This document shows positions 1 to 64,000 of a DNA stretch of 64,000 nt, piece after piece. The notes beneath the pieces are model-generated. The model was not told the origin of the DNA, made no database searches, and saw only the letters and a list, made by a program, of their open reading frames with translations. Source of the DNA: Oscillospiraceae bacterium. Lineage in GTDB: Bacteria; Bacillota; Clostridia; Oscillospirales; Oscillospiraceae. The stretch lies in NCBI GenBank assembly GCA_017416685.1, contig JAFQBN010000003.1:83655-147654 (forward strand). Reading direction: 5' to 3'. A program made the position numbers and the translations under genes. The stretch's first letter is position 1; each line of letters begins with the position of its first letter.

Positions 1-1680
1 CCGATTGCTGGCCTCCCACTGCTGGGCGGGGCCATCCCCCTCCTTATACTTCTGCTCCCCACTCATGCGCAGGGACAGGGGGGTGATCTTCTTCAAATAA
101 CCCTCCCGGGACAGGAACAGGTGGACGGGGTAGTCGGGAACTTCCGGCTCGGCCTCGAAGACCTCCTCCATCTCATGCTCGTAGATGATGTCGGTGCGGC
201 GGGGCTGGGCGAACTTCTTCTTCACGTCCTCCAGTTCGCCAATGATGATCTTTTTGATGCGCTGGGGGCTGTTGATGATGTCCTGCAGGTCGTCGATCTC
301 CTCCTGCAGGGAGTCCACCTCCTGAGTGCGCTTGAGGATGTATTCCTTGTTGATGTTGCGCAAACGGATGTCGGCCACGTACTCGGCCTGCACCTCGTCA
401 ATGCCGAAGCCGATCATCAGGTTGGGGATGACCTCGGCATCCTCCTCGGTGTCCCGGATGATCTTGATGGCCCGGTCAATGTCCAGCAGGATGCGCTTGA
501 GACCCTTCAAAAGGTGCAGTTTATCCTGCTTTTTCTTCATGGTGAAGTAGGTGCGCCGGCGCACGCCGTCCATGCGCCATGCGGTCCACTCCTCCAAAAT
601 CTCGCCCACGCCCATGACACGGGGCATGCCGGCGATGAGGATGTTGAAGTTGCAGGAGAAGGTGTCCAGCAGGGGGGTGTACTTGAACAGGCGGGCCATG
701 AGCTTGTCCGGGTCGGTACCGCGCTTGAGATCGATGGTCAGCTTCAGACCGTCCAGACCGGTCTCGTCGCGCATATCGGCAATTTCCTTGATTTTACCGG
801 CCTTGATGAGTTCGGCTACCTTGTCGATGACCGCCTCGGCGGTGGTGGTGTAGGGCAGTTCGTAAATTTCGATGAGGTTTTCGCTCTTGACGTAGCGCCA
901 CTTGGCCCGGACCTTGAAGGAGCCGCGGCCCGTGCGGTAAATTTCATTCAGGGCGTTGGCATCGTACAGCAGCTCGCCGCCGGTGGGGAAATCGGGCGCT
1001 TTCAGGGTGGTGGCGATGTCATGATTGGGGTGCTTGAGAATGGCGATGGTGGTGTCGCACACTTCCTCCAGATTAAAGCCGCAGATGTTGCTGGCCATAC
1101 CAACGGCGATACCCTGATTGGCAGATACCAGCACGTTGGGGAAGGTGGTGGGCAGCAGGGCAGGCTCCTGCATGGAGCCGTCGTAGTTATCCACAAAGTC
1201 CACCGCATCCATGTCGATGTCACGGAAGAATTCGGCGGTGATGGCATCCAGCTTGGCCTCGGTATAACGGGGGGCGGCCCAGGACATGTCCCGGGAGAAC
1301 ACCTTGCCGAAGTTGCCCTTGGAGTCCACCAGAGGATGCAGCAGGGCGCCGTAGCCACGGCTCAGACGCACCATGGTGTCGTAGATGGCGGCATCACCGT
1401 GGGGGTTTAGCTTCATGGTCTGGCCCACGATGTTGGCGCTCTTGGTGCGGGCGCCGCCCAACAGCTTCATCTGGTACATGGTGTACAGCAGCTTGCGGTG
1501 GCTGGGTTTGAAGCCGTCGATCTCCGGAATAGCGCGGGAGACGATAACGCTCATGGCGTAGGGCATATAGTTCAGTTCCAGCGTTTGGGTGATGGGCTGC
1601 TCCTGCACCTCGGGGTGCAGGCCAAAGACGTTGGTGGTGTCCACCTTGGGGGCGGATTCGGTCACTTTCTTTTTAGCCAA
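1..1680 (-). CDS. parC: DNA topoisomerase IV / gyrase subunit A (parC-like), 3' end outside window
   Basis: Breakage-reunion subunit of a type IIA topoisomerase, about 560 residues visible; the C-terminal part lies beyond the left edge. The catalytic tyrosine is seen in the motif APRYTEAKL, preceded by the typical fold region with SRGYGALLHPLVD, and later the winged-helix/tower region and coiled coil with IINSPQRIKKIIIGELEDVK. No ATG is available at the right place: I choose the TTG at 1680 because an AAGAAGGGA ribosome site lies about 9 nt upstream and an in-frame stop lies just before it. It follows the parE-like gene by 29 bases on the same strand, so the two subunits are co-transcribed. 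It is probably the second (decatenating or paralogous) type IIA pair, as it is not next to dnaA/recF-type genes; gyrase versus Topo IV cannot be settled without the C-terminal domain. Confidence 0.9.
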   Translation of the reverse strand, partial: MAKKKVTESAPKVDTTNVFGLHPEVQEQPITQTLELNYMPYAMSVIVSRAIPEIDGFKPSHRKLLYTMYQMKLLGGARTKSANIVGQTMKLNPHGDAAIYDTMVRLSRGYGALLHPLVDSKGNFGKVFSRDMSWAAPRYTEAKLDAITAEFFRDIDMDAVDFVDNYDGSMQEPALLPTTFPNVLVSANQGIAVGMASNICGFNLEEVCDTTIAILKHPNHDIATTLKAPDFPTGGELLYDANALNEIYRTGRGSFKVRAKWRYVKSENLIEIYELPYTTTAEAVIDKVAELIKAGKIKEIADMRDETGLDGLKLTIDLKRGTDPDKLMARLFKYTPLLDTFSCNFNILIAGMPRVMGVGEILEEWTAWRMDGVRRRTYFTMKKKQDKLHLLKGLKRILLDIDRAIKIIRDTEEDAEVIPNLMIGFGIDEVQAEYVADIRLRNINKEYILKRTQEVDSLQEEIDDLQDIINSPQRIKKIIIGELEDVKKKFAQPRRTDIIYEHEMEEVFEAEPEVPDYPVHLFLSREGYLKKITPLSLRMSGEQKYKEGDGPAQQWEASNR

Positions 1681-1709
1681 ATGGGATCAATCCCTTCTTA
1701 ACAGGTAAA

Positions 1710-3695
1710 TCAGGAGATGTCCGCCATCTCCAGATACTTATAGCCGTTTTCGGCGATGTGGTTCTTGCGGCCGGCAAGGTCGTCGCCCAGCAGCAGGTCA
1801 AAGACCTGATCGGTCAGGATCGCGTCCTCGGGCATGACTTTGATGAGACGGCGGGTGGCGGGGTTCATAGTGGTCAGGGCCATCATCTCCGGGTCGTTCT
1901 CGCCCAGACCCTTGGAGCGGTTGATGACGCACTTCTTGCCGGCCAGCTCGCCGTTGACGATGTCGTTCTTCTCCTTATCGGAGTAGGCAAACCAGGTCTT
2001 TTCCTTGTAGGTGATCTCGTACAGGGGGGATTCGGCGATGTAGACGTACCCCTCCCGGATGAGGGTGGGGGTCAGCCGGTGGAGCATGGCCAGGATCAGG
2101 GTGCGGATCTGGAAGCCGTCCACGTCGGCATCGGTACAGATGACGATCTTGTTCCAGCGCAGATTAGCAAGGTCGAAGGCGGCCAGTTCCTTGGCCTTCT
2201 TGTCGCTGACCTCCACACCGCAGCCCAGCACCTTCATAAGGTCGGTGATGATCTCGCTTTTGAAAATGCGGGGCAGTTCTGCTTTCAGGCAGTTCAAAAT
2301 CTTGCCGCGCACGGGCATGATGCCCTGATACTCGGGGTCGCGGCTCTGCTTGACGCTGCCCAAAGCCGAGTCGCCCTCCACGATGTAAAGCTCACGCCGG
2401 TCCACGTCCTTGGTGCGGCAGTCCACGAACTTCTGCACCCGGTTGGAGATGTCCATAGAGCCGGTCAGCTTCTTTTTCAGGTTCAGGCGGGTCTTTTCCG
2501 CGGTCTCGCGGGAGCGCTTGTTGACCAGCACCTGCTCGGCGATTTTCTGGGCGTCGAAGGGGTTTTCGATGAAGTAGACCTCCATCTGGCTTTTCAAAAA
2601 CTCCGCCATGGCATCCTGAATGAATTTGTTGGTGATAGACTTCTTGGTCTGGTTTTCGTAGCTGGTCTGGGTGGAGAAGTTATTGCTGACCAGCACCAGA
2701 CAGTCCTCCACATCGCCCCAGGACAGGCGGGACTCGTTCTTCTGATACTTGCCGTTCTGCCGCAGCCAGCCGTCAATGGCGGAGACGAAGGCGGACTTCA
2801 GCGCCTTTTCGGGGGAGCCGCCATGCTCCAGCCAGGAGGAGTTGTGGTAATGCTCAATGCGCTGGACTGTGTTGGAGAAGCAGAAGCACACGGACAGCTT
2901 CACCTTGTAGTCGGGCAGGTCGGCCCGGTCACGGCCCTTTCGCTCGCCCTGCCAGAACACGGGCTGGGTCAGGCTGTTTTCACCCACGATTTCGCCCACA
3001 TAGTCCACGATGCCGTTTTCGTATTTGAACTCGGTGGTTTCAAACTTGCCGGGGGCAACTTCGTTGCGCAGGCGGAACAGGATGCCGGAGTTGACCACCG
3101 CCTGCCGCTTGATGACGTCGGTGAAGTAGTCCAGAGGGATGTCGATGTCGGTAAAGACTTCAAGGTCAGGCTTCCAATGGAACCTGGAGCCGGTCTTTTT
3201 GCCGCTCCACGGCTCTTTCTTCAAGCCGCCGATGTTCTCGCCCTTTTCAAAGTGGAGGGTGTACTCGGTGCCGTCCCGGTGGATGACGGCATCAAAGAAC
3301 TCAGAGGCGTACTGGGTGGCGCAGGAGCCAAGGCCGTTCAGCCCCAGGGAGAACTCGTAGTTGTCCCCGCCGGTGCCGTACTTGCCGCCGGCATACAGCT
3401 CGCAGAAGACCAGTTCCCAGTTATATTTCTGCTCTTTCTCGTTCCAGTCCACAGGACAGCCGCGGCCAAAGTCCTCCACCTCGATGGAGTGGTCGGCATA
3501 GCGGGTGACGACGATAACATCGCCGTGACCCTCCCGGGCCTCGTCGATGGCGTTGGACAGGATCTCGAACACCGCGTGCTGACAGCCCACGATGTCGTTG
3601 GAGCCGAAGATAACGCCGGGGCGCTTGCGCACACGGTCGGCGCCCTTCAGGGCGGAGATGGATTCGTTTCCGTAATCGGTTTTTTTCTGTGCCAT
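1710..3695 (-). CDS. parE: DNA topoisomerase IV / gyrase subunit B (parE-like)
   Basis: ATPase subunit of a type IIA topoisomerase, 661 aa. Visible are the GHKL ATPase region (LSNAIDEAREG with the Mg-binding Asn, later GLNGLGSC for ATP-lid binding), the transducer domain, and the TOPRIM domain with the motifs LYIVEGDSALG and CTDADVDGFQIR, ending in the C-terminal GLGE region (NRSKGLGENDPEMM). The ATG at 3695 is preferred over an in-frame TTG nine bases upstream because GGAGG sits 9 nt before the ATG. The length fits ParE and the shorter GyrB paralogues of Clostridia. It is the first gene of a two-gene operon with the parC-like gene and has its own sigma-A promoter (3734-3763). Confidence 0.93.
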   Translation of the reverse strand: MAQKKTDYGNESISALKGADRVRKRPGVIFGSNDIVGCQHAVFEILSNAIDEAREGHGDVIVVTRYADHSIEVEDFGRGCPVDWNEKEQKYNWELVFCELYAGGKYGTGGDNYEFSLGLNGLGSCATQYASEFFDAVIHRDGTEYTLHFEKGENIGGLKKEPWSGKKTGSRFHWKPDLEVFTDIDIPLDYFTDVIKRQAVVNSGILFRLRNEVAPGKFETTEFKYENGIVDYVGEIVGENSLTQPVFWQGERKGRDRADLPDYKVKLSVCFCFSNTVQRIEHYHNSSWLEHGGSPEKALKSAFVSAIDGWLRQNGKYQKNESRLSWGDVEDCLVLVSNNFSTQTSYENQTKKSITNKFIQDAMAEFLKSQMEVYFIENPFDAQKIAEQVLVNKRSRETAEKTRLNLKKKLTGSMDISNRVQKFVDCRTKDVDRRELYIVEGDSALGSVKQSRDPEYQGIMPVRGKILNCLKAELPRIFKSEIITDLMKVLGCGVEVSDKKAKELAAFDLANLRWNKIVICTDADVDGFQIRTLILAMLHRLTPTLIREGYVYIAESPLYEITYKEKTWFAYSDKEKNDIVNGELAGKKCVINRSKGLGENDPEMMALTTMNPATRRLIKVMPEDAILTDQVFDLLLGDDLAGRKNHIAENGYKYLEMADIS

Positions 3696-3733
3696 AAGGG
3701 ACAACCTCCAAAGGTGGTAGATACATTTAATAT

Positions 3734-3763
3734 ATCATACCGCATCTTGTGGGGTAAAGTCAA
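3734..3763 (-). promoter_or_regulatory. Sigma-A promoter of the parE-parC operon
   Basis: On the minus strand TTGACT (plus 3758-3763) and TATGAT (3734-3739) are separated by 18 bases, about 40 bases upstream of the parE-like start codon. Confidence 0.7.
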
Positions 3764-3764
3764 G

Positions 3765-3801
3765 AAAAACGCCCCTGCAGCGCAAGCTGCAAGGGCGTTT
3801 T
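3765..3801 (-). terminator. Intrinsic terminator after the small P-loop gene
   Basis: A GC-rich hairpin with arms ending in A/T runs (about 15 paired bases around a CGCAAG loop, one bulged base) follows the stop codon of the 3812-4222 gene; on the minus strand it is followed by a run of five T. Confidence 0.75.
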
Positions 3802-3811
3802 CAGGCGAAAA

Positions 3812-4222
3812 TCAGAAGTATTTCTTAATGCCGTCGGAAGCCAGGGAAGCATCATCGCTGATGGTGACGGTGAACTTGATGTTGTGCTCCTCGCCGAAGT
3901 TGTTCAGCCAGTCCAGGAACGCCTCGGTCTCGGCGTTGCAGTCGCCGCCGGCGATCTTGGTCAGGCTGTCGATAAACACGTGGGTAATGTCATAGTTGCC
4001 GGCGTACAGGCCGCTGACAAACCCCTTCAGGGCGGTGTAGTCAGTCAGGTCGTAGTTGCTGGCCTCTACCAGACGGATCTGATAGTGGATATCAAAAGTG
4101 AGCTTTTTGCCCTTCTCAATACAAACAACATTGCCGTGCTCGGTCTGGACGGCGGAATTGATCATATCGATCATCTGCTTGGTCTTGCCGGAGCCCTTCT
4201 TGCCCATGATTACTCTAACCAT
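3812..4222 (-). CDS. Small P-loop ATP-binding protein of unknown function
   Basis: 136-aa protein with a Walker A motif very close to the N-terminus (GKKGSGKT, residues about 7-14) and a hydrophobic strand ending in an acidic residue, THVFIDS (about residues 78-84), that may serve as Walker B. The rest is an alpha/beta sequence without recognisable domain, no signal peptide and no membrane segment. The size is that of a minimal P-loop core, smaller than kinases or AAA proteins. The ATG at 4222 is chosen because AAAGGAG lies 8 nt upstream; a GTG three codons earlier has no such site. It has its own promoter (4283-4311) and terminator, so it is a single-gene unit between parE and pgi. I recognise it as a conserved-hypothetical clostridial type, but do not know its substrate. 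Confidence 0.8.
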   Translation of the reverse strand: MVRVIMGKKGSGKTKQMIDMINSAVQTEHGNVVCIEKGKKLTFDIHYQIRLVEASNYDLTDYTALKGFVSGLYAGNYDITHVFIDSLTKIAGGDCNAETEAFLDWLNNFGEEHNIKFTVTISDDASLASDGIKKYF

Positions 4223-4282
4223 ACGTATCACTCCTTTGATAGTAAATAGAGGGAACGGGGATACCGTTCATTCTATGGTAGT

Positions 4283-4311
4283 ATTTTACCATAACCCGGC
4301 AGGCTTTTCAA
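4283..4311 (-). promoter_or_regulatory. Sigma-A promoter of the small P-loop gene
   Basis: Minus strand TTGAAA (plus 4306-4311) and TAAAAT (4283-4288) with a 17-base spacer, about 60 bases upstream of the ATG. Confidence 0.7.
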
Positions 4312-4337
4312 CCGGAATTTTGGTAAAATTTTTACTC

Positions 4338-5666
4338 TTACAGCCGGGCCTCCAGCTGGGCTTTGCGCTCCTCGTAGCCGGGTTTGCCCAGCAGGGCGAA
4401 CATATTCTTCTTATAGTCCTCCACGCCGGGCTGGTCAAAGGGGTTGACACCCAGCAGATAGCCGGACAGGCCGCACACCAGCTCGAAGAAATAGATGAGC
4501 CAGCCAACGCACGTTTCGTTGATTTCGGGCAGGCTGAGCAGGATGTTGGGCACGCCGCCGTCCACGTGGGCCAGGATGGTGCCGCACATGGCTTGTTCGG
4601 CCACGAAGGCAAGGCTCTTACCGGCCAGGAAATTCAGACCGTCTGTGTTGTCCGGGTCGGTGGGGATGAGAAGCTTGCCGTGGGGATTTTCAAAGCGGAC
4701 GACGGTTTCAAACAGGTTGCGGTGGCCGTCCTGAATATACTGGCCCATGGAGTGCAGGTCGGCGGTGAATTCCACGCTGGCGGGGAACAGACCCTTGCCG
4801 TCCTTGCCCTCGCTCTCGCCGTAGAGCTGCTTGAACCACTCGGCGAAGAAGCGGAAGCTGGGTTCGTAGCAGGCCAGAATTTCAATGCGCTTGCCCCCCT
4901 CGTACAGGGCGTGGCGGGCGGCGGCATACTGCCAGGCAGGGTTATCCAGACTGCGGACAGACAGCTCGCCCATAGCCTCGGCCGCACCGGCCATGAGCTG
5001 GTCGATGTCGATGCCGGCCACGGCGATGGGCAGCAGACCCACGGCGGTCAGCACGGAGTAGCGGCCGCCGATGTTGTCGGGGACCACAAAGGTCTGGTAT
5101 CCCTCTTTATCTGCAAGACCCTTCAGAGCGCCCCGGGCCTTGTCGGTGGTGGCGTAGATGCGGCCAGCGGCAGCCTCCTTGCCGTACTTGGCCTCCAGCA
5201 GGCCCTTGAAAATGCGGAAAGCCACGGCGGGTTCGGTGGTGGTGCCGGACTTGGAGATGACGTTGACGGAAAAATCCCGGTCGCCGATAAGGGCGATGGT
5301 CTCCAGCATGGCGTCGGTGGACAGGCCATTGCCGGCGAAGTAGACGTCGGGGGTGTCCTTGCGCTTGAGGTTGTAGTTCTGGGAGCGCAGCAGCTCGATA
5401 ACGGCGCGGGCGCCCAGATAAGAGCCGCCGATGCCCACCACTACCAGCACCTGAGAGTCGCTGCGGATCTTGTCGGCAGCGGCCTTGATGCGGGCGAATT
5501 CTTCTTTATCGTAGTTGGCGGGCAGCTTGACCCAGCCGGTGAAATCGCCGCCGGGGCCGTTGGACTTGTCCAGCATGTCGTGGGCCTTTGCCAGGGCATC
5601 CTTGCGGGCGGGCAGGTAGTCTTCGGCTAGAAAACCGCCGAGTTTGGAAAGGTCGAGTTGGATCAT
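4338..5666 (-). CDS. pgi: Glucose-6-phosphate isomerase
   Basis: Interconverts glucose-6-phosphate and fructose-6-phosphate in glycolysis/gluconeogenesis, cytoplasmic. 442 aa, the usual length of the short Firmicute-type PGI. Recognisable are the sugar-phosphate binding region [19 protein letters not shown] (about residues 75-95), [17 protein letters not shown] (about 135-150) and the C-terminal signature region with [10 protein letters not shown]-like sequence ([14 protein letters not shown]). The ATG at 5666 has AAGGAGG about 9 nt upstream. It stands alone; a TATAAT-like -10 (minus strand, plus 5704-5709) precedes it, with no convincing -35. Confidence 0.97.
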
Positions 5667-5782
5667 ATCGCAAAACCTCCTTGGTGTGATGGCTTACACA
5701 CATATTATAAGGCAAAACAGTTCAAAATGATAGTGGAAAAAGGCGTTTTCGGGAAAAAGTTTTCTGCGGGGCAAAAAAGGGG

Positions 5783-5811
5783 TTGACAAGCCGGGATTGT
5801 CCCGCTATAAT
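5783..5811 (+). promoter_or_regulatory. Consensus sigma-A promoter of tRNA-Val
   Basis: TTGACA (5783-5788), a 17-base spacer and TATAAT (5806-5811), a perfect consensus promoter 11 bases before the tRNA 5' end. Confidence 0.92.
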
Positions 5812-5822
5812 AATCGCTGTTC

Positions 5823-5898
5823 GGACGATTAGCTCAGCTGGTAGAGCATCCGCTTGACGTGCGGGAGGTCACAGGTTCAAGTCCTGTATCGTCCACCA
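5823..5898 (+). tRNA. tRNA-Val (GAC anticodon)
   Basis: Complete 76-nt cloverleaf: 7-bp acceptor stem GGACGAT/ATCGTCC, D arm GCTC...GAGC, anticodon stem TCCGC/GCGGG with loop TTGACGT (anticodon GAC), T arm ACAGG/CCTGT with TTCAAGT loop, discriminator A and an encoded CCA end. A single-gene unit with its own consensus promoter and terminator. Confidence 0.97.
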
Positions 5899-5900
5899 TA

Positions 5901-5936
5901 AATCGACAAGCTTAACATAAGCTTGTCGATTTTTAT
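5901..5936 (+). terminator. Intrinsic terminator of tRNA-Val
   Basis: A 14-bp perfect inverted repeat (5901-5914 and 5918-5931) with a 3-base loop, followed by TTTTAT, starting two bases after the CCA end. Confidence 0.92.
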
Positions 5937-5999
5937 ATTTGCGACTTCGGTTGATTTGGTCGGCTGCGCCCCAAACAGCAGGAGATTTTGAAAATTTCC

Positions 6000-6028
6000 T
6001 TGACTTTTCCCCGGGGACTGGTTATATT
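6000..6028 (+). promoter_or_regulatory. Sigma-A promoter of the riboswitch-controlled ATPase gene
   Basis: TTGACT (6000-6005), 17 bases, TATATT (6023-6028), just upstream of the riboswitch aptamer. Confidence 0.75.
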
Positions 6029-6047
6029 GTGTGTAATTGAATAGCTT

Positions 6048-6178
6048 CATTGAAGGGGAGTAGTTTTAACGTACAGTCAACAATCCCGACCATTTTCAAA
6101 TGGTATGGCTGTACGTGCCGGTTTGGTTACGAGACTTTCGGTGCATGATTTTTTCATGTTCCGGGGGTCTTTTTTATT
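6048..6178 (+). promoter_or_regulatory. yybP-ykoY family Mn2+ riboswitch with intrinsic terminator
   Basis: The leader has the two hallmark conserved strands of the yybP-ykoY manganese-sensing aptamer: AAGGGGAGTAG (6053-6063) followed by AGTCAACA, and on the 3' side TTACGAGACTTTC (6127-6139), bracketing a variable hairpin. Its 3' P1 strand overlaps a terminator hairpin (6133-6169, loop of T residues) followed by a T run (6170-6176). Binding of Mn2+ would stabilise the aptamer and so prevent the terminator, an ON switch; this follows from the overlap and from what is known of the family. It sits between a promoter and a P-type ATPase gene, a classic target of this riboswitch. Confidence 0.85.
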
Positions 6179-6206
6179 TTATCCATACACACATAAGGAG
6201 GATACC

Positions 6207-8804
6207 ATGAAAGATTATTATCTGCTTTCCAAAGACCGGGTTTTGGAGGCCTTCGGCGTTACAAACCAGGGTCACAGCGCGGACCGGGCCAAACAGATAC
6301 TGGAGAAAGCGGGACCCAACGTGCTGCAGGAGGGAAAGAGGAAAAGCACCCTGCAGGTGTTCCTCTCCCAGTTTGCGGATCTGCTGGTGGTGATTTTGAT
6401 CATTGCCGCTGTGATCTCCATGCTATCCGGCAATACGGAAAGCACCATCGTCATCCTTGCGGTCATTACCATGAATGCCATTCTGGGTACTGTACAGCAC
6501 AAGAAGGCGGAAAAATCGCTGGATAGTCTGAAATCCCTGTCCTCGCCCAACGCAAAGGTCATCCGGGATGGACATAAGATCGAGATCCCATCCCGGAATG
6601 TGGTACCCGGAGATATCGTGGTGTTGGAGGCCGGCGATATGGTCGTTGCCGATGGCCGGATCTTGGAAAACTTCTCCCTGCAGGTCAATGAAAGCTCCCT
6701 GACCGGTGAGTCCACCAACGTGGATAAGCAGGCCGTGGACATGGAAGCGGAGGTCCCCCTGGGGGACCGGGTGAATATGGTCTACTCCGGCAGCCTGGTG
6801 ACCTATGGCCGGGCCACGGTGGTGGTGACCGGAACCGGCATGGATACCGAGATCGGGAAAATCGCCGCCTTGATGAACGCGACGAAGGAGAAAAAGACCC
6901 CCTTGCAGATCAGCCTGGATCAATTCAGCAGCCGCCTGGCTGCGGTCATTCTGGCTGTTTCCGCTGTGGTGTTCGCACTGAGCATCTACCGGGAAATGCC
7001 GGTTCTGGATTCTTTGATGTTTGCGGTGGCCCTGGCTGTGGCTGCCATTCCGGAAGCGCTCAGTTCCATTGTCACCATCGTTCAGGCTATGGGGACCCAA
7101 AAGATGGCAAAGGAGAACGCCATCATTAAGGAGTTGAAGGCGGTTGAAAGCCTGGGCTGTGTGTCTGTGATTTGTTCCGATAAGACCGGCACCCTGACCC
7201 AAAACAAGATGACGGTGCAGCAGATCTACACAGGCGGCAGAGTGATCGGGCCGGAGGAGCTGGACCTGCACAATCAGCTCCACCGCTATCTGCTGTACAA
7301 CGCCATGCTGACCAACGATTCGTCCATCGTGGACGGCAAGGGCATCGGTGACCCCACCGAGTTCTGTTTGCTGGAGATGGTCCGCGCCATCGACCTTGAC
7401 GAGGGGTTGATTCGGGACGCCATGCACCGCATGGCGGAGATCCCCTTTGACTCTGACAGAAAGCTCATGTCTACAAAGTACCGGCTCCACGGCGAACCCA
7501 CCATTATGACCAAGGGTGCGCTGGATGTGCTGCTGGACCGGACGACCCGCATCCGCACCGATGACGGCGTTCGTGACATCACTGAAGAGGACCGCAGGAA
7601 GATCCTAGACATAAACATGGACTTTTCCCGGAACGGTTTGCGTGTGCTGGCCTTTGCCTATAAGCAGTCCGATGATGCGCAAGTCCTGACGCTGGAGGAT
7701 GAAAATGACTACACCTTCCTTGGCCTGCTCTCCATGATGGATCCCCCCAGACAGGAGTCCAAGGCGGCCGTGGCGGACGCAAAACGGGCCGGCATCAAGC
7801 CCATCATGATCACCGGCGACCATAAGATCACCGCCACGGCCATCGCCGGGCAGATCGGCATCTTCGAAGAGGGGGATATGGCCCTTACCGGTGTGGAGCT
7901 GGATGCCATGAGCGAGGAAGAGCTGGACAGCAAAATCGATAAAATCAGCGTGTATGCCCGGGTGTCCCCCGAAAATAAAATTCAGATCGTCGATGCCTGG
8001 CAGCGCAGGGGAAACATCGTTGCCATGACCGGAGACGGCGTCAACGATGCCCCCGCCCTGAAAAAGGCGGACATCGGTGTGGCCATGGGCATCACCGGGA
8101 CGGAAGTTTCCAAGGATGCAGCTGCCATGATTCTGGCCGACGACAATTTTGCCACCATCATCAAGGCGGTTACCAACGGCAGAAATGTGTACCGAAACAT
8201 CAAAAACGCCATTAAGTTCCTGCTTTCCGGCAATATGGCGGGTATTCTGTCCGTGCTGTACACCTCGATTCTGGGGTTGCCCGTTCCCTTTGCCCCGGTA
8301 CACCTGCTGTTTATGAACCTGCTGACCGACTCCCTGCCGGCCATCGCCATCGGCATGGAGCCTGCCGAGGACAACCTGCTGGACAAGAAGCCCAGAGACC
8401 CCAAGGAAAGTATCCTGAGCCGTGATTTCCTGCTCCAGCTGCTGGTGCAGGGCGGCCTGATCGCTGTTTGCACCATGGCTGTATTCCACATCGGACTGAT
8501 CAGCGGCGGCGCGGCGCTGGCCAGCACTATGGCTTTTTCCACCCTGACCCTGGCCCGTCTGTTCCACGGCTTCAACTGCCGCAGCGATCGGTCCCTGTTC
8601 AAAATCGGGTTTGGCAGCAATCCCGCAAGTTTGGGCGCCTTTGGTGTCGGCGTTGTGCTGCTGGTGCTGGTACTGGTGGTGCCGTTCCTGAGTCGGCTGT
8701 TTGCCGCATCTGCGCTGACCCTGGCGCAGTTTGGCATGATCGTTGGCCTGGCCTTTGTACCCACGGTGCTGATTCAGCTCTACAGAGTGCTTCGTGGGCG
8801 CTGA
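6207..8804 (+). CDS. P-type cation-transporting ATPase, probable Mn2+ (or Ca2+) exporter
   Basis: 865-aa P2-type ATPase in the cytoplasmic membrane that couples ATP hydrolysis to cation efflux. Order of parts: N-terminal cation ATPase domain, first membrane pair (about residues 55-95), actuator domain with SLTGES, membrane helices with the ion-binding motif AIPEALSSI (about residue 290), phosphorylation site DKTGTLT (Asp about 325), nucleotide-binding domain with MTKGALDVLLDR, hinge motif MTGDGVNDAPALKKADIGVAMG, and six C-terminal helices. The helix-4 motif has PEAL rather than the PEGL of typical Ca2+ pumps. Together with the Mn2+ riboswitch upstream this favours manganese export; calcium remains possible. 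The ATG at 6207 has AAGGAGG 6-7 nt upstream; longer readings would run through the riboswitch and are rejected. Confidence 0.93.
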   Translation: MKDYYLLSKDRVLEAFGVTNQGHSADRAKQILEKAGPNVLQEGKRKSTLQVFLSQFADLLVVILIIAAVISMLSGNTESTIVILAVITMNAILGTVQHKKAEKSLDSLKSLSSPNAKVIRDGHKIEIPSRNVVPGDIVVLEAGDMVVADGRILENFSLQVNESSLTGESTNVDKQAVDMEAEVPLGDRVNMVYSGSLVTYGRATVVVTGTGMDTEIGKIAALMNATKEKKTPLQISLDQFSSRLAAVILAVSAVVFALSIYREMPVLDSLMFAVALAVAAIPEALSSIVTIVQAMGTQKMAKENAIIKELKAVESLGCVSVICSDKTGTLTQNKMTVQQIYTGGRVIGPEELDLHNQLHRYLLYNAMLTNDSSIVDGKGIGDPTEFCLLEMVRAIDLDEGLIRDAMHRMAEIPFDSDRKLMSTKYRLHGEPTIMTKGALDVLLDRTTRIRTDDGVRDITEEDRRKILDINMDFSRNGLRVLAFAYKQSDDAQVLTLEDENDYTFLGLLSMMDPPRQESKAAVADAKRAGIKPIMITGDHKITATAIAGQIGIFEEGDMALTGVELDAMSEEELDSKIDKISVYARVSPENKIQIVDAWQRRGNIVAMTGDGVNDAPALKKADIGVAMGITGTEVSKDAAAMILADDNFATIIKAVTNGRNVYRNIKNAIKFLLSGNMAGILSVLYTSILGLPVPFAPVHLLFMNLLTDSLPAIAIGMEPAEDNLLDKKPRDPKESILSRDFLLQLLVQGGLIAVCTMAVFHIGLISGGAALASTMAFSTLTLARLFHGFNCRSDRSLFKIGFGSNPASLGAFGVGVVLLVLVLVVPFLSRLFAASALTLAQFGMIVGLAFVPTVLIQLYRVLRGR

Positions 8805-8813
8805 TAACTCAAC

Positions 8814-8849
8814 AAAAACCGCCTGCACAAGCGTGCAGGCGGTTTTTAT
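8814..8849. terminator. Bidirectional terminator between ATPase and LysR genes
   Basis: 15-bp perfect stem (8814-8828 / 8833-8847) with A/T-rich ends that give a T run on both strands, between convergent genes. Confidence 0.9.
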
Positions 8850-8853
8850 CTGT

Positions 8854-9744
8854 TTAATTCTGTTTGGGGAAAAAGTCCCGGGTAAAGGCCAAAAAGCTCT
8901 CCGTGGCCTTGGAGATATATCGTCCCGTCTTGGTGATGATCGCGATTTGCCATGGGAAATGAGGGCGGAGCGGGATGCTGACCAGTTCCGGTCGGGGAGA
9001 TTGACGCAGCATGGGGGCGGGGAATACGCCCACGCAATTACCAAAGGACAGGGTGTCCAGAATAAACCCGGGCATCATGCTTTGGTAGGCGATGGAGGGG
9101 GCGAATCCATGCTCCCGACACAGGTTGACAAAGGTGTGGTGCAGGGTGTTGCTTTGGTCATAGGTGATGATGTCCTGCCCCTTGAGCTGGCTGATGTGGA
9201 TGTGCGGCTGGCCGGCAAAGGGGTGATCACGGCGCAGCAGTACATGTACCTCGTCCTGCACCATGGGCAGAATCTCCAATCGGTCCGTCCGCTCCAGCGG
9301 CAGCATGACAAGCCCCATATCCGCTGTGCCGTCCAGCACCTCCCGCACTACGGTGCGGGTGCCGCTTTCCCGGATGGTGATGTGTACGCCGGGGTGGGCC
9401 TTGCGATAGCGGTTGACCAGCTCCGGGAAATACATGTCCAGCAGTGTGCCGGGACTGGATATGCGCACCTCGCCGGCTTGCCCGCAGGCCATATCCTCCA
9501 TCTGGCGGTAAATGTCGCTGTACTGCTGCAAAAGGGCAGTGCCGCTTTCCACCAGCAAATGCCCGGCATCAGTCAGAGCGAACTGTTTGGTGCTGCGCTG
9601 GATCAGCTGCACCCCAAGCTCCTTTTCCAAATTCTTGACACAGCGGGTCAGAATGGGCTGGGTCACATACAGTTGTCGGGCGGCACCGGAAAAGCTCTGG
9701 CACTTGGCTACTTCCAAAAAATAACGAATGTGTTGAATGTCCAT
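8854..9744 (-). CDS. LysR-family transcriptional regulator
   Basis: 296-aa DNA-binding regulator. The N-terminal winged helix-turn-helix of LysR type is clear (MDIQHIRYFLEVAK, SFSGAARQLYVTQPILTRCVKNLEKELGVQLI, about residues 1-60), followed by the periplasmic-binding-protein-like effector domain (about 90-290). The ATG at 9744 follows an AGGGGTG ribosome site. The gene is divergent from the GntP-type permease, a common arrangement in which the regulator controls its neighbour; the shared 121-base intergenic region contains an A/T-rich inverted repeat that could be its binding site. The effector is unknown; by context it may be the substrate of the permease. Confidence 0.93.
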   Translation of the reverse strand: MDIQHIRYFLEVAKCQSFSGAARQLYVTQPILTRCVKNLEKELGVQLIQRSTKQFALTDAGHLLVESGTALLQQYSDIYRQMEDMACGQAGEVRISSPGTLLDMYFPELVNRYRKAHPGVHITIRESGTRTVVREVLDGTADMGLVMLPLERTDRLEILPMVQDEVHVLLRRDHPFAGQPHIHISQLKGQDIITYDQSNTLHHTFVNLCREHGFAPSIAYQSMMPGFILDTLSFGNCVGVFPAPMLRQSPRPELVSIPLRPHFPWQIAIITKTGRYISKATESFLAFTRDFFPKQN

Positions 9745-9779
9745 GTGGTCACCCCTTTGGTCAATTATAACATAAAAGC

Positions 9780-9799
9780 ATAAATAAGCAACGATTTAT
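9780..9799. promoter_or_regulatory. Possible LysR operator (inverted repeat)
   Basis: ATAAAT, 8 bases, ATTTAT: a short palindrome with the A/T-rich dyad form typical of LysR boxes, lying just upstream of the -35 of the permease promoter in the divergent region. Confidence 0.4.
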
Positions 9800-9803
9800 G
9801 AAT

Positions 9804-9832
9804 TTGATTTCCGAATAAGGCCTGCGTACAAT
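9804..9832 (+). promoter_or_regulatory. Sigma-A promoter of the GntP-type permease
   Basis: TTGATT (9804-9809), 17 bases, TACAAT (9827-9832), 33 bases before the start codon. Confidence 0.7.
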
Positions 9833-9865
9833 AAAAGCACCAAATTACGACAGGAGGAGCGGATT

Positions 9866-11215
9866 ATGCTCGATACGGTTTCTTTGATTGGTATTGTACT
9901 CGGCCTTGTTCTGTTGATCTGGCTGGCATTTAAGGGTCACTCTATCATCTGGGTCGCCCCGGTGTGCGCCATTGTGGTGGCCATTCTGGGTGGGCTGAAC
10001 CTGCTGAACACCTATTTGGGTGACTATATGGCCGGTGTGGCCGGCTTTGTGAAAAGCTATTTGCCCATGTTCTTCCTCGGCGCGGTCTTCGGCAAGATCA
10101 TGGACGTCACCGGCGCGGCACAGGCGTTGGCAAACAAGCTGGTCAAGCTGATCGGCTCCCGCTTTGCTCTTTTGGCGGTTGTGCTGCCCTGTCTGCTGAT
10201 GACCTATGGCGGCGTGTCCCTGTTTGTGGTGGTCTTTGTGGTCTATCCCATGGGCTACGCCATCTATCGCGAGGCGGACATCCCCCGCACTCTGCTGCCC
10301 GGCGCCATCGCCTTTGGCGCATTCGGTATCACCATGACCGCCATTCCCGGCTCTCCCCAGGTGCAGAACCTGATCCCCACCAATTTCTACGGCACCGATG
10401 CCGCAGCTGCCCCTTTGATGGGTCTGATCGCCGCTGTACTTATCGGTGTGCCCGGCTATATCTATCTGGACCGCCGTGTCCGCAGCGCCCGGAAGAAGGG
10501 CCTGCACTTTGTGGCTGATCCCAAGCACAAGCACGCGGAGTATGACGAGTCCGCCCACCCCGGCTGGCACTGGCTCAGCGGTCTGCTGCCCCTGATCGTG
10601 GTGGTGTTGGTTCTGAATGTGGTCCCCGGTATCCTGGAACGCGCCGGTATTGTGGAGCTTACCTCCGATCAGGCCATCGTCATCGCTCTGCTGGCCGGCA
10701 TTGTGGTGGTGTGCCTGATGAATGCCTACCAGTTCAAGAAGCTGGCCGGCGCCGTGAACGAGGGCGCAACCGGCTCCGTCACCGCCATTATGAACACCGC
10801 CTGCGCCGTGGGCTTTGGCTCGGTGGTCAAGGTGGTTCCCGGCTTTGCCCTGCTGAAGGGTGCTATGCTGAACATGCCCGGTTCCATCCTGTTTTCCGAG
10901 GCGGTAGCCGTCAACGTGCTGGCCGGTGCCACCGGCTCCGCCACCGGCGGTCTGACCATCGCGCTGGAGGCACTGGGTGCGGACTTCTTGGCTAAGGCTG
11001 CGACGTTGGGCATGAGTCCCGAGTATCTGCACCGCATCGCCTCTCTGGCCTCCGGCGGTCTGGACACTCTGCCCCATAACGGCGCGGTGCTGACCCTGCT
11101 GGCGGTATCCCACTGCAGCCACAAGGAGTCCTACTGGGACGTGTGCGTTACCTCCTGCATTATCCCGGTGGTCGTGTCCCTGGTGCTGAGCTTTGTGTGG
11201 GGAATTTTCATCTGA
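9866..11215 (+). CDS. GntP-family permease (organic acid/gluconate : H+ symporter type)
   Basis: 449-aa polytopic membrane protein, about 12 hydrophobic segments, of the GntP/DsdX family (COG2610), which import sugar acids or other small organic acids with protons. Characteristic stretches are the half-repeats with GAVFGKIMDVTGAAQALANKL (near 80) and the C-terminal NHNGAVLTLL-like segment (LPHNGAVLTLL). An extra cytoplasmic loop with basic and His residues lies at about 205-230. Start ATG at 9866 with AGGAGG 8-9 nt upstream. A monocistronic unit, divergent from a LysR regulator. Which acid is transported cannot be read from the sequence, and no catabolic enzyme gene is adjacent. Confidence 0.88.
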   Translation: MLDTVSLIGIVLGLVLLIWLAFKGHSIIWVAPVCAIVVAILGGLNLLNTYLGDYMAGVAGFVKSYLPMFFLGAVFGKIMDVTGAAQALANKLVKLIGSRFALLAVVLPCLLMTYGGVSLFVVVFVVYPMGYAIYREADIPRTLLPGAIAFGAFGITMTAIPGSPQVQNLIPTNFYGTDAAAAPLMGLIAAVLIGVPGYIYLDRRVRSARKKGLHFVADPKHKHAEYDESAHPGWHWLSGLLPLIVVVLVLNVVPGILERAGIVELTSDQAIVIALLAGIVVVCLMNAYQFKKLAGAVNEGATGSVTAIMNTACAVGFGSVVKVVPGFALLKGAMLNMPGSILFSEAVAVNVLAGATGSATGGLTIALEALGADFLAKAATLGMSPEYLHRIASLASGGLDTLPHNGAVLTLLAVSHCSHKESYWDVCVTSCIIPVVVSLVLSFVWGIFI

Positions 11216-11222
11216 TCCAAAC

Positions 11223-11262
11223 AAAAAAGCCGCCCGCTGCATATGCAGCGGGCGGCTTTTTC
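11223..11262. terminator. Bidirectional terminator between permease and DHHW genes
   Basis: Perfect 18-bp palindrome (11225-11242 / 11243-11260) with A and T runs at the outer ends, between convergent genes. Confidence 0.9.
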
Positions 11263-11267
11263 TTGTC

Positions 11268-12386
11268 TTACCGACCCAGCAGGAACAGGTTGCTGCCGGC
11301 GTCGAAGAAGTTGTCGATGCTGTACAGCACCACCACCCGGTCAATGCCGTTCTGCTCCACATAGTCCTTCACACTGGTGAAGTTGTAGCGCAGGTCGAAC
11401 AGGTGGACCTCGGAAAAACTTTCGGTCAGGAAGGGGGCAAGGCTGTCGGCGTAGGAGTCCCGGATGACCAGTACACGGGGGGCGTCGGTATGCTCGGTCT
11501 CGATAACGCACAGGGGCTTGTTGCCGCCCAGGAAGTAGGAATACTTGTCCTTTTCGGCAAGGAAGCTGTCCGCGTACAGGCTGCCGGGGACGGGTTTGCC
11601 GTCGGGATAGGCGGTGACGGTGACGCCGTCAGCGGGGATATAGGTTTCAATGGTATCCGCAGGCAGCCAGCGCACGCCGGAGGTGGAGAAGGAGGTGCCG
11701 TAGAAGTCCTCGGACACCACGGTTTTCGTGTAGTCCTCCAGCGACACAGGCTCCATACCCATGGCCTCCATCAGGGCCACGTAGCCGTAGTAGGCGCCCA
11801 GACTGGTCCAGTGGTGGTCGGTGCGGTAGTAGAGCTGCTCGTCGGCGTGAGCCTGCAGAACACTCCACAGATCCACGGTCAGGGCATCGGAATCTGCATA
11901 CATTTGGTCAATGATGGCGCTTTCATCCGCGGTGGGGGCGCCGGCGGGGAGCCGGTCGGCCCAGATGCCGGCGGCGGAGGGGATAAGGCCAAAGTAGACC
12001 GGCACGTCCACGTTGTCCACCAGAGTGTTGACAAGACCGCTGTTTTTATCCAGCAGGTCGGGGGTGGGGGTGTCCACCTTGGTGATCAGGGTGCCGTTGG
12101 TGAAGTAGACGCCGTTATTCTCCTTCTTGCCGGTCAGCCGCTCGCACCACGTGTTCAGAGCGACCCAAAAGTCCCGGCCCACGATGTGGTCGGCGGTGTA
12201 ATCCTCCATCTTTTCGATGAAGTCGCCGCGGTGCATGGCGGAGAAAGAAAACTCGGGCAGAGCCTGCAGATAGCGGTTTTCCAGCGGGGAGAAGTCCTTG
12301 TCGGGCAGGATGGTGCTGACAAGGAACATGCCGCCGATAAACAGGCAGAACACGGCGGTGAGGATACGGTTAAAATACTTGTTCAT
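11268..12386 (-). CDS. DHHW-family protein, partner of the MBOAT O-acyltransferase
   Basis: 372-aa protein with one N-terminal membrane anchor (about residues 7-28) and an extracytoplasmic domain of the AlgJ/AlgX-like SGNH type. The family motif appears as YRTDHHWTSLGAYYGY (about residue 185), and RDSYADSL near the C-terminus matches the second conserved block. In alginate and related systems these proteins act with an MBOAT membrane acyltransferase to acetylate an exported polysaccharide. It directly follows the MBOAT gene (12-base gap). The ATG at 12386 has an AAGGGGG site upstream; a GTG two codons earlier is less well placed. Confidence 0.88.
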   Translation of the reverse strand: MNKYFNRILTAVFCLFIGGMFLVSTILPDKDFSPLENRYLQALPEFSFSAMHRGDFIEKMEDYTADHIVGRDFWVALNTWCERLTGKKENNGVYFTNGTLITKVDTPTPDLLDKNSGLVNTLVDNVDVPVYFGLIPSAAGIWADRLPAGAPTADESAIIDQMYADSDALTVDLWSVLQAHADEQLYYRTDHHWTSLGAYYGYVALMEAMGMEPVSLEDYTKTVVSEDFYGTSFSTSGVRWLPADTIETYIPADGVTVTAYPDGKPVPGSLYADSFLAEKDKYSYFLGGNKPLCVIETEHTDAPRVLVIRDSYADSLAPFLTESFSEVHLFDLRYNFTSVKDYVEQNGIDRVVVLYSIDNFFDAGSNLFLLGR

Positions 12387-12398
12387 ACACACACCCCC

Positions 12399-13799
12399 TT
12401 AGAAACGGAAATAGAGGAAGGGATTGTAGGTTCCCGCCACCAGATAGGCGGTGCAGACGGTCAGGCCCGCGATGACCAGCACAAGGCACACCACCCGCTG
12501 CACCGAGGGGGACAGCTTGTGGTAAAGCAGTTTGCCCGCAGGAGTGGCGGAAACGCCGGCGATGATCAGGATGGGCAGATAACTGGTCAGGTAATAGACA
12601 AACGCGCCGTTCATTACAGGCACGCCGCCCAGACCGAACATGACCTGCAGATAGGCCGCCAGCTGACCGAAGTCCTCCAGTGCGAAGATGGCCCAGCTGA
12701 CCAGCACCAAAAACAGAGTATAGATGCGGCAAAGCGCGGCAGGCGCTTTCTTCAGCCACTTGCCCAGCAGGAACTTTTCCAGCACCAGCAGCACGAAGAA
12801 GTAAAGACCCCAGATGAGGTAGTTCCAGCTGGCACCGTGCCAGATGCCGGTGGCGGCCCAAACCATCAGCAGGTTGAAGATCCACCGGGGCTTGGAGCAG
12901 CGGTTGCCGCCCAGAGGGATATAGAGGTACTCCCGGAACCACGTGCCAAGGGAGATGTGCCAGCGGCGCCAGAACTCGGTGATACTTTTGGAGATATAGG
13001 GGTAGTTGAAGTTGGCCAAAAAGTCAAAGCCGAACATGCGCCCCAGACCGGTTGCCATGTCGGAGTAGCCGGAGAAGTCGAAGTACAGCTGCAGAGAGAA
13101 CGCGATGATACCCAACCACGCACCGGCCACAGTCAGCTCACCGGGGGCCATGGCCTTGTAAGCATCCCACAGCTGGCCCACATTGTTGGCCAGCAGCAGC
13201 TTTTTGCCAAGACCCACCATGAAGATCTGCACGCCGGCGGCGAATTTGTCCGCGCTGGTGGTGCGCTCGTCGATCTGGTCACCCAGATCTTTATACTTGA
13301 TGATAGGACCGGCGATCAGTTGGGGGAACAGGGTGACAAAAGTGCCGAAGTTCAAAATGGACCGCTGGGCCCGGGTGTCGCCGCGGTAGATGTCCACCGT
13401 GTAGCTCATGGTCTGGAAGGTGTAGAAGGAAATACCGATGGGCAGGTGGATGCCAAGGATGGGGGCGGGAATGCCGACGGCCTGCAGCGAGCCGGCCAGA
13501 AAGTCCCAGTACTTGAAGAACACCAGCAGGGCCAGGTTGAAGAAAATAGAGCTGCCTACCGCCCATTTGGCGCCGGTGATGTTGCCCTTTTCCTTGCACT
13601 TTTCCACGATCATGCCGTGGGTGTAGTCGATGAGGGTGGAGGCGAACATGATGATGACATAGTCCCGCTCGCCCCAGTAGTAGAAGAACAGGGAGGACAC
13701 CAGCAGTACAAGGTTTCGGAACTTCCGGGGTACCACGAAATACACGCCCATGGTAAACACCAGGAAGTAGAACATGAATACGGGAGTGGAAAAGACCAT
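12399..13799 (-). CDS. MBOAT-family membrane-bound O-acyltransferase (AlgI-like)
   Basis: 466-aa integral membrane protein with about 11 hydrophobic segments. Typical MBOAT/AlgI features are visible: FSGYSDMATGLGRMFGFDF, the block EFWRRWHISLGTWFREYLYIPLGGNR and the active-site His in IWHGASWNYLIWG. It transfers an acyl group across the membrane, which is then placed on a surface polymer by the DHHW partner. It lies between the lipoprotein gene upstream and the DHHW gene downstream, all on the minus strand. The start ATG at 13799 has a modest AGGATG ribosome site. The polymer is not identified in the window. Confidence 0.93.
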   Translation of the reverse strand: MVFSTPVFMFYFLVFTMGVYFVVPRKFRNLVLLVSSLFFYYWGERDYVIIMFASTLIDYTHGMIVEKCKEKGNITGAKWAVGSSIFFNLALLVFFKYWDFLAGSLQAVGIPAPILGIHLPIGISFYTFQTMSYTVDIYRGDTRAQRSILNFGTFVTLFPQLIAGPIIKYKDLGDQIDERTTSADKFAAGVQIFMVGLGKKLLLANNVGQLWDAYKAMAPGELTVAGAWLGIIAFSLQLYFDFSGYSDMATGLGRMFGFDFLANFNYPYISKSITEFWRRWHISLGTWFREYLYIPLGGNRCSKPRWIFNLLMVWAATGIWHGASWNYLIWGLYFFVLLVLEKFLLGKWLKKAPAALCRIYTLFLVLVSWAIFALEDFGQLAAYLQVMFGLGGVPVMNGAFVYYLTSYLPILIIAGVSATPAGKLLYHKLSPSVQRVVCLVLVIAGLTVCTAYLVAGTYNPFLYFRF

Positions 13800-13823
13800 T
13801 GGATCACATCCTAATAAGAGAAT

Positions 13824-13851
13824 GGGCGGGTGATAGGAGTATCACCCGCCC
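13824..13851 (-). terminator. Intercistronic hairpin between lipoprotein and MBOAT genes
   Basis: 11-bp GC-rich stem (13824-13834 / 13841-13851) with a 6-base loop, followed on the minus strand by only a weak T-rich stretch. More likely an attenuating or RNA-stabilising hairpin inside the operon than a full terminator. Confidence 0.55.
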
Positions 13852-13859
13852 GAATGGAA

Positions 13860-14780
13860 TTAAAACAGGGCGTTGAAGTTGGCGACCACCTCGTCGGTCA
13901 TACCGCTGACAACCAGCAGAGCCACGAAGTTGCCGTTGGAGACCACCTTGGCCTCGCGCTCCCAGGCCTCGATGACCATGGGGTAGTTGAAGTGGTTGTC
14001 CACCTGAGCGGAAATGCGGGCGTTGAAGATGGCCTTGACGGCGGCCACATCGGCGGCGTTGGCACACTCCACCATGACAATTTCGCAGGGGACGGCGGTC
14101 ATCATGGGCATGTAGGCCACCTTCTGCTTCAGGGAGATGGCGTTCAGACCGGCGTAGAAGGCGTCCAGCGCGTCAGACTCCATGGCGACCATGGCGGGGG
14201 CATCGTCCGGGTCGGGGAAGATGGAGGCGTAGAACGCGGCCAGGTCGACCTTGGCAGGCGCGGCGGGCACTTCCGGCTCAGCAGGCTTCTGCTCGGGCTC
14301 CACCTCGGGCTTCTGCTCGGGAGCGGGGGCCTCGGGGGTTTCCTCGGTCTTGATGTTGCAGCGCACGGTGCAGGTGACGGTCATGTCGGTACCCTCCACC
14401 GCGGCGGTGATGGTGGCGGTGCCGGCGGCCACGGCGGTAACGACGCCCTTGTCATCCACGGTGGCCACGGACTCGTCGCTGCTGCTCCACAGCACCACAG
14501 GGTCCTCGATGCCGAAGATGTCGGGAATGAGCTTATAGGAAGCGCCCACAGCCTTCAGGGTGAAGTCGGTCTTGTTCAGGGCCAGATAGGCGATGACCTG
14601 AGGCATGTCCACGGGGGGAGCGGGCAGGATGTGGTCCGGAGCGGAAACATCGGGCTGGGAAACGCTCACATCGGGGTCGGACACGCTGCCGGAAACGGAG
14701 GTGTCGCCGCCGCAGGCGGTCAGCAGGGACAGGGACAGCACCACGGCGGTGCCAAGGGCAAACAGACGAATGTGTTTCAT
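13860..14780 (-). CDS. Lipoprotein with Ig-like (BIG2) domain and DUF4358-type C-terminus
   Basis: 306-aa secreted lipoprotein. Signal peptide with lipobox LLTACGG (Cys about residue 23), a bacterial Ig-like BIG2 domain (about 70-145, with WSSSDESVATVDDKGVVTAV), a Pro/Glu-rich linker (about 150-180), and a C-terminal domain of about 125 aa resembling DUF4358, a family often found next to MBOAT/DHHW genes. It is the first gene of the surface O-acylation module, with its own promoter. I infer an accessory role in the acylation machine or in sensing the wall; this is context-based only. Confidence 0.82.
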   Translation of the reverse strand: MKHIRLFALGTAVVLSLSLLTACGGDTSVSGSVSDPDVSVSQPDVSAPDHILPAPPVDMPQVIAYLALNKTDFTLKAVGASYKLIPDIFGIEDPVVLWSSSDESVATVDDKGVVTAVAAGTATITAAVEGTDMTVTCTVRCNIKTEETPEAPAPEQKPEVEPEQKPAEPEVPAAPAKVDLAAFYASIFPDPDDAPAMVAMESDALDAFYAGLNAISLKQKVAYMPMMTAVPCEIVMVECANAADVAAVKAIFNARISAQVDNHFNYPMVIEAWEREAKVVSNGNFVALLVVSGMTDEVVANFNALF

Positions 14781-14866
14781 AATGTAACTCCTTTGATGTA
14801 AGTGGGGAAATGCGTTTGCTCTCTTTGACGCAGGAAAGACGAAAAAGTTCCCGGAAGTTTATTTCT

Positions 14867-14895
14867 ATTTTAGCAAAGGATGGGTAAAAAAACAA
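14867..14895 (-). promoter_or_regulatory. Sigma-A promoter of the O-acylation module
   Basis: Minus strand TTGTTT (plus 14890-14895), 17 bases, TAAAAT (14867-14872). It overlaps the edge of the preceding terminator. Confidence 0.65.
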
Positions 14896-14896
14896 G

Positions 14897-14926
14897 AAAA
14901 CAGGGAGCCATGTGGCTCCCTGTTTT
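14897..14926 (-). terminator. Terminator after the AT-rich lipoprotein gene
   Basis: Near-perfect inverted repeat (14897-14909 / 14914-14926) starting after the stop codon at 14932; followed on the minus strand by a T-rich run. Confidence 0.85.
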
Positions 14927-14931
14927 GGTTT

Positions 14932-15543
14932 TTATTTTACTTCAATCCATATAGTTTCCGTCTCGTATTTATCTATGTGATATTCAAACGTAATGTATTT
15001 GCAGGTGATGTTATCCATCGGCACCATATACAAATCATATTCCACGTCAGGATAGAGATCGTAAATATAGTTTCCACTTGTCTTATCAAAGAAATTGAAA
15101 TATGTTTCCTGCATACTCATATCAAGGCCGTGCTTCAAGAAGCAACCGCCTGAATCAGTGCGATCGCTAAGCTTTTCACTGTTGTTGCCTTTCACACATT
15201 CTATTTCAAAAGAAATTGAGTAGATTTCACTGCATGTAGAATTGTTTCTTTTTTCATAGATGCTTTTTGCTAAATCAAATTGGCTTGACGATAATTTATC
15301 AACCGTTACCGTGGTTTTATACATGTTGTTAAGTCCCATATCCACAGAAGAAAAAACAATTTTTTCGTTTAACGAATATGGATTTGAACGAGACCCCTTT
15401 GCGTTTTCTTTCCGCGGTGTTATGGGGGATTCTTTTTCGGTTTTTTGTGGCATATATCGGGATAAATCATCATCCTTATTTCCGCAAGCACACAAGGACA
15501 AGCACATCAAAAATGCCAAAATCAGGAATATTGCTTTTTTCAT
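14932..15543 (-). CDS. AT-rich lipoprotein of unknown function
   Basis: 203-aa predicted lipoprotein: hydrophobic signal peptide with lipobox LSLCACG (Cys about residue 20), then a polar, Lys/Asp/Ser-rich mature part with no domain I recognise. Alternating hydrophobic strands such as YITFEYHID suggest a beta-rich fold. Base composition is clearly more AT-rich than all neighbours and rare-type codons are frequent, so recent transfer is likely. The ATG at 15543 has a GAGAGGAG ribosome site about 8 nt upstream. Preceded by a long, strongly structured leader (15563-15732) and its own promoter; single-gene unit. Confidence 0.75.
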   Translation of the reverse strand: MKKAIFLILAFLMCLSLCACGNKDDDLSRYMPQKTEKESPITPRKENAKGSRSNPYSLNEKIVFSSVDMGLNNMYKTTVTVDKLSSSQFDLAKSIYEKRNNSTCSEIYSISFEIECVKGNNSEKLSDRTDSGGCFLKHGLDMSMQETYFNFFDKTSGNYIYDLYPDVEYDLYMVPMDNITCKYITFEYHIDKYETETIWIEVK

Positions 15544-15562
15544 TTGTTTTTCTCCTCTCTAG

Positions 15563-15732
15563 AATAAAAAAGTGTGTAGCCCCAAATGGAGCCACACACC
15601 GAAAAACGCACGACTCCATTTGTTGCCACACAAATCTCTACCTTCCAATAGGGAACGCAAAGCGGAGGGTGCGTTTTTACCGAAATAAAAACACATCCCC
15701 TATCGGAAAGCGATTTATTGATTTGTGTGGCA
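15563..15732 (-). other. Structured 5' leader of the AT-rich lipoprotein gene
   Basis: About 170 bases between the likely transcription start (about 15731) and the gene contain nested inverted repeats: TTTGTGTGGCA at 15722-15732 pairs with TGCCACACAAA at 15624-15634; CCTATCGGAA (15700-15709) pairs with most of TTCCAATAGG (15643-15652); and two smaller hairpins. The GCCACACA motif recurs at 15591-15598. This could be a cis-regulatory RNA or a remnant palindromic element. I do not recognise a known riboswitch. Confidence 0.5.
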
Positions 15733-15737
15733 CAGTT

Positions 15738-15766
15738 ATAGTATCACACACAAACAAAAACTTCAA
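15738..15766 (-). promoter_or_regulatory. Candidate sigma-A promoter of the AT-rich lipoprotein gene
   Basis: Minus strand TTGAAG (plus 15761-15766), 17 bases, TACTAT (15738-15743). It would start transcription right at the beginning of the structured leader. Confidence 0.55.
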
Positions 15767-15862
15767 TACAGCATCTTGATTTTTGGCATAAGTTAGACCT
15801 CTTGCTTTCCTTGATTTTTCAAAGGAAGGCAAGAGGGCTGACAACCTGCCGAAGAAAAGAGA

Positions 15863-15895
15863 AAACCCTTGGAAACTCTATGTTTCCAAGGGTTT
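15863..15895 (-). terminator. Terminator of the tRNA Met-Glu-Val operon
   Basis: 14-bp perfect stem (15863-15876 / 15882-15895) with a 5-base loop directly after tRNA-Val, followed on the minus strand by TTCTCTTTTC. Confidence 0.85.
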
Positions 15896-15970
15896 GGTGG
15901 AGACGACAGAACTCGAATCTGTGACCCCTTGCGTGTGAAGCAAGTGCTCTACCGGCTGAGCTACGCCTCC
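15895..15970 (-). tRNA. tRNA-Val (CAC anticodon)
   Basis: 76-nt cloverleaf on the minus strand: acceptor GGAGGCG/CGTCTCC, anticodon stem CTTGC/GCAAG with loop TTCACAC (anticodon CAC), T loop TTCGAGT, encoded CCA. Last of three tRNAs in one operon. Confidence 0.96.
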
Positions 15971-15994
15971 ATATGGAACGGCTGAGAAAAAAGG

Positions 15995-16069
15995 TGGTGA
16001 CCCGGACGGGAATCGAACCCGTGTTACCGCCGTGAAAGGGCGGTGTCTTAACCGCTTGACCACCGGGCC
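15995..16069 (-). tRNA. tRNA-Glu (TTC anticodon)
   Basis: 75-nt cloverleaf on the minus strand: acceptor GGCCCGG/CCGGGTC, anticodon stem CCGCC/GGCGG with loop CTTTCAC (anticodon TTC), T loop TTCGATT, encoded CCA. Middle gene of the tRNA operon. Confidence 0.96.
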
Positions 16070-16108
16070 GTTGAATAGGGCAGAAATACTGTCCTATGAA
16101 ATTGTAAA

Positions 16109-16185
16109 TGGTAGCGGCACCTGGATTCGAACCGGGGACACTACGGGTATGAACCGTATGCTCTAGCCACCTGAGCTATGCCGCC
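16109..16185 (-). tRNA. tRNA-Met (CAT anticodon), elongator type
   Basis: 77-nt cloverleaf on the minus strand: acceptor GGCGGCA/TGCCGCT, anticodon stem TACGG/CCGTA with loop TTCATAC (anticodon CAT), encoded CCA. The first acceptor pair is G-U and the anticodon stem lacks the three G-C pairs of an initiator, so it is elongator Met (Ile2 with modified C34 is not excluded). The middle T-stem pair is a C-A mismatch. First gene of the operon. Confidence 0.92.
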
Positions 16186-16215
16186 AAATAGACCCCGCAA
16201 AACAGGGCAAGGGTT

Positions 16216-16244
16216 AGTATAGCCGATTCAAACCGGAATGTCAA
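16216..16244 (-). promoter_or_regulatory. Consensus sigma-A promoter of the tRNA operon
   Basis: Minus strand TTGACA (plus 16239-16244), 17 bases, TATACT (16216-16221), about 30 bases before tRNA-Met. Confidence 0.9.
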
Positions 16245-16312
16245 CAAAAATTTCAAAACTTTTGCGAGTTTTTTCGGAAAGGCGGGGGAGAGGGGGTTCA
16301 CACGCCGCGCCC

Positions 16313-16370
16313 CCCCTCATCCGCCATTTGCTGCGCAAATGCCACCTTCCCCCCCTGGTGGGGAAAGCTT
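16313..16370. repeat. REP-like palindromic intergenic element
   Basis: A GC-rich block in non-coding DNA with the form CCCCTCATCCGCC, a short palindrome ATTTGCTGCGCAAAT, GCCACCTTCCCC and a complementary GGTGGGGAAAG. This has the layout of the short palindromic repeats that are scattered in high copy between genes of Oscillospiraceae. Only one clear copy is in the window. The 16245-16312 stretch beside it holds no gene that I can see. Confidence 0.5.
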
Positions 16371-16401
16371 GAATGAGCGGCGGTATCCTGTGGGCGAAAA
16401 A

Positions 16402-16429
16402 ACCGCCTCCCTCACAGGAGGGAGGCGGT
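16402..16429 (-). terminator. Intrinsic terminator of the yfiH-purL operon
   Basis: 11-bp stem (16402-16412 / 16419-16429) and 6-base loop, followed by six T on the minus strand, downstream of the purL stop. Confidence 0.88.
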
Positions 16430-16444
16430 GGTGTTTGGGGAGGA

Positions 16445-19400
16445 TTACTTGAAGTACTCGGCACCGGACTCGAACAGAGGCTGGTGCTTGTTGCCGGGGA
16501 TGTTTACGCCGACAAAGTCGCCGCGGCGTTCCAGATGGCCCATTTTGCCGAAGACGCGGCCGTCGGGGGAGAAGATGCCCTCGATGGCCTGCATGGAGCC
16601 GTTAGGGTTGTGGGCGATGTCCATGGAGGGCTTGCCCGCCTCATCCACGTACTGGGTGGCCACCTGACCGTTGGCGATCAGGCGGTCGATGACCTCCTTG
16701 GGACCGACGAAGCGGCCCTCGCCGTGGGAGATGGGGATGGTGTGCAGATCGTCCACGTTGGACTTGAGCATCCAGGGGGACTGGACGCTGGCCACGCGGG
16801 TGGTGACGTAGCGGGACTGGTGGCGGCCGATGAGGTTGTAGGTCAGGGTGGGGCAGGTGTCGTCCATGGGGCAGATCTCACCGAAGGGGACAAGACCCAG
16901 CTTGACCAGCGCCTGGAAGCCGTTGCAGATACCCAGCATCAGGCCGTCACGGTTCTTCAAAAGGTCCATAATTGCGTCGCTCAGGGCGGGGGAGCGCAGG
17001 AAGGAAGCAATGAACTTGCCGGAACCCTCGGGTTCGTCGCCGCCGGAGAAGCCGCCGGGCAGGACCACCATCTGAGCGGAGCGGATGGCGGACTCCAGCG
17101 CCTTGGCAGACTCGGCCAGGAATTCGGTGGTCAGGTTGCGGACCACCACGATCTCGGGGGCGATACCGGCGCGCTCGCAGGCCCGGGCGGTGTCGTATTC
17201 GCAGTTGGTGCCGGGGAAGACGGGGATGATTGCCTTGGGGCGGGCGATGCGGCTCTTGGCGACGATGGGGGCGCGCTTGTCGCAGGAGGGGGCGGCCACG
17301 GCCTCGGCCTCGCCGGCACGGGTGGCGTACACGCCCTCCAGCACGTCCTCGTTCAGCTTGAGCAGTTCCTCGATGGAAACGGCCTCGCCGGGCAGGGCGA
17401 TGAAGGGGGCCTCGGTGGTCTCACCGATGCGCTTGGCGCAGTCACAGCCGATGTCCTCGGTCAGCTCGGCCACGATGGCGCCGGGGCAGGAGGCATACCA
17501 GGGGGCATCCTCCAGACCGGCCTGGAAGCCGATGCGGTTGCCGAAGGACATGTTCATCACGGCCTCGGCCACGCCGTTCTCCACGGCCCAGGCGGCCTTG
17601 ACCTTGCCGGCGGTGTGCAGGTCGTGGAAGCACTCCCAGGCGGTCTTGCTGTCGGCGGTGTGGAAGAGATAGACGGGGTTGCCCGCCTTCTTGAACTCGG
17701 TGGACAGGACCTTGTCCGCCTTCACGGGGGCAATGGCGAAGGAAATGAGGGTGGGGGGAACATCCATGTCGAGGAAAGAACCGGACATGGAGTCTTTGCC
17801 GCCGATGGCGGCAGCACCCAGCTCCAGCTGGGCATCCAGAGCGCCCAGCAGGGCGGAGAAGGGCTTGCCCCAGCGCTCAGGCTCGGTGCGCAGCTTCTCA
17901 AAGAACTCCTGGAAGGTCAGGTAAGCCTTGCGGTAGTCGCCGCCGGCGGCCACCAGCTTGGCCATGGAGGTATAGACACTGGCGCGGGCGCCGGCATAGG
18001 GGTCCACGCAGGTCAGCTCGGGATCGAAGCCCCAGGACATGATGCTGGCCTGATCGGTCTCCTGACCGGGCAGGACAGGGAACAGGGCGGCCATGGCCTG
18101 AGCGGGGGTGGTCTGAGTCGCACCGCCGAAGGGCATCAGCACGCTGCCGGCGCCGATAGAGCCGTCAAACCGCTCGGTCAGGCCGCGGCGGCTGGCGCAC
18201 TTCAGGCTGCCTGCCATCTCGCGCAGGTTGGCAAAGCGGGGGGCGGTCATGGGGGCGCGGTCCTTGGCGGACACGGACACGGCGGCGTGCTTGACCGCGC
18301 CGTTGGTGTTCAGGAACGCGCGGGACAGGTCGGCGATCTTGGCGCCCTTCCAGTGCATGACCATGCGGGGGGACTCGGTGACCACGGCCACGCGGTAGGC
18401 TTCCAGATTCTCGGCCTGGGCGGCGGCGATGAATTTATCGGCATCCTCGGGGGCGACGACCACGGCCATGCGCTCCTGAGACTCGGAAATGGCCAGCTCG
18501 GTGCCGTCCAGACCGTCGTACTTCTTGCGCACGGCGTCCAGGTCGATGGTCAGACCGTCAGCCAGCTCGCCAATGGCCACGGAAACGCCGCCGGCGCCGA
18601 AGTCGTTGCAGCGCTTGATCAGGCGGGTGACTTCGCCGTTGCGGAACAGGCGCTGGATCTTGCGCTCCTCGGGGGCGTTGCCCTTCTGCACTTCGGAGGC
18701 CATGGTGGTCAGGGACTTCATGTTGTGGCTCTTGGAGGAGCCGGTGGCGCCGCCGATGCCGTCGCGGCCGGTGCGGCCGCCCAGCAGTACCACCACGTCA
18801 CCGGGAGCGGGCCGCTCGCGGCGGACGTTCTCGGCGGGGGCGGCACCGATGACGGCGCCGCACTCCAGACGCTTGGCGATGAAGCCGTCGTGATAGACCT
18901 CGGCCACGTGACCGGTGGCAAGGCCGATCTGGTTGCCGTAGGAGGAGTAACCGGCGGCTGCGGTGGTGGCCAGCTTGCGCTGGGGCAGCTTGCCGGGAGT
19001 GGTCTTGTCAAAGGGGACACGGGGGTCGCCGCCGCCGGTCACGCGCATGGCCTGATGGACATAGACACGGCCGGACAGGGGGTCACGGATACAGCCGCCG
19101 ATACAGGTGGCGGCACCACCGAAGGGCTCGATCTCCGTGGGGTGGTTGTGGGTCTCGTTCTTGAACATGAGCAGCCAGTCCTGCTCCTTGCCGTCTACGG
19201 TGGCGGGGACGTGGATGGAGCAGGCGTTGATCTCCTCACTCTCGTCCAGCTCGGGCAGCAGGCCGCGCTTTTTCAGAGTCTTGCCGCCAATGGTGGCCAG
19301 ATCCATCAGGGTCTGGGGGCGCTTGGCGGCCTTTTCCTCGCCGTAGACCTCCACACGGGCGGCCAGATACCGCTCGTAAGCGGCCTTGACATCGGGATCG

Positions 19401-20125
19401 GCGATATCCACATTGTCGATGTGGGTGGAGAAGGTGGTGTGACGGCAGTGGTCGGACCAATAGGTGTCCACCAGACGCACCTCGGTAATGGTGGGGTCGC
19501 GCTTTTCCTCGTCACGGAAATAGGCCTGCAGGAACTTCAGATCGTCCAGATCCATGGCAAGGCCCAGCTTGTTCAAAAGGTCGGCGAGACCCGCCTCGTC
19601 CAGACAAATGAAGCCGTCTACGGTGGCCACGGAGGTGGGGGCATCATAGGTGCGCTCCAGAGTGTCGGGCTTGTCCATGGAGGCTTCGCGGCACTCCACG
19701 GGGTTGATGAGGTAGCCGCGGATCTTGTCCATATCGGCAACGGACAGCTCGCCCTCCAGCACATAGACGCGGGCGAAAGCGATCAGGGGACGGTCCACGC
19801 CGGCCATGAGCTGGATGCACTGGGCGCAGGAGTCGGCGCGCTGGTCGAACTGACCGGGCAGCGCCTCCACCGCCAGCAGGGTGTGGGCCACGGCGGGGAC
19901 GGGGAACTGTTCCTCATAAACACTGTCTACCTGCGGCTCGGAAAATACAATGCCCTTGGCCTGTTCATACACGGCGGGGTCAATGTGGTCGGCATCGTAG
20001 CGGTTGAGGATGTCGACCCGCTTCAGAGCGGTGACACCCAACTGCTCACGCAGCTGACGGCACAGACCCTGAGCCTCTACGTCGAAGCCGGGGCGCTTTT
20101 GGGAGTAGCAGCGAAAAACACTCAT
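16445..20125 (-). CDS. purL: Phosphoribosylformylglycinamidine synthase, single-chain form
   Basis: Fourth step of purine synthesis: FGAR + glutamine + ATP to FGAM, cytoplasmic. 1226 aa, the large one-chain form in which PurL and PurQ are fused. Synthetase halves hold GGGDPRVPFDKTTPGK, GGRTGRDGIGGATGSSKSHN and GGKDSMSGSF; the C-terminal class I glutamine amidotransferase domain (about from residue 975) shows FPGTNCEYD, GGFSGGDEPEGSGK, the nucleophile Cys in GICNGFQAL and the His in ISHGEGRFVG. The second ATG (20125) is chosen because GGAGG lies 7-8 nt upstream, whereas the ATG two codons earlier would touch it. It lies 33 bases after yfiH on the same strand, likely one operon. Confidence 0.96.
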   Translation of the reverse strand: MSVFRCYSQKRPGFDVEAQGLCRQLREQLGVTALKRVDILNRYDADHIDPAVYEQAKGIVFSEPQVDSVYEEQFPVPAVAHTLLAVEALPGQFDQRADSCAQCIQLMAGVDRPLIAFARVYVLEGELSVADMDKIRGYLINPVECREASMDKPDTLERTYDAPTSVATVDGFICLDEAGLADLLNKLGLAMDLDDLKFLQAYFRDEEKRDPTITEVRLVDTYWSDHCRHTTFSTHIDNVDIADPDVKAAYERYLAARVEVYGEEKAAKRPQTLMDLATIGGKTLKKRGLLPELDESEEINACSIHVPATVDGKEQDWLLMFKNETHNHPTEIEPFGGAATCIGGCIRDPLSGRVYVHQAMRVTGGGDPRVPFDKTTPGKLPQRKLATTAAAGYSSYGNQIGLATGHVAEVYHDGFIAKRLECGAVIGAAPAENVRRERPAPGDVVVLLGGRTGRDGIGGATGSSKSHNMKSLTTMASEVQKGNAPEERKIQRLFRNGEVTRLIKRCNDFGAGGVSVAIGELADGLTIDLDAVRKKYDGLDGTELAISESQERMAVVVAPEDADKFIAAAQAENLEAYRVAVVTESPRMVMHWKGAKIADLSRAFLNTNGAVKHAAVSVSAKDRAPMTAPRFANLREMAGSLKCASRRGLTERFDGSIGAGSVLMPFGGATQTTPAQAMAALFPVLPGQETDQASIMSWGFDPELTCVDPYAGARASVYTSMAKLVAAGGDYRKAYLTFQEFFEKLRTEPERWGKPFSALLGALDAQLELGAAAIGGKDSMSGSFLDMDVPPTLISFAIAPVKADKVLSTEFKKAGNPVYLFHTADSKTAWECFHDLHTAGKVKAAWAVENGVAEAVMNMSFGNRIGFQAGLEDAPWYASCPGAIVAELTEDIGCDCAKRIGETTEAPFIALPGEAVSIEELLKLNEDVLEGVYATRAGEAEAVAAPSCDKRAPIVAKSRIARPKAIIPVFPGTNCEYDTARACERAGIAPEIVVVRNLTTEFLAESAKALESAIRSAQMVVLPGGFSGGDEPEGSGKFIASFLRSPALSDAIMDLLKNRDGLMLGICNGFQALVKLGLVPFGEICPMDDTCPTLTYNLIGRHQSRYVTTRVASVQSPWMLKSNVDDLHTIPISHGEGRFVGPKEVIDRLIANGQVATQYVDEAGKPSMDIAHNPNGSMQAIEGIFSPDGRVFGKMGHLERRGDFVGVNIPGNKHQPLFESGAEYFK

Positions 20126-20158
20126 GTCCATTCCTCCATATATCTGTAAATCTTTTTC

Positions 20159-20971
20159 TCAAAGCAGTTGTATCATAGCGGCCATGCTGCCCCGGGCATT
20201 GCCGACCAGCCGGTGGGACCAGAAAAGGTCCGGACGGCAGGCGGTGCAGTGGTCGGATATGTCGATGTGATTGCCGGTCAGCCCGGCATTGTGCAGGCTC
20301 CCGGCGATGATGCCCCGCAGGTCCACCCGGAAGTGGCCCGGGCCGTCGGGCCGGATGAAGGGAGCAGCCGCGCTGCCGTAGGTTTCCAGCATGGCATCGG
20401 GGACTTCTTTTTGGGTCTGGAAACAGCATCCGCCGATGGCCGGGCCGATAGCGGCGATGATGTTCTCCTGCCGGCTGCCGAAGCGGTCAGCCATGACCTG
20501 CACCGCTTTGGGTACGATGGCCATGGCGGTGGAGCGCCAGCCGGAGTGGACGGCGGCCACACAGCGGGCAACCGGGTCGTAGAGCAGTACCGGCACGCAG
20601 TCGGCGGTGAAGACGGTCAGGCACAGACCGGGAACGTTGGTCACAAGGCCGTCCGCCTCATAAGGGGCGGGTTCACACAGGGCGACGCCCAAGTCTGCTT
20701 CGGTGACGACATGGATGTTGGCGGTGTGGATCTGCCGGCTTTTGATCACGCGGTCATGGTCGGCGCCGATGGCGGCGCAGAACCGGCGGTAGTTTTCCGC
20801 CACCCGGGCGGGGTCGTCCCCGCGGTTGTAGCCCAGATCCAAGCTGTCGAAGGGGGCGGAACTGACGCCGCCCAGACGGGTGGAGAACCCGTGGGCGATG
20901 CCGCCTGCCGCGGTCAGCAGGGTGCTGGACAGATGGGGAACAGGGTGGGACGAGTCAAGAATAACAGACAA
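20159..20971 (-). CDS. YfiH/laccase-domain family protein (peptidoglycan editing factor / purine nucleoside phosphorylase type)
   Basis: About 270 aa, member of the multicopper polyphenol oxidase-like family (YfiH/YlmD), whose studied members act on purine nucleosides in the cytosol and, in E. coli, affect peptidoglycan precursor fidelity. Conserved residues are visible: KSRQIHTANIH, ADGLVTN, the Cys in FTADCVPVLLYDP, and the His in AAVHSGWRST, which form the Zn/Cu site. No ATG fits; I choose TTG at 20971, 5-6 nt after GGGAGGGC. A TTG five codons further upstream lacks a ribosome site. It has a promoter at 21011-21039 and precedes purL, consistent with a purine link. Confidence 0.9.
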   Translation of the reverse strand: MSVILDSSHPVPHLSSTLLTAAGGIAHGFSTRLGGVSSAPFDSLDLGYNRGDDPARVAENYRRFCAAIGADHDRVIKSRQIHTANIHVVTEADLGVALCEPAPYEADGLVTNVPGLCLTVFTADCVPVLLYDPVARCVAAVHSGWRSTAMAIVPKAVQVMADRFGSRQENIIAAIGPAIGGCCFQTQKEVPDAMLETYGSAAAPFIRPDGPGHFRVDLRGIIAGSLHNAGLTGNHIDISDHCTACRPDLFWSHRLVGNARGSMAAMIQLL

Positions 20972-21010
20972 GAAAGGCCCTCCCAACGATCAGTTTGAAA
21001 ATCAACCTTT

Positions 21011-21039
21011 ATTTTATAATAAAAGTGTCGTTCTGACAA
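21011..21039 (-). promoter_or_regulatory. Sigma-A promoter of yfiH-purL
   Basis: Minus strand TTGTCA (plus 21034-21039), 17 bases, TAAAAT (21011-21016). Confidence 0.7.
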
Positions 21040-21103
21040 GCGGTTGAAACGGAAAAATGCGGAGGAATTTACCCGGGAGAATGGGTGATGATACCCAAAA
21101 GGT

Positions 21104-21874
21104 TCATACGTAGTCCCACATACCCCGGACGGACACTTCACCGGCATTCAGGGCGGCGACGGAGCCGTCCTCATAGCGGACCTGCAGGCGGAAGTGATCG
21201 TCGATGCCCTCGGCCACGGCGGGGGTGGCCCCGTCGGGGGAGAGAACACGGACATTTTGGCCCAAAGTAACGCAATCGGCACGATACTGGGACAAATACT
21301 TCTGCCGGTCATGAGGGAAGCTCCGGTACATCTCGTCCAACGCGGCGATGATGCAGCGGGTAAGGGTGTCGCGGTCAAAATCCTGACCCAGCCACAGGGA
21401 CACAGAGGTTGCCATGTCCCGCAGTTCCGGGTCAAAATCCTCGCGCCTGTGCGACAGGTTGATGCCGATGCCGACCACCACGTGGGACAGGGTGCCGTCG
21501 GGGTTCAGGGCAAGCTCGGTCAAGATGCCGCCCAGTTTGCGTCTGTCGGCGATCAAATCGTTGATCCACTTGACCTTCGGGCGTTTGCCACAGGCGGCCT
21601 CAATGCCGTCGCACACGGCCACGGCGGTCCAGGCGGTCAGCTCCGGCACGTCGATGGCAGGCAGGTTGGGGCGCACAAGCACGGACATGTACAGACCAAG
21701 GCCCCCGGTGGATTGAAAGCTGCGGCCTCGGCGGCCCCGGCCGGCGGTCTGCCGGTCGGCAATGACCACAAGGCCCTCCTGCGCGCCGTTGGCAGCAAGG
21801 GACATCAGATATGTGTTGGTGGAGTCGATGCTGTCCAGCCGGATAATTTCCCGGCCGATGATGGGTCGGTCCAT
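21104..21874 (-). CDS. birA: Biotin-[acetyl-CoA-carboxylase] ligase, monofunctional
   Basis: Attaches biotin to biotin-carboxyl-carrier proteins, cytoplasmic. 256 aa. The biotin-adenylate binding motif GRGRRGRSF (about residues 44-52), DSTNTYL near the N-terminus, KVKWINDLI and GGILTE are all present, followed by the small C-terminal SH3-like domain. There is no N-terminal helix-turn-helix, so unlike E. coli BirA it should not act as a repressor. The ATG at 21874 is preceded by a GGGAGG ribosome site. Divergent from yabP. Confidence 0.94.
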   Translation of the reverse strand: MDRPIIGREIIRLDSIDSTNTYLMSLAANGAQEGLVVIADRQTAGRGRRGRSFQSTGGLGLYMSVLVRPNLPAIDVPELTAWTAVAVCDGIEAACGKRPKVKWINDLIADRRKLGGILTELALNPDGTLSHVVVGIGINLSHRREDFDPELRDMATSVSLWLGQDFDRDTLTRCIIAALDEMYRSFPHDRQKYLSQYRADCVTLGQNVRVLSPDGATPAVAEGIDDHFRLQVRYEDGSVAALNAGEVSVRGMWDYV

Positions 21875-21943
21875 GGACTTCCTCCCGTTGAACGATTTGG
21901 TACGCTACCATTATAAAACATTTCCGTTCCGCCGTCCAGCGGT

Positions 21944-21970
21944 ATATTCAAAGGCCCTGTCCCATAAAGT
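21944..21970 (+). promoter_or_regulatory. Candidate sigma-E sporulation promoter of yabP
   Basis: ATATT (21944-21948), 14 bases, CATAAAGT (21963-21970) fits the mother-cell sigma-E consensus (ATATT, 14-15, CATACAnT) and lies 22 bases before the yabP ATG. yabP and yabQ are known sigma-E targets in Bacillus. No sigma-A promoter is seen here. Confidence 0.55.
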
Positions 21971-21991
21971 GAAAGGAAAGGAGTGAGGAAA

Positions 21992-22279
21992 ATGGCATAC
22001 GATACTCAGACCATGCAGGAGGGGATGCACCGCCTGACTCTGGAGGACCGGAACCGGCTGACGGTCAGCGGGGTGGAGGAAGTGGAGAGCTTTGACGAGA
22101 GCGGCATCGTCATGGTCACCGGACAGGGGACACTGGTGGTGCGGGGCAGCGGTCTGCACATTGAGCAGCTGAGCGTGGACGGCGGACAGCTGCGGGTGGA
22201 AGGACAGGTAGACTGCCTGACTTATGAGGACACGGGCAGCCGGGGCGGAGGCGGTTTCTTCAGCCGGTTGCTGCGGTAA
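21992..22279 (+). CDS. yabP: Sporulation protein YabP
   Basis: 95-aa YabP/YqfC-family protein needed for spore coat/cortex formation in the mother cell. The family core is visible: HRLTLEDRNRLTVSGVEEVESFDE near the N-terminus and a second block with GSGLHIEQLSVDGGQLRVEG, a small all-beta fold. The ATG at 21992 has AAGGAG 8-9 nt upstream, preferred over a GTG three codons earlier. First of the cluster yabP-yabQ-divIC-yabR, the stop codon directly abutting the yabQ start (TAAATG). Shows that the organism belongs to an endospore-forming lineage. Confidence 0.92.
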   Translation: MAYDTQTMQEGMHRLTLEDRNRLTVSGVEEVESFDESGIVMVTGQGTLVVRGSGLHIEQLSVDGGQLRVEGQVDCLTYEDTGSRGGGGFFSRLLR

Positions 22280-22984
22280 ATGGAGATCGATGTGGCCCGG
22301 CAGGGGTGGGCGATGCTGCAATCCCTGCTGCTGGGGGGCGGCGCGGGGTTGGCGTATGACCTTTCGCGGGTGCTGCGGGTACGGATGAAAATACGGGGAC
22401 TGGGTGCGCTGCTGGACCTGCTGTTCTGGTTTGGTCTGACTGTGGTGCTGTTCCTGTGGTCGCTGGAGGCGTGGGGCGGCCGGGTACGGATGTACGGAGC
22501 TGCGGGGATGCTGGCAGGCGGGGTGATCTACTTTCGGTTTCTCAGCCCGTGGGTGCTGCGTTTGGCCTACCGCGGGGCGGATCTGGTGGAATTTTTGGTT
22601 CGTTTGGTACTTCTGCCCATGAAAGGGGTCTTTTTCCTGCTGAAAAAACTCGAAATTTTTGCAAAAAATAGCTTTTCTTATGGCTGCAAATGGTATAAAA
22701 TAAGGAAGCTGAATTGGGAAAGCCGCCGCAGAGCGGCGCACAGGAACGGAGGTGGCTGTCATGCAGGTGAAACGGGCGGGACTTTTGACCAAGATCGTGG
22801 TACTGGCACTGCTGATCTACATGGCCACGGCACTGCTGGACCTGCGGGGCAAGCTGCAGGACTACCGGGCCGAGCAGGCAGCCCTTTCCGCACAGGTGGC
22901 TCAGGTACAGCAGGAAAACGCCGAGCTGTCCCACGCGGTGGAACACAAGGACGATCCCGACGTGCTGGAGCAGGTGGCCCGTGA
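22280..22984 (+). CDS. yabQ: Sporulation protein YabQ, C-terminus extended over divIC
   Basis: Membrane protein needed for spore cortex formation. The first about 150 aa match YabQ: MEIDVARQGWAMLQSLLLGG, several hydrophobic helices between residues 10 and 105, and then a basic segment (FLLKKLEIFAKN). The frame stays open to 234 aa, so the last about 75 codons overlap divIC in another frame. That tail is Gly/Arg/Ala/Thr-rich with no family resemblance (HAGETGGTFDQDRGTG), probably a read-through tail or the result of a lost stop codon. Start ATG abuts the yabP stop, suggesting translational coupling. Confidence 0.85.
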   Translation: MEIDVARQGWAMLQSLLLGGGAGLAYDLSRVLRVRMKIRGLGALLDLLFWFGLTVVLFLWSLEAWGGRVRMYGAAGMLAGGVIYFRFLSPWVLRLAYRGADLVEFLVRLVLLPMKGVFFLLKKLEIFAKNSFSYGCKWYKIRKLNWESRRRAAHRNGGGCHAGETGGTFDQDRGTGTADLHGHGTAGPAGQAAGLPGRAGSPFRTGGSGTAGKRRAVPRGGTQGRSRRAGAGGP

Positions 22985-23036
22985 CAAGGGCTTTGTCTAC
23001 GCGCAGGAGCGGGTGTTCGTGGATCCCACCAACTGA
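22761..23036 (+). CDS. divIC: Septum formation initiator (DivIC/FtsB family)
   Basis: 91-aa bitopic cell-division protein that forms a complex with FtsL and DivIB at the septum. Short basic N-terminus, one membrane helix (about residues 10-28, VVLALLIYMATALL), then a coiled coil (about 32-65, with QAALSAQVAQVQQENAELS) and the conserved end VARDKGFVYAQERVFVDP. The ATG at 22761 has GGAGG 8 nt upstream; it lies inside the extended yabQ frame, overlapping it by about 224 bases. Position between yabQ and yabR is the standard Firmicute order. Confidence 0.93.
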   Translation: MQVKRAGLLTKIVVLALLIYMATALLDLRGKLQDYRAEQAALSAQVAQVQQENAELSHAVEHKDDPDVLEQVARDKGFVYAQERVFVDPTN

Positions 23037-23077
23037 TCGTGTCCCAATATATATTACAGAGGGGTTTTAAGTAAGCT

Positions 23078-23539
23078 ATGGAGTTTGAAGTAGGTTCTGT
23101 TGTTGAAGGAAAGGTCACCGGTATTACCAAGTTCGGCGCATTTGTGTCCCTGCCCGGGGGCAAGTCCGGTTTGGTACATATTTCCGAGATCGCCTATTCC
23201 TACGTCAGCGAGGTCAGCGAGCATCTGAAGGAAGGCCAGGAAGTCAAGGTGAAGGTCATCAATATCGATGACGCCAACCGCATCAACCTGTCCATCAAGC
23301 AGGCGACTGCCCCCCCGGCCCGTCCGGCGGCACCCGCCCAGCGCCCGCCCCGTCCTGCGGGTCCCCGCAATGACGGCAACCGAGCGCCCGCCTTCAATTC
23401 CCGCCCCGCTGCCAGCAAGGAGCCTGTGGATTTCGAAGATCGGCTCAAGCAGTTTATGCAGGCCTCCGACAGCAAGCTGTCCGAGCTGCGCTACATCGAA
23501 AAAAAAGGCAGCTCCCGCCGCGGGAACGGCCGCAGATAA
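23078..23539 (+). CDS. yabR: S1-domain RNA-binding protein (YabR-like)
   Basis: 153-aa cytoplasmic protein. An S1 RNA-binding domain occupies residues 1-72 (GSVVEGKVTGITKFGAFVSL, GLVHISEIAYSYV, VKVKVINIDDANRINLSIKQ). It is followed by a disordered Pro/Arg/Ala-rich linker (about 75-115) and a short conserved C-terminal piece (DFEDRLKQFMQASDSKLSEL) with a basic end. YabR-type proteins are thought to bind RNA or ribosomes; the precise role is not known. Last gene of the yabP cluster, followed by an intrinsic terminator. Confidence 0.9.
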   Translation: MEFEVGSVVEGKVTGITKFGAFVSLPGGKSGLVHISEIAYSYVSEVSEHLKEGQEVKVKVINIDDANRINLSIKQATAPPARPAAPAQRPPRPAGPRNDGNRAPAFNSRPAASKEPVDFEDRLKQFMQASDSKLSELRYIEKKGSSRRGNGRR

Positions 23540-23545
23540 CAAACC

Positions 23546-23581
23546 AACGCACCGCAGTCACCAGATTGCGGTGCGTTTTTA
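23546..23581 (+). terminator. Intrinsic terminator of the yabP-yabR cluster
   Basis: 11-bp stem (23546-23556 / 23567-23577) followed by TTTTTAT-type T run, just after the yabR stop. Confidence 0.88.
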
Positions 23582-23592
23582 TGTCTGCGGGC

Positions 23593-23686
23593 AAAAAAGC
23601 GGCGTCCGCCTGCCAAAGCAGGGGACGCCGCAAACCGGAGTTGAGAATGAACGTGCGCAGATCCGTCTGCGCTTGGTTGAGCTGCA
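23593..23686 (-). ncRNA. Candidate small RNA, about 95 nt, unknown family
   Basis: On the minus strand a promoter (plus 23692-23721: TTGACA, 17-18 bases, TTACAC/TACACT) is followed, about 90 bases on, by a very stable hairpin (23599-23631; arms GCGGCGTCC and GGACGCCGC plus inner GCCTGC/GCAGG) and six T (23593-23598), a complete intrinsic terminator. Between them is a second hairpin (GCGCAGA/TCTGCGC, about 23655-23672) flanked by CTCAAC motifs. No plausible reading frame is inside. It lies in the gap between yabR and hpf, opposite to both. I do not recognise it as SRP RNA, 6S RNA or tmRNA. Confidence 0.6.
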
Positions 23687-23691
23687 CGCAT

Positions 23692-23721
23692 AGTGTAACA
23701 GAGATTACCAATAAATGTCAA
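23692..23721 (-). promoter_or_regulatory. Sigma-A promoter of the candidate small RNA
   Basis: Minus strand TTGACA (plus 23716-23721); -10 either TACACT (23692-23697, spacer 18) or TTACAC (spacer 17). Confidence 0.65.
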
Positions 23722-23809
23722 TCGGGAGGGCCGTCGAAGGGTGTCAAAAGGATATTTTTTCCAAACTTTTCAAAAAATTTACAAAAAAGTGTGGAAATTC
23801 CCGCGCCGT

Positions 23810-23818
23810 ATGGTATAA
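23810..23818 (+). promoter_or_regulatory. Extended -10 promoter of hpf
   Basis: TGGTATAAT, an extended -10 element around 23810-23818 with no good -35, about 78 bases upstream of the hpf start codon. Confidence 0.55.
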
Positions 23819-23895
23819 TACTGACAAGGATGTGAGGCATCCGTGCCGGACATCCGGGAACACACCGCCCTTTGGGGTGAAAGGAGCTGACACGC

Positions 23896-24435
23896 ATGAA
23901 GTTTACGTTCGCAGACAAGAAGATCAACCTGCCCAACTACATTCACAACTATGCCGAGAAAAAGGTGGGCAAGCTGGATCGCTACTTCAAGGAGGATGCC
24001 GCCGCCGCAGTCACCTTCAGTGTAGAAAAGGACCGGAACAAGGTGGAGATCACCATCCGGTCCGGCAGCACCATCCTGCGCGTGTCCGAGAGTACCAGCG
24101 ATATGCTGGCATCCATCGACTCTGCCGTCACCATGCTGGAGCGGCAGATCCGCAAGAACAAGACCCGCCTGGAAAAGCGTCTGCGTCAGGGCGCGTTCGA
24201 GCGCACTGTGGATGAGGAGAGTACCTTCGTCCCCGTGACGGAGGAGGGGGAGTATGACATCGTACGCACCAAGACTTTCCCAATCAAACCCATGACCCGG
24301 GATGAGGCTATTTTGCAGATGAACCTGCTCAGCCACAACTTCTATGCCTTTAAGGATGAGGCGGCCGGCGGTGCCTTTGCCGTGGTCTATCGCCGCAATG
24401 ACGGCGGCTACGGCCTGATCGAAGACGAAACCTGA
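23896..24435 (+). CDS. hpf: Ribosome hibernation promoting factor, long form
   Basis: 179-aa protein (HPF/RaiA family) that dimerises 70S ribosomes into inactive 100S particles in stationary phase or stress. N-terminal ribosome-binding domain (about 1-100: MKFTFADKKINLPNYIHNY, EKKVGKLDRYFKE, DMLASIDSAVTMLERQIRK) and the C-terminal dimerisation domain of long HPF (about 120-175: IVRTKTFPIKPMTRDEAILQ, GHNFYAFKDE-like, YRRNDGGYGLIE). Length is typical of Firmicute long HPF. ATG at 23896 follows AAAGGAG by about 9 nt. Own promoter and terminator. Confidence 0.96.
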   Translation: MKFTFADKKINLPNYIHNYAEKKVGKLDRYFKEDAAAAVTFSVEKDRNKVEITIRSGSTILRVSESTSDMLASIDSAVTMLERQIRKNKTRLEKRLRQGAFERTVDEESTFVPVTEEGEYDIVRTKTFPIKPMTRDEAILQMNLLSHNFYAFKDEAAGGAFAVVYRRNDGGYGLIEDET

Positions 24436-24448
24436 TCAAAATCTGCAA

Positions 24449-24480
24449 GCCGGGGTGCGAAAATTCGCACCCCGGCTTTT
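24449..24480 (+). terminator. Intrinsic terminator of hpf
   Basis: 13-bp perfect stem (24449-24461 / 24464-24476) followed by TTTT. Confidence 0.88.
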
Positions 24481-24536
24481 GCTTTTGGCAAACAATGGCG
24501 TCATTGCAGAAAATTTGAAATTTCGTCAAGAAAAAC

Positions 24537-24565
24537 TTGCAATTTGGGTGTCGAGATAGTATAAT
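24537..24565 (+). promoter_or_regulatory. Sigma-A promoter of the branched-chain amino-acid transporter operon
   Basis: TTGCAA (24537-24542), 17 bases, TATAAT (24560-24565), about 90 bases upstream of the binding-protein gene. Confidence 0.85.
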
Positions 24566-24654
24566 CACTTCATATCCATGCACAAGTGTCTTTTAACGGT
24601 GGACATTACCGATAAAAAGATACACAAATCCAATCAAAAAGGAGAAAACAAGTT

Positions 24655-25836
24655 ATGAAGAAGATCATTTCCCTGTCCCTGGCTCTGATCATGGCTCTGG
24701 GCCTGGTCGCCTGCGGCGGCGGCGACGTCTCCGGCGAGCAGTCCGGCGAGAACGTCGTTAAGATCGGCGTGTTCGAGCCCGCCTCCGGCGACTCTGCTTC
24801 CGGCGGCAAGAAGGAGACCCTGGGTATGCAGTACGCCAACCAGGAGACCCCCACTGTTGAGATCGGCGGCGTGACCTATCAGGTCAAGCTGGAGATCGCC
24901 GACAACGGCTCCTCCACCGACAAGGCTCCCACCGCTGCTTCCGATCTGGTTGCCAAGGACGTTGCCATCGTTCTGGGTTCCTACGGTTCCGGCGTGTCCA
25001 TGGCCGGCGGCCCCATCTTTGACGAGGCCGGTCTGGCTGCTCTGGGCGTGACCTGCACCAACCCCAACGTTACCGCCGGTAACGACTACTACTACCGCAT
25101 TTGCTTCCTGGATCCCTTCCAGGGTACTGTTCTGGCCAACTTCGGCATGGATAAGTTCGACGCCAAGGTCGCCTACTGCCTGGGCGAGATCGGCAACGAG
25201 TATGACCAGGGCCTGATCACCTTCTTCGAGCAGGCTTTCACCGCCGCTGGCGGCAAGGTCATCAAGGACTCCTTCCCCACCAACAACTCTGACTTCACCT
25301 CTTACCTGAACAAGGCCAAGAGCGAGGGCGCCGGCGTGATCTTCACCCCCGTGTCCATTGCTTACGCCACTCAGATCATCACTCAGGCCAGCTCTCTGGG
25401 CATCGACATCCCCTTCCTGGGTTCCGACACCCTGGACGACAACATGGTTCTGGAAGCTGCCAAGGGTACCGACATCCAGCTGTACGTTTCCACCTTCTAT
25501 CAGGAGGGCGGTAACCCCGAGTTCGACGCCGGCATCAAGAACTACATCAACAGCAACTCCGTTGCCAAGGACGCCAACGGCGGCAACGACACCATCTCCG
25601 CTGTGACCGCCATGGGTTACGACGCTTACTACGTCGCCCTGGAGGCCATGAAGGCTGCCGGTAGCGTTGAGCCCGAGGCCATCAAGGCTGCTCTGGGCGG
25701 CGTGACCTACACCGGCGTGTCCGGCGAGATCGCCTTCGACGAGATCGGCGACGCCATCCGCGACACCGCTTACATCAAGACCGCCAACACTGCTGACGGT
25801 ACCTGGGCCCTGGAGACTGTCCAGAAGGCCAACTGA
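24655..25836 (+). CDS. Branched-chain amino-acid ABC transporter substrate-binding lipoprotein
   Basis: 393-aa extracellular solute-binding lipoprotein of the Leu/Ile/Val type (LivJ/LivK family). Signal peptide with lipobox GLVACGG (Cys about residue 20), then the two-lobed type I periplasmic binding fold starting VVKIGVFEPASGD and containing AIVLGSYGSGVSMA, YYYRICFLDPFQGTVLANF and FLGSDTLDDN. First gene of the five-gene liv operon. Codon choice is strongly biased toward a few codons, as expected for an abundant protein. Two hairpins between it and livH may favour its higher expression. Branched-chain amino acids are the default substrate; other amino acids or amides are possible. Confidence 0.92.
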   Translation: MKKIISLSLALIMALGLVACGGGDVSGEQSGENVVKIGVFEPASGDSASGGKKETLGMQYANQETPTVEIGGVTYQVKLEIADNGSSTDKAPTAASDLVAKDVAIVLGSYGSGVSMAGGPIFDEAGLAALGVTCTNPNVTAGNDYYYRICFLDPFQGTVLANFGMDKFDAKVAYCLGEIGNEYDQGLITFFEQAFTAAGGKVIKDSFPTNNSDFTSYLNKAKSEGAGVIFTPVSIAYATQIITQASSLGIDIPFLGSDTLDDNMVLEAAKGTDIQLYVSTFYQEGGNPEFDAGIKNYINSNSVAKDANGGNDTISAVTAMGYDAYYVALEAMKAAGSVEPEAIKAALGGVTYTGVSGEIAFDEIGDAIRDTAYIKTANTADGTWALETVQKAN

Positions 25837-25857
25837 TAATCAACAGTTACAGTACTG

Positions 25858-25948
25858 CTTGGCGGGGGCAAATCTGCCCCCGCCAAGCGCTGTATCTTGG
25901 GCTGCCTCGAAAAAGGCTGATTTTTCGGCAGATTTCGAGACAGCCCAA
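25858..25948 (+). other. Two intercistronic hairpins between the binding-protein gene and livH
   Basis: A 13-bp perfect stem (25858-25870 / 25875-25887) and a second near-perfect 16-base stem (25897-25912 / 25933-25948). Neither is followed by a proper T run, so they probably stabilise the upstream message or partly attenuate transcription rather than end it. Confidence 0.6.
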
Positions 25949-25982
25949 TCTGTCTTTCGCAATCTGTTTTAAGGAGGAACTT

Positions 25983-26870
25983 ATGGAATATATCATTTCC
26001 ATCCTGCTCTCCGGTATTTCGGTGGGCGGGCAATATGCCCTGATCGCCATTGGTTATACTATGGTGTACGGCATCCTGCGCCTGATCAACTTCGCCCACG
26101 GCGATGTGTTCATGGTGGCGGGCCTGATGGGCATCTATCTGTCGGCCAGCATGCCCCTGTACGTGGCCATCCCTCTGGTCATCGTGCTGACGGCGGTTCT
26201 GGCATTCTTCATTGAGCGGGCGGCCTACAAGCCCCTGCGCAGTGCGCCCCGCATGTCGGTCATGATCTCTGCCATCGGCGTGAGCTATCTGCTGCAGAAC
26301 ATGGCCACTTACATCACCGGCGCTCAGCCCATGACCTATCCCACCATTCCCGGCCTGTCCGATACCGTGCAGATCGCCGGCACTCCCACCAAGTGGGCCG
26401 TGCTGCTGACTCCCGTGCTGGTTGCGGTGCTGGTGGTGGCCCTGACCGTGCTGATCAACAAGACCAAGGTGGGCATGGCTATGCGCGCCGTGTCCAAGGA
26501 TTTTGAGACTGCTCAGCTCATGGGCATCAAGATCAATACCGTCATTTCCGTCACCTTCGTCATCGGCTCTGTGCTGGCGGCGGTTGGCTCTATCCTGTAC
26601 TTCACCAACTACTCCGCCGTTACCCCCACCATCGGCGCTCTGCCCGGTCTGAAGGCCTTTGTGGCTGCCGTGTTCGGCGGTATCGGCTCCATTCCCGGCG
26701 CGGTGATCGGTGCCTTTATCATCGGCATCTGCGAGACGGTCATCAAGGGCCTGCCCTCCGCGTGGGACGTGTCCGTTTTCTCCGACGCATTTACCTTTGC
26801 CCTGCTCGTCGTCGTGCTGGTGTTCAAGCCCACCGGCCTGTTTGGCGAGAAGGCCACGGACAAGGTTTAA
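25983..26870 (+). CDS. livH: Branched-chain amino-acid ABC transporter permease LivH
   Basis: 295-aa integral membrane subunit with about 8 hydrophobic segments. Family hallmarks are GGQYALIAIGYTMVYGILRLINFAHGDVFM near the N-terminus, AMRAVSKDFETAQLMGIKIN (the cytoplasmic EAA-like loop that contacts the ATPases, about residues 165-185) and GLKAFVAAVFGGIGSIPGAV. ATG at 25983 with AAGGAGG 6-7 nt upstream. Followed by livM after 12 bases. Confidence 0.95.
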   Translation: MEYIISILLSGISVGGQYALIAIGYTMVYGILRLINFAHGDVFMVAGLMGIYLSASMPLYVAIPLVIVLTAVLAFFIERAAYKPLRSAPRMSVMISAIGVSYLLQNMATYITGAQPMTYPTIPGLSDTVQIAGTPTKWAVLLTPVLVAVLVVALTVLINKTKVGMAMRAVSKDFETAQLMGIKINTVISVTFVIGSVLAAVGSILYFTNYSAVTPTIGALPGLKAFVAAVFGGIGSIPGAVIGAFIIGICETVIKGLPSAWDVSVFSDAFTFALLVVVLVFKPTGLFGEKATDKV

Positions 26871-26882
26871 GGAGGTTCCCCA

Positions 26883-28058
26883 ATGATTCAGAAAAAAAGC
26901 AAGAAGGGCACCTTTGTCGCCCTTGGGTGTATCATCCTGTTTTTGGCAGTGATCGTACTGCTGGAGAATTTGGGCCTGTTTATGGACAATGTGCCTAAGC
27001 TGCTCAAGCCCACCAGCCAGCTGTTCGTAGTGTTGAAAAAGACCGCCGTGTATGCCCTTGCCGCCGTGTCCATGAACCTGCTGACCGGCTTTACGGGTCT
27101 GTTCTCTCTGGGTCAGGCCGGCTTTATGCTGCTGGGTGCTTATACCTACGCCATTCTGACCGTTCCCATGGCCAACAAGGATCAGGTCTATTACGCCTTT
27201 AACGGCTCTGCGGTGAAGTTCTCTCTGCCCGACCTGTTTGGCGGCGTGGACACCGTTGCCGGCCTTGTGCTGGGTGTGCTGCTGGCCATTATTCTGGCCG
27301 GTATCGTTGCGGCCATCTTCGCCTGGTTCATCGGTCTGCCCGTGCTGCGCCTGAAGAGCGACTATCTGGCCATTGCCACCCTCGGCTTTGCCGAGATCAT
27401 GCGTGCCATCTTCCAGTGGCAGAAACTGGGTCCCGTCACCAACGGCGCAAACATGATCAACAAGATCCCCACCTTTGCCAACTTCAACATCGAGAACGCC
27501 GCCGGCAAGGTGGTGCTGCGCCTTTCCACCTTTGTGCCGTTCCTGCTGGCCATCATCTGCATCGCCATCATCGTGCTGCTCATCAACTCCTCCTACGGCC
27601 GGGCCTTCAAGGCCATTCGAGAGGATGAGATCGCTGCCGAGGCCATGGGCATCAATCTGGCCAAGCACAAGCGCATGTCCTTCTGCATTTCCTCTTTCTT
27701 CGCCGGTATCAGCGGCGCTATGTTTGCCATGTTCGTCAACAACGCTCAGGCAAAGCCCTTTACCACCAACCTGACCTATGAGATCCTGCTTATTGTGGTC
27801 ATCGGCGGTATCGGCTCTATCACCGGCTCCTGCATTGCCACGTTCCTGTACGTGGCCTGCTCCGAGTGGTGGCTGCGCTTCCTGGATTCCCAGACCATGA
27901 TCGGTGACTTCCAGGTACCCCTGCTGCGCCCCGGCTTCCGTATGGTGGTGTTCTCCATCGTCATCATGGTGGTGGTGCTGTTCTTCCGCCGCGGCATCAT
28001 GGGCAACAAGGAATTACCCGACCTCTTTAAGGGCAAGAGAAAGGAGGCGGCGAAATGA
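26883..28058 (+). CDS. livM: Branched-chain amino-acid ABC transporter permease LivM
   Basis: 391-aa integral membrane subunit with about 9-10 hydrophobic segments. Recognisable are NLLTGFTGLFSLGQAGFMLLGAY, LPVLRLKSDYLAIATLGFAEI and the coupling loop GRAFKAIREDEIAAEAMGIN. The insert between the first helices (about 95-125) is longer than in LivH. ATG at 26883 after AAGGAGG. Its stop overlaps the livG start by four bases (ATGA). Confidence 0.95.
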   Translation: MIQKKSKKGTFVALGCIILFLAVIVLLENLGLFMDNVPKLLKPTSQLFVVLKKTAVYALAAVSMNLLTGFTGLFSLGQAGFMLLGAYTYAILTVPMANKDQVYYAFNGSAVKFSLPDLFGGVDTVAGLVLGVLLAIILAGIVAAIFAWFIGLPVLRLKSDYLAIATLGFAEIMRAIFQWQKLGPVTNGANMINKIPTFANFNIENAAGKVVLRLSTFVPFLLAIICIAIIVLLINSSYGRAFKAIREDEIAAEAMGINLAKHKRMSFCISSFFAGISGAMFAMFVNNAQAKPFTTNLTYEILLIVVIGGIGSITGSCIATFLYVACSEWWLRFLDSQTMIGDFQVPLLRPGFRMVVFSIVIMVVVLFFRRGIMGNKELPDLFKGKRKEAAK

Positions 28059-28903
28059 GCGAGAACGTGCTGCGTCTTGAAAACATCACTATGCAGTTTG
28101 GCGGCGTGGTGGCGGTCAATGACCTGTCCATGGAAGTGAACAAGGGCGAGATCGTGGCCCTGATTGGCCCCAACGGTGCCGGCAAGACCACCGCCTTCAA
28201 CTGCATCACCGGTGTGTATGAGCCCACCAACGGCCGCGTCAGCTTCAACGGCGTGCCTATGGTGGAGAACCATCCCCAGGGCAAGATGAAGAAGCTCTAT
28301 GCCGGCGAGCATAACGGCGACTTTACCGCCGTTATCAGCCCCACTCCTGACAAGATCACCCGGCTGGGCATTGCCCGTACCTTTCAGAACATCCGTCTGT
28401 TCTCCGCCCTGACGGTGTTTGACAACGTGCTGATCGCAAAGCACATGCGTGCCAAGCAGAACTTTATGTCCGCAACCTTCCGCTTCAACGCCGCGGAGGA
28501 AAAGCGCATGCGCCAGGAGGCCATGGCCCTGCTGGAGGAGCAGAATCTGGCTCACCTGAAGGACGAGGTGGCAGGTTCTCTGCCCTATGGTCTGCAGCGC
28601 CGCCTGGAGATCGCCCGCGCCCTGGCTACCGAGCCCAGCCTGCTGCTGCTGGACGAGCCGGCCGCCGGCATGAACCCGCAGGAGACCCATGAGCTGACCG
28701 AGTTCATCAAGGAAATTCGCAAGCGTTACGACCTGACCGTGCTGATGATCGAGCATCACATGGACCTGGTCATGAAAATTTCCGACCGCATCTATGTGCT
28801 GGACTTCGGCAAACTGATCGCTCAGGGTACGCCGGAGGAAATTCAGAATAATCCTCGCGTGATCGAGGCTTACTTGGGGGTGGCTGACGATGCTGAAAAT
28901 TGA
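28055..28903 (+). CDS. livG: Branched-chain amino-acid ABC transporter ATP-binding protein LivG
   Basis: 282-aa cytoplasmic ATPase subunit. Walker A GPNGAGKT (about 37-44), the LivG-type signature LPYGLQRRLEIARALA in place of LSGGQ, Walker B LLLLDEPAAGMNP and the switch His in MIEHHMDLVM. A loop insertion of about 20 aa after the Q-loop region (about 70-100) contains GEHNGDFTAVISPTPDK. Overlaps livM by 4 and livF by 14 bases, so translation is coupled. Confidence 0.95.
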   Translation: MSENVLRLENITMQFGGVVAVNDLSMEVNKGEIVALIGPNGAGKTTAFNCITGVYEPTNGRVSFNGVPMVENHPQGKMKKLYAGEHNGDFTAVISPTPDKITRLGIARTFQNIRLFSALTVFDNVLIAKHMRAKQNFMSATFRFNAAEEKRMRQEAMALLEEQNLAHLKDEVAGSLPYGLQRRLEIARALATEPSLLLLDEPAAGMNPQETHELTEFIKEIRKRYDLTVLMIEHHMDLVMKISDRIYVLDFGKLIAQGTPEEIQNNPRVIEAYLGVADDAEN

Positions 28904-29585
28904 TGGTCTGAAAGTCAACTACGGCGGCATCGAGGCCGTCAAGGGCGTTTCCATCGATGTGCCCGAGCGGCAGATCGTCACCCTGATCGGTGCCAACGGC
29001 GCCGGCAAGTCCACCACTCTGCGTGCCATCGCCGGTCTGGTGAAACCCGCTGCCGGCCGCATCCACCTGCAGGGTGAGGATATTACCGGGCTGTCTCCCG
29101 ACCACATTGTGTCCCGGGGCATCACTCTGGTGCCGGAAGGCCGCCGGGTGTTCCCTGACCTGACCGTGCTGGAAAACCTGAAGATCGGTGCATATCTGCG
29201 CAACGACAGTCTGGAGGACGATCTGAAGTGGGTGTACGACCTGTTCCCCCGCCTGAAGGAGCGCTCCTGGCAGGCGGCAGGTACCCTGTCCGGCGGCGAG
29301 CAGCAGATGCTGGCCGTGGGCCGCGCCCTGATGAGCAGACCCAAGATCATGATGATGGACGAACCCTCTCTGGGCCTTGCCCCTCTGGTGGTCAAGGGCA
29401 TCTTCGACATTATCAAGGAGATCAACCGCCAGGGCGTGACCATCCTGCTCATCGAGCAGAACGCCAACATGGCCCTGCGTGTGGCTGACACCGCATATGT
29501 GCTGGAGACCGGCCGACTGACCATGTCGGGTACCGGCGATGCACTGCTGCACAATGAGGCGGTCAAGAAAGCCTACCTCGGTTAA
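28890..29585 (+). CDS. livF: Branched-chain amino-acid ABC transporter ATP-binding protein LivF
   Basis: 231-aa second ATPase subunit. Walker A GANGAGKST (about 34-42), signature LSGGEQQMLAVGRALM, Walker B IMMMDEPSLGLAP, switch region LLIEQNANMAL. Last gene of the operon; the ATG lies inside the end of livG and the gene is followed by a strong terminator. Confidence 0.95.
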   Translation: MLKIDGLKVNYGGIEAVKGVSIDVPERQIVTLIGANGAGKSTTLRAIAGLVKPAAGRIHLQGEDITGLSPDHIVSRGITLVPEGRRVFPDLTVLENLKIGAYLRNDSLEDDLKWVYDLFPRLKERSWQAAGTLSGGEQQMLAVGRALMSRPKIMMMDEPSLGLAPLVVKGIFDIIKEINRQGVTILLIEQNANMALRVADTAYVLETGRLTMSGTGDALLHNEAVKKAYLG

Positions 29586-29591
29586 TAAGGC

Positions 29592-29628
29592 AAAAAAAGA
29601 CCGTTCCCTGCGGGGAACGGTCTTTTTT
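29592..29628. terminator. Bidirectional terminator between livF and the AAC(3)-like gene
   Basis: Perfect stem of about 16 bp (29593-29608 / 29613-29628) with A and T runs on the outer sides, between convergent genes. Confidence 0.92.
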
Positions 29629-30469
29629 ATTGCTTTTTGGGCCAGGTAGTCATTTTGTAGTCATCTACATCCAACATCCATTGGATCCACTTGGGGTTGG
29701 TCACGTCGGTGTAGACGGTGGGTTCCTTCAAAAGATACTCCAACTGGATATCCACGAAAGGACGCACGTCCACAACGGTAAATTGGGCATCTCCGCAGGG
29801 GGCGGAGACCATCAGTCCCTGCTGACGGAACATGGTTTCAAATTCAGAACCATCGGGTTTCCACTTGATGTCGGGCCAGAACGCCTCCTCGATAGGACCG
29901 TTGTAGACCCGCAGGTCGGCCATGGCCTCGGGATGCTTTGCCAATACCTTCTCCGCCGCCACATACTCGGCCAGGTGCCGATGAGTGCCGGTGATGGTTT
30001 GCGTACCCACCCAGACGATCTTGCCGTCGTGATCGTACAGCTTCTGCCAGGGGGAGGAGTGGGCGAAGGCATAGTCGCCGAAGAAACCGTATCGGGGACC
30101 GTAGCCGCCATGCTCGCAGGTAAGCTCGTGGGCCAGTTTGCCCCGGGCGGCCACGGAGTGGGTGGGATTGTCGCTGCGCAGGGTGCCGGGCATGGTGCGG
30201 AACACTTCGGTAATGTAGCCCACCTCGGAGGGGGTGGTGTCCTTATCCCAGATCTCGTAGGCGATGGGGTAGCTCTCGTCGGCCAGAGTGGGGACGGCCA
30301 CGGTACCCTCGGGGCCCACCTGCTCCATAAATGCGTCGATGACGGCCCGGGCGCCGCCCTCCACACGTCCCATGCTCTTCAGGGAGGAGTGGAACACTAC
30401 CACATCTCCGGTTTGAATACCCAGTTGGGTCAGGGTGTTTTTGATGTCCTGTTTGGTAACGATGGTCAT
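29627..30469 (-). CDS. AAC(3)-family N-acetyltransferase
   Basis: 280-aa member of the aminoglycoside 3-N-acetyltransferase fold family (FrbF/YokD-like). Family features are GDVVVFHSSLKSMGRVEGGA near the N-terminus, TLADESYP, GYITEVFRTMPG, RSDNPTHSVAARG with the active-site His, and SSPWQKLYDHDGKIVWVG. Most chromosomal members of this family are not drug-resistance enzymes, and the native amine substrate is usually unknown, so no resistance is claimed. ATG at 30469 with AGGAGG 8 nt upstream. Lone gene convergent with livF and divergent from the GH20 cluster. Confidence 0.88.
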   Translation of the reverse strand: MTIVTKQDIKNTLTQLGIQTGDVVVFHSSLKSMGRVEGGARAVIDAFMEQVGPEGTVAVPTLADESYPIAYEIWDKDTTPSEVGYITEVFRTMPGTLRSDNPTHSVAARGKLAHELTCEHGGYGPRYGFFGDYAFAHSSPWQKLYDHDGKIVWVGTQTITGTHRHLAEYVAAEKVLAKHPEAMADLRVYNGPIEEAFWPDIKWKPDGSEFETMFRQQGLMVSAPCGDAQFTVVDVRPFVDIQLEYLLKEPTVYTDVTNPKWIQWMLDVDDYKMTTWPKKQ

Positions 30470-30586
30470 GCGGATTGCCTCCTGCGCGCCGAAGCGCCGA
30501 TATTAAAGCCATTTTAACACAACCGGAGGAGAAAGAAAACTCCTCCATTGGGACATTTTTGCCCGTCATTACGTCCTGCCGGGTTA

Positions 30587-30614
30587 TTGAAATGGGACAT
30601 GAAAATGATATAAT
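30587..30614 (+). promoter_or_regulatory. Promoter of the first GH20 gene
   Basis: TTGAAA (30587-30592), 16 bases, TATAAT (30609-30614), about 50 bases before the ATG. Confidence 0.75.
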
Positions 30615-30664
30615 TTTTCTGAGAAAATATGGCACAAGGGCCATCAGAAGAGAGGAGAAACAAC

Positions 30665-32344
30665 ATGAACAACCTGCCTTTCAAGCGCGACACCGGCATT
30701 CCCTTCAAACGCTTCGGCGTGCGCACCGACTGCAGCCGCAATGCGGTGTGGAACGTCCCGTCTTTGAAGAAGTGGATCGACATTATTTCCAAGCTGGGCT
30801 ACAACACGCTGACCCTTTACTGTGAGGATACCTATGAGATCGAGGGTGAGCCTTACTTCGGCTATGGCCGCGGCCGCTTTACCAAGGCGGAACTGAAGGA
30901 ACTCAACGCCTATGCCCGTGAGCGTCAGGTGGAGATGATCCCCGGCACCAACACCCTGGCCCATCTGGGCAGCATCTTCCGCTGGGCCCACTACGCCGAG
31001 ATCAATGACAATGCCGACATCCTGCTGTGCGAGGATGAGCGCACCTACGCCCTGATTGAGAAGATGATCGCTACCGCCGCCGAGTGTTTCGACAGCCGCG
31101 TGATCGACATCAACATGGACGAGGCGGATATGCTGGGTCGCGGCAAGTATTACGCCAAGCATGGCCCCGACAAGCGCATTGAGATCCTCAAGCGCCACAT
31201 GAACCGGGTGTGCGAGATCGCCCGCAGCTACGGCTTTGAGATGATCATGATCTCCGGCGATATGTCCTTCCGTCTAGCCACCCACAGCGAAAGCTACAGC
31301 AACACCAAGGCCGTGGTGCAGGAGGATGTGTCCGACCTGATCCCTGAGGGTGCTGTGCTGAAGTACTGGGATTACTACAAGCGCAGCAAGGAGGACTACA
31401 CCGCCCTGACCAAGGTGCATCAGCAAATCAAGGCGGAGGGCCTGTGGTATCAGTGCGGCGTGTGGACCTGGCACGCTTTCTCGCCCGAGAACAACTACAG
31501 CACCGGCGCGATCCGCAACAGCCTGCAGGCTGCCATGGAAAACGGCGTGGAGAACATCAACGTGTGCTTCTTTGGCGACGACGGCGGCGAGTGTGCCCGC
31601 TTTGCCGGTCTGCCCGGCCTGTTCTACGCCAGCCAGATCGCCAAAGGCATCGACGATGAGGCCACCATCAAGGCCAACTTCGAGAAGGAATTCGGCATCC
31701 CCTACGATCAGTTCCTGCTCATCGACCTGACCCAGCGCAACGAGACCGAGGAGTACTGTGTCCATCCCACCCGCTACATCCTGTACAACGATCCCTTCAT
31801 CGGCCTGATGGACATGACCCTGCCCGAGAGCACCCGGGCCGACCACGAGGAGCTGGTCAAGCTGCTGGCGCCTTTGTGCAAGCACCCGGAGTGGGGCTAT
31901 CTGTTCCAGACCATGCACGACCTGTGTGCCGTCACCGCCGAAAAGTGCGACATCGGTACCCGGATCCGCGCCGCTTACGATGCCGGCGACAAGAAGCAGC
32001 TGAAGAAGCTGGCAAAGGAACTGCGCCGCATCCGTGATCTGGTGGAGAAGTTCTACCGCTCCTTCCGCCGCCAGTGGATGCTGGAGAACAAGCCCCACGG
32101 CTTTGATGCGTCCGATGTGCGCATCGGCGGCGTGATGACCCGCCTGGTCCACTGCGCCGAGCGGCTGGAGGAGTATGTGAAGGGCGATGTGGACCGCATC
32201 GAGGAGTTGGAGGAAACTCTGCTGGATGTGCGCACCCCCCTCAGCCCCGACTACGGCAAGCGCAAGTACCTGAACTACTGGGATCGCAACAGCCGTTATT
32301 ACACCGAAATCGTGTCCGCCAACTGGGTGGGCAAGGGCTTCTAA
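30665..32344 (+). CDS. GH20 beta-N-acetylhexosaminidase, paralogue 1
   Basis: 559-aa cytoplasmic TIM-barrel glycosidase resembling pneumococcal GH20C, which removes terminal beta-linked GlcNAc/GalNAc. The barrel opens with DCSRNAVWNVPSLKKWIDI and EDTYEIEGEPYFGYGRGRF; the catalytic Asp-Glu pair of GH20 lies in INMDEADMLGRG (Asp152-Glu153); YWDYYK (about residue 235) corresponds to the region with the acetamido-orienting Tyr; an aromatic WTWHAF follows. Unlike GH20C it begins directly at the barrel and lacks the about 60-residue N-terminal domain. No signal peptide. A helical C-terminal domain (about 385-520) is rich in Glu/Lys/Arg. ATG at 30665 with AGGAG 7-8 nt upstream. First of five paralogues. 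Confidence 0.87.
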   Translation: MNNLPFKRDTGIPFKRFGVRTDCSRNAVWNVPSLKKWIDIISKLGYNTLTLYCEDTYEIEGEPYFGYGRGRFTKAELKELNAYARERQVEMIPGTNTLAHLGSIFRWAHYAEINDNADILLCEDERTYALIEKMIATAAECFDSRVIDINMDEADMLGRGKYYAKHGPDKRIEILKRHMNRVCEIARSYGFEMIMISGDMSFRLATHSESYSNTKAVVQEDVSDLIPEGAVLKYWDYYKRSKEDYTALTKVHQQIKAEGLWYQCGVWTWHAFSPENNYSTGAIRNSLQAAMENGVENINVCFFGDDGGECARFAGLPGLFYASQIAKGIDDEATIKANFEKEFGIPYDQFLLIDLTQRNETEEYCVHPTRYILYNDPFIGLMDMTLPESTRADHEELVKLLAPLCKHPEWGYLFQTMHDLCAVTAEKCDIGTRIRAAYDAGDKKQLKKLAKELRRIRDLVEKFYRSFRRQWMLENKPHGFDASDVRIGGVMTRLVHCAERLEEYVKGDVDRIEELEETLLDVRTPLSPDYGKRKYLNYWDRNSRYYTEIVSANWVGKGF

Positions 32345-32363
32345 AATAGAAACAAAATGCAAC

Positions 32364-32402
32364 AAAATGCCGCGAAAAATTTTGTTTTCGCGGCATTTTT
32401 GC
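32364..32402 (+). terminator. Terminator after GH20 paralogue 1
   Basis: 15-bp stem (32364-32378 / 32385-32399) ending in ATTTTTGC, so paralogue 1 is its own transcription unit. Confidence 0.85.
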
Positions 32403-32431
32403 TTGTATTTTGAACAAAATTACAATATAAT
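32403..32431 (+). promoter_or_regulatory. Promoter of GH20 paralogues 2-3
   Basis: TTGTAT (32403-32408), 17 bases, TATAAT (32426-32431), about 55 bases upstream of paralogue 2. Confidence 0.75.
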
Positions 32432-32484
32432 GATGGACGAAAAACCTGCCGGGGAGCCGGCTGAAAAAGGAGACTGGGACAAAA

Positions 32485-34170
32485 ATGAGCGATTTGTCTG
32501 TCAAAAGCGGGAACGTGATCCCGTTTAAGCGTTTTTCCGCCACGTTGGACTGTTCCCGCAACGCGGTGGTTACGGTGGAGACCTTCAAAAAGTGGGTGGA
32601 CATCATTGCCGCGTTGGGCTATAACCTGACGAGTCTCTACATGGAGGACACCTACGAGGTGGAGGGACACCCCTACTTCGGCCACGGCCGGGGTCGCTAC
32701 TCCAAGGCAGAGCTGAAGGAGATGAATGCCTACGCCCGCTCCAAGGGGGTGGAGCTGTTCCCCAGCATTAACACGCTGGGTCATATGGATACCATCTACC
32801 GCTGGCCCCAGTACAAGGCCATCAACGATGCCTCCGACATCCTGCTGTGTGAGGATGAGCGCACCTATGAGTTCATCGAGAAGATGATTGCCACCTGTGC
32901 CGAGTGCTTCGACAGCCGCATCATCAGCGTGTCCATGGACGAGGCGGAGCTGCTGGGTCGGGGGCAGTATCTGGAACTTCACGGCTATCACAAGAGCCTT
33001 GACATCCTCAAACGGCACATGGCCCGGGTGTGTGAGATGACTGATCGGTACGGCTATGAGATGATGCTGGTGGCCGGCGATATGCCCGTGCGCCTTGCCA
33101 CCGGCAACGACAGCTATATCGACCCAAACAAGACGGTCACCGCCGACGTGTCCGACCTGATGCCGAAGAACGCCGCCCTGATGTACTGGGAGTACTACAA
33201 GCGGGACAAGGAAATTTACAAGGCGCACATGGCCATCCACCAGCAGATCAAGGCGGACAACCTGTGGTATCTGGGCGCGGTGTGGAACTGGCACTCCTTC
33301 TCGCCGGAGAACTATTACAGTACCCGTGCCCTGCGCAACAGCATACAGGCCTGCCGGGAGATGGGAATTGAAAATGTGGAGATTTGCACCTACGGTGACG
33401 ATGGCGCCGAGTGCGGCCGCTTTGCTGTGCTGCCGTCCATGTTTTATGCCAGCCGCGTTGCGGCCGGCATCACCGACGAGGAGCAGATCAAGCGGGAGTT
33501 TGAGCAGATGTTCCACATCGCCTACGATGACTTTCTGCTGCTTGACCTGACCCAGCGCAAGGAGGGAGAAATCTACGGCAGCCATCCCCAGCGCTATATC
33601 CTGTACAACGATCCCTTCATCGGACTGATGGATCTGACCATCCCCGACCACACCCGTGCCGACCACGAGGAACTGATGGAACTGCTGAAGCCCCACTGCA
33701 GCCATCCCGAGTGGGGCTATCTGTTCCGGACCATGTACGATTTGTGCGCCGTTACTGCCGCCAAGTGCGACATCGGCATGCGCATCCGTGCCGCTTACGA
33801 GGCCGGGGACAAAGCGGAGTTGGGCGAGCTGGCTGTGGAGCTGCGCCGCATCCGGGGTCTGGTGGAAACCTTCTACGAATCGTTCCGTTATCAGTGGATG
33901 AAAGAGAATAAGCCCCACGGCTTTGACGTGTCTGACATCCGTCTGGGCGGCGTGATGACCCGATTGAGCCACTGCGCCGATCGGCTGGAGGATTACATCC
34001 GTGGCGACATCGACCGCATCGAGGAGTTGGAGGAAGTCCTGCTGGATATGCGTACCCCTGCCAGCGCCGACTACGGCCAGCGCAAGTATCTGAACTACTG
34101 GGATCGCAACGCACGGCAGTATTGCGACATTACCAGCGCCAATATGCTGTTTAAGCCGCGCACTTGCTGA
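32485..34170 (+). CDS. GH20 beta-N-acetylhexosaminidase, paralogue 2
   Basis: 561-aa cytoplasmic GH20, closely related to paralogue 1 over its whole length. Key parts: DCSRNAVVTVETFKKWVDI, EDTYEVEGHPYFGHGRGRY, catalytic pair in VSMDEAELLGRG (Asp152-Glu153), YWEYYKRD (about 235), VWNWHSF. No signal peptide and no N-terminal accessory domain. The ATG at 32485 has AAAGGAG rather far upstream (12 nt). Forms a two-gene unit with paralogue 3, 16 bases apart. A different inner sequence at the substrate loops (GNDSYIDPNKTVTAD) suggests a shifted specificity compared with paralogue 1; this is inference. Confidence 0.87.
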   Translation: MSDLSVKSGNVIPFKRFSATLDCSRNAVVTVETFKKWVDIIAALGYNLTSLYMEDTYEVEGHPYFGHGRGRYSKAELKEMNAYARSKGVELFPSINTLGHMDTIYRWPQYKAINDASDILLCEDERTYEFIEKMIATCAECFDSRIISVSMDEAELLGRGQYLELHGYHKSLDILKRHMARVCEMTDRYGYEMMLVAGDMPVRLATGNDSYIDPNKTVTADVSDLMPKNAALMYWEYYKRDKEIYKAHMAIHQQIKADNLWYLGAVWNWHSFSPENYYSTRALRNSIQACREMGIENVEICTYGDDGAECGRFAVLPSMFYASRVAAGITDEEQIKREFEQMFHIAYDDFLLLDLTQRKEGEIYGSHPQRYILYNDPFIGLMDLTIPDHTRADHEELMELLKPHCSHPEWGYLFRTMYDLCAVTAAKCDIGMRIRAAYEAGDKAELGELAVELRRIRGLVETFYESFRYQWMKENKPHGFDVSDIRLGGVMTRLSHCADRLEDYIRGDIDRIEELEEVLLDMRTPASADYGQRKYLNYWDRNARQYCDITSANMLFKPRTC

Positions 34171-34186
34171 GAGGGGAGGAAACACG

Positions 34187-35707
34187 ATGTACAAATTGCC
34201 GTTCGAAAACGAGAATACCCATTTCAAGCGATTTGCCACCAAAGTGGATTGCAGCCGCAATGCCGTATGGAACCTGCCTGCGCTGAAGAAATGGATTGAT
34301 GTGATTTCCAAACTGGGCTATAACGCCCTAATGCTCTATACCGAGGATACCTACGAGGTGGAGGGCCACCCCTACTTCGGCTACGGCCGTGGCCGCTTTT
34401 CCAAGGAGGAACTGAAGGAGATCAATGCCTACGCCCTGACCAGGGGTGTGGAGCTGATCCCCAGCATTGCCACCCTGGCGCACCTGCCCACCATCTTCCG
34501 CTGGCCCCAGTACATGCAGATTCTGGACACCTATGACATCCTGCTGTGTGAGGACGAGCGAACCTACGAACTGATCGACGCCATGCTGACCACCTGTGAG
34601 GAGTGCTTTACCTCCCGGGTTATCGACCTGAATATGGGGGAAGAGGAGATGCTGGGTCGAGGCAAGTATATGAGCCTGCACGGTTATCACGAACGGGCGC
34701 AGGTGCTTGCCCGCCACGCGGACAAGGTGCGCCAGCTGGCGAAAAAGCACGGCTTTGAAACCGTGCTGCTCTCCGACAAGAACGGGTGCAAGGCGGACGA
34801 GCGCTGGTGTGTGGGCGACGTGTGGGTGCGTAACGCCTTCAACCCTGAAAACAGCTACAGCATCCATACCCTGCGCGGCCAAGTCGAGGAGGCAAAGCGG
34901 AACGGCGTGGAGAATATGGTGGTGCGCTTCTCCGGCGATGACGGCGGTGAGTGCGCCCGCTTTGCAGGTCTGCCCGGTCTGTTCTGCGCCAGCCGGTTTG
35001 CCAAGGGCATCACCGACATGGACACCATCAAGCGGGACTTTGAGGACGAGTTTGGCATTGCCTTTGATGCCTTCCTGCTGCTTGACCTGACCCAGCGCAA
35101 CGAAACGCAGGCGTGTGGCGTCCACCCCAGCCGTTACATTCTGTACAACGACCCCCTCATGGGGCTGATGGATTTGACCATACCCGACCACACCCGCGCC
35201 GACCACGAGGAGCTGATGGAAGTGCTGAAACCCCATTGCGGCCATCCCGAGTGGGGCTATCTGTTCCAAACCATGTATGACCTGTGCGCCGTTACCGCCG
35301 CCAAGTGCGACATCGGCCTGCGCATCCACGCCGCCTACGCCGCCGGGGACAAAGCGAAGCTGGGCGAGCTGGCGGAGGAGCTGCGCCACATCCGTGACTT
35401 GGTGGAGGTGTTCTACAAGTCCTTCCGCCGCCAGTGGATGCTGGAAAACAAGGGCCATGGCTTTGATGTGTCCGATGTACGCATCGGCGGCGTGATGACC
35501 CGGCTTGTCCACTGCGCCCGCCGGCTGGAGGAGTACGTGGCCGGGCAAACGGACCGGATCCCTGAACTGGAGGATGAGCAGCTGGACGTACGCACCCCTC
35601 TGAGTGCGGATTACGGTAAGCGCAAGTATATGAGCCATCGGGACAGTAACACCCGGATGTACTGCGACGCCGTGTCCACCAACGTGCTGTTCAAGCCCCG
35701 CCGATAA
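34187..35707 (+). CDS. GH20-like protein, paralogue 3, internally deleted and lacking the catalytic Asp
   Basis: 506 aa, clearly homologous to its neighbours from residue 1 to the end, but two changes stand out. The catalytic pair is altered: where the others read MDEA this one reads MGEEE (Gly151-Glu152), so the Asp that assists substrate-assisted catalysis is gone. In addition about 50 residues are missing after FETVLLSDKNG (about residue 200), removing the YWxYYK segment with the acetamido-orienting Tyr. The deletion is in frame and the rest is intact, including WVRNAFNPENSYS and the helical C-terminus. Ribosome site GGGAGG 8-9 nt before the ATG is good, so it is probably expressed. Likely catalytically dead: a lectin-like or regulatory subunit, or a decaying copy. 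Confidence 0.85.
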   Translation: MYKLPFENENTHFKRFATKVDCSRNAVWNLPALKKWIDVISKLGYNALMLYTEDTYEVEGHPYFGYGRGRFSKEELKEINAYALTRGVELIPSIATLAHLPTIFRWPQYMQILDTYDILLCEDERTYELIDAMLTTCEECFTSRVIDLNMGEEEMLGRGKYMSLHGYHERAQVLARHADKVRQLAKKHGFETVLLSDKNGCKADERWCVGDVWVRNAFNPENSYSIHTLRGQVEEAKRNGVENMVVRFSGDDGGECARFAGLPGLFCASRFAKGITDMDTIKRDFEDEFGIAFDAFLLLDLTQRNETQACGVHPSRYILYNDPLMGLMDLTIPDHTRADHEELMEVLKPHCGHPEWGYLFQTMYDLCAVTAAKCDIGLRIHAAYAAGDKAKLGELAEELRHIRDLVEVFYKSFRRQWMLENKGHGFDVSDVRIGGVMTRLVHCARRLEEYVAGQTDRIPELEDEQLDVRTPLSADYGKRKYMSHRDSNTRMYCDAVSTNVLFKPRR

Positions 35708-35720
35708 TTGAAATACAAAC

Positions 35721-35756
35721 ATTACCGCACCGGTTGTAAGCCGGTGCGGTAATTTG
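35721..35756 (+). terminator. Terminator after GH20 paralogue 3
   Basis: 13-bp stem (35721-35733 / 35741-35753) with a 7-base loop; moderate T content downstream. Confidence 0.75.
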
Positions 35757-35766
35757 CTTTTTCTGC

Positions 35767-35795
35767 TTGCGTTTTGCGGGGGGATAACTTATAAT
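35767..35795 (+). promoter_or_regulatory. Promoter of GH20 paralogue 4
   Basis: TTGCGT (35767-35772), 17 bases, TATAAT (35790-35795), about 47 bases before the ATG. Confidence 0.7.
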
Positions 35796-35842
35796 GGCGG
35801 CAGGAGAAACGCCTAGAAATGGCGGAAAAGGAGAAATGAGAC

Positions 35843-37489
35843 ATGAGTGAACTGACCTTTAAGCGGTTTGGTACGCAGATTGACTGCTCCCGCAACGCGG
35901 TAATGAATGTGAAGTCCATCAAGCAGTGGATTGACCTGGTTGCCGCCATGGGCCACAACACCCTGATGATGTATACCGAGGACACCTATGAGGTGGACGG
36001 CCATCCCTACTTCGGCTATGGCCGCGGCCGTCTGACCAAGGAAGAGATGAAGGAGATCAACGCCTACGGTGCCGAGCGGGGCATCGAGCTGATTCCCTCC
36101 ATCAACACCCTGGCCCACATGGGTACCATCTTCCGCTGGAAGCCGTACGCCGAGATCCACGACTGTGAGGACATTATGCTCTGCGACGATGAGCGCACCT
36201 ATGCCCTTATCGACGACATCTTCCGCACCCTGAGCGAGTGCTACACCTCCAAGGTGGTCAACGTGGGTATGGATGAGGCCGGCATGCTGGGCCGCGGCAA
36301 GTACTACGACGCCCACGGCGATGCCCGCCGCATTGACATCATCTACCGCCACCTGCAAAAGGTGGCCGAGATCGCCAAGAAGTATGGCAAGGAACTGCTC
36401 ATTTACAGCGACATGTTCTACAGCCTTGCCACCCATGCCGAGTACTCCGACGAGACCGCTCAGGTGGTGGAGGATGTCGCCACCCAGATCCCCGACAACG
36501 TCAGCCTGGTGTACTGGAACTACTACAAGCGCACTGTGGAGGATTACTCCGCCATTATGAACGTCCACCGCCAGATCAAGCCCGAGGGGCTGTGGTACTA
36601 CGGCGGCACCTGGAACTGGTTTAGCTTCAACCCCGAGAACAGCTACGGCATCGCCCATCTGTCCAACGCCATCAAGGCCTGCCAGAATACCGGCGTGGAG
36701 AATATGATTATCTCCATGTGGGGCGACGACGGCGGCGAGTGCGGCCGCTTTGCTAGCCTGCCCGCCGTGTTCTGGGCTACCGAGCTTGCCAAGGGCAACA
36801 CCAATGAGGCGGACATCAAAAAGAAGTTTGAGAAGCTGATGGGCGTGCCCTTTGACCAGTTTATTCTGCTGGACCTGACCAGCCTGGGCGAGACCGAGCG
36901 CTACGGCAGCCACCCCAGCCGGTACATTCTGTACAACGATCCCTTTATCGGTCTGATGGATCTGACCCTGCCCGAAAGCACCCGTGCCGACCACGAAAAG
37001 CTGGCGGCGCAGCTGGCCCCCCTGTGCAAGCACCCTGAGTGGGGTTATATGTTTGAGACCATGCATGACCTGTGTGCCGTGGCTGCCGAAAAGTGCGATA
37101 TCGGTCAGCGCATCCGTGCCGCCTACGATGCCTGTGATTTGAAGGAGCTGAAGAAGCTCTCTAAGGAACTGCGCCGCATTGCCAAGCTGGTGCGTAAGTT
37201 CTACCTCTCCTTCCGCAAGCAGTGGATGCTGGAAAACAAGGGTCACGGCTTTGACGTGTCCGATGCCCGCATCGGCGGCGTTATGACCCGTCTGGAAAGC
37301 TGCGCCGACCGTCTGGAGGACTACATCGACGGCCGCATCGAGCGAATCGAGGAGCTGGAAGAAGAATTGCTGGATGTTCGTTGCCCCGGCCATGCCGAAT
37401 ATGGCAAGCGCATGTACATGGACTACTGGGGTAAGGGCCGCCACTATGCCGATATCGTGTCCGCCAACGTGGTGGGCAAAGGGTATTAA
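35843..37489 (+). CDS. GH20 beta-N-acetylhexosaminidase, paralogue 4
   Basis: 548-aa cytoplasmic GH20, the most divergent of the active-looking copies. N-terminus starts nearly at the barrel (MSELTFKRFGTQIDCSRNAV). Catalytic pair in VGMDEAGMLGRG (Asp144-Glu145), YWNYYKRT and TWNWFSF in the substrate region, WGDDGGECGRFA in the usual place. The spacing and residues around the substrate pocket (DMFYSLATHAEYSDETAQ) are nearer to pneumococcal GH20C than those of the other copies. ATG at 35843 with AAAGGAG about 9 nt upstream. Own promoter and a very strong shared terminator, so a monocistronic unit. Confidence 0.87.
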   Translation: MSELTFKRFGTQIDCSRNAVMNVKSIKQWIDLVAAMGHNTLMMYTEDTYEVDGHPYFGYGRGRLTKEEMKEINAYGAERGIELIPSINTLAHMGTIFRWKPYAEIHDCEDIMLCDDERTYALIDDIFRTLSECYTSKVVNVGMDEAGMLGRGKYYDAHGDARRIDIIYRHLQKVAEIAKKYGKELLIYSDMFYSLATHAEYSDETAQVVEDVATQIPDNVSLVYWNYYKRTVEDYSAIMNVHRQIKPEGLWYYGGTWNWFSFNPENSYGIAHLSNAIKACQNTGVENMIISMWGDDGGECGRFASLPAVFWATELAKGNTNEADIKKKFEKLMGVPFDQFILLDLTSLGETERYGSHPSRYILYNDPFIGLMDLTLPESTRADHEKLAAQLAPLCKHPEWGYMFETMHDLCAVAAEKCDIGQRIRAAYDACDLKELKKLSKELRRIAKLVRKFYLSFRKQWMLENKGHGFDVSDARIGGVMTRLESCADRLEDYIDGRIERIEELEEELLDVRCPGHAEYGKRMYMDYWGKGRHYADIVSANVVGKGY

Positions 37490-37503
37490 GTCTGTTTGCA
37501 AAC

Positions 37504-37547
37504 AAAAAGAGGAAGGCATCGGTCATAACCGATGCCTTCCTCTTTTT
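37504..37547. terminator. Bidirectional terminator between GH20 paralogue 4 and the AraC gene
   Basis: 20-bp perfect stem (37504-37523 / 37528-37547) with a 4-base loop and A/T runs on both outer sides. Confidence 0.93.
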
Positions 37548-38442
37548 ATGTTGTGGGGTGCTCCTTGCGGTGCGCCCGACGGTAAGCACCGGGGGAGATG
37601 CCGAAGGTGCGCTTGAACGCCACGAAAAACCCGGAGGTGGAGGTGTAACCCACCAAAGAGGCGATGTCCTCCACCGGCGTGTCGGTCAGAAGCAGATGCT
37701 GCAGGGCGTGATGCATTCGCATTTCGTCCAGTTTTTTCTGAAATGTTGCCCCCTCATATAACCGGGGCAGGATGCGGCTGAGCTGCCGGCGGCTGACACA
37801 CAGCTCCCGGGCCAGATCCTCCTGGGTGATGCCGGTGGCGAAGTTGCGCCGCATGAACTGCTCGATCTTATGGTACTGGGCGCTCTCTGCGTCCCACGCG
37901 GCCGAGGCGGGGGAGGGGATGGAGGCACTTTGCCCGCAGTGGCGCAGCAGCAGCAGGCAGAATTGCTGCAGCAGGACGCGCAGAAGCGACTCGGAAAACA
38001 GGCCCGGCATAGATGCCTCCTGGCACACAGCCAGCATGGAGGCACGCAGCTGTTCCTCCCTGTGCAGACGCAGCGGCACGTCCTTGGGCAGACACGCAAG
38101 AGTCTGAGCAAGGAGGGAGGGGCGCCCCTGTCCCGGCTTGCGCTGCCAGAACAGGAACAGGCTGAACTGCCGGGCGGGTTGGAGTCCGGGACTGCTGCGG
38201 TGGATCAGCCCGGTTGGAATCAGGCACAGATCCTCCGGTGCGGTAAGCTCCAGCGAGCCGCCCTCAAATTCGATGCAATACTGCCCGGACAGGGGCAGCT
38301 GCACTTCCAGCGCCCGATGGGCGTGGGGGGAGGAGATAACAATATCGTGACTGCCGTTGCTCTGAACATGGAAGAGCAGGTCCTCCAAATCGAACTGAAC
38401 GCTGAAGTTGAATCCTTCGTGTGGAACGAGGGGTAAGGCCAT
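37546..38442 (-). CDS. AraC-family transcriptional regulator in the GH20 cluster
   Basis: About 298 aa: N-terminal cupin-type sensing domain (about 1-130, with HRALEVQLPLSGQYCIEFEGG and LIPTGLIHRS) and C-terminal double helix-turn-helix (about 195-290, with ITQEDLARELCVSRRQLSRIL and VEDIASLVGYTSTSGFFVAFKRTFGISPGAYR). The ATG at 38442 is chosen because GGGAG lies 9 nt upstream; an ATG three codons earlier would sit on that site. It is divergent from GH20 paralogue 5 and convergent with paralogue 4, so it most likely regulates the GH20 genes in response to an amino sugar or oligosaccharide. An inverted repeat in the divergent region (38482-38516) is a candidate operator. Confidence 0.93.
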   Translation of the reverse strand: MALPLVPHEGFNFSVQFDLEDLLFHVQSNGSHDIVISSPHAHRALEVQLPLSGQYCIEFEGGSLELTAPEDLCLIPTGLIHRSSPGLQPARQFSLFLFWQRKPGQGRPSLLAQTLACLPKDVPLRLHREEQLRASMLAVCQEASMPGLFSESLLRVLLQQFCLLLLRHCGQSASIPSPASAAWDAESAQYHKIEQFMRRNFATGITQEDLARELCVSRRQLSRILPRLYEGATFQKKLDEMRMHHALQHLLLTDTPVEDIASLVGYTSTSGFFVAFKRTFGISPGAYRRAHRKEHPTT

Positions 38443-38481
38443 ATCCGTCATCTCCCATAAACATTTAAAATAGGGCCACAT

Positions 38482-38516
38482 TCCGTAAAAAATAGACACC
38501 TTTGTTTATTTACGGA
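38482..38516. promoter_or_regulatory. Candidate AraC operator upstream of GH20 paralogue 5
   Basis: TCCGTAAA (38482-38489) and its exact reverse complement TTTACGGA (38509-38516), 19 bases apart; the right half overlaps the -35 of the paralogue 5 promoter. It lies between the divergent AraC gene and its likely target. Confidence 0.45.
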
Positions 38517-38537
38517 TCTGCGGGAAAGAGATAGAAT
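38509..38537 (+). promoter_or_regulatory. Promoter of GH20 paralogue 5
   Basis: TTTACG (38509-38514), 17 bases, TAGAAT (38532-38537); the poor -35 fits a promoter that needs an activator. Confidence 0.6.
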
Positions 38538-38623
38538 AAAAGAAATTGGGGAATGCAAACATTTTAATATGAGCCAGCCCCGAAAGTCAATAGCGACACA
38601 AACGAACCGAAAGGAGAACGAAT

Positions 38624-40285
38624 ATGTCTAACACCGATCCGTTCAAACGCTTTGGTACTTTCCTGGATTGTTCCCGCAACTCCGTTATCAACATGCCCAC
38701 CCTGAAGCGCTGGGTGGACTACACCGCCAAGATGGGCTACAACGCCATGACCCTCTATACTGAGGATACCTATGAGATCGAGGGCGAGCCTTACTTCGGT
38801 TACGCCCGGGGCCGCTATACCAAGGCCGAGCTGAAGGAAATTCACGCCTACGCCAAGCAGCGGGGCATCGAGTTGTTCCCCACCATCAACACCCTGGCCC
38901 ACATGAAGTCTATCTTCCGCTGGAAGAACTATGCCGAAATCAACGACTGCGGCGACATTCTGCTGGTTGGGGATGAGAAGACCTACGCCCTCATCGACAA
39001 GATGTTTGCCACCTGTTCCGAGTGCTTTGAAAGCCGCGTCATCGCTGTGTGCATGGACGAGGCGGAGCTGCTGGGTCGTGGCAAGTATCTGGAGCGCAAC
39101 GGCTATCACGAGCGTATCGATGTCTTCAAGTATCACATGGCCAAGGTGTGCGAGCTTGCCAAGAAGCACGGCTACGAGATGGTCATCTTCTCCGGCGACA
39201 TGCCCTTCCGTCTGGCTACCCGCAACGACAATTACAGCGACATCAGCGCCACCGTGCAGGTGGATGTGACCGATTTTGTCCCCGATGTGGGTGTGTTGCA
39301 GTACTGGGACTACTACAAGCGGGACAAGGAAGAGTACAAGGCCCTGATGAATATCCATCAGCAGATTAAGGCGGATGGCGCGTGGTATCTGGGCGGCGTA
39401 TGGACCTGGCACGCCTTCAATCCCGAGAACTATTACAGCACCCGGGCTCTGCGCAACTCCATGCAGGCCTGCCGCGAGCAGAACGTGGAGAATGTGGCGG
39501 TAGCCATCTTCGGCGATGACGGCGGCGAGTGCCCCCGCTTTGCCACCATGCCCGGCATCTTCTATGCCAGCCAGATTGCCAAGGGCATTACCGATGAGGA
39601 CGAGATCAAAAAGAACTTTGAGGAGATGTTTAACATCCCCTACGATGCCTTCCTGCTGCTGGACCTGACCCAGCGCAAGGAGGAGGATGAGTACTGTGTC
39701 CATCCCACCCGGTACATTCTGTACAATGACCCCTTCCTCGGCTTGATGGACCTGACCCTGCCCGACAGCACCCGTGCCGACCATGAGGAGCTGGTCAAGC
39801 TGCTGAAGCCCTGGTGCAGCCACCCCGAGTGGGGCTACCTGTTCCAGACCGCCCACGACCTGTGTGCCGTTACCGCCGAGAAGTGCGACATCGGTCCCCG
39901 TATCCGCGCCGCTTACAAGGCCGGGGACAAGAAGCTGCTGAAAAAGCTTGCCAAGGAATTGCGCCGCATCCGCAAGCTGGTGGAGCAGTTCCACCGCTCC
40001 TTCCGCAAGCAGTGGATGATCGAGAGCAAGTCCTTCGGCTTTGAGGTGACCGACGCCCGTGTGGGCGGCGTGATGACCCGCCTGAACACCTGCGCCGACA
40101 TTTTGGAGCAGTACATCCGCGGCGACATCGACCGCATCGAGGAGCTGGAGATGGAGCAGCTGGATCCCCGCACCCCTCTGGATCCCACCTACGGCGTGAA
40201 GAAGTACCAGACCTACTGGAACCGCAACAGCCGCTATTATTCCGACATCGTGTCTGCCTGCGTGACCGACAAGCCGGAAAACTAA
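38624..40285 (+). CDS. GH20 beta-N-acetylhexosaminidase, paralogue 5
   Basis: 553-aa cytoplasmic GH20. DCSRNSVINMPTLKRWVDY and EDTYEIEGEPYFGYARGRY at the start, catalytic pair in VCMDEAELLGRG (Asp145-Glu146), YWDYYKRD (about 228), VWTWHAF, FGDDGGECPRFA. Most like paralogues 1 and 2 in the middle region, but with a different C-terminal half (EVTDARVGGVMTRLNTCADILEQ). ATG at 38624 with AAAGGAG about 8 nt upstream. Separated from the other four by the AraC gene and divergent from it. Confidence 0.87.
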   Translation: MSNTDPFKRFGTFLDCSRNSVINMPTLKRWVDYTAKMGYNAMTLYTEDTYEIEGEPYFGYARGRYTKAELKEIHAYAKQRGIELFPTINTLAHMKSIFRWKNYAEINDCGDILLVGDEKTYALIDKMFATCSECFESRVIAVCMDEAELLGRGKYLERNGYHERIDVFKYHMAKVCELAKKHGYEMVIFSGDMPFRLATRNDNYSDISATVQVDVTDFVPDVGVLQYWDYYKRDKEEYKALMNIHQQIKADGAWYLGGVWTWHAFNPENYYSTRALRNSMQACREQNVENVAVAIFGDDGGECPRFATMPGIFYASQIAKGITDEDEIKKNFEEMFNIPYDAFLLLDLTQRKEEDEYCVHPTRYILYNDPFLGLMDLTLPDSTRADHEELVKLLKPWCSHPEWGYLFQTAHDLCAVTAEKCDIGPRIRAAYKAGDKKLLKKLAKELRRIRKLVEQFHRSFRKQWMIESKSFGFEVTDARVGGVMTRLNTCADILEQYIRGDIDRIEELEMEQLDPRTPLDPTYGVKKYQTYWNRNSRYYSDIVSACVTDKPEN

Positions 40286-40299
40286 ACCAAAACAGGAAA

Positions 40300-40333
40300 C
40301 AGGCCGTCAAGCATTCGCTTGACGGCCTGCTTT
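40300..40333. terminator. Bidirectional terminator between GH20 paralogue 5 and the amidohydrolase
   Basis: 12-bp perfect stem (40300-40311 / 40318-40329), 6-base loop, CTTTTG on the plus-strand side, between convergent genes. Confidence 0.85.
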
Positions 40334-40336
40334 TGC

Positions 40337-41260
40337 TTATTTGTCCAGTTTTAAGATGCGGATGGCATTCTCACGTACCAGTTTGCGGTAGTTTTCCTCA
40401 CTGATATTGCCGTCCAAAACCATCTTTTCCAAGAAATCCACGAAGGGGAAGGGGTGCTGATTGGTGGCAAAGCAGATGTCGCAGCCGTATAGGATGCGGT
40501 CGGAGAACTCCTCGATGAACCGGGCGGTAAAGTCCGGGTCGCGCATCATGGCACCGTGGCCGCTGCCGGCGGAGATGTCGCAATAGAGGTTGGGATACTT
40601 GCGCATCAGTTCCACGATGCGGCCGCCCTCGGTCACGGGGGTTTTGGGATACTGCCCGCGGGACGCCTCCGTCACGTCGCCGGAGATCTCCGTCCAGAAA
40701 ACGGTGGAATGCCCGATGAGCTTCAGGTCGGGCATATCGGCCAGCAGCTTTTCGATGCGGGGCAGACCCAAATCGTCATACATGCCGTAGAGCTTGTCCA
40801 GGGTGAAGTTGATGTGGATGATGGCGGGCATATCGCACTTGGCGCAGGCGGCAAAGAGGTTGTACATCCGAGGGTCATCGATGTTCAACGGGGTGGTGAT
40901 TTCGCCCACGCCCTTGGCACCCAAGGCCTTATAGTGGTTGATGAGGGAGACCAAATCGCTGTCCGGGGAGTTTGGGAAGGCGCGGGGATCCACGCCGCAG
41001 AACCATTCAAAGCGGTCGGGGTACTTGTCCACGAGGTACTTGGTCATTTCGGTGGTGATGGGGGTGAGCTGCCCCTCGGCGGACACGATGGGCAGCAGCA
41101 CGCCGGTTTCGATGCCCAGCCGGTCATACATCTCGATCAAATCCTCGGCGCAGATCCACTGACTTGTGGGGTCGCCGGGCTTGTAGAAGGGAGCGTACTC
41201 GGGAAACGCCAGCGCATGGGCGTGGATGTCGATTTTCTTCACAGCTTTGGGGTCGAACAT
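40337..41260 (-). CDS. Amidohydrolase-2 family metal-dependent hydrolase/decarboxylase
   Basis: 307-aa TIM-barrel amidohydrolase of the ACMSD-like type. Metal ligands are visible: HxH in IDIHAHALAF (about residues 11-16), His in AIIHINF (about 150), His in IGHSTVF (about 185) and the distal Asp in YGCDICF (about 270). Related enzymes hydrolyse or decarboxylate small cyclic or aromatic acids; the substrate here is unknown. Length is typical. ATG at 41260 with GGAGG 8 nt upstream. Convergent with GH20 paralogue 5 and divergent from the giant SLH protein gene, so a link to the glycan locus is possible but unproven. Confidence 0.85.
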   Translation of the reverse strand: MFDPKAVKKIDIHAHALAFPEYAPFYKPGDPTSQWICAEDLIEMYDRLGIETGVLLPIVSAEGQLTPITTEMTKYLVDKYPDRFEWFCGVDPRAFPNSPDSDLVSLINHYKALGAKGVGEITTPLNIDDPRMYNLFAACAKCDMPAIIHINFTLDKLYGMYDDLGLPRIEKLLADMPDLKLIGHSTVFWTEISGDVTEASRGQYPKTPVTEGGRIVELMRKYPNLYCDISAGSGHGAMMRDPDFTARFIEEFSDRILYGCDICFATNQHPFPFVDFLEKMVLDGNISEENYRKLVRENAIRILKLDK

Positions 41261-41540
41261 GGTGGACACCTCCAAAATAGCTTTGTACTCCCATTATAGG
41301 ACGGAAAAAAGCCCGGCGCAATAGCGGTAATTGCGCAATTGCGGGAAAAGTTGGTCAATCTTGTGACAATTGTATGATGGTGGTCAGATGCCCAAAAACT
41401 GGATGAGTTGCCGACCAATAGAACAACAAACGCAATAAATCAAACAATGGGAGATATGGGAAATTGATAATGTTTGGTGTAAAATCGATATTATAGAAAT
41501 TGTATATTTGACCCTATTCTGCACTTGGGAGGATAATACG

Positions 41541-44500
41541 ATGAAGAAAATGATGTCATTCCTGCTTGCGCTGGTCATGGTGGTATCCATGGTTCCCGGC
41601 GGGACAATCTCCGTGTCCGCTGCGGAGGCAACAGAGCCTTTGCAGGCCTACTACACGGCGGAGAACATGTCTATGGACGGCGCTTTGCGCGAGGAGGACT
41701 GGCTGCTGCGGGACAAGATCGGCAGCACTCCCATTGCGCTGCTCAACGCCCAAAACGCGCTGTACATTGCGGTGAAGACCGAAGAAAAGGCAATGGACTT
41801 TACCGTAAACGGTAAGGCATTCAAGATTGACCTGGCCGCCGGCGCTGTGCAGCTGAACGGCGAGAAGGTGGGCGCGGCCGCCTTTGATATGCAGGCAGGC
41901 ACCGCCGAGTTCGAGATTCCTATGTCTGCGCTGGACCTGATTTACACCGTGGGTCAGGTGGTGGACTTTGCCTGCACCATCGGCGCCGACAGCTACAGCG
42001 GCACGCTGGTCATGGCCGAGAAGGCCGTCAAGCTGGCTGAGAGCTTTGATAACATTACCTCCCTGACCAAGGGCGGTACCACCAAGTTCGGCGGCGCCAC
42101 CGCCGAGGGCTACGCCACCCAGGGCGAGGGCGGCTCTCTGCATATTCAGACCGGCCCCCTGAGCGACAACGGCTACTCCTTCCATCAGCCCAACTGGAGC
42201 GCCGAGAAGCTGGGCATGGATCTGAGCCGCGGCTATGAGCTGTCCTTTACCGCCGACTTCAACGACCTGTGCGTACCTGCGGCGGATCAGCTGGCCTACA
42301 CCGCCATTGTCGGCTTTGCCGTGGACGTGCGCGCCAATGTGTATCTGCGCCACAGCTTTACCGCCGACAAAAACGGCAACCTGATGATCAGCCAGTACGA
42401 AAACTACGCCGACCAGACCCGAGTCATCGACACCGGCTACGATCTGCCGGTCAAGAATCTGGCGGTCAAGTTTGTGGTGGATGATGCCTTCAATGTGGAG
42501 GTGTTCATCAACGGCAAGAGTACGGCCAAGTTTGCCACAACAACCCGCCGTACCACCGCCGGCACTGTGATGTTCAGCACCTGCACCGGCCGCCGCGACC
42601 TGTCCAGCCCCCGCAAAAACGATGTGGCGATTTACGACCTGCTGATCACTCAGGCCGCCCCCAACGAGCAGATGACGGTGGGCAAGCTGGCCAACTCCGG
42701 GGATTTGAAGCTGGACGGCGCTGCCTCCGAGGTGCTGTGGTCCCTGCCCTACGCCGTGGGCGGCACCCGCTACGGTCTGCTGTACGATGAAGAGAACCTG
42801 TACATTGCCCTGAACAGCGACAAGTCCCAGGTGGACTTCCAGTTCGGTGAGCAGAAGGCTACTGCCAAACTGGGCAAGAATCCTACCGTGGCCCTGGGCT
42901 TCACCATGGGTCCCACCATTGCCGGCGACGGCAAGGGTCAGTACGAGATCAAAATTCCCTTAAGCCTTTTGAAGTTTGAGGGCAAGCTGCCCTTTGCGGT
43001 CACCTCCGACGGCGCTACCCGCCGCAGCGATTTGACCTTCAGCACCGTGACTGTATCCGTTTTGGAGCAGGCTGTTGCCGCCGGTGATGGCAAGGTGGAC
43101 GCCATTGCCTACCTGAACACCGACAAGGTTACTCTGGATGGCAAGCTGAAAGAAAATCACTGGTACAACCCCTACCGGACCCAGGGCTCTGCCGGGGCTA
43201 TTGCCACCGGCGTGGGCTTTATGTGGGATGCCAACTACCTGTATATGGGCGCCCAGATGTTCAACCGCAGCCGTCCCCAGGCCCTGAACCTGACAGTGAA
43301 CGGCAAGACCATGTCCGCGGATCTGGCCGCCGGCACCGCCACCATGGGTAATGTGGTGGGCGATGCCCAGACCATGGAGTGGCGCATTTCTCTTGCCGAT
43401 TTGGGTCTGACCCCCGGCAACGGCGTGGCCACCGACTACAAACTGGAAGTGGTGGGCGCCGGCGGCATCTCCGTGCTGCAGGGCAAGCTGACCATGCAGG
43501 CCACCGTGGTGGTCTTCGGTGACACCTGCGATGATATCAACACCAAGGATTACGCTGTTACCAACGGCAAGCTGGCCGGTACTGAGGTGGTGCAGGGAAA
43601 CGGCGCTTATGATATCAACACCGAGGACGGCTTTACCGGCAGCGAGTATTACCAGATGCATACCCCGCTGATTAACTATGAGGGCGGCGCATACGAGTTC
43701 GTCATCGACCTGACCATCGAGTCCCTGCCCCACAACACCCGTACCCTTGGCTGGCGCGGCCTGAACTGGGAGATTCGTCAGCCCGGTCTGCAGACTCGCT
43801 TCTGTCTGCGCAGCGATGGTAACAAGAATGTTATCATGGATGTGCTCAACCGCCGTTACTATACCTCCATGGACACTGGCATCGACTTCGGCGAGCGGGC
43901 GGTGATCCGCTTCTCCGTGGACGAGAATCTGAATCCCACGTTGTTTGTCAACGATAAGCCGGTGGGCGGCTTCCCGGCGCTGGACCGTACTGCCTTTACC
44001 ATCAGCGACAACCTGCACATGCCCCGTCTGATTTTGCAGGCCATGAACTATGACCGGGATCCCGACGCCGATGGCAAACTCAGCGGATTGAATGTTGAGG
44101 TCCACGATATGCTTTGGACCCAGACCGTGTTTACCGACGCCCGGGGCGCGGCCGAAAGCGCTATGAAAACCATTACTCAGGACAATGTGCTGCTGGGCGC
44201 TGATCCCGAGGACGTGACAAAGCTGTATCTGGTGAACTCCATCGCCGACTCCAACACCGGCCTGACCAGTGCCGTGACCTGGAAGGCCATCGACAAGGTC
44301 ACCGGCAAGGTGGCTACCAACGTCAACCTCGACACCGGCGTCGTCACCCGTGGAGATGCCCCCCTGTACTTTGATTTGATCGCCACCGTTGTCTATGACG
44401 GCGTGGGCGTGTCCAAGACCTTTACCTTCCAGACCAAAGGTAAGGCGACCAGCGGCAAGGTGGGCTTCATCGTCAAGGATGAGGATCCCCGCGTGGGCCA

Positions 44501-47465
44501 TCCCGAGACCTGGGGCGGCAACAGCTTTGAGTATTTCGACACCACCCACAACAGTTTGGTGGTGGATCAGGGTTCTTCCAAGCAGGTCAACACCATCACC
44601 CTCTATGACTTTGACGATGTGTCCCGTGTCAACAAGCAGCACCTGAGTGTGTATGTCAGCAACGACGGAAAGACCTATACCAAGGTCTACAACTGGCTGC
44701 TGCATCAGGATGGCGAGACCTACACCATCTACAATCTGAACGAAACTGCCCGCTATGTCAAGGTCCACAACCATCAGGACGATCTGGACGAGATGGGCAC
44801 CAAGCCCAGCTTCTACAACGCCGTGTCCAATATGATGGCGGTCAGCTACAACCCCAATCTGGTGGGAGCCTCCGGCGCCTTTGCCCACAAGGCCGATTAC
44901 ACCGTCAAGAACACCACCGGCAAGGCTGTGAAGGACTATCCCGTGTTTATCAGCCTGAACGATTTGGGCGCCAAGGACGGTCAGTACAAGAGCGGCTGTG
45001 TGGACTTCCGCTTCACCATGGGGCAGCGCCAGCTGGCCTACTGGTACAACGGGGTGGACGGCTTCTATGTCAGCATTCCCGACATGGCCAAGGACGGCTC
45101 TGCCACCGTTACCGCCCACTGGGGCTGTGGCTCTGCCACCGACTTCTCCGACGCCGAGTCCGTCTTTGAGGTGACCTACGGCAACATCACCATCACCGAC
45201 TTTACCCGTGACCACAACCTGGGCTCTCACGGCCGTCCCTTCACCATGCCCAACGGCGACATCATTGTGGCCGGCCGTACTGCCGACACCCGGGGCAACA
45301 CCGGCTTCGTCCGCTCCACTGACGGCGGCCGCACCTTCAGTACCGTACCTGAGTTTGTTGCGAAGGACGGCGTTTTCGCCAGCCGTGCTTTGGGCTTTGG
45401 CGGCTTTATGATTGACGAAGAAATCGGCCGCGTTTGGGCTATTTCCTACAGCGGTAAGAACCTTAAGGATGGCGGAACCGAGTATCGTCTGGTGCTGAAC
45501 TACACCGACGACAGCGGTTACACCTGGTCCGAACCTGTGTTTCTGACCAATCCCGCTCTGGAACCGGTTCAGGAAACCGATGTCATGCTGGAAAATGCCG
45601 ATCCCAACGTCATTTACTCCCTGTGCTACTGCAACGGCATTAAGCTCCGCGACGCCGACGGCAAGGGTCCCAACGTGGACTATGTGCTGGCCGGCAACGG
45701 CACCAACCATGTGACCAAGTTCAACTGCACCCAGACCTACTATTCCAAGGACGGCGGCGAGAGCTGGATCTGCGGCGAGAACATCTATATGGACCTGGAC
45801 GCCAAGGCAAACGCCGAGAACGGTGTGACCGAGCCTGCCCTGACCCAGTTGGATGACGGCCGCCTGTACATGCTCATGCGCGCCCAACAGGAGGGTAACT
45901 TCTACTTCTACGAGGCCTACTCCAGTGACTACGGCGCCACCTGGGAGGCTGGCTACTCCAGAGTTATCGCATCCAACACTTCTCCCGTGATGACCACCTA
46001 CAACGGTCAGCGGTTGCTGCTGTGGACCAGTATGAATGGCGTGGGCGCTTTCTCCTACCGCCGTACTCCTGTGCATCTGGCTACCACCAGTGACAACTAC
46101 AAGACCTTTGACCACATCGTGGACCTGACCTTTGCTACCTCTTATGACGGTTTGGAAGAAATGTACAGCCATATGTTCCAGCCCGGCATCACCTTCACCA
46201 AGGACGGCAAGGATGCCTATGTGGCCTTCTACGCCGGCAGCCAGCTGCGCCGCTTTACCGAGCCGGCCACCGGCGGCTTCCTGGCCGAGGACTTCCACGA
46301 CATGATCAACTACACCAAGGGCGGCTACGACGACTTTGAGTCTGCCAGCCTGAAGTTTGAGGGTTGGATGACCATAGACGGCATTACCCTGGAAAACAGC
46401 AAGGAGGCCTCCGTCTCCGGACAGCGCTCCATGAAGCTGTATGACCGCAACCCCGGCTCCATTGTCCATGCCACCCGCCAGATTCCCTCTATGAAGTACG
46501 GTACGGTTGGCGCCAAGATGATGGTGCCTGCCGGCAACACCGACTACTTTGCTCTGGAGCTGAAGGCCGGCTACAACTTCGTGCATATGCAGCATGCTTT
46601 GGCAGCTGTGGCCGTCAAGGGCGACGGTACTGTGGCCGTGTGCTACGACAACGAGATCGTCCCCGTTGGCAAGGTGGAGCCCGGCAGCTGGAATGACTAC
46701 GCTGTCAGCTTTGACATTGCCGCCAACATGGGCAAACTCTATGTCAATGGTAAGTTTATGAGCGACATCAAGTTGGAAACCGGCGAGTATATGCTGGGTA
46801 AGATGCGTGAGGATGTGGTGCGTGAGATCACTGCCATCCAGTTCATGCAGACCGAGGCTACTGCCGGTACCAGTGACGTGCTGTACGTGGATGATGTGTA
46901 CTTCACCGAGCTGACTCAGCCTTTGAAGCGTGCTACCGACAACATCAGCTTTGCCGACGTGAAGAAGGGCGACTGGTACTACGACGCCGTCAGCTTCGCG
47001 GTAGAGAATGGTATCATGAGCGGCTACAATGCCGACAAGTTCGGACCCAACGACACCCTGAACCGCGCCATGGTGGTGCAGGTGCTGTACAACAAGGAAG
47101 GCCAGCCCGCTCTGAACGGCCTGAAGCACAGCTTCTCCGACGTGCCGACGAGCCAGTGGTTCAACAATGCCGTTACCTGGGGCAGCAACCGCGGCGTGGT
47201 CAGCGGCTTCGGCGGCGGCCTGTTCAAGCCCGAGGATGCCGTGACCATCGAGCAGGTGGCGGTCATCCTGTGGAACTATACCAACACGCCTGCAGGCTTT
47301 GGTGACCTCACCAAGGTGGGCAGCCACAGCGATTGGGCGGCCAACGCCCTGCGCTGGGCGGTGGAGCAGGGACTGCTTGAAAACGTACCCTTCACCAATG
47401 CCACCGAACAGGCGACCCGCGCTCAAACAGCACAGATGTTGACCAACTATCTGCGCGGCATTTAA
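41541..47465 (+). CDS. Giant secreted SLH-anchored protein with CBM9-like, LamG-like and BNR/sialidase-like domains
   Basis: 1974-aa exported surface protein. Layout by residue: signal peptide 1-29; CBM9/DOMON-like modules at about 34-155, 375-510 and 520-650 (each with a sugar-module start such as LDGKLKENHWY); LamG-like beta-sandwiches at about 168-370, 656-870 and 1590-1793; an Ig-like piece at 870-975; a discoidin-like module at 973-1105; a DUF2341-like module at 1113-1213; a BNR propeller at 1216-1590 with Asp boxes STDGGRTF, SKDGGESW and SSDYGATW; three SLH repeats at 1797-1974 that bind the cell wall. The propeller begins with GRPFTMPNG rather than a clean FRIP motif, so true sialidase activity is uncertain. 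ATG at 41541 has GGGAGG 9 nt upstream. Confidence 0.87.
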   Translation: MKKMMSFLLALVMVVSMVPGGTISVSAAEATEPLQAYYTAENMSMDGALREEDWLLRDKIGSTPIALLNAQNALYIAVKTEEKAMDFTVNGKAFKIDLAAGAVQLNGEKVGAAAFDMQAGTAEFEIPMSALDLIYTVGQVVDFACTIGADSYSGTLVMAEKAVKLAESFDNITSLTKGGTTKFGGATAEGYATQGEGGSLHIQTGPLSDNGYSFHQPNWSAEKLGMDLSRGYELSFTADFNDLCVPAADQLAYTAIVGFAVDVRANVYLRHSFTADKNGNLMISQYENYADQTRVIDTGYDLPVKNLAVKFVVDDAFNVEVFINGKSTAKFATTTRRTTAGTVMFSTCTGRRDLSSPRKNDVAIYDLLITQAAPNEQMTVGKLANSGDLKLDGAASEVLWSLPYAVGGTRYGLLYDEENLYIALNSDKSQVDFQFGEQKATAKLGKNPTVALGFTMGPTIAGDGKGQYEIKIPLSLLKFEGKLPFAVTSDGATRRSDLTFSTVTVSVLEQAVAAGDGKVDAIAYLNTDKVTLDGKLKENHWYNPYRTQGSAGAIATGVGFMWDANYLYMGAQMFNRSRPQALNLTVNGKTMSADLAAGTATMGNVVGDAQTMEWRISLADLGLTPGNGVATDYKLEVVGAGGISVLQGKLTMQATVVVFGDTCDDINTKDYAVTNGKLAGTEVVQGNGAYDINTEDGFTGSEYYQMHTPLINYEGGAYEFVIDLTIESLPHNTRTLGWRGLNWEIRQPGLQTRFCLRSDGNKNVIMDVLNRRYYTSMDTGIDFGERAVIRFSVDENLNPTLFVNDKPVGGFPALDRTAFTISDNLHMPRLILQAMNYDRDPDADGKLSGLNVEVHDMLWTQTVFTDARGAAESAMKTITQDNVLLGADPEDVTKLYLVNSIADSNTGLTSAVTWKAIDKVTGKVATNVNLDTGVVTRGDAPLYFDLIATVVYDGVGVSKTFTFQTKGKATSGKVGFIVKDEDPRVGHPETWGGNSFEYFDTTHNSLVVDQGSSKQVNTITLYDFDDVSRVNKQHLSVYVSNDGKTYTKVYNWLLHQDGETYTIYNLNETARYVKVHNHQDDLDEMGTKPSFYNAVSNMMAVSYNPNLVGASGAFAHKADYTVKNTTGKAVKDYPVFISLNDLGAKDGQYKSGCVDFRFTMGQRQLAYWYNGVDGFYVSIPDMAKDGSATVTAHWGCGSATDFSDAESVFEVTYGNITITDFTRDHNLGSHGRPFTMPNGDIIVAGRTADTRGNTGFVRSTDGGRTFSTVPEFVAKDGVFASRALGFGGFMIDEEIGRVWAISYSGKNLKDGGTEYRLVLNYTDDSGYTWSEPVFLTNPALEPVQETDVMLENADPNVIYSLCYCNGIKLRDADGKGPNVDYVLAGNGTNHVTKFNCTQTYYSKDGGESWICGENIYMDLDAKANAENGVTEPALTQLDDGRLYMLMRAQQEGNFYFYEAYSSDYGATWEAGYSRVIASNTSPVMTTYNGQRLLLWTSMNGVGAFSYRRTPVHLATTSDNYKTFDHIVDLTFATSYDGLEEMYSHMFQPGITFTKDGKDAYVAFYAGSQLRRFTEPATGGFLAEDFHDMINYTKGGYDDFESASLKFEGWMTIDGITLENSKEASVSGQRSMKLYDRNPGSIVHATRQIPSMKYGTVGAKMMVPAGNTDYFALELKAGYNFVHMQHALAAVAVKGDGTVAVCYDNEIVPVGKVEPGSWNDYAVSFDIAANMGKLYVNGKFMSDIKLETGEYMLGKMREDVVREITAIQFMQTEATAGTSDVLYVDDVYFTELTQPLKRATDNISFADVKKGDWYYDAVSFAVENGIMSGYNADKFGPNDTLNRAMVVQVLYNKEGQPALNGLKHSFSDVPTSQWFNNAVTWGSNRGVVSGFGGGLFKPEDAVTIEQVAVILWNYTNTPAGFGDLTKVGSHSDWAANALRWAVEQGLLENVPFTNATEQATRAQTAQMLTNYLRGI

Positions 47466-47492
47466 TTTGCTTTCTTCTCCTCTATTTCCAAA

Positions 47493-47530
47493 GCAAACCC
47501 CCGCAGTCCATTTGGACTGCGGGGGTTTGC
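47493..47530. terminator. Terminator after the first SLH protein gene
   Basis: 18-bp perfect stem (47493-47510 / 47513-47530) with core CCCGCAGTCCA. Closely related in sequence to the terminator after the second SLH gene (53841-53878). It also lies between convergent genes. Confidence 0.85.
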
Positions 47531-47544
47531 ACTTTGTTTTTCGT

Positions 47545-48393
47545 TTACATGCCGCCGGCAGTACGGTTATTGAGGGTGTCCTGCTGGTGGCGGAACTGCC
47601 TTGGGGAACAGTTGTGGAAGTGGGAAAAGCTGCGGCTGAAGGAGGGGACAGAGGTGTACCCCACCTGCAGGGCGACCTGCTGGATGGACAGATCCGTGTT
47701 TCGCAGCAGCCAGCCCGCGTGAGTCATCCGGGTGCTGGCCAGCTTTTCCCGAAAGCTCATGCCATATCGTTTTTCCAAAAAGCGGTGGAGCTGCCGTGGG
47801 GACAAGTGCAGCCGCTTGCAGAGCTCCGCTTTCGTCACGTTTTGACCGAGAGAATTTGAAAAGAAGGAATCGATGACATCCACCCGGAGGTCGGAGTTGG
47901 TGACCGCCGTAGCATCCGTATCCTTAATGCCCAGCAGGCGCAGCAAAAGGAGGGTCAGGTGACTGAGCAGCAAATCGAGCATCTTTTGGTGGAAGGGGCC
48001 GGGATGGGCGAACTCATCCATTAATTCATCCAGCAGGGCGGAGATGGAGGGGGGAAAATCCACCACCACGCAGGGCTCCTCCGGGTTGGGGAGCAGACGG
48101 CCGGAAACGGGGAAAAGGTTCATGACCATCCGCAGGAAATCCGGGGAATAGTCCACCGGGGTGTGAAACCGGTCCGGCGAGATCAGGACCCCCTGTCCTG
48201 CGTGAAGGGTGTACACAGTGCCCTCCACGTCCACGCGACAGGTACCCCGGCGGACGATGTGCAACTCGTAGTCCGCATTGCTGTGCCGCCCAAAGGCCCA
48301 AGTGTGTCCAGAGGTCAAAAGTACGTGTGCGGGAACAAACAGCTCAAGGCGGATATCTCCAATCGTGGTTCGAACAAATTCCTTACGGGGCAT
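47545..48393 (-). CDS. AraC-family transcriptional regulator next to the second SLH gene
   Basis: 282 aa: N-terminal cupin-type sensing domain (about 1-120, with FGRHSNADYELHIVRRGTCR and HAGQGVLISPDRFHTP) and C-terminal AraC double helix-turn-helix (about 180-275, with VTKAELCKRLHLSPRQLHRFLEKRYG and IQQVALQVGYTSVPSFSRSFSHF). The ATG at 48393 is chosen for an AGGAGG 8 nt upstream; a longer reading to 48465 has none. Divergent from the second giant SLH gene and convergent with the first, so it probably controls one or both. Only distantly similar to the AraC protein of the GH20 cluster. Confidence 0.92.
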   Translation of the reverse strand: MPRKEFVRTTIGDIRLELFVPAHVLLTSGHTWAFGRHSNADYELHIVRRGTCRVDVEGTVYTLHAGQGVLISPDRFHTPVDYSPDFLRMVMNLFPVSGRLLPNPEEPCVVVDFPPSISALLDELMDEFAHPGPFHQKMLDLLLSHLTLLLLRLLGIKDTDATAVTNSDLRVDVIDSFFSNSLGQNVTKAELCKRLHLSPRQLHRFLEKRYGMSFREKLASTRMTHAGWLLRNTDLSIQQVALQVGYTSVPSFSRSFSHFHNCSPRQFRHQQDTLNNRTAGGM

Positions 48394-48610
48394 GGTAAAA
48401 ACCTCCTGCGCACCGATTAGGCCGTTTTTGCAAACAACACGGCCCAACCGGATATTCCAAAACAAAACGCGTGATGTTAAAATGACAAAGACGAGGGTGG
48501 TATCATCGCGTAATCACCATGCAAATGACGATACTTTATGGTACAGGAAAACCATCCCATTGTCAACGGAAGAGTAACACCTGGAACAGGTATGAACAGG
48601 AGGAAGGAAG

Positions 48611-51600
48611 ATGAAACACACAATGGTCAACAAGATGCTTTCCGCAATGCTGGCTCTGGTGTTGTGCATCGGCATGGTACCTGCCGTGGCAACCCCTGCT
48701 GCTGCGGCTGATCTGGGCAGCAAGGAGTGGGTCGTCCGCAACGACGACTTCAGCGGCTACCCCGTGGGCCGCGACACGTTCTTCAGGAACGCCAAGTACA
48801 ACGGCTTTACCGAGGCGAACCACGGCGCCTACGGTGGTGAGAGCTATGCTACCTACGGTATCGTGGAGGAAAAGGGGAATAAGATGCTGGAACTGGTCAG
48901 CGTCAACAAGACCGGCACCTATTTCAACGGCCCCCGTGTTTCCGGCGCCCATACCCTTACCCTTGATTTGTATATGCCGTCCTCTACGGGAAGCTCTGTT
49001 CCCGGCATCGTACTGGGCCTGTTTGACGGCATGACCCCCGGCCTGCCCGGTAGCCTCTTGGTCTATATTGACGGCGGCATTGATATCCGCCTGGTGGAGG
49101 GCATCACCAACGCCACCACCACCAAGACCAACGTGACCACCAACATGAAAGATGCACAGGGCAACAATATGAAGGTTCCCCTCAACGAGTGGCACACCAT
49201 CAAGCTGTCCGTGGAGCCCGGCAAATTTATGGTCAAGGTGTGGAAACAGGGCGAGGCCGAGCCTGCGGACAATGCCGAGGCCGGCGTGTGCGTGTTCAAG
49301 AACGCTGCCCTTTCTGCCGAGGTGCTGGACCGCGGCATGATGGCCCGCCTCCAGACCCGCAACCGCAATCAGCCCGGCGTGGCCTATGCCGTCCGCATGG
49401 ATAACTTTAAGGTTACCAAGCCCTATGAGAGCATGATGATGCCTGCCATGCTGTACGGCGACCCCGGTGAGCGCGTAAGTGTGGATGCCGTGTTTACCGG
49501 CCAGGACCTGGCCAAGCAGCAGCCTGCCCCCAAGTTCAACTATACCTTCTCCAACCCCGCTTTGGGCAAGGCCGACTCCACCGGCGGCCTGGTTCTGGGT
49601 TCTGTGGGTCAGGGTACAGTCACCGTAGAGCTGGCCGACATGGACGGAAACGGCACCGGTGAGACCCGTCAGGTCAGCCTGTCCGTGGGCGAGAGCGCCG
49701 CGGTCAAGGCCAAGCAGCCCCTCATCAAGGTGGCCGAAACCGAGATCGGCAAGACCCGAAAGGTGGAGCTGGATACCAAGTTTGATCTGAATCTGGCCGT
49801 TCCCGGACACACCATCACCTGGGTTTCCGACAACGAGGCTGTGGCCACTGTGGATCAGACCGGTTTGGCCACCATTAAGGGTTTTGGCAGCGCTAAGATC
49901 ACCGCCATTATCAAGGATTCTGCAGGCAACTTTACCGGCCTGATCGCCCGCAGTACCATTCAGGTGGGTGAGCAGCCTCTGCGCATTCTCTCCATCGGCA
50001 ACAGCTACAGCCGCGATACCTTCTACTACCTGAGCCACCTTGCCAAGCTGGTGAATCAGCGTGTGGAGGCCGGGTATCTGTATCTGGGCAGCGCTACCCT
50101 GCGTATGCATGCCCGCAATCTGGCCAAGAATGCCGCCGAGTACAGCTACTACAAGAGCAATCCCATGACCGGTGAGATGGAAGCCGCCTCCGGTATGAGC
50201 AGCATTAAGTCCGCTGTGGAGAGTCAGGACTGGGATGTTATCATGCTGCAGCAGGGTGTGAATGAGTCCGGCATCAACACCACCTTCACCGCCGACCTGC
50301 GCTATCTGCTGGACTATCTGGCCGATGTGCAGCCCAAGGCCAAGGTGTACTGGAACATGACCTGGGCTAATGAGGCGGATACGAAGGATGCCGACTTTGA
50401 GTATCTTTTCGAGAGTAATCAGAATTTGATGTACAACGCCATTGTGGACTGCCTGGATATGTTCATTTTGGGCGAGGATGCCGAGTACAAGGCCGACTTT
50501 GACGGCTGGTTCCCCGTGGGCGCCGCCATTCAGAATGCCCGCGCCACGGCCCTTGGCGATAACCTGACCCGCGACGGATTCCACCTGTCCCTGCAGGCCG
50601 GCCGCCTGACCGCCGCCATGACGGTGCTGAAGGTGCTGTTCCCCAACGCAGACCTGAACAAGATTACTCCAGAGGCCATCAAGCCCTTCCTGGATACCGA
50701 CAAGAAGGATCAAAGCAGCAATTGGCCCAATGATCCCAACTATAACAATACCGAGGGCAACCTGGCTCTGATCCGCAAGAGTGTGGAGGCCGCCTGTGCC
50801 GATATGACCAAGGCACCTGCCATGCTGCCTGCACCCAAGCCGATTACTGTCGAGGAAACCACCCCTGACCCCGACGATATAACTGTGGGCCAGGTGAACG
50901 CGCCCCTGACCCTGCACTTTGGCGACCTGGTGGTGGATAAGGCCGGTACAATCTACACCACTGCCTACGAGTGTACCGTCCACGTACCCACCCGAAACAC
51001 CGGTGACTACACCCAGGACGGCAAGGAAGGTCCCGGCCGGCTGAAGATCTGGAAGAGCACTGACAACGGCAAGACCTGGGACTACGATAACCCCGTGCTG
51101 ACCATTGACCAGCATGAGTTTGAAGAGTGGGGCATCACCCCCGGTCTGTATGACCGCTATGATCGCGTGAAGGCCGGTGCCGGCGACTACACCTACTTTG
51201 TGGATCCCCGCGACCCCAACTTCGCCATCATGTACTATGACATGGACGGCGACGGCACCGAGGATGAGGTGCTGCTGTACACCTTCTGGGTGTTCCAGTA
51301 TGTGGAGTCCGGTACCGCTAACTCCGAGGGTACTTATATCATGTACTCCATCGACGGCGGCGACAACTGGTCCGTGCCTCAGCGGGTTACCACCCAGCAC
51401 TGCCCCGGCAACGGCGGCATCAAGCGCGGCGACATCGCCAACTTCTCCAATGGCCAGATTCTGGTCCCCCTGTATGGTACTCCTGTTGTGGCGGCCCTGC
51501 TGCTGCAGTGGGATGTGGCCACCCAGAAGTGGGTCACCCTCAGCGATGTTAAATTTGAGAACTATGTTCCCGAGAAGCGTACAGATCTGAACGAGGCGTC

Positions 51601-53812
51601 TTTTGTTGCTCCCAATCCTGACGGTGATGTGGTCCACGCCTTTGTGCGCCCCAACGGTCAGGCCCAGATTTCCTATGACCGAGGCCGCACCTGGGAGCAT
51701 GTGCATACCATTGACGGCGATATGCAGCAGCCCGGCTGGGCCTACATTGATGAGCACCGTGGCTTTGCCACTTGGGCCTTTGAATCCGCTAAGCTGCGTG
51801 ATACCAAGGGCCAAATGGTCTACTTTGATGCCGGCTGGGATGCCACGCAACCCACTGTAATTCACGAACATTACTACAAGGGCGCCCACGATGGTGGTGA
51901 CCCCTCCAGCAAGCTGCTGCAGAACGGTCAGATCCTGACCATCATGTACGATGCCCACTTCCGCGCTATTGTGGGTAAGTTCATTGACCCCGACGACCCC
52001 GCCTTCCAGCTGCCCGAGCTGTGCAGCGGCGCGGCGGAGTTCACACTGAAGGAGATCACCCCCGACTCTGCCAACCTGACCGTGGGTGACGACCTGCCCT
52101 TCTCCCACACCCTGAACACCACCGCTACCTTCGCCGAGAAGGGCAAGCTGACTGTTACCGCGGCCAACGGCGCCAAGGTGGAGTTTGCCCCCGGCCAGTA
52201 TGGCATCGAGGCCGACAAGGCCACCGAGCTGCGCATGGCCGTTACCAACGGCGCCACCTATGTCAAGGCGTGGCCTGTGGGCGGGATGGAACCCGAGGAT
52301 TGGACTGCTGTGAAGGGCGGAACCGCCACCAACAGCGGCAAAGCCGTCTTTGGCGGCAGTGGTGTGGAACTGGGCGAGGTGAAGGTCACACGCAGAGCCA
52401 CCCTGACTATGGCGAAGAACGAGGAAACCACCACCGGTAAGAGTGCTGTGGCCGGTACGGTTAACCCTGCAGATCTGACCGGACAGTTTACCTGGACCAC
52501 CAGCAATCCCGCCATCGCCACTGTGGATGAGCAGGGAACGGTCAACTTCGTAGGTGCCGGCACGGTCACCATTACCGCTTCTGCCGCCGGTGTCAGCGGC
52601 TCTGTTACCTACAAGGTGGCAGGGGCCCCTGCCGAGATCGTGGGCCGGGGCGAGAAGAAAGTCATCTTTAAGGATGATTTTGAGAATTACACCGTGGGCG
52701 AGAATACGTTCTTTAACGAGATGACCGCCAAGGGTTATGAGGGCATCGCCGGGCAGGAACCCACTGCGGGCCTCAACTACTACAATGTGGTGGAGGAGAA
52801 CGGCAATAAGTACTTGCAGCTGATCTCCAAAAACTCCAAGCAGGCCTGGTTTAAGGTGAACACCCCCATCACCGGTGACTACACCGTGCAGTTTGATTTC
52901 CTGCCCAAGGACGGTAACCCCGACCGATGGATCTACATCACCCTGTGGCAGGACACGGATGTGTACGGCTTTATCCAAATGAACGGTGACCGCTTCCGTA
53001 TCCAGCACAAGGATGCCGGGACCGGTGAGAATACAAATTCCCCAACATTCCTTAGCAACGAGGTTGGCATCTGGAACACCATGAAGATTGCCCGCGTCAA
53101 CGGCGGATTGTATGTTAAAGTGTGGCCCAAGGGTTCTCCTGAGCCCGGCTGGCAGTACAGCGTTCAGGAGGAGGAGCTGCCCACCGATAACACGGCCAAG
53201 CTGCGTATGTCCTTCTACTCCAAGCTTAACGAGGACCACGTCACCCTGCTGGACAACCTGACCATCACCCAGCAGCAGGTCAGCGGTGCCGACGCCATGA
53301 CCGATGTGGGTGCCAACGATTGGTACTACGATGCCGTGGACTATGTCATTGACAACAAGATCATGAGTGGCTACAACGCCTTCACCTTCGGCCCCAACGA
53401 TACCCTGACCCGCGCCATGGTGGTGCAGGTGCTGTACAACAAGGAGGGCCAGCCCGCCCTGAATGGTCAGAAGCACAGCTTCAAGGATGTACCCAGTGAC
53501 CAGTGGTTCAACAACGCCGTCACCTGGGGCAGCAATAAGGGCGTGGTGTCCGGCTACGGCGGCGGCTGGTTCAAGCCCAATGACGCCGTCAGCCTGGAGC
53601 AGGTTGCGGTTATCCTCCACAACTACGCCGGCAAGCCTGCAGGTAACGGCGACATCTCCGGTTTCGGCGCGTGCAGCGACTGGGCCCGGCCCGCCCTGAA
53701 GTGGGCGGTGGAGCAGGGGCTGTTCAAGGGTATGGAGTACGACTCCGTTACCGCCAGCGCCACCCGCGCACAGACCGCTCAGATGCTGATGAATTATCTC
53801 AGCGCCAAATAA
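48611..53812 (+). CDS. Giant secreted SLH-anchored protein with SGNH hydrolase and BNR/sialidase-like domains
   Basis: 1733-aa exported surface protein. Layout by residue: signal peptide 1-34; LamG-like 43-273; Ig-like 275-365; BIG2 370-455; SGNH/DUF4886-type hydrolase 456-680 with the nucleophile Ser in SIGNSYSRD, the block MLQQGVNESG and the Asp/His pair in RDGFHLS; BNR propeller 756-1128 with STDNGKTW, SIDGGDNW and SYDRGRTW; Ig-like about 1135-1250; BIG2 1262-1337; LamG-like 1343-1556; three SLH repeats 1560-1733. The SGNH domain next to a sialidase-like propeller suggests removal of O-acetyl groups from sialic acid before cleavage; this is inference. ATG at 48611 after GAGGAAGGA. SLH end nearly identical to the first giant protein. 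Confidence 0.87.
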   Translation: MKHTMVNKMLSAMLALVLCIGMVPAVATPAAAADLGSKEWVVRNDDFSGYPVGRDTFFRNAKYNGFTEANHGAYGGESYATYGIVEEKGNKMLELVSVNKTGTYFNGPRVSGAHTLTLDLYMPSSTGSSVPGIVLGLFDGMTPGLPGSLLVYIDGGIDIRLVEGITNATTTKTNVTTNMKDAQGNNMKVPLNEWHTIKLSVEPGKFMVKVWKQGEAEPADNAEAGVCVFKNAALSAEVLDRGMMARLQTRNRNQPGVAYAVRMDNFKVTKPYESMMMPAMLYGDPGERVSVDAVFTGQDLAKQQPAPKFNYTFSNPALGKADSTGGLVLGSVGQGTVTVELADMDGNGTGETRQVSLSVGESAAVKAKQPLIKVAETEIGKTRKVELDTKFDLNLAVPGHTITWVSDNEAVATVDQTGLATIKGFGSAKITAIIKDSAGNFTGLIARSTIQVGEQPLRILSIGNSYSRDTFYYLSHLAKLVNQRVEAGYLYLGSATLRMHARNLAKNAAEYSYYKSNPMTGEMEAASGMSSIKSAVESQDWDVIMLQQGVNESGINTTFTADLRYLLDYLADVQPKAKVYWNMTWANEADTKDADFEYLFESNQNLMYNAIVDCLDMFILGEDAEYKADFDGWFPVGAAIQNARATALGDNLTRDGFHLSLQAGRLTAAMTVLKVLFPNADLNKITPEAIKPFLDTDKKDQSSNWPNDPNYNNTEGNLALIRKSVEAACADMTKAPAMLPAPKPITVEETTPDPDDITVGQVNAPLTLHFGDLVVDKAGTIYTTAYECTVHVPTRNTGDYTQDGKEGPGRLKIWKSTDNGKTWDYDNPVLTIDQHEFEEWGITPGLYDRYDRVKAGAGDYTYFVDPRDPNFAIMYYDMDGDGTEDEVLLYTFWVFQYVESGTANSEGTYIMYSIDGGDNWSVPQRVTTQHCPGNGGIKRGDIANFSNGQILVPLYGTPVVAALLLQWDVATQKWVTLSDVKFENYVPEKRTDLNEASFVAPNPDGDVVHAFVRPNGQAQISYDRGRTWEHVHTIDGDMQQPGWAYIDEHRGFATWAFESAKLRDTKGQMVYFDAGWDATQPTVIHEHYYKGAHDGGDPSSKLLQNGQILTIMYDAHFRAIVGKFIDPDDPAFQLPELCSGAAEFTLKEITPDSANLTVGDDLPFSHTLNTTATFAEKGKLTVTAANGAKVEFAPGQYGIEADKATELRMAVTNGATYVKAWPVGGMEPEDWTAVKGGTATNSGKAVFGGSGVELGEVKVTRRATLTMAKNEETTTGKSAVAGTVNPADLTGQFTWTTSNPAIATVDEQGTVNFVGAGTVTITASAAGVSGSVTYKVAGAPAEIVGRGEKKVIFKDDFENYTVGENTFFNEMTAKGYEGIAGQEPTAGLNYYNVVEENGNKYLQLISKNSKQAWFKVNTPITGDYTVQFDFLPKDGNPDRWIYITLWQDTDVYGFIQMNGDRFRIQHKDAGTGENTNSPTFLSNEVGIWNTMKIARVNGGLYVKVWPKGSPEPGWQYSVQEEELPTDNTAKLRMSFYSKLNEDHVTLLDNLTITQQQVSGADAMTDVGANDWYYDAVDYVIDNKIMSGYNAFTFGPNDTLTRAMVVQVLYNKEGQPALNGQKHSFKDVPSDQWFNNAVTWGSNKGVVSGYGGGWFKPNDAVSLEQVAVILHNYAGKPAGNGDISGFGACSDWARPALKWAVEQGLFKGMEYDSVTASATRAQTAQMLMNYLSAK

Positions 53813-53840
53813 TTATTCTGCTTTCTTCCTGTGTTTCCTT

Positions 53841-53878
53841 GCAAGACCCCGCAGTCCAAACGGACTGCGGGGTCTTGC
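53841..53878. terminator. Terminator after the second SLH protein gene
   Basis: 17-bp perfect stem (53841-53857 / 53862-53878), core CCCGCAGTCC as in the terminator at 47493-47530. Confidence 0.85.
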
Positions 53879-53949
53879 GCCGTATTACTTGAAAAAAACA
53901 GTGGTTTATGATACATTGATGTCAATACAAACACCGGGAGTGATACGGT

Positions 53950-54705
53950 ATGTATAACTTTTTTGTGGATGAGAGCGCGCGCATAGGCGGCAGCTTCAAA
54001 ATCAGCGGAAAGGATCATAATCACATCTGCAACGTGCTGCGCATGCAGGTGGGAGATATCTTTCTGGTCAGCTGCGGCGGCACCAGCAGCCTGTGCCGTG
54101 TGACACAGATGGGTGAAGATACTGTGGAAGCGGAAATTGTGGAGGAAGACTACCGGAATACGGAGCTTTCCGTGCGGTTTTACCTGTTTCAGGGTCTGCC
54201 CAAAGGGGACAAGCTGGAACTCATTATCCAGAAAACTGTGGAGCTGGGCGTGGCGGGTATCATTCCGGTGGAGATGAGCCGCTGTGTGATGAAGCTGGAC
54301 GACAAGAAGAAAAAATCCAAGAGGGAGCGCTGGCAGGCCATTGCGGAGAGTGCTGCCAAGCAGAGCAAGCGCAATGTGATCCCCGAGGTTTTCGACGTAC
54401 TGACCTACAGGCAGGCTATAGAACGGGCGGCCGAACTGGATCTGTTCCTTGTTCCTTACGAAAACGAGCGGGGCATGGTCGCCACCCGCGAGGCGCTGGG
54501 CCGTATCAAACCCGGCATGTCCGTAGGCATTCTCATCGGCCCGGAGGGCGGCTTTGATGAGAAGGAAATCGAGCTGGCCCGCACGGGGGGCGCGGCGGTG
54601 GTTTCCCTTGGACAGCGCACCCTGCGGGCGGAAACGGCGGCAGTGACGGCGGTGGCTATGGGAATGCTGCACGTGGAAATGGAGTTGGACGGTGACGGGC
54701 AGTGA
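53950..54705 (+). CDS. rsmE: 16S rRNA (uracil-1498-N3)-methyltransferase
   Basis: 251-aa SPOUT-class methyltransferase that methylates U1498 of 16S rRNA using SAM. N-terminal PUA-like part (HICNVLRMQVGDIF) and the C-terminal trefoil-knot domain with LPKGDKLELIIQKTVELGV, AAKQSKRNVIPEV, GILIGPEGGFDEKE and SLGQRTLRAETAA. ATG at 53950. Overlaps the next rRNA methyltransferase gene by four bases, forming a two-gene ribosome-modification operon. Confidence 0.96.
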   Translation: MYNFFVDESARIGGSFKISGKDHNHICNVLRMQVGDIFLVSCGGTSSLCRVTQMGEDTVEAEIVEEDYRNTELSVRFYLFQGLPKGDKLELIIQKTVELGVAGIIPVEMSRCVMKLDDKKKKSKRERWQAIAESAAKQSKRNVIPEVFDVLTYRQAIERAAELDLFLVPYENERGMVATREALGRIKPGMSVGILIGPEGGFDEKEIELARTGGAAVVSLGQRTLRAETAAVTAVAMGMLHVEMELDGDGQ

Positions 54706-56063
54706 AGACATTACCGGCTGAATTTGTACAGCGCATGAAGCGGCTGCTGGGTGAGGAGGAATACCGCCTTTACGAGGCGTCCTTTGACCAAAGCGCGGTA
54801 CGTGCGTTCCGTGTCAATACGGAAAAAATATCCGTGGAGGAGTTTGCTGAGATCGACCCGTTTTCCTCCGAACACATCCCCTATGTGGAGACCGGATTTT
54901 ACCTCAACTACGATAAAGTGGGCAACCACCCCTTCCACCACGCGGGGATGATCTACGTGCAGGACCCCGGTGCCATGGCTACGGCGGAGTGTCTGGAGAT
55001 CCAACCCGATTGGTGGATTTTGGACCTGTGCGCCGCCCCGGGCGGCAAAAGCAGCCAATTGAGAAACAAACTGGGGGAGGACGGTGTGCTGATCGCCAAC
55101 GAAATTGTTCCATCCCGGTGTAAGATCCTGACGGGGAATGTGGAACGGCTGGGATTTCGCAACACCGCCACCACCTGTCTGGACCCGGGGCGCATTGCAC
55201 AGCTGTTCCCGGAGACCTTCGACATGATCATGGTGGATGCGCCCTGCTCCGGTGAGGGTATGTTCCGCAAAGACGATACCGCTGTCAGCGAGTGGAGCGT
55301 GGAAAACGTGCTGCACTGCGCGCAGCGGCAGAAGGGCATTTTGGAGCAGGCGGCCGCGGCCCTGCGCCCGGGAGGATATATTGTCTACGCCACATGTACC
55401 TTCTCGCCGGAGGAAAATGAGATGGTGGTGGACGACTTCTTGCAGAAAAATCCGGACTTTGAACTGATTCCGGTGCGTGATGCCGTTAAAAACCATACCG
55501 ACGACGGAATCAGCTACGACGGCTGCACCTGCCAAACACTTCACTATGCGCGGAGATTTTACCCCCATAAGAGCAGGGGAGAGGGGCAGTTTATGGCGGT
55601 ACTCCGCGACAGGCGGCCCTGTGTGCCGCGGTCAGTTCCGGCAAAAAAGCAGACGGGGAAAGTTGACCCGGTCGTGGTGGAGTTTCTGAACGAGACCCTT
55701 GTGGATTATGACCCGGAGCAGCTGTCCGTGTACAACGGCAATCCCGTTTACGCCGCCCCTGCGGCGGTGATGGACAAGAAGGCTGCCTTTTCCTGCGGTG
55801 TGACCATCGGAGAGATCCGGAAAAATTACGTCCAGCCCCATCACCAGTTTTTTATGGCGATGGGCAGACAGTTCAAGCGGAAAATCGAACTTACCCCCGA
55901 CAGCCCGGAACTGGAGCGGTACCTCCACGGGGAAGAGATCGCGGTGGACTGCGAAAACGGCTGGGCTGTGGTGACCACCAACGGCTGCACTGTGGGCGGT
56001 GTGAAGGTATCCAATGGTCGGGCCAAGAACCACTATCCCAAAGGACTGAGAAAACTGACGTAA
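54702..56063 (+). CDS. RsmF/NOL1-NOP2-Sun family rRNA (cytosine-C5)-methyltransferase
   Basis: 453-aa SAM-dependent m5C methyltransferase acting on rRNA. SAM-binding motif DLCAAPGGKSSQL (about 110-122), catalytic Cys pair in VDAPCSGEGMFRKD (about 180) and YATCTFSPEENE (about 230); the C-terminal domain (about 330-450) contains the PUA-like RNA-binding fold of the RsmF/YebU subgroup. The start is GTG at 54702, overlapping the rsmE stop (GTGA). Often annotated RsmF; target site not certain. Confidence 0.93.
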   Translation: MKTLPAEFVQRMKRLLGEEEYRLYEASFDQSAVRAFRVNTEKISVEEFAEIDPFSSEHIPYVETGFYLNYDKVGNHPFHHAGMIYVQDPGAMATAECLEIQPDWWILDLCAAPGGKSSQLRNKLGEDGVLIANEIVPSRCKILTGNVERLGFRNTATTCLDPGRIAQLFPETFDMIMVDAPCSGEGMFRKDDTAVSEWSVENVLHCAQRQKGILEQAAAALRPGGYIVYATCTFSPEENEMVVDDFLQKNPDFELIPVRDAVKNHTDDGISYDGCTCQTLHYARRFYPHKSRGEGQFMAVLRDRRPCVPRSVPAKKQTGKVDPVVVEFLNETLVDYDPEQLSVYNGNPVYAAPAAVMDKKAAFSCGVTIGEIRKNYVQPHHQFFMAMGRQFKRKIELTPDSPELERYLHGEEIAVDCENGWAVVTTNGCTVGGVKVSNGRAKNHYPKGLRKLT

Positions 56064-56128
56064 GAACGGTGTCTGAATGGACGTTGCCCATTCGGGTGAC
56101 GGAAGACAACGAGATGTTTGTTATGTAA

Positions 56129-56172
56129 AAAACACGTCCCACAGCCAATCAGCTGTGGGACGTGTTTTTTTG
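56129..56172. terminator. Bidirectional terminator after the rRNA methyltransferase operon
   Basis: 17-bp perfect stem (56129-56145 / 56152-56168) with an A run before and a T run after, between convergent genes. Confidence 0.92.
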
Positions 56173-56182
56173 ATTGTACGGT

Positions 56183-59100
56183 TTAACGGCTGACGCTGAT
56201 GCCTACCACGCCGAGGATCACCTCGTTGGCGATGGCCTCGACCTTGATAGAGGCCAGCTCCTTATTGGGGTTGATGCGGATGCGCTTGACGGTGGCGTGG
56301 TTGAAGTTGCTGATGTAGAGATTTTCCGCCTGAGTGGTCAGGGCGGAGGTCATCCAGTCATCGATGCTGATGGGATAGACCAGAGAGGTATCCTCGGTGG
56401 TGCCGTCGGCATAGGTGACGGTGAAGCGGACATTCTCTACGCCGGTGTGCATCCAGTAGGTGCTGGCGATGAAGCACACGGCGACCTCCTGACCCTTGCC
56501 GGTCAGGGGGAAGGTGGTGGCGGTGGGGAAGCGGTCATAGATGGACACGCAGGCCAGGTTGTCACCCTCGGCCGGGGTGTTGAAGGGGATGCCGGAGCGG
56601 GAGACGACGGTGCCGCCGCAGCTGCGCAGGCCGGAGTCATCCACGTGCAGACCGCGGTGGCCCCACTGGCTCCAGTTGTGGGCGGCGCGGCCGTTCTTGA
56701 ACAGGCGCATTGCAAAGCCCTCGGGCAGGGGGTGCAGGTAGACCTGCTTGTGCAGCTCGGTGGTGCTGCAGTTGAAGAATTCGGAGATATCTACGGGGGT
56801 GAAGGGCTTATCCTCCAGCGGGGTCTCCTCGACATCTTCCGCCGCGATGTCGTAATCGGCGGCCAGCCAGGCATCGTACTGTCCGGCGCTCACGCGCAGG
56901 AACAGGGTGTGGTCGCCGGCGGCGTCTTTAGCGGTGGCATAGACTTTACTGCCCACGATGGAGATGTCCTCCAGAGTCTCGGACACGTCGTAAACTTCGG
57001 TCAGGGTGCCACCCTTGACCTGGGCCACCAGGCGGCTGCCGGCCAGAACGGTGTCGGCGACGGACACGGTGGGGATGGGGCGCTTGCCGTGAATGACACG
57101 CAGCTGGAACTTGCCCGTCTTGTCGGCCTTGACGATAATAAAGCTGTTGTTGACGCCGGCCTCGATCTCATAGGGGACGACCTCGCCGTCCAGCAGGACC
57201 AGCTCCACATCGGCTGCACGCATGGGGATGCGGAAACGCTTGGTCTCGGTGCGGTCGCAGTGGACATTGAAGGTCTCTTCATTGCCGCGGCGGTGGTAGT
57301 GCAGGGCGATGTCCTGCAGGGTCAGGCTGGCATGCTCCCACTCGGAGGGCAGGCCGGGCTGGATGTGGACGTAACCCTCCACAGCGTTGATGCGGATACC
57401 GAACAGACCCTCCATGACCATGCGCAGGTACATGCTGGAGGTATCGGTGAAGTCGGAGTCACCCAAGTCGGAGGTGCAGCGGTTGGACTGGATATGGGGG
57501 GCCATGCCGGGGTTGCGGCCGGTGAAGAAGCAGTCGGTCACGCCGTCCAGCAGCTTTTTGCCCTGCTCCTTCAGGCCGACCTGGAAGTAGGCCAGAGCCA
57601 GATGGCAGTTCTCCGAGGGGAACAGGCCGCAGCTGGAGTACTGCTTGGGCAGCCAGGTGGAGGAGTAGGACAGGCGGCCGCCGCGGCCGGGGGTGGTAAT
57701 GCTCTTGAGGTGCTTTTCGGTGTAGCGCAGGGTGCGGTACGCCTTACGGTGGTCCACCATGAAGGAGTCGATGGGGTGGTAGACGGTGGGCAGCTCCAGC
57801 GCGGGGTGGAGCAGGCGGTTGCCGACGGTGTCCAGACTTTCGGCATAGACACCCTCCTGGGGCATCCACAGCTTTTCCTCCATGGCTTTTTTAATCTTGT
57901 CAGCGCGTTCGGCAAAGCGCTTGCCGTCCCGGCCGATCTTCTCAGCGATCCGGGACAGCTCCAGGTTGGCCCGGTAGTTGTAGGCCGTGGCCTGAGTGCA
58001 GCCGGCGCCGTTGTAGTTGTGGCCGTCGGAGATCCAGGTGTTCAGCATGCTCTGATACAGACCGTCGTTGTCGGGGTCGAAGACGCGGGTCTCGAAGTCC
58101 ACCATGGCGCACATATCGTCAAAGTGCTTGGCGGCGAAGTCGAAGTTGCCGGACCACTCGATGTAGTACAGCATCATGTCCAGGGCGCACTCCTGCATGT
58201 TGTAGGGGCCGTACAGCGGCTCGCCCTTGGGACCGAAGTAGGCGGGCAGACGGCCCACGGCATTTTCGATGGTGGAGCGGGAAGCGGAGTAACCCTTCTG
58301 ACCCTCGGGAATGACGGGGTTGGTATCGTGAACTACCTTTTCGTCCTTGGGGTCACCGTGGGTGATGTAGCTGGTCCACATATCGATGGTCTTTTCCACC
58401 CGCTCGTTCCAGTGCATGGCGGTGGGGGCGTACCAGTTGCGCCAGCCCAGGTAGGGGTTGTGGTAGGCGAAGGCACCGTGGTTAAAGGCGTCCTTATGCC
58501 AGGAGGCGTCCAGAGCGATGACGTTGGGCACCACGGTCAGGTCCATGGGGTGATCGGGGGTGTTCACGTCGATGCAGGCAAACTTGGCATAGATCTGGGA
58601 CTTGATGTAGGCGATGGGGTCGTCCATGGCCAGCCAGCGGTCCAGCACGGACTCGTCCTCGTCCCGGATGGCGATGATGTAGCCGTCCAGAGTCTGACCC
58701 GGCTCGATGGGGGCGGAGATCTTGACCACCTGATCGTCTTCGTTTTCCGCTTCGCTGCCCAGGAAGACACTGGGGTAGATGTCGGCCATGGCCTTGGCAG
58801 AGCCGATGCTGAAGTCGGCGGGGAAGCTGGTGGCTACCCGCATGGTCTTGCCGTCGGTGTGCTTGATGAGGGCGCGGTTGGTGCCGAGTTCCACGGTATT
58901 GCCCTTGGTATTGTCGGCGGTAAAGTAGCGGCGGGGTTCGCCCTTCATCTCAAAGCGGCCCTGCATCTCGGTGATGCCGCCGAAGCCGGCGGCGAAGAAG
59001 CACCGCTGGTTGGTGGTGATGCGGTAGTGGACCAGATAGCCGTCCTCGGGCAGGAGGGGGTAGGCTTCGATCTTCACATCCACGTCGGGGAACCAGGAGG

Positions 59101-59461
59101 AGATCTGGCTCAGTTCGTACTCCATCCAGCCGTTTTTGAACTCGGCCAGTACATCCTCGGAGTTATGGAACCAGCGGGAGGTCTGGTCGATCTTGTCGGT
59201 GTAGTAGAAGCCGAAGGGGCGGCCGGGGGTGATGGCAAGACCGCTGACCAGCACGCCGGACTTCTCCTGATAGGTGACGGGGTTCACTGCCCAGTCGGTG
59301 ACGGCACCCATGAACTGGGGGGTGTCACCGGCAAAGGTGAAGAAACGGGCAGTGTTGTCATCGTTTTTGTGGGAACCGTAAAGAGTGCGGTTGAACAGCT
59401 CGCAGCTGCCGTTGATGGCATAGCCGTTTTCTGTTGGGGTATAGTGGGTTTTGGGATCCAT
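56183..59461 (-). CDS. Large (alpha/alpha)6-barrel glycosidase-like protein, DUF4450-like
   Basis: 1092 aa, no signal peptide, so cytoplasmic by default. N-terminal beta-sandwich part (about 1-270), then a six-hairpin helical barrel (about 300-700) with conserved-looking blocks GWRNWYAPTAMHWNERV, GPYNMQECALDMMLYYIEWSG, DPDNDGLYQSMLNTWISDGHNYNG and SSCGLFPSENCHLALAYF, and C-terminal beta domains (about 700-1092) with a jelly-roll-like end. This order is that of GH94/GH95-like glycosidases and of proteins annotated DUF4450; no catalytic residue can be assigned with confidence. The ATG at 59461 has GGAGGAG 8-9 nt upstream. Monocistronic with its own promoter; likely acts on an imported glycan in the same metabolic context as the GH20 enzymes. 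Confidence 0.8.
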   Translation of the reverse strand: MDPKTHYTPTENGYAINGSCELFNRTLYGSHKNDDNTARFFTFAGDTPQFMGAVTDWAVNPVTYQEKSGVLVSGLAITPGRPFGFYYTDKIDQTSRWFHNSEDVLAEFKNGWMEYELSQISSWFPDVDVKIEAYPLLPEDGYLVHYRITTNQRCFFAAGFGGITEMQGRFEMKGEPRRYFTADNTKGNTVELGTNRALIKHTDGKTMRVATSFPADFSIGSAKAMADIYPSVFLGSEAENEDDQVVKISAPIEPGQTLDGYIIAIRDEDESVLDRWLAMDDPIAYIKSQIYAKFACIDVNTPDHPMDLTVVPNVIALDASWHKDAFNHGAFAYHNPYLGWRNWYAPTAMHWNERVEKTIDMWTSYITHGDPKDEKVVHDTNPVIPEGQKGYSASRSTIENAVGRLPAYFGPKGEPLYGPYNMQECALDMMLYYIEWSGNFDFAAKHFDDMCAMVDFETRVFDPDNDGLYQSMLNTWISDGHNYNGAGCTQATAYNYRANLELSRIAEKIGRDGKRFAERADKIKKAMEEKLWMPQEGVYAESLDTVGNRLLHPALELPTVYHPIDSFMVDHRKAYRTLRYTEKHLKSITTPGRGGRLSYSSTWLPKQYSSCGLFPSENCHLALAYFQVGLKEQGKKLLDGVTDCFFTGRNPGMAPHIQSNRCTSDLGDSDFTDTSSMYLRMVMEGLFGIRINAVEGYVHIQPGLPSEWEHASLTLQDIALHYHRRGNEETFNVHCDRTETKRFRIPMRAADVELVLLDGEVVPYEIEAGVNNSFIIVKADKTGKFQLRVIHGKRPIPTVSVADTVLAGSRLVAQVKGGTLTEVYDVSETLEDISIVGSKVYATAKDAAGDHTLFLRVSAGQYDAWLAADYDIAAEDVEETPLEDKPFTPVDISEFFNCSTTELHKQVYLHPLPEGFAMRLFKNGRAAHNWSQWGHRGLHVDDSGLRSCGGTVVSRSGIPFNTPAEGDNLACVSIYDRFPTATTFPLTGKGQEVAVCFIASTYWMHTGVENVRFTVTYADGTTEDTSLVYPISIDDWMTSALTTQAENLYISNFNHATVKRIRINPNKELASIKVEAIANEVILGVVGISVSR

Positions 59462-59571
59462 AAAATCTCCTCCTCTTGAACATAACGGATTGTCCATAAA
59501 AAACATCAAATCATCCATAAAGTGCGGAAAAACGGGGAAAACCCCCGTAATATTTGGGGTTTCTTGCTTGG

Positions 59572-59600
59572 AGCATAACACAGAACCCGTGAAAACACAA
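59572..59600 (-). promoter_or_regulatory. Promoter of the (alpha/alpha)6 glycosidase-like gene
   Basis: Minus strand TTGTGT (plus 59595-59600), 17 bases, TATGCT (59572-59577); a 110-base leader follows with a small hairpin (about 59533-59562). Confidence 0.6.
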
Positions 59601-59663
59601 GAGATTTGGAAGAAATGGCTATATAAATTTTTGGGCTGAGCATGCAGAAAACACATATGACGA

Positions 59664-59703
59664 AAGGCTGCCTGAGTAGAAGAAGTTCCATTCAGGCAGC
59701 CTT
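59664..59703 (-). terminator. Terminator of pflB-pflA
   Basis: 12-bp perfect stem (59664-59675 / 59692-59703) with a 16-base loop after the pflA stop; weak T content downstream. Confidence 0.65.
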
Positions 59704-59712
59704 GCATATCGA

Positions 59713-60417
59713 TTATGTAGGCTGTGCCAAGTGGGCATTCAGCGCAGCCATGGTTTCCGCGGAGGGTTCGGGGGTGTTTTCCAAGGGGAAGGGGATATCC
59801 AGCGCCTCGTATTTGGTGTGGCACAGCTTGCGGAAGGGGAGCAGCTCCACCTTGTCCACACAGGGGTGGGCGTCCCGGATTTGGGCCAAGGCACGGATGT
59901 TATCCTCGGTATCGTTCAGGGTGGGGATGATGACCTGCCGCAGGGTGGTGGGAATGTTTCGCTCGTTCAACAGGTTGAGAAAGTCCAGCACCGGGGCGAG
60001 AGCGCAGCCAACATGGGCGCGATAATCGGCATCGTTGGTGTACTTGATGTCCAGCAGCACCCGGTCGGTGACGGAGAGCAGGTCCCGCACATCGGCGTTC
60101 AGCACGCAGCCGGAGGTGTCCAAACAAGTATGGATACCCTGCGCCCTGCACAGGGAGAACAGTTCGCTCACCTCTGCCGCCTGCAGCAGTGGCTCGCCGC
60201 CGGAGACGGTGATGCCGCCCTCGGAGCCGAAATACTCCCTGTATCGCCCGGCGCGATTGGCCAATTCTTGGACGGAAAACTCCTTGCCGCCTGCAAAGTC
60301 CCAAGTGTCGGGATTGTGGCAGCACTTGCACCGCAGGGGGCATCCTTGTGCGAACACCACAAAGCGCACGCCGGGCCCGTCGAGCGTCCCGAGGGACTGG
60401 ATGGAATGGACCTGCAT
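59713..60417 (-). CDS. pflA: Pyruvate formate-lyase activating enzyme
   Basis: 234-aa radical SAM enzyme that installs the glycyl radical on PflB. The 4Fe-4S cysteine motif CPLRCKCC (CxxxCxxC, about residues 27-34) is followed by CHNPDTW; GGITVSGGEPLLQ binds SAM; CLDTSGC and LLDIKYTN are further family blocks. The ATG at 60417 shares one base with the pflB stop (TGATG), so the genes are translationally coupled; this start is preferred over the GTG one codon upstream. Second gene of the operon. Confidence 0.96.
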   Translation of the reverse strand: MQVHSIQSLGTLDGPGVRFVVFAQGCPLRCKCCHNPDTWDFAGGKEFSVQELANRAGRYREYFGSEGGITVSGGEPLLQAAEVSELFSLCRAQGIHTCLDTSGCVLNADVRDLLSVTDRVLLDIKYTNDADYRAHVGCALAPVLDFLNLLNERNIPTTLRQVIIPTLNDTEDNIRALAQIRDAHPCVDKVELLPFRKLCHTKYEALDIPFPLENTPEPSAETMAALNAHLAQPT

Positions 60418-62648
60418 CACATGGCCTCGTGGAAGGTGCGGCTGATGACCTCCCGCTGCTGCTCCCGGGAGAGCTTGTTGAAGTTTACCGCATAGCCGGA
60501 CACACGGATGGTCAGGTTGGGGTAGGCTTCGGGATTTTCATACGCCTTGAGCAGAGTTTCCCGGTTCATGACGTTGACGTTGATGTGGTGGGCCTTTTTG
60601 GTGAAGTAGCCGTCCAGAATGGAGACCAGATTGGTCTTGCGCTCGTCGGCGGTCTTGCCCAGAGTCTCCGGAGTGATGGAGAAGGTGTTGGACACACCGT
60701 CACGGCAGTCGTCATAGCTGATTTTGGACACGGAGTTCAAAGAGGCAAGTGCGCCGTTCTCTTCCCGGTTGTGCATGGGATTGGCACCGGGGGCGAAGGG
60801 CTGGGCCGCGCCGCGGCCATCGGGGGTGGCGCCGGTATTCTTGCCGTACATCACGTTGGAGGTGATGGTCAGGATAGACAGGGTGTGGATGGCGCCCCGG
60901 TAGGTGGGGGTCTTGCGCAGCTCGGTGATGACCTTGTGGGTCAAATCCTTGGCCAGCAGGTCCACCCGGTCGTCGTCGTTGCCGTACTTGGGGAAGTCGC
61001 CCACGGTCTCGAAGTCCTCAATAAAGCCGTCGGCATTGCGGATGGGGCGCACCTTGGCGTGCTTGATGGCGGACAGAGAGTCGGCCACTACGGACAGACC
61101 GGCTACGCCAAAAGCCATGAGCCGCTCCACCTCAGTATCGTGGAGGGCCATCTGGGTTTTTTCGTAGGCGTACTTATCATGCATATAGTGGATGACGTTC
61201 ATGGTATTGACGTACAGACGCATGAGCCATGCGATGTATTCGTCATAACGCTTCATGACGGCGTCGAAGTCCAGCTCGTCACCCTCCATCACACCCATCT
61301 GGGGGCCGAGGTGCATGGCGCTGGGTACGTCATAGCCGCCGTTCAGGGCGATGAGCAGGAGCTTGGCCAGGTTGCAGCGGGCACCGAAGAACTGCATCTG
61401 CTTGCCCACACGCATGGCGGATACGCAGCAGGCAATGGCGTAGTCGTCGCCGTAGAGGGGACGCATAAGATCGTCATTTTCGTACTGGATGGAGTCGGTG
61501 TCGATGGACACCTTGGCGCAGAAGCGTTTGAACGCCTCCGGCAGCTGGGTGGACCAGAGGATGGTGATGTTGGGTTCGGGAGCGGAGCCAAGAGTGTACA
61601 GGGTGTTCAGGAAGCGGAAGCTGCTGCGGGTAACAAGGCTGCGGCCATCCTCGCCCATGCCGCCCACGGCTTCCGTGATCCACATGGGGTCGCCGCCAAA
61701 CAGCTCATTATACTCGGCGGTGCGAAGGTGGCGGGCGATACGCAGCTTGATGACAAAGTCGTCCATCAGCTCCTGGGCCTGAGCTTCGGTGAGTGTGCCG
61801 CGCTTCAGGTCGCGCTCGATATAGATGTCGAAGAAGGTGCTGACGCGGCCCAGAGACATGGCAGCGCCGTTCTGCTCCTTAATGGAGGCCAGATAGGCAA
61901 AATAGGTCCACTGGATGGCCTCGCGGGCATCCTTGGCAGGCTGGGAGATGTCGCAGCCGTACATGGCGGCCATTTCCTTCATATAGCCGAGGAAGGTGAT
62001 CTGCTGGTACAGCTCCTCACAGGCGCGGGCCACGTCGGCATTGAAATCCTGCTTGCCCATTTCGGCCTTGTCTGCCTGCTTCATTTCGATCAGGCGGTCC
62101 ACGCCGTACAGGGCCACCCGGCGGTAATCGCCGATGATGCGGCCGCGGCCGTAGGCATCGGGCAGGCCGGTGATGACATGGCTGCTGCGGGCGGCGCGCA
62201 TTTCGTCGGTATAGACACGGAACACACCGGTGTTATGGGTGGTGCGGAACTTGAATTCCTCCTCCACCTTGTCGCTGAGCTGGTAGCCGTAGGCCTTGCA
62301 GGCCTGACGGGCCATGCGGATGCCGCCGAAGGGGTTGACGCCCCGCTTGAGGGGGGCATCGGTCTGCATGCCCACGATCAGTTCATTATCCTTGTCGATG
62401 TAGCCGGGGGCATAGCTGGTCAGGGAGGAGACGGTCTCGGTATCGATGTCCAGCACGCCGCCCTTGGCTCGTTCCTGCCGGAACAATTCCCGTACCTTGG
62501 CCATGAGAGCCTCGGTGCGGTCAGTAGCACGGGCCAAAAAAGCCTCATCACCGCGGTATTCCTTGTAGTTGGTCTGGATAAAGTCGCGGACATTGATTTC
62601 GTCCTGCCAGACGCCGGGGCGGAAGCCGTTCCAGTTTTCGTGTGTCAT
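60417..62648 (-). CDS. pflB: Formate C-acetyltransferase (pyruvate formate-lyase)
   Basis: 743-aa glycyl radical enzyme converting pyruvate and CoA to acetyl-CoA and formate under anaerobic conditions. Active-site adjacent cysteines in ACCVSAM (Cys407-Cys408) and the glycyl-radical loop RVSGYAVNF (Gly718) near the C-terminus are both intact, and the length fits PflB. The start ATG at 62648 is chosen because GGGAGGAAA precedes it; a longer reading would run into the terminator of the leader. Expression is set by a ZTP riboswitch in the leader, tying PFL level to one-carbon/formyl-folate status. Confidence 0.97.
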
Positions 62649-62662
62649 ATCTATTTCCTCCC

Positions 62663-62703
62663 AAAAACAAAAAGTGGGCAAATCAGCGTGAACTGACTTG
62701 CCC
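62663..62703 (-). terminator. Regulated terminator of the pflB leader
   Basis: 11-bp stem (62676-62686 / 62693-62703, one wobble), 6-base loop, then on the minus strand a T-rich run (plus 62663-62675). Its first arm uses the final GGGC of the ZTP aptamer, so the two structures exclude each other. Confidence 0.85.
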
Positions 62704-62770
62704 AGACGGTCGGCCGTTTCGCCTTTTGCATTCCCTTGCGGTTAATCCGCTGATCCGTCAGTCATGCAAA
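62699..62770 (-). promoter_or_regulatory. ZTP riboswitch (pfl motif)
   Basis: Minus-strand leader of pflB. It shows the conserved 5' part ATGACTGACGGATCA, a small variable hairpin (GCGG...CCGC), the AAGGGAATGC strand that closes the first stem with GCATGAC, and the hallmark 3' element GGCCGACCGTCTGGGC. This is the pattern of the ZMP/ZTP-sensing pfl RNA. Ligand binding should hold the 3' GGGC in the pseudoknot and block the terminator, switching pflB-pflA on when ZMP/ZTP accumulates through lack of 10-formyl-THF, which PFL-derived formate can restore. Confidence 0.87.
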
Positions 62771-62790
62771 GGTTTTCTTTTTCTGACATC

Positions 62791-62819
62791 ATTCTATCTT
62801 ATTCCCGTGCTTCTGTCAA
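62791..62819 (-). promoter_or_regulatory. Sigma-A promoter of pflB-pflA
   Basis: Minus strand TTGACA (plus 62814-62819), 17 bases, TAGAAT (62791-62796), directly upstream of the riboswitch. Confidence 0.9.
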
Positions 62820-62870
62820 TGAGGAAGAATGCACAAAAAATCCGTGGAGAGGGGAGCGGGAGTGGGCGGC

Positions 62871-62899
62871 TTGCAATTGTGGTTGGCGGGGGATATAAT
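62871..62899 (+). promoter_or_regulatory. Sigma-A promoter of the small membrane protein gene
   Basis: TTGCAA (62871-62876), 17 bases, TATAAT (62894-62899), 34 bases before the ATG. Confidence 0.85.
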
Positions 62900-62933
62900 A
62901 ACGGAAGAAACCGTGTAGAACGGAGGCGTTCCA

Positions 62934-63560
62934 ATGAACAACATTCCCGGCCATGTCCGCCCCGGCGGAACATCCCATGTCAGTCCTGAGGGACTTATTT
63001 ACTGCACCGACGGAAAGCTGCGTTGGGTATATGAAATCGACCAGCGAAAGAAACCCACGGTGCTGCTGAGCCTGCTTTGGAAATATGTGGCGGCAGCACT
63101 TGTTGTGGGGGCGATGTTTCTGCGCCTGCCGCCGGACGCCGGCATCTTTACGATTGTGATGGCCCAGCTGTCTTTAATAGGGGCAGCGGCGGCATTGGCG
63201 CTGGTGATGTTCGGTGTGCGGCTGCTGGAAAACGGACGGTATATCTGCCTGGTGTACACGCTGGACGATCAGACTGCATCCTGTCAGCAGGTCAAGGGGA
63301 AAACCAGAAAAGAGAAGGTGACCCACGCCTTTGCTGTTTGGGTGGGCGGACAGAGTCAGCCGGCAGTGCGGGTTTGCGCCCTGCGTGAGGTGCGCTTTGA
63401 CCATGTGCGCGTGATGGAGATTAAAGATTCCAAGCAGCGTATCGAGCTGCGAGGGAAGAAAAACCTTGCCCTTTGGCTGGAACCCCAACAGTTACAGCCG
63501 GTGCTGAACCACTTGAAAGTCCATTGCCTTCACATGGAGGATGAAGAGGAACTTTTATAA
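62934..63560 (+). CDS. Membrane protein of unknown function with two transmembrane helices
   Basis: 208 aa: a short N-terminal cytoplasmic part, two adjacent membrane helices (about residues 45-62 and 70-95) and a cytoplasmic C-terminal domain of about 110 aa rich in basic residues and beta strands (VRVCALREVRFDHVRVMEIKD, IELRGKKNLALWLE). That C-terminal part looks like a PH-like or small beta-barrel domain, but I cannot assign it. ATG at 62934 with GGAGG 7-8 nt upstream, own consensus promoter and terminator: a monocistronic gene with no informative neighbours. Confidence 0.8.
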   Translation: MNNIPGHVRPGGTSHVSPEGLIYCTDGKLRWVYEIDQRKKPTVLLSLLWKYVAAALVVGAMFLRLPPDAGIFTIVMAQLSLIGAAAALALVMFGVRLLENGRYICLVYTLDDQTASCQQVKGKTRKEKVTHAFAVWVGGQSQPAVRVCALREVRFDHVRVMEIKDSKQRIELRGKKNLALWLEPQQLQPVLNHLKVHCLHMEDEEELL

Positions 63561-63562
63561 AA

Positions 63563-63600
63563 GCAGCCTGATTCCACGAAGGAGTCAGGCTGCCTTTTTG
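63563..63600 (+). terminator. Intrinsic terminator of the small membrane protein gene
   Basis: 13-bp stem with one wobble (63563-63575 / 63581-63593), 5-base loop, followed by CTTTTTG. Confidence 0.88.
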
Positions 63601-63649
63601 TATAACGAAAACCACGCGATAGTCGCGTGATTCAAAAAAGCTTAAGCGA

Positions 63650-63870
63650 TGAAAAGAATCCTCCGATTGTGATAGTATGTAGGTAGCGGAACAATTGCAA
63701 AAAGATGCAGAAAGCGACCAGTTAAGTGTATTTGACCCGAGGGACCCGTTTACGGGCAGCAAGTAACAGATGCACGGCTGGCAGGCCAACAAAAGGCGCA
63801 CTTGTGCGCAGCCAGTAATATTAGGGCTATGCCCGAAAAAGAAATACCCCCCGCTATACACGGGGCTTCG
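63650..63870 (+). ncRNA. Candidate large structured RNA, about 200 nt
   Basis: A 440-base stretch with no gene contains many local complementary pieces on the plus strand: CCCG/CGGG around 63747-63756, GCGCAC/GTGCGC (63797-63802 / 63805-63810) inside GGCTGG/CCAG, GGGC/GCCC around 63828-63836, GTATTT/AAATAC (63728-63733 / 63842-63847) closing a multibranched domain, and unpaired purine-rich linkers (AGCAAGTAACAGATG). Distal elements include CCCCG/CGGGG (63850-63868). A plus-strand terminator follows at 63917-63949. The family is not certain; a raiA-motif RNA is one possibility, but I cannot verify this by eye. Any minus-strand frame here looks like a shadow. Confidence 0.5.
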
Positions 63871-63916
63871 TAAAACAGTTATTTTGAAAAATGCTTGAAA
63901 ACGACTGTTTTCAAGG

Positions 63917-63949
63917 GACGGCGTGACTTCGGTCACGCCGTTTCCTTTT
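63917..63949 (+). terminator. Intrinsic terminator downstream of the structured RNA
   Basis: 10-bp perfect stem ACGGCGTGAC/GTCACGCCGT with a TTCG tetraloop (63918-63941), then TTCCTTTTT. The T run is only on the plus strand, which argues for a plus-strand transcript through 63.6-63.9 kb. Confidence 0.85.
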
Positions 63950-64000
63950 TCGCAAGTTCTTCCAAAGGGATAAAGCCGATGCCGTCATATTCGATGTGGA
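63933..64000 (-). CDS. C-terminal tail of a gene cut by the right edge
   Basis: On the minus strand a frame enters from the right edge and ends with about 21 residues, HIEYDGIGFIPLEELAKKE followed by TA and a TGA stop at 63933-63935, which lies within the terminator hairpin. The sequence is protein-like, but too short to identify. Confidence 0.45.
   Translation of the reverse strand, partial: HIEYDGIGFIPLEELAKKETA

Follow-up and report, generated by a model that had tools for sequence, protein, structure and literature searches.

The substrate-assisted mechanism of GH20 enzymes goes together with a cage around the acetamido group and the sugar ring, formed in GH20C of Streptococcus pneumoniae (SpGH20C; SP_2141; PDB 5a69, 5a6k, 5ac4, 5ac5) by W266, W306, Y308 and W373; SpGH20C numbering is used for all residues below. 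In the cited part of its description SP_2141 appears as a single gene in a carbohydrate-processing locus (PMC5215778). GcnA of Streptococcus gordonii (PDB 2epk-2epo) is a homodimer, in which the C-terminal tail inserts into the active site of the partner according to the cited section of PMC4449183. The corresponding cage Trp is kept in HEX-2 of Trichuris suis (8qk1), as stated in part of PMC11308363. HEX-2 and human HexA/HexB share 12-14% sequence identity with the proteins studied here in the aligned part.

A stretch of 64,000 nucleotides (the window) from an Oscillospiraceae bacterium was analysed. As claimed by a sequence-only reading, five homologous ORFs (W1-W5, positions 30629-40285, + strand) adjoin one another as a local GH20 expansion, with an AraC gene amid them and giant surface proteins next door, namely two large SLH proteins with BNR regions. 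The features are as follows.

29627-30469, - strand: AAC(3)-like N-acetyltransferase (PF02522), adjoining the array in all three species
30587-30614, + strand: promoter-like site of W1 (11 of 12 match)
30629-32344, + strand: W1, GH20C-type, 571 aa (alternative ATG at 30665, 559 aa)
32364-32399, + strand: terminator-like hairpin in the W1/W2 gap (consensus match)
32426-32431: TATAAT box ahead of W2 (consensus match)
32485-34170, + strand: W2, GH20C-type, 561 aa
34187-35707, + strand: W3, GH20C-type, probable pseudoenzyme, 506 aa, C-terminal domain present
35721-35753, + strand: terminator-like hairpin in the W3/W4 gap (consensus match)
35790-35795: TATAAT box ahead of W4 (consensus match)
35843-37489, + strand: W4, GH20C-type, 548 aa
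37546-38499, - strand: AraC-type regulator (HTH_18, E 1.2e-20), between W4 and W5 and divergent from W5
38624-40285, + strand: W5, GH20C-type, 553 aa
40337-41275, - strand: amidohydrolase (PF04909), adjoining the array in all three species
41541-47465, + strand: large SLH surface protein with a BNR_2 (sialidase-like) region, adjoining the array
48623-53812, + strand: large SLH surface protein with DUF4886 and Big_2 (BNR_2 match below cut-off)

W1 probably starts at 30665, where the ribosome-binding site is better by eye. The five proteins had been called GH20 enzymes, with a profile search named as possible refutation; this search puts them inside GH20. The Pfam model of the GH20C C-terminal domain (PF18088, domain III) matched all five (E 4e-53 to 1.6e-50), and the GH20 catalytic domain (PF00728) was found above the Pfam cut-off in four, W3 scoring below it (19.3 vs 22.3 bits). 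A search of NCBIfam assigned no family to W1-W5. PDB sequence profile matches relate all copies to SpGH20C and to GcnA (E 5.3e-124), the match to GcnA beginning at profile position 8, residue 100 of the 649-residue chain. The N-terminal domain of SpGH20C and the N-terminal GH20b domain as in GcnA are absent from the array copies; many Clostridia GH20C relatives outside the array are equally short (about 540 aa). The PYFG and RGR motifs are present in every copy, as had been noted, but DCSRNAV, also ascribed to all five, is exact in four and reads DCSRNSV in W5.

The array copies differ from SpGH20C and GcnA in the pocket. Including three more GH20C copies of this genome, located on another contig (second locus), seven of eight copies have lost both W266 and W373, and W4 has lost W266 alone (W266→Y); as judged from the aligned residues, this loss of pocket Trp is what is new here. 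The substitutions are W266→I and W373→F in W1, W266→V and W373→Y in W2, and W266→F and W373→F in W5. Because W266 is kept in 0/8 and W373 in 1/8 of the genome copies, we do not class them, on sequence grounds, as classical GH20C enzymes with a complete SpGH20C pocket. Both Trp residues are kept in 79/79 outside GH20C proteins, a non-random set of 79 ORFs at 77 loci (the best 80 of 570 confirmed relatives minus three of the clade itself, and without the 247-aa GH20C fragment of L100). R94, D222, E223, W306, Y308 and D375 are all retained in seven of the eight genome copies, and the catalytic Asp-Glu pair D222/E223 is present in four of the five window copies, W3 being the exception both in the window and genome-wide.

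A Gly insertion after strand 5, seen in W1 and missing from W3, occurs in 15 rows of the clade described below vs 0/79 outside sequences from the best 80 of 570 relatives. The same column holds a letter in both G729 sequences of a later set (20 ORFs from 14 regions of ten chosen genomes, mostly multi-copy, with some of the copies per genome). One second-locus copy has Lys in place of E123, where 79/79 outside proteins of the best 80 of 570 have Glu. The C-terminal tails of the copies extend 6-8 residues past the reference column, vs 2 in 38/79 outside sequences; as 25/79 of these (from the best 80 of 570) have 4 or more, the extension was dropped as a mark of the clade.

The locus had also been called undescribed. 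This stands as far as our search of one open literature library goes. Tandem GH20C genes, two or three adjacent ones, also exist elsewhere in the order (G541, G550, G729, G512; G596 by listing). The first four belong to other families of the order and keep W373, and W266 too with a single exception in G729, whereas the array copies have lost both (W4 only W266). With these four arrays we reject the idea that tandem expansion in general leads to loss of the Trp residues. The tandem proteins of G541, G550 and G512 are longer than the array copies.

In a tree from which three rows were left out (two partial ones of G012 and the divergent L077b), the eight genome copies form one clade together with 11 relatives that belong to two further species of the genus; in this clade W4 and its orthologue are sister to all remaining copies. 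G014 (MAG RGIG1833, goat caecum) has an orthologue of every one of W1-W5, and there the five genes and the AraC gene lie in the same order. In G012 (MAG SIG489) the array is split on two contigs, ending inside the third and the fourth gene; an AraC-type gene is found in both species. Since these two MAGs share the arrangement, an assembly artefact is unlikely. Dosage amplification of one enzyme, as suggested by the sequence-only reading, would fit the tandem arrangement and the local similarity peaks between copies, which perhaps reflect sequence exchange. We consider it highly improbable because all ten pairs of W1-W5 share 57-68% identity, every copy has its own orthologue in G014, and the pockets differ, one copy even being without the catalytic Asp.

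We favour, with a probability of about 0.5 for the explanation as a whole, an old expansion, kept by vertical descent, of a single GH20C-type exo-beta-N-acetylhexosaminidase that is probably cytoplasmic. The sequences show that the copies share common descent and that W4 with its orthologue split off first; in the other lineage two pocket Trp residues were replaced and the Gly after strand 5 was gained (W3 excepted), the catalytic Asp-Glu pair and the hydrogen-bond partners of the acetamido group staying in all copies but W3. Catalysis would still be substrate-assisted, hydrolysing off a terminal 2-acylamido sugar. The pocket appears to be opened at its floor and at the wall that binds the acyl group, and so the copies may cut amino sugars that are different or modified (for instance by a larger N-acyl group, or by substitution near C4/C6) and that would enter the cell as oligosaccharides. 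Nevertheless, Phe or Tyr at position 373 may still stack on the sugar, hence specificity is perhaps unchanged; alternatively, loss of the cage could result in weak or no activity. The earlier proposal of a division of labour is plausible in the form of altered specificity, in view of the pocket differences among the copies, but does not extend to W3, which is no normal enzyme. The five-copy array suggests new sugar specificities and not merely more of the same enzyme. A natural lineage of this kind tests what the cage is for, and having the catalytic pair without two cage Trp it may yield enzymes for amino sugars uncut by known hexosaminidases.

W3 is probably a pseudoenzyme, as indicated by its sequence: catalytic D222 is replaced by Gly, about 53 residues including W306 and Y308 are gone, W339→R and W373→S are further changes, and the predicted model is without one barrel strand. 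Its G014 orthologue has lost E223, and the G012 copy breaks off ahead of these residues. The same losses (D222 in this genome, E223 in G014, one strand of the modelled barrel) would make W3 the extreme case if most copies were catalytically weak sugar-binding or regulatory proteins, for which the loss of W266 in 8/8 copies also speaks. Dispensable catalysis would not predict, however, that D222, E223, R94, W306, Y308 and D375 stay intact in the seven other copies of the genome, and we regard this explanation as improbable.

Within the favoured expansion, W3 may pair with the neighbouring W2, donating its tail or regulating W2, because the C-terminal tail of GcnA completes the active site of the dimer partner. 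This pairing is based on adjacency (W3 starts 16 bp downstream of the W2 end) and on one 45-codon window, the W2-W3 similarity peak, which was picked after the fact; comparable peaks exist in other pairs (W1-W5 87%, W2/second-locus copy 87%, W1-W3 86%). Although probably a pseudoenzyme, W3 shows a dN/dS of 0.17 against its orthologue; together with W5 it evolves faster than the remaining copies. A wholly W2-derived domain III of W3 is unsupported (77% to W2 vs 76% to W1). That the retained W3 serves as a non-catalytic subunit is a weaker inference than the pocket reading. The combination of an acyl pocket rebuilt for other 2-acylamido sugars with a dead W3 whose tail completes or tunes W2, i.e. 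a hetero-oligomeric hexosaminidase with a pseudoenzyme subunit, seems unlikely to us. In a family sharing active sites across the dimer, a retained probable pseudoenzyme makes heteromer control testable.

Gaps, TATAAT-like boxes and hairpins suggest four transcription units, W1, W2-W3, W4 and W5. Promoters and terminators were called as consensus matches, the boxes being located by script. Terminator-like sites are in excess over shuffled sequences (22 vs 10.6, sd 4.1), but promoter-like sites are not (9 vs 5.7, sd 3.1), and a search with a gapped promoter pattern gave no match. The octamer TGGGACAT is found at 30549 and 30593, with no further occurrence on either strand of the window. Separate promoter-like sites and four probable transcription units would also be expected if the copies were ordinary GlcNAc/GalNAc hexosaminidases of overlapping activity, differing mainly in regulation, with the pocket change as tolerated drift. 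This would also fit the amino-sugar catabolic genes in the genome and the fact that seven of eight copies retain the catalytic pair and most of the contacts. Yet near-invariant pocket residues change jointly, and among the sequences examined only in this clade; we hold this explanation to be possible but less probable than an expansion with altered pockets.

No signal peptide is evident in W1-W5 from hydropathy (largest N-terminal 15-residue mean 1.14, in W2; largest 19-residue mean anywhere 1.07). Imported oligosaccharides are therefore the likely substrates of the favoured expansion, and the host N-/O-glycans named in the sequence-only reading are unlikely to be attacked directly, in the cell's surroundings. 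The transporter near the array belongs to the branched-chain amino-acid type and is not an obvious sugar importer; the second locus has a sugar-type ABC transporter. PDB and NCBIfam searches with the second-locus enzymes of GH127-like and glycyl-radical type gave no substrate, and a PDB sequence search with the amidohydrolase next to W5 gave no match. The AAC(3)-like N-acetyltransferase scores under the NCBIfam cut-offs for aminoglycoside enzymes. The array hints that small-genome Oscillospiraceae of the gut occupy a niche based on amino sugars. Among the 77 outside GH20C loci (best 80 of 570), with neighbour clusters named from one representative each, the largest cluster (59 loci) was discarded, being taken from its representative as frames antisense to GH20C. 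Neighbours at these loci include AraC (10/77), GH2 (9/77), the glucosamine-6-P isomerase family (7/77) and ABC ATPases (6/77).

The genome from which the window comes (1.86 Mb in 38 contigs) carries eight PF18088 genes, five of them in the array W1–W5 (30629–40285, with an AraC gene between W4 and W5) and three on contig 36; one additional PF00728 match, on contig 28, lacks PF18088. Within the genus, PF18088 is present in 3 of 64 genomes with 8, 7 and 6 matches, the seven in G012 (MAG SIG489, another species) including one cut at a contig end and one distant long form. In the family sample 23 of 399 genomes have PF18088, which outside the window's genome and G014 (MAG RGIG1833 from goat caecum, a further species of the genus) occurs as a single copy in 20 and as two copies in one. 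The order sample contains 68 positive genomes out of 395, and G541 ranks next below the window's genome with seven. Two to three adjoining GH20C genes occur there in G541, G550, G729, G596 and G512, and therefore GH20C tandems are not unique; an array of five accompanied by an AraC gene, by contrast, was observed only within the small clade studied here. The tandem array noticed by the sequence-only reading is real, but it differs in kind from the undescribed glycan-use locus proposed there: to judge from the sequences, a GH20C clade has expanded here, its pocket has been rebuilt and one member, probably a pseudoenzyme, has been retained. No paper on this array or on a GH20 pseudoenzyme was recognised among the results listed from the open-access literature.

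In Streptococcus pneumoniae GH20C (SpGH20C), as given in PMC11308363, R94 contacts O3, D222 N2, E223 O1 and D375 O4/O6, while W266 and W306 contact the N-acetyl group, Y308 O7 and W373 the ring. R95 and D376 of the S. gordonii relative GcnA, which is numbered as SpGH20C plus one, are consistent with this assignment (PMC4449183). W266 and W373 are found together in all 79 outside sequences taken from the best 80 of 570 relatives, and a further 20 sequences have W266 in 19 and W373 in 20 cases. None of the eight copies in the window's genome retains W266, and only W4 retains W373. R94, E223 and D375 are kept in 8/8 copies and D222, W306 and Y308 in 7/8, the exception being W3. One second-locus copy carries Lys in place of E123, a position occupied by Glu in 79/79 outside sequences (best 80 of 570). 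Furthermore, 15 clade rows show a Gly insertion after strand 5, in contrast to 0/79 of these best-80-of-570 sequences; both G729 sequences among the further 20 also have a letter in this column. Conservation of 97% or more across the 99 outside sequences is seen at 41 columns. Leaving W3 aside, seven of these columns differ in at least five of the remaining seven own copies, three differ in one to three of them, and 31 are untouched. From this distribution we read the pocket change as concerted rather than as general drift, and the changed pocket may alter specificity.

W3 is probably a retained pseudoenzyme. It shows the changes D222 to Gly, W339 to Arg and W373 to Ser, and a gap of about 53 residues takes in W306 and Y308, while the C-terminal domain and tail are retained. 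The G014 orthologue has the same deletion, and Asp-Val replaces Asp-Glu, so that E223 is lost and D222 kept; the G012 piece of W3 stops short of this site. In an AlphaFold2 model of W3 seven strands are listed and the strand bearing W306 is absent, and the confidence of 91.5 may flatter the model because a homologous alignment was used.

The gap between W2 and W3 is 16 bp, and the pair, bounded by two terminator-like hairpins, may be transcribed as a unit. In one 45-codon window of the C-terminal domain they are 90% identical at the DNA level, and the remaining six copies reach 75–80% against W3 there; comparable peaks occur elsewhere (W1–W5 87%, W2 and a second-locus copy 87%, W1–W3 86%). GcnA is a dimer in which the C-terminus of one subunit reaches into the other's active site (PMC4449183); that W3 pairs with W2 in a heterodimer is therefore a testable idea rather than a result.

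In a tree of 99 proteins, built by a quick method with SH-aLRT support, a single group (support 99) unites the eight copies of the window's genome with 11 of G014 and G012, and W4 with its orthologue is sister to the remaining 17 members (97). The nearest outsider among the matches listed is L036 from a sheep-rectum Clostridia MAG (best segment 51% identical). Orthologues of W1, W2 and W5 are present in both G014 and G012 and those of W3 and W4 in G014, and cut-off pieces from G012 fit W3 and W4; for C36b, a second-locus copy, no orthologue was found in this tree. NG86 dN/dS of orthologue pairs with the own copies was 0.02–0.17 overall, with 0.16–0.17 for W3, 0.15–0.17 for W5 and values below 0.1 for all others. 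Comparisons between G014 and G012 contain a few upstream codons, since some frames of both read from stop to stop. The two orthologues of W5 (38624–40285) share 96% identity, yet W5 itself reaches only 86–87% with them and has a deviating strand-5 motif; exchange with another copy is possible.

The second locus is common to G012 and G014, whole or in part:

Contig 36, 22085–36438: second GH20C locus (L017/L018) with three GH20C genes

Also encoded there are a sugar-type ABC transporter, represented by its binding protein and two permeases, a short glycyl-radical enzyme together with its activase, and a GH127-like protein. In L077 (6062–14891) of a distant Clostridia MAG, glycyl-radical enzyme and activase flank one side of a GH20C gene, and on the opposite side there are four similar ORFs, each some 295 aa long.

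NagA matches of at least 140 bits, counted by hand from the match listing, number 7 in the window's genome, 7 in G012, 8 in G014, 5 in G013 and 4 in G016; none of the 59 remaining genomes of the genus has more than two. With G013 and G016 included, amino-sugar specialisation therefore seems to extend slightly past the GH20C clade. The seven own NagA-family matches lie on contigs 6, 9, 24 and 28 of the 1.86 Mb genome, four of them above cut-off; one NagB above cut-off and two ROK genes are also present. The surroundings of the array include:

29627–30469: AAC(3)-like acetyltransferase, adjoining the array in 3/3 species, far below NCBIfam cut-offs for resistance enzymes
47548–48465, minus strand: second AraC-type regulator, between both SLH proteins

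On the far side of the AAC(3)-like gene and the branched-chain transporter genes, the neighbours of the G012 array are a nagA above its cut-off and two genes scoring below theirs: one is nagB-like, and the other belongs to the DapA/NanA family and comes closest to N-acetylneuraminate lyase. The BNR region of the first SLH protein resembles sialidase A (E 5e-7). Hydropathy revealed no signal peptide in the array proteins, so that trimming at the surface would likely be followed by uptake and then by cleavage in the cytoplasm. Two sites of TGGGACAT, a possible operator, lie 5′ of W1 (30549, 30593), and neither strand of the 64 kb has any others; three copies are readable upstream of the orthologue in G014.
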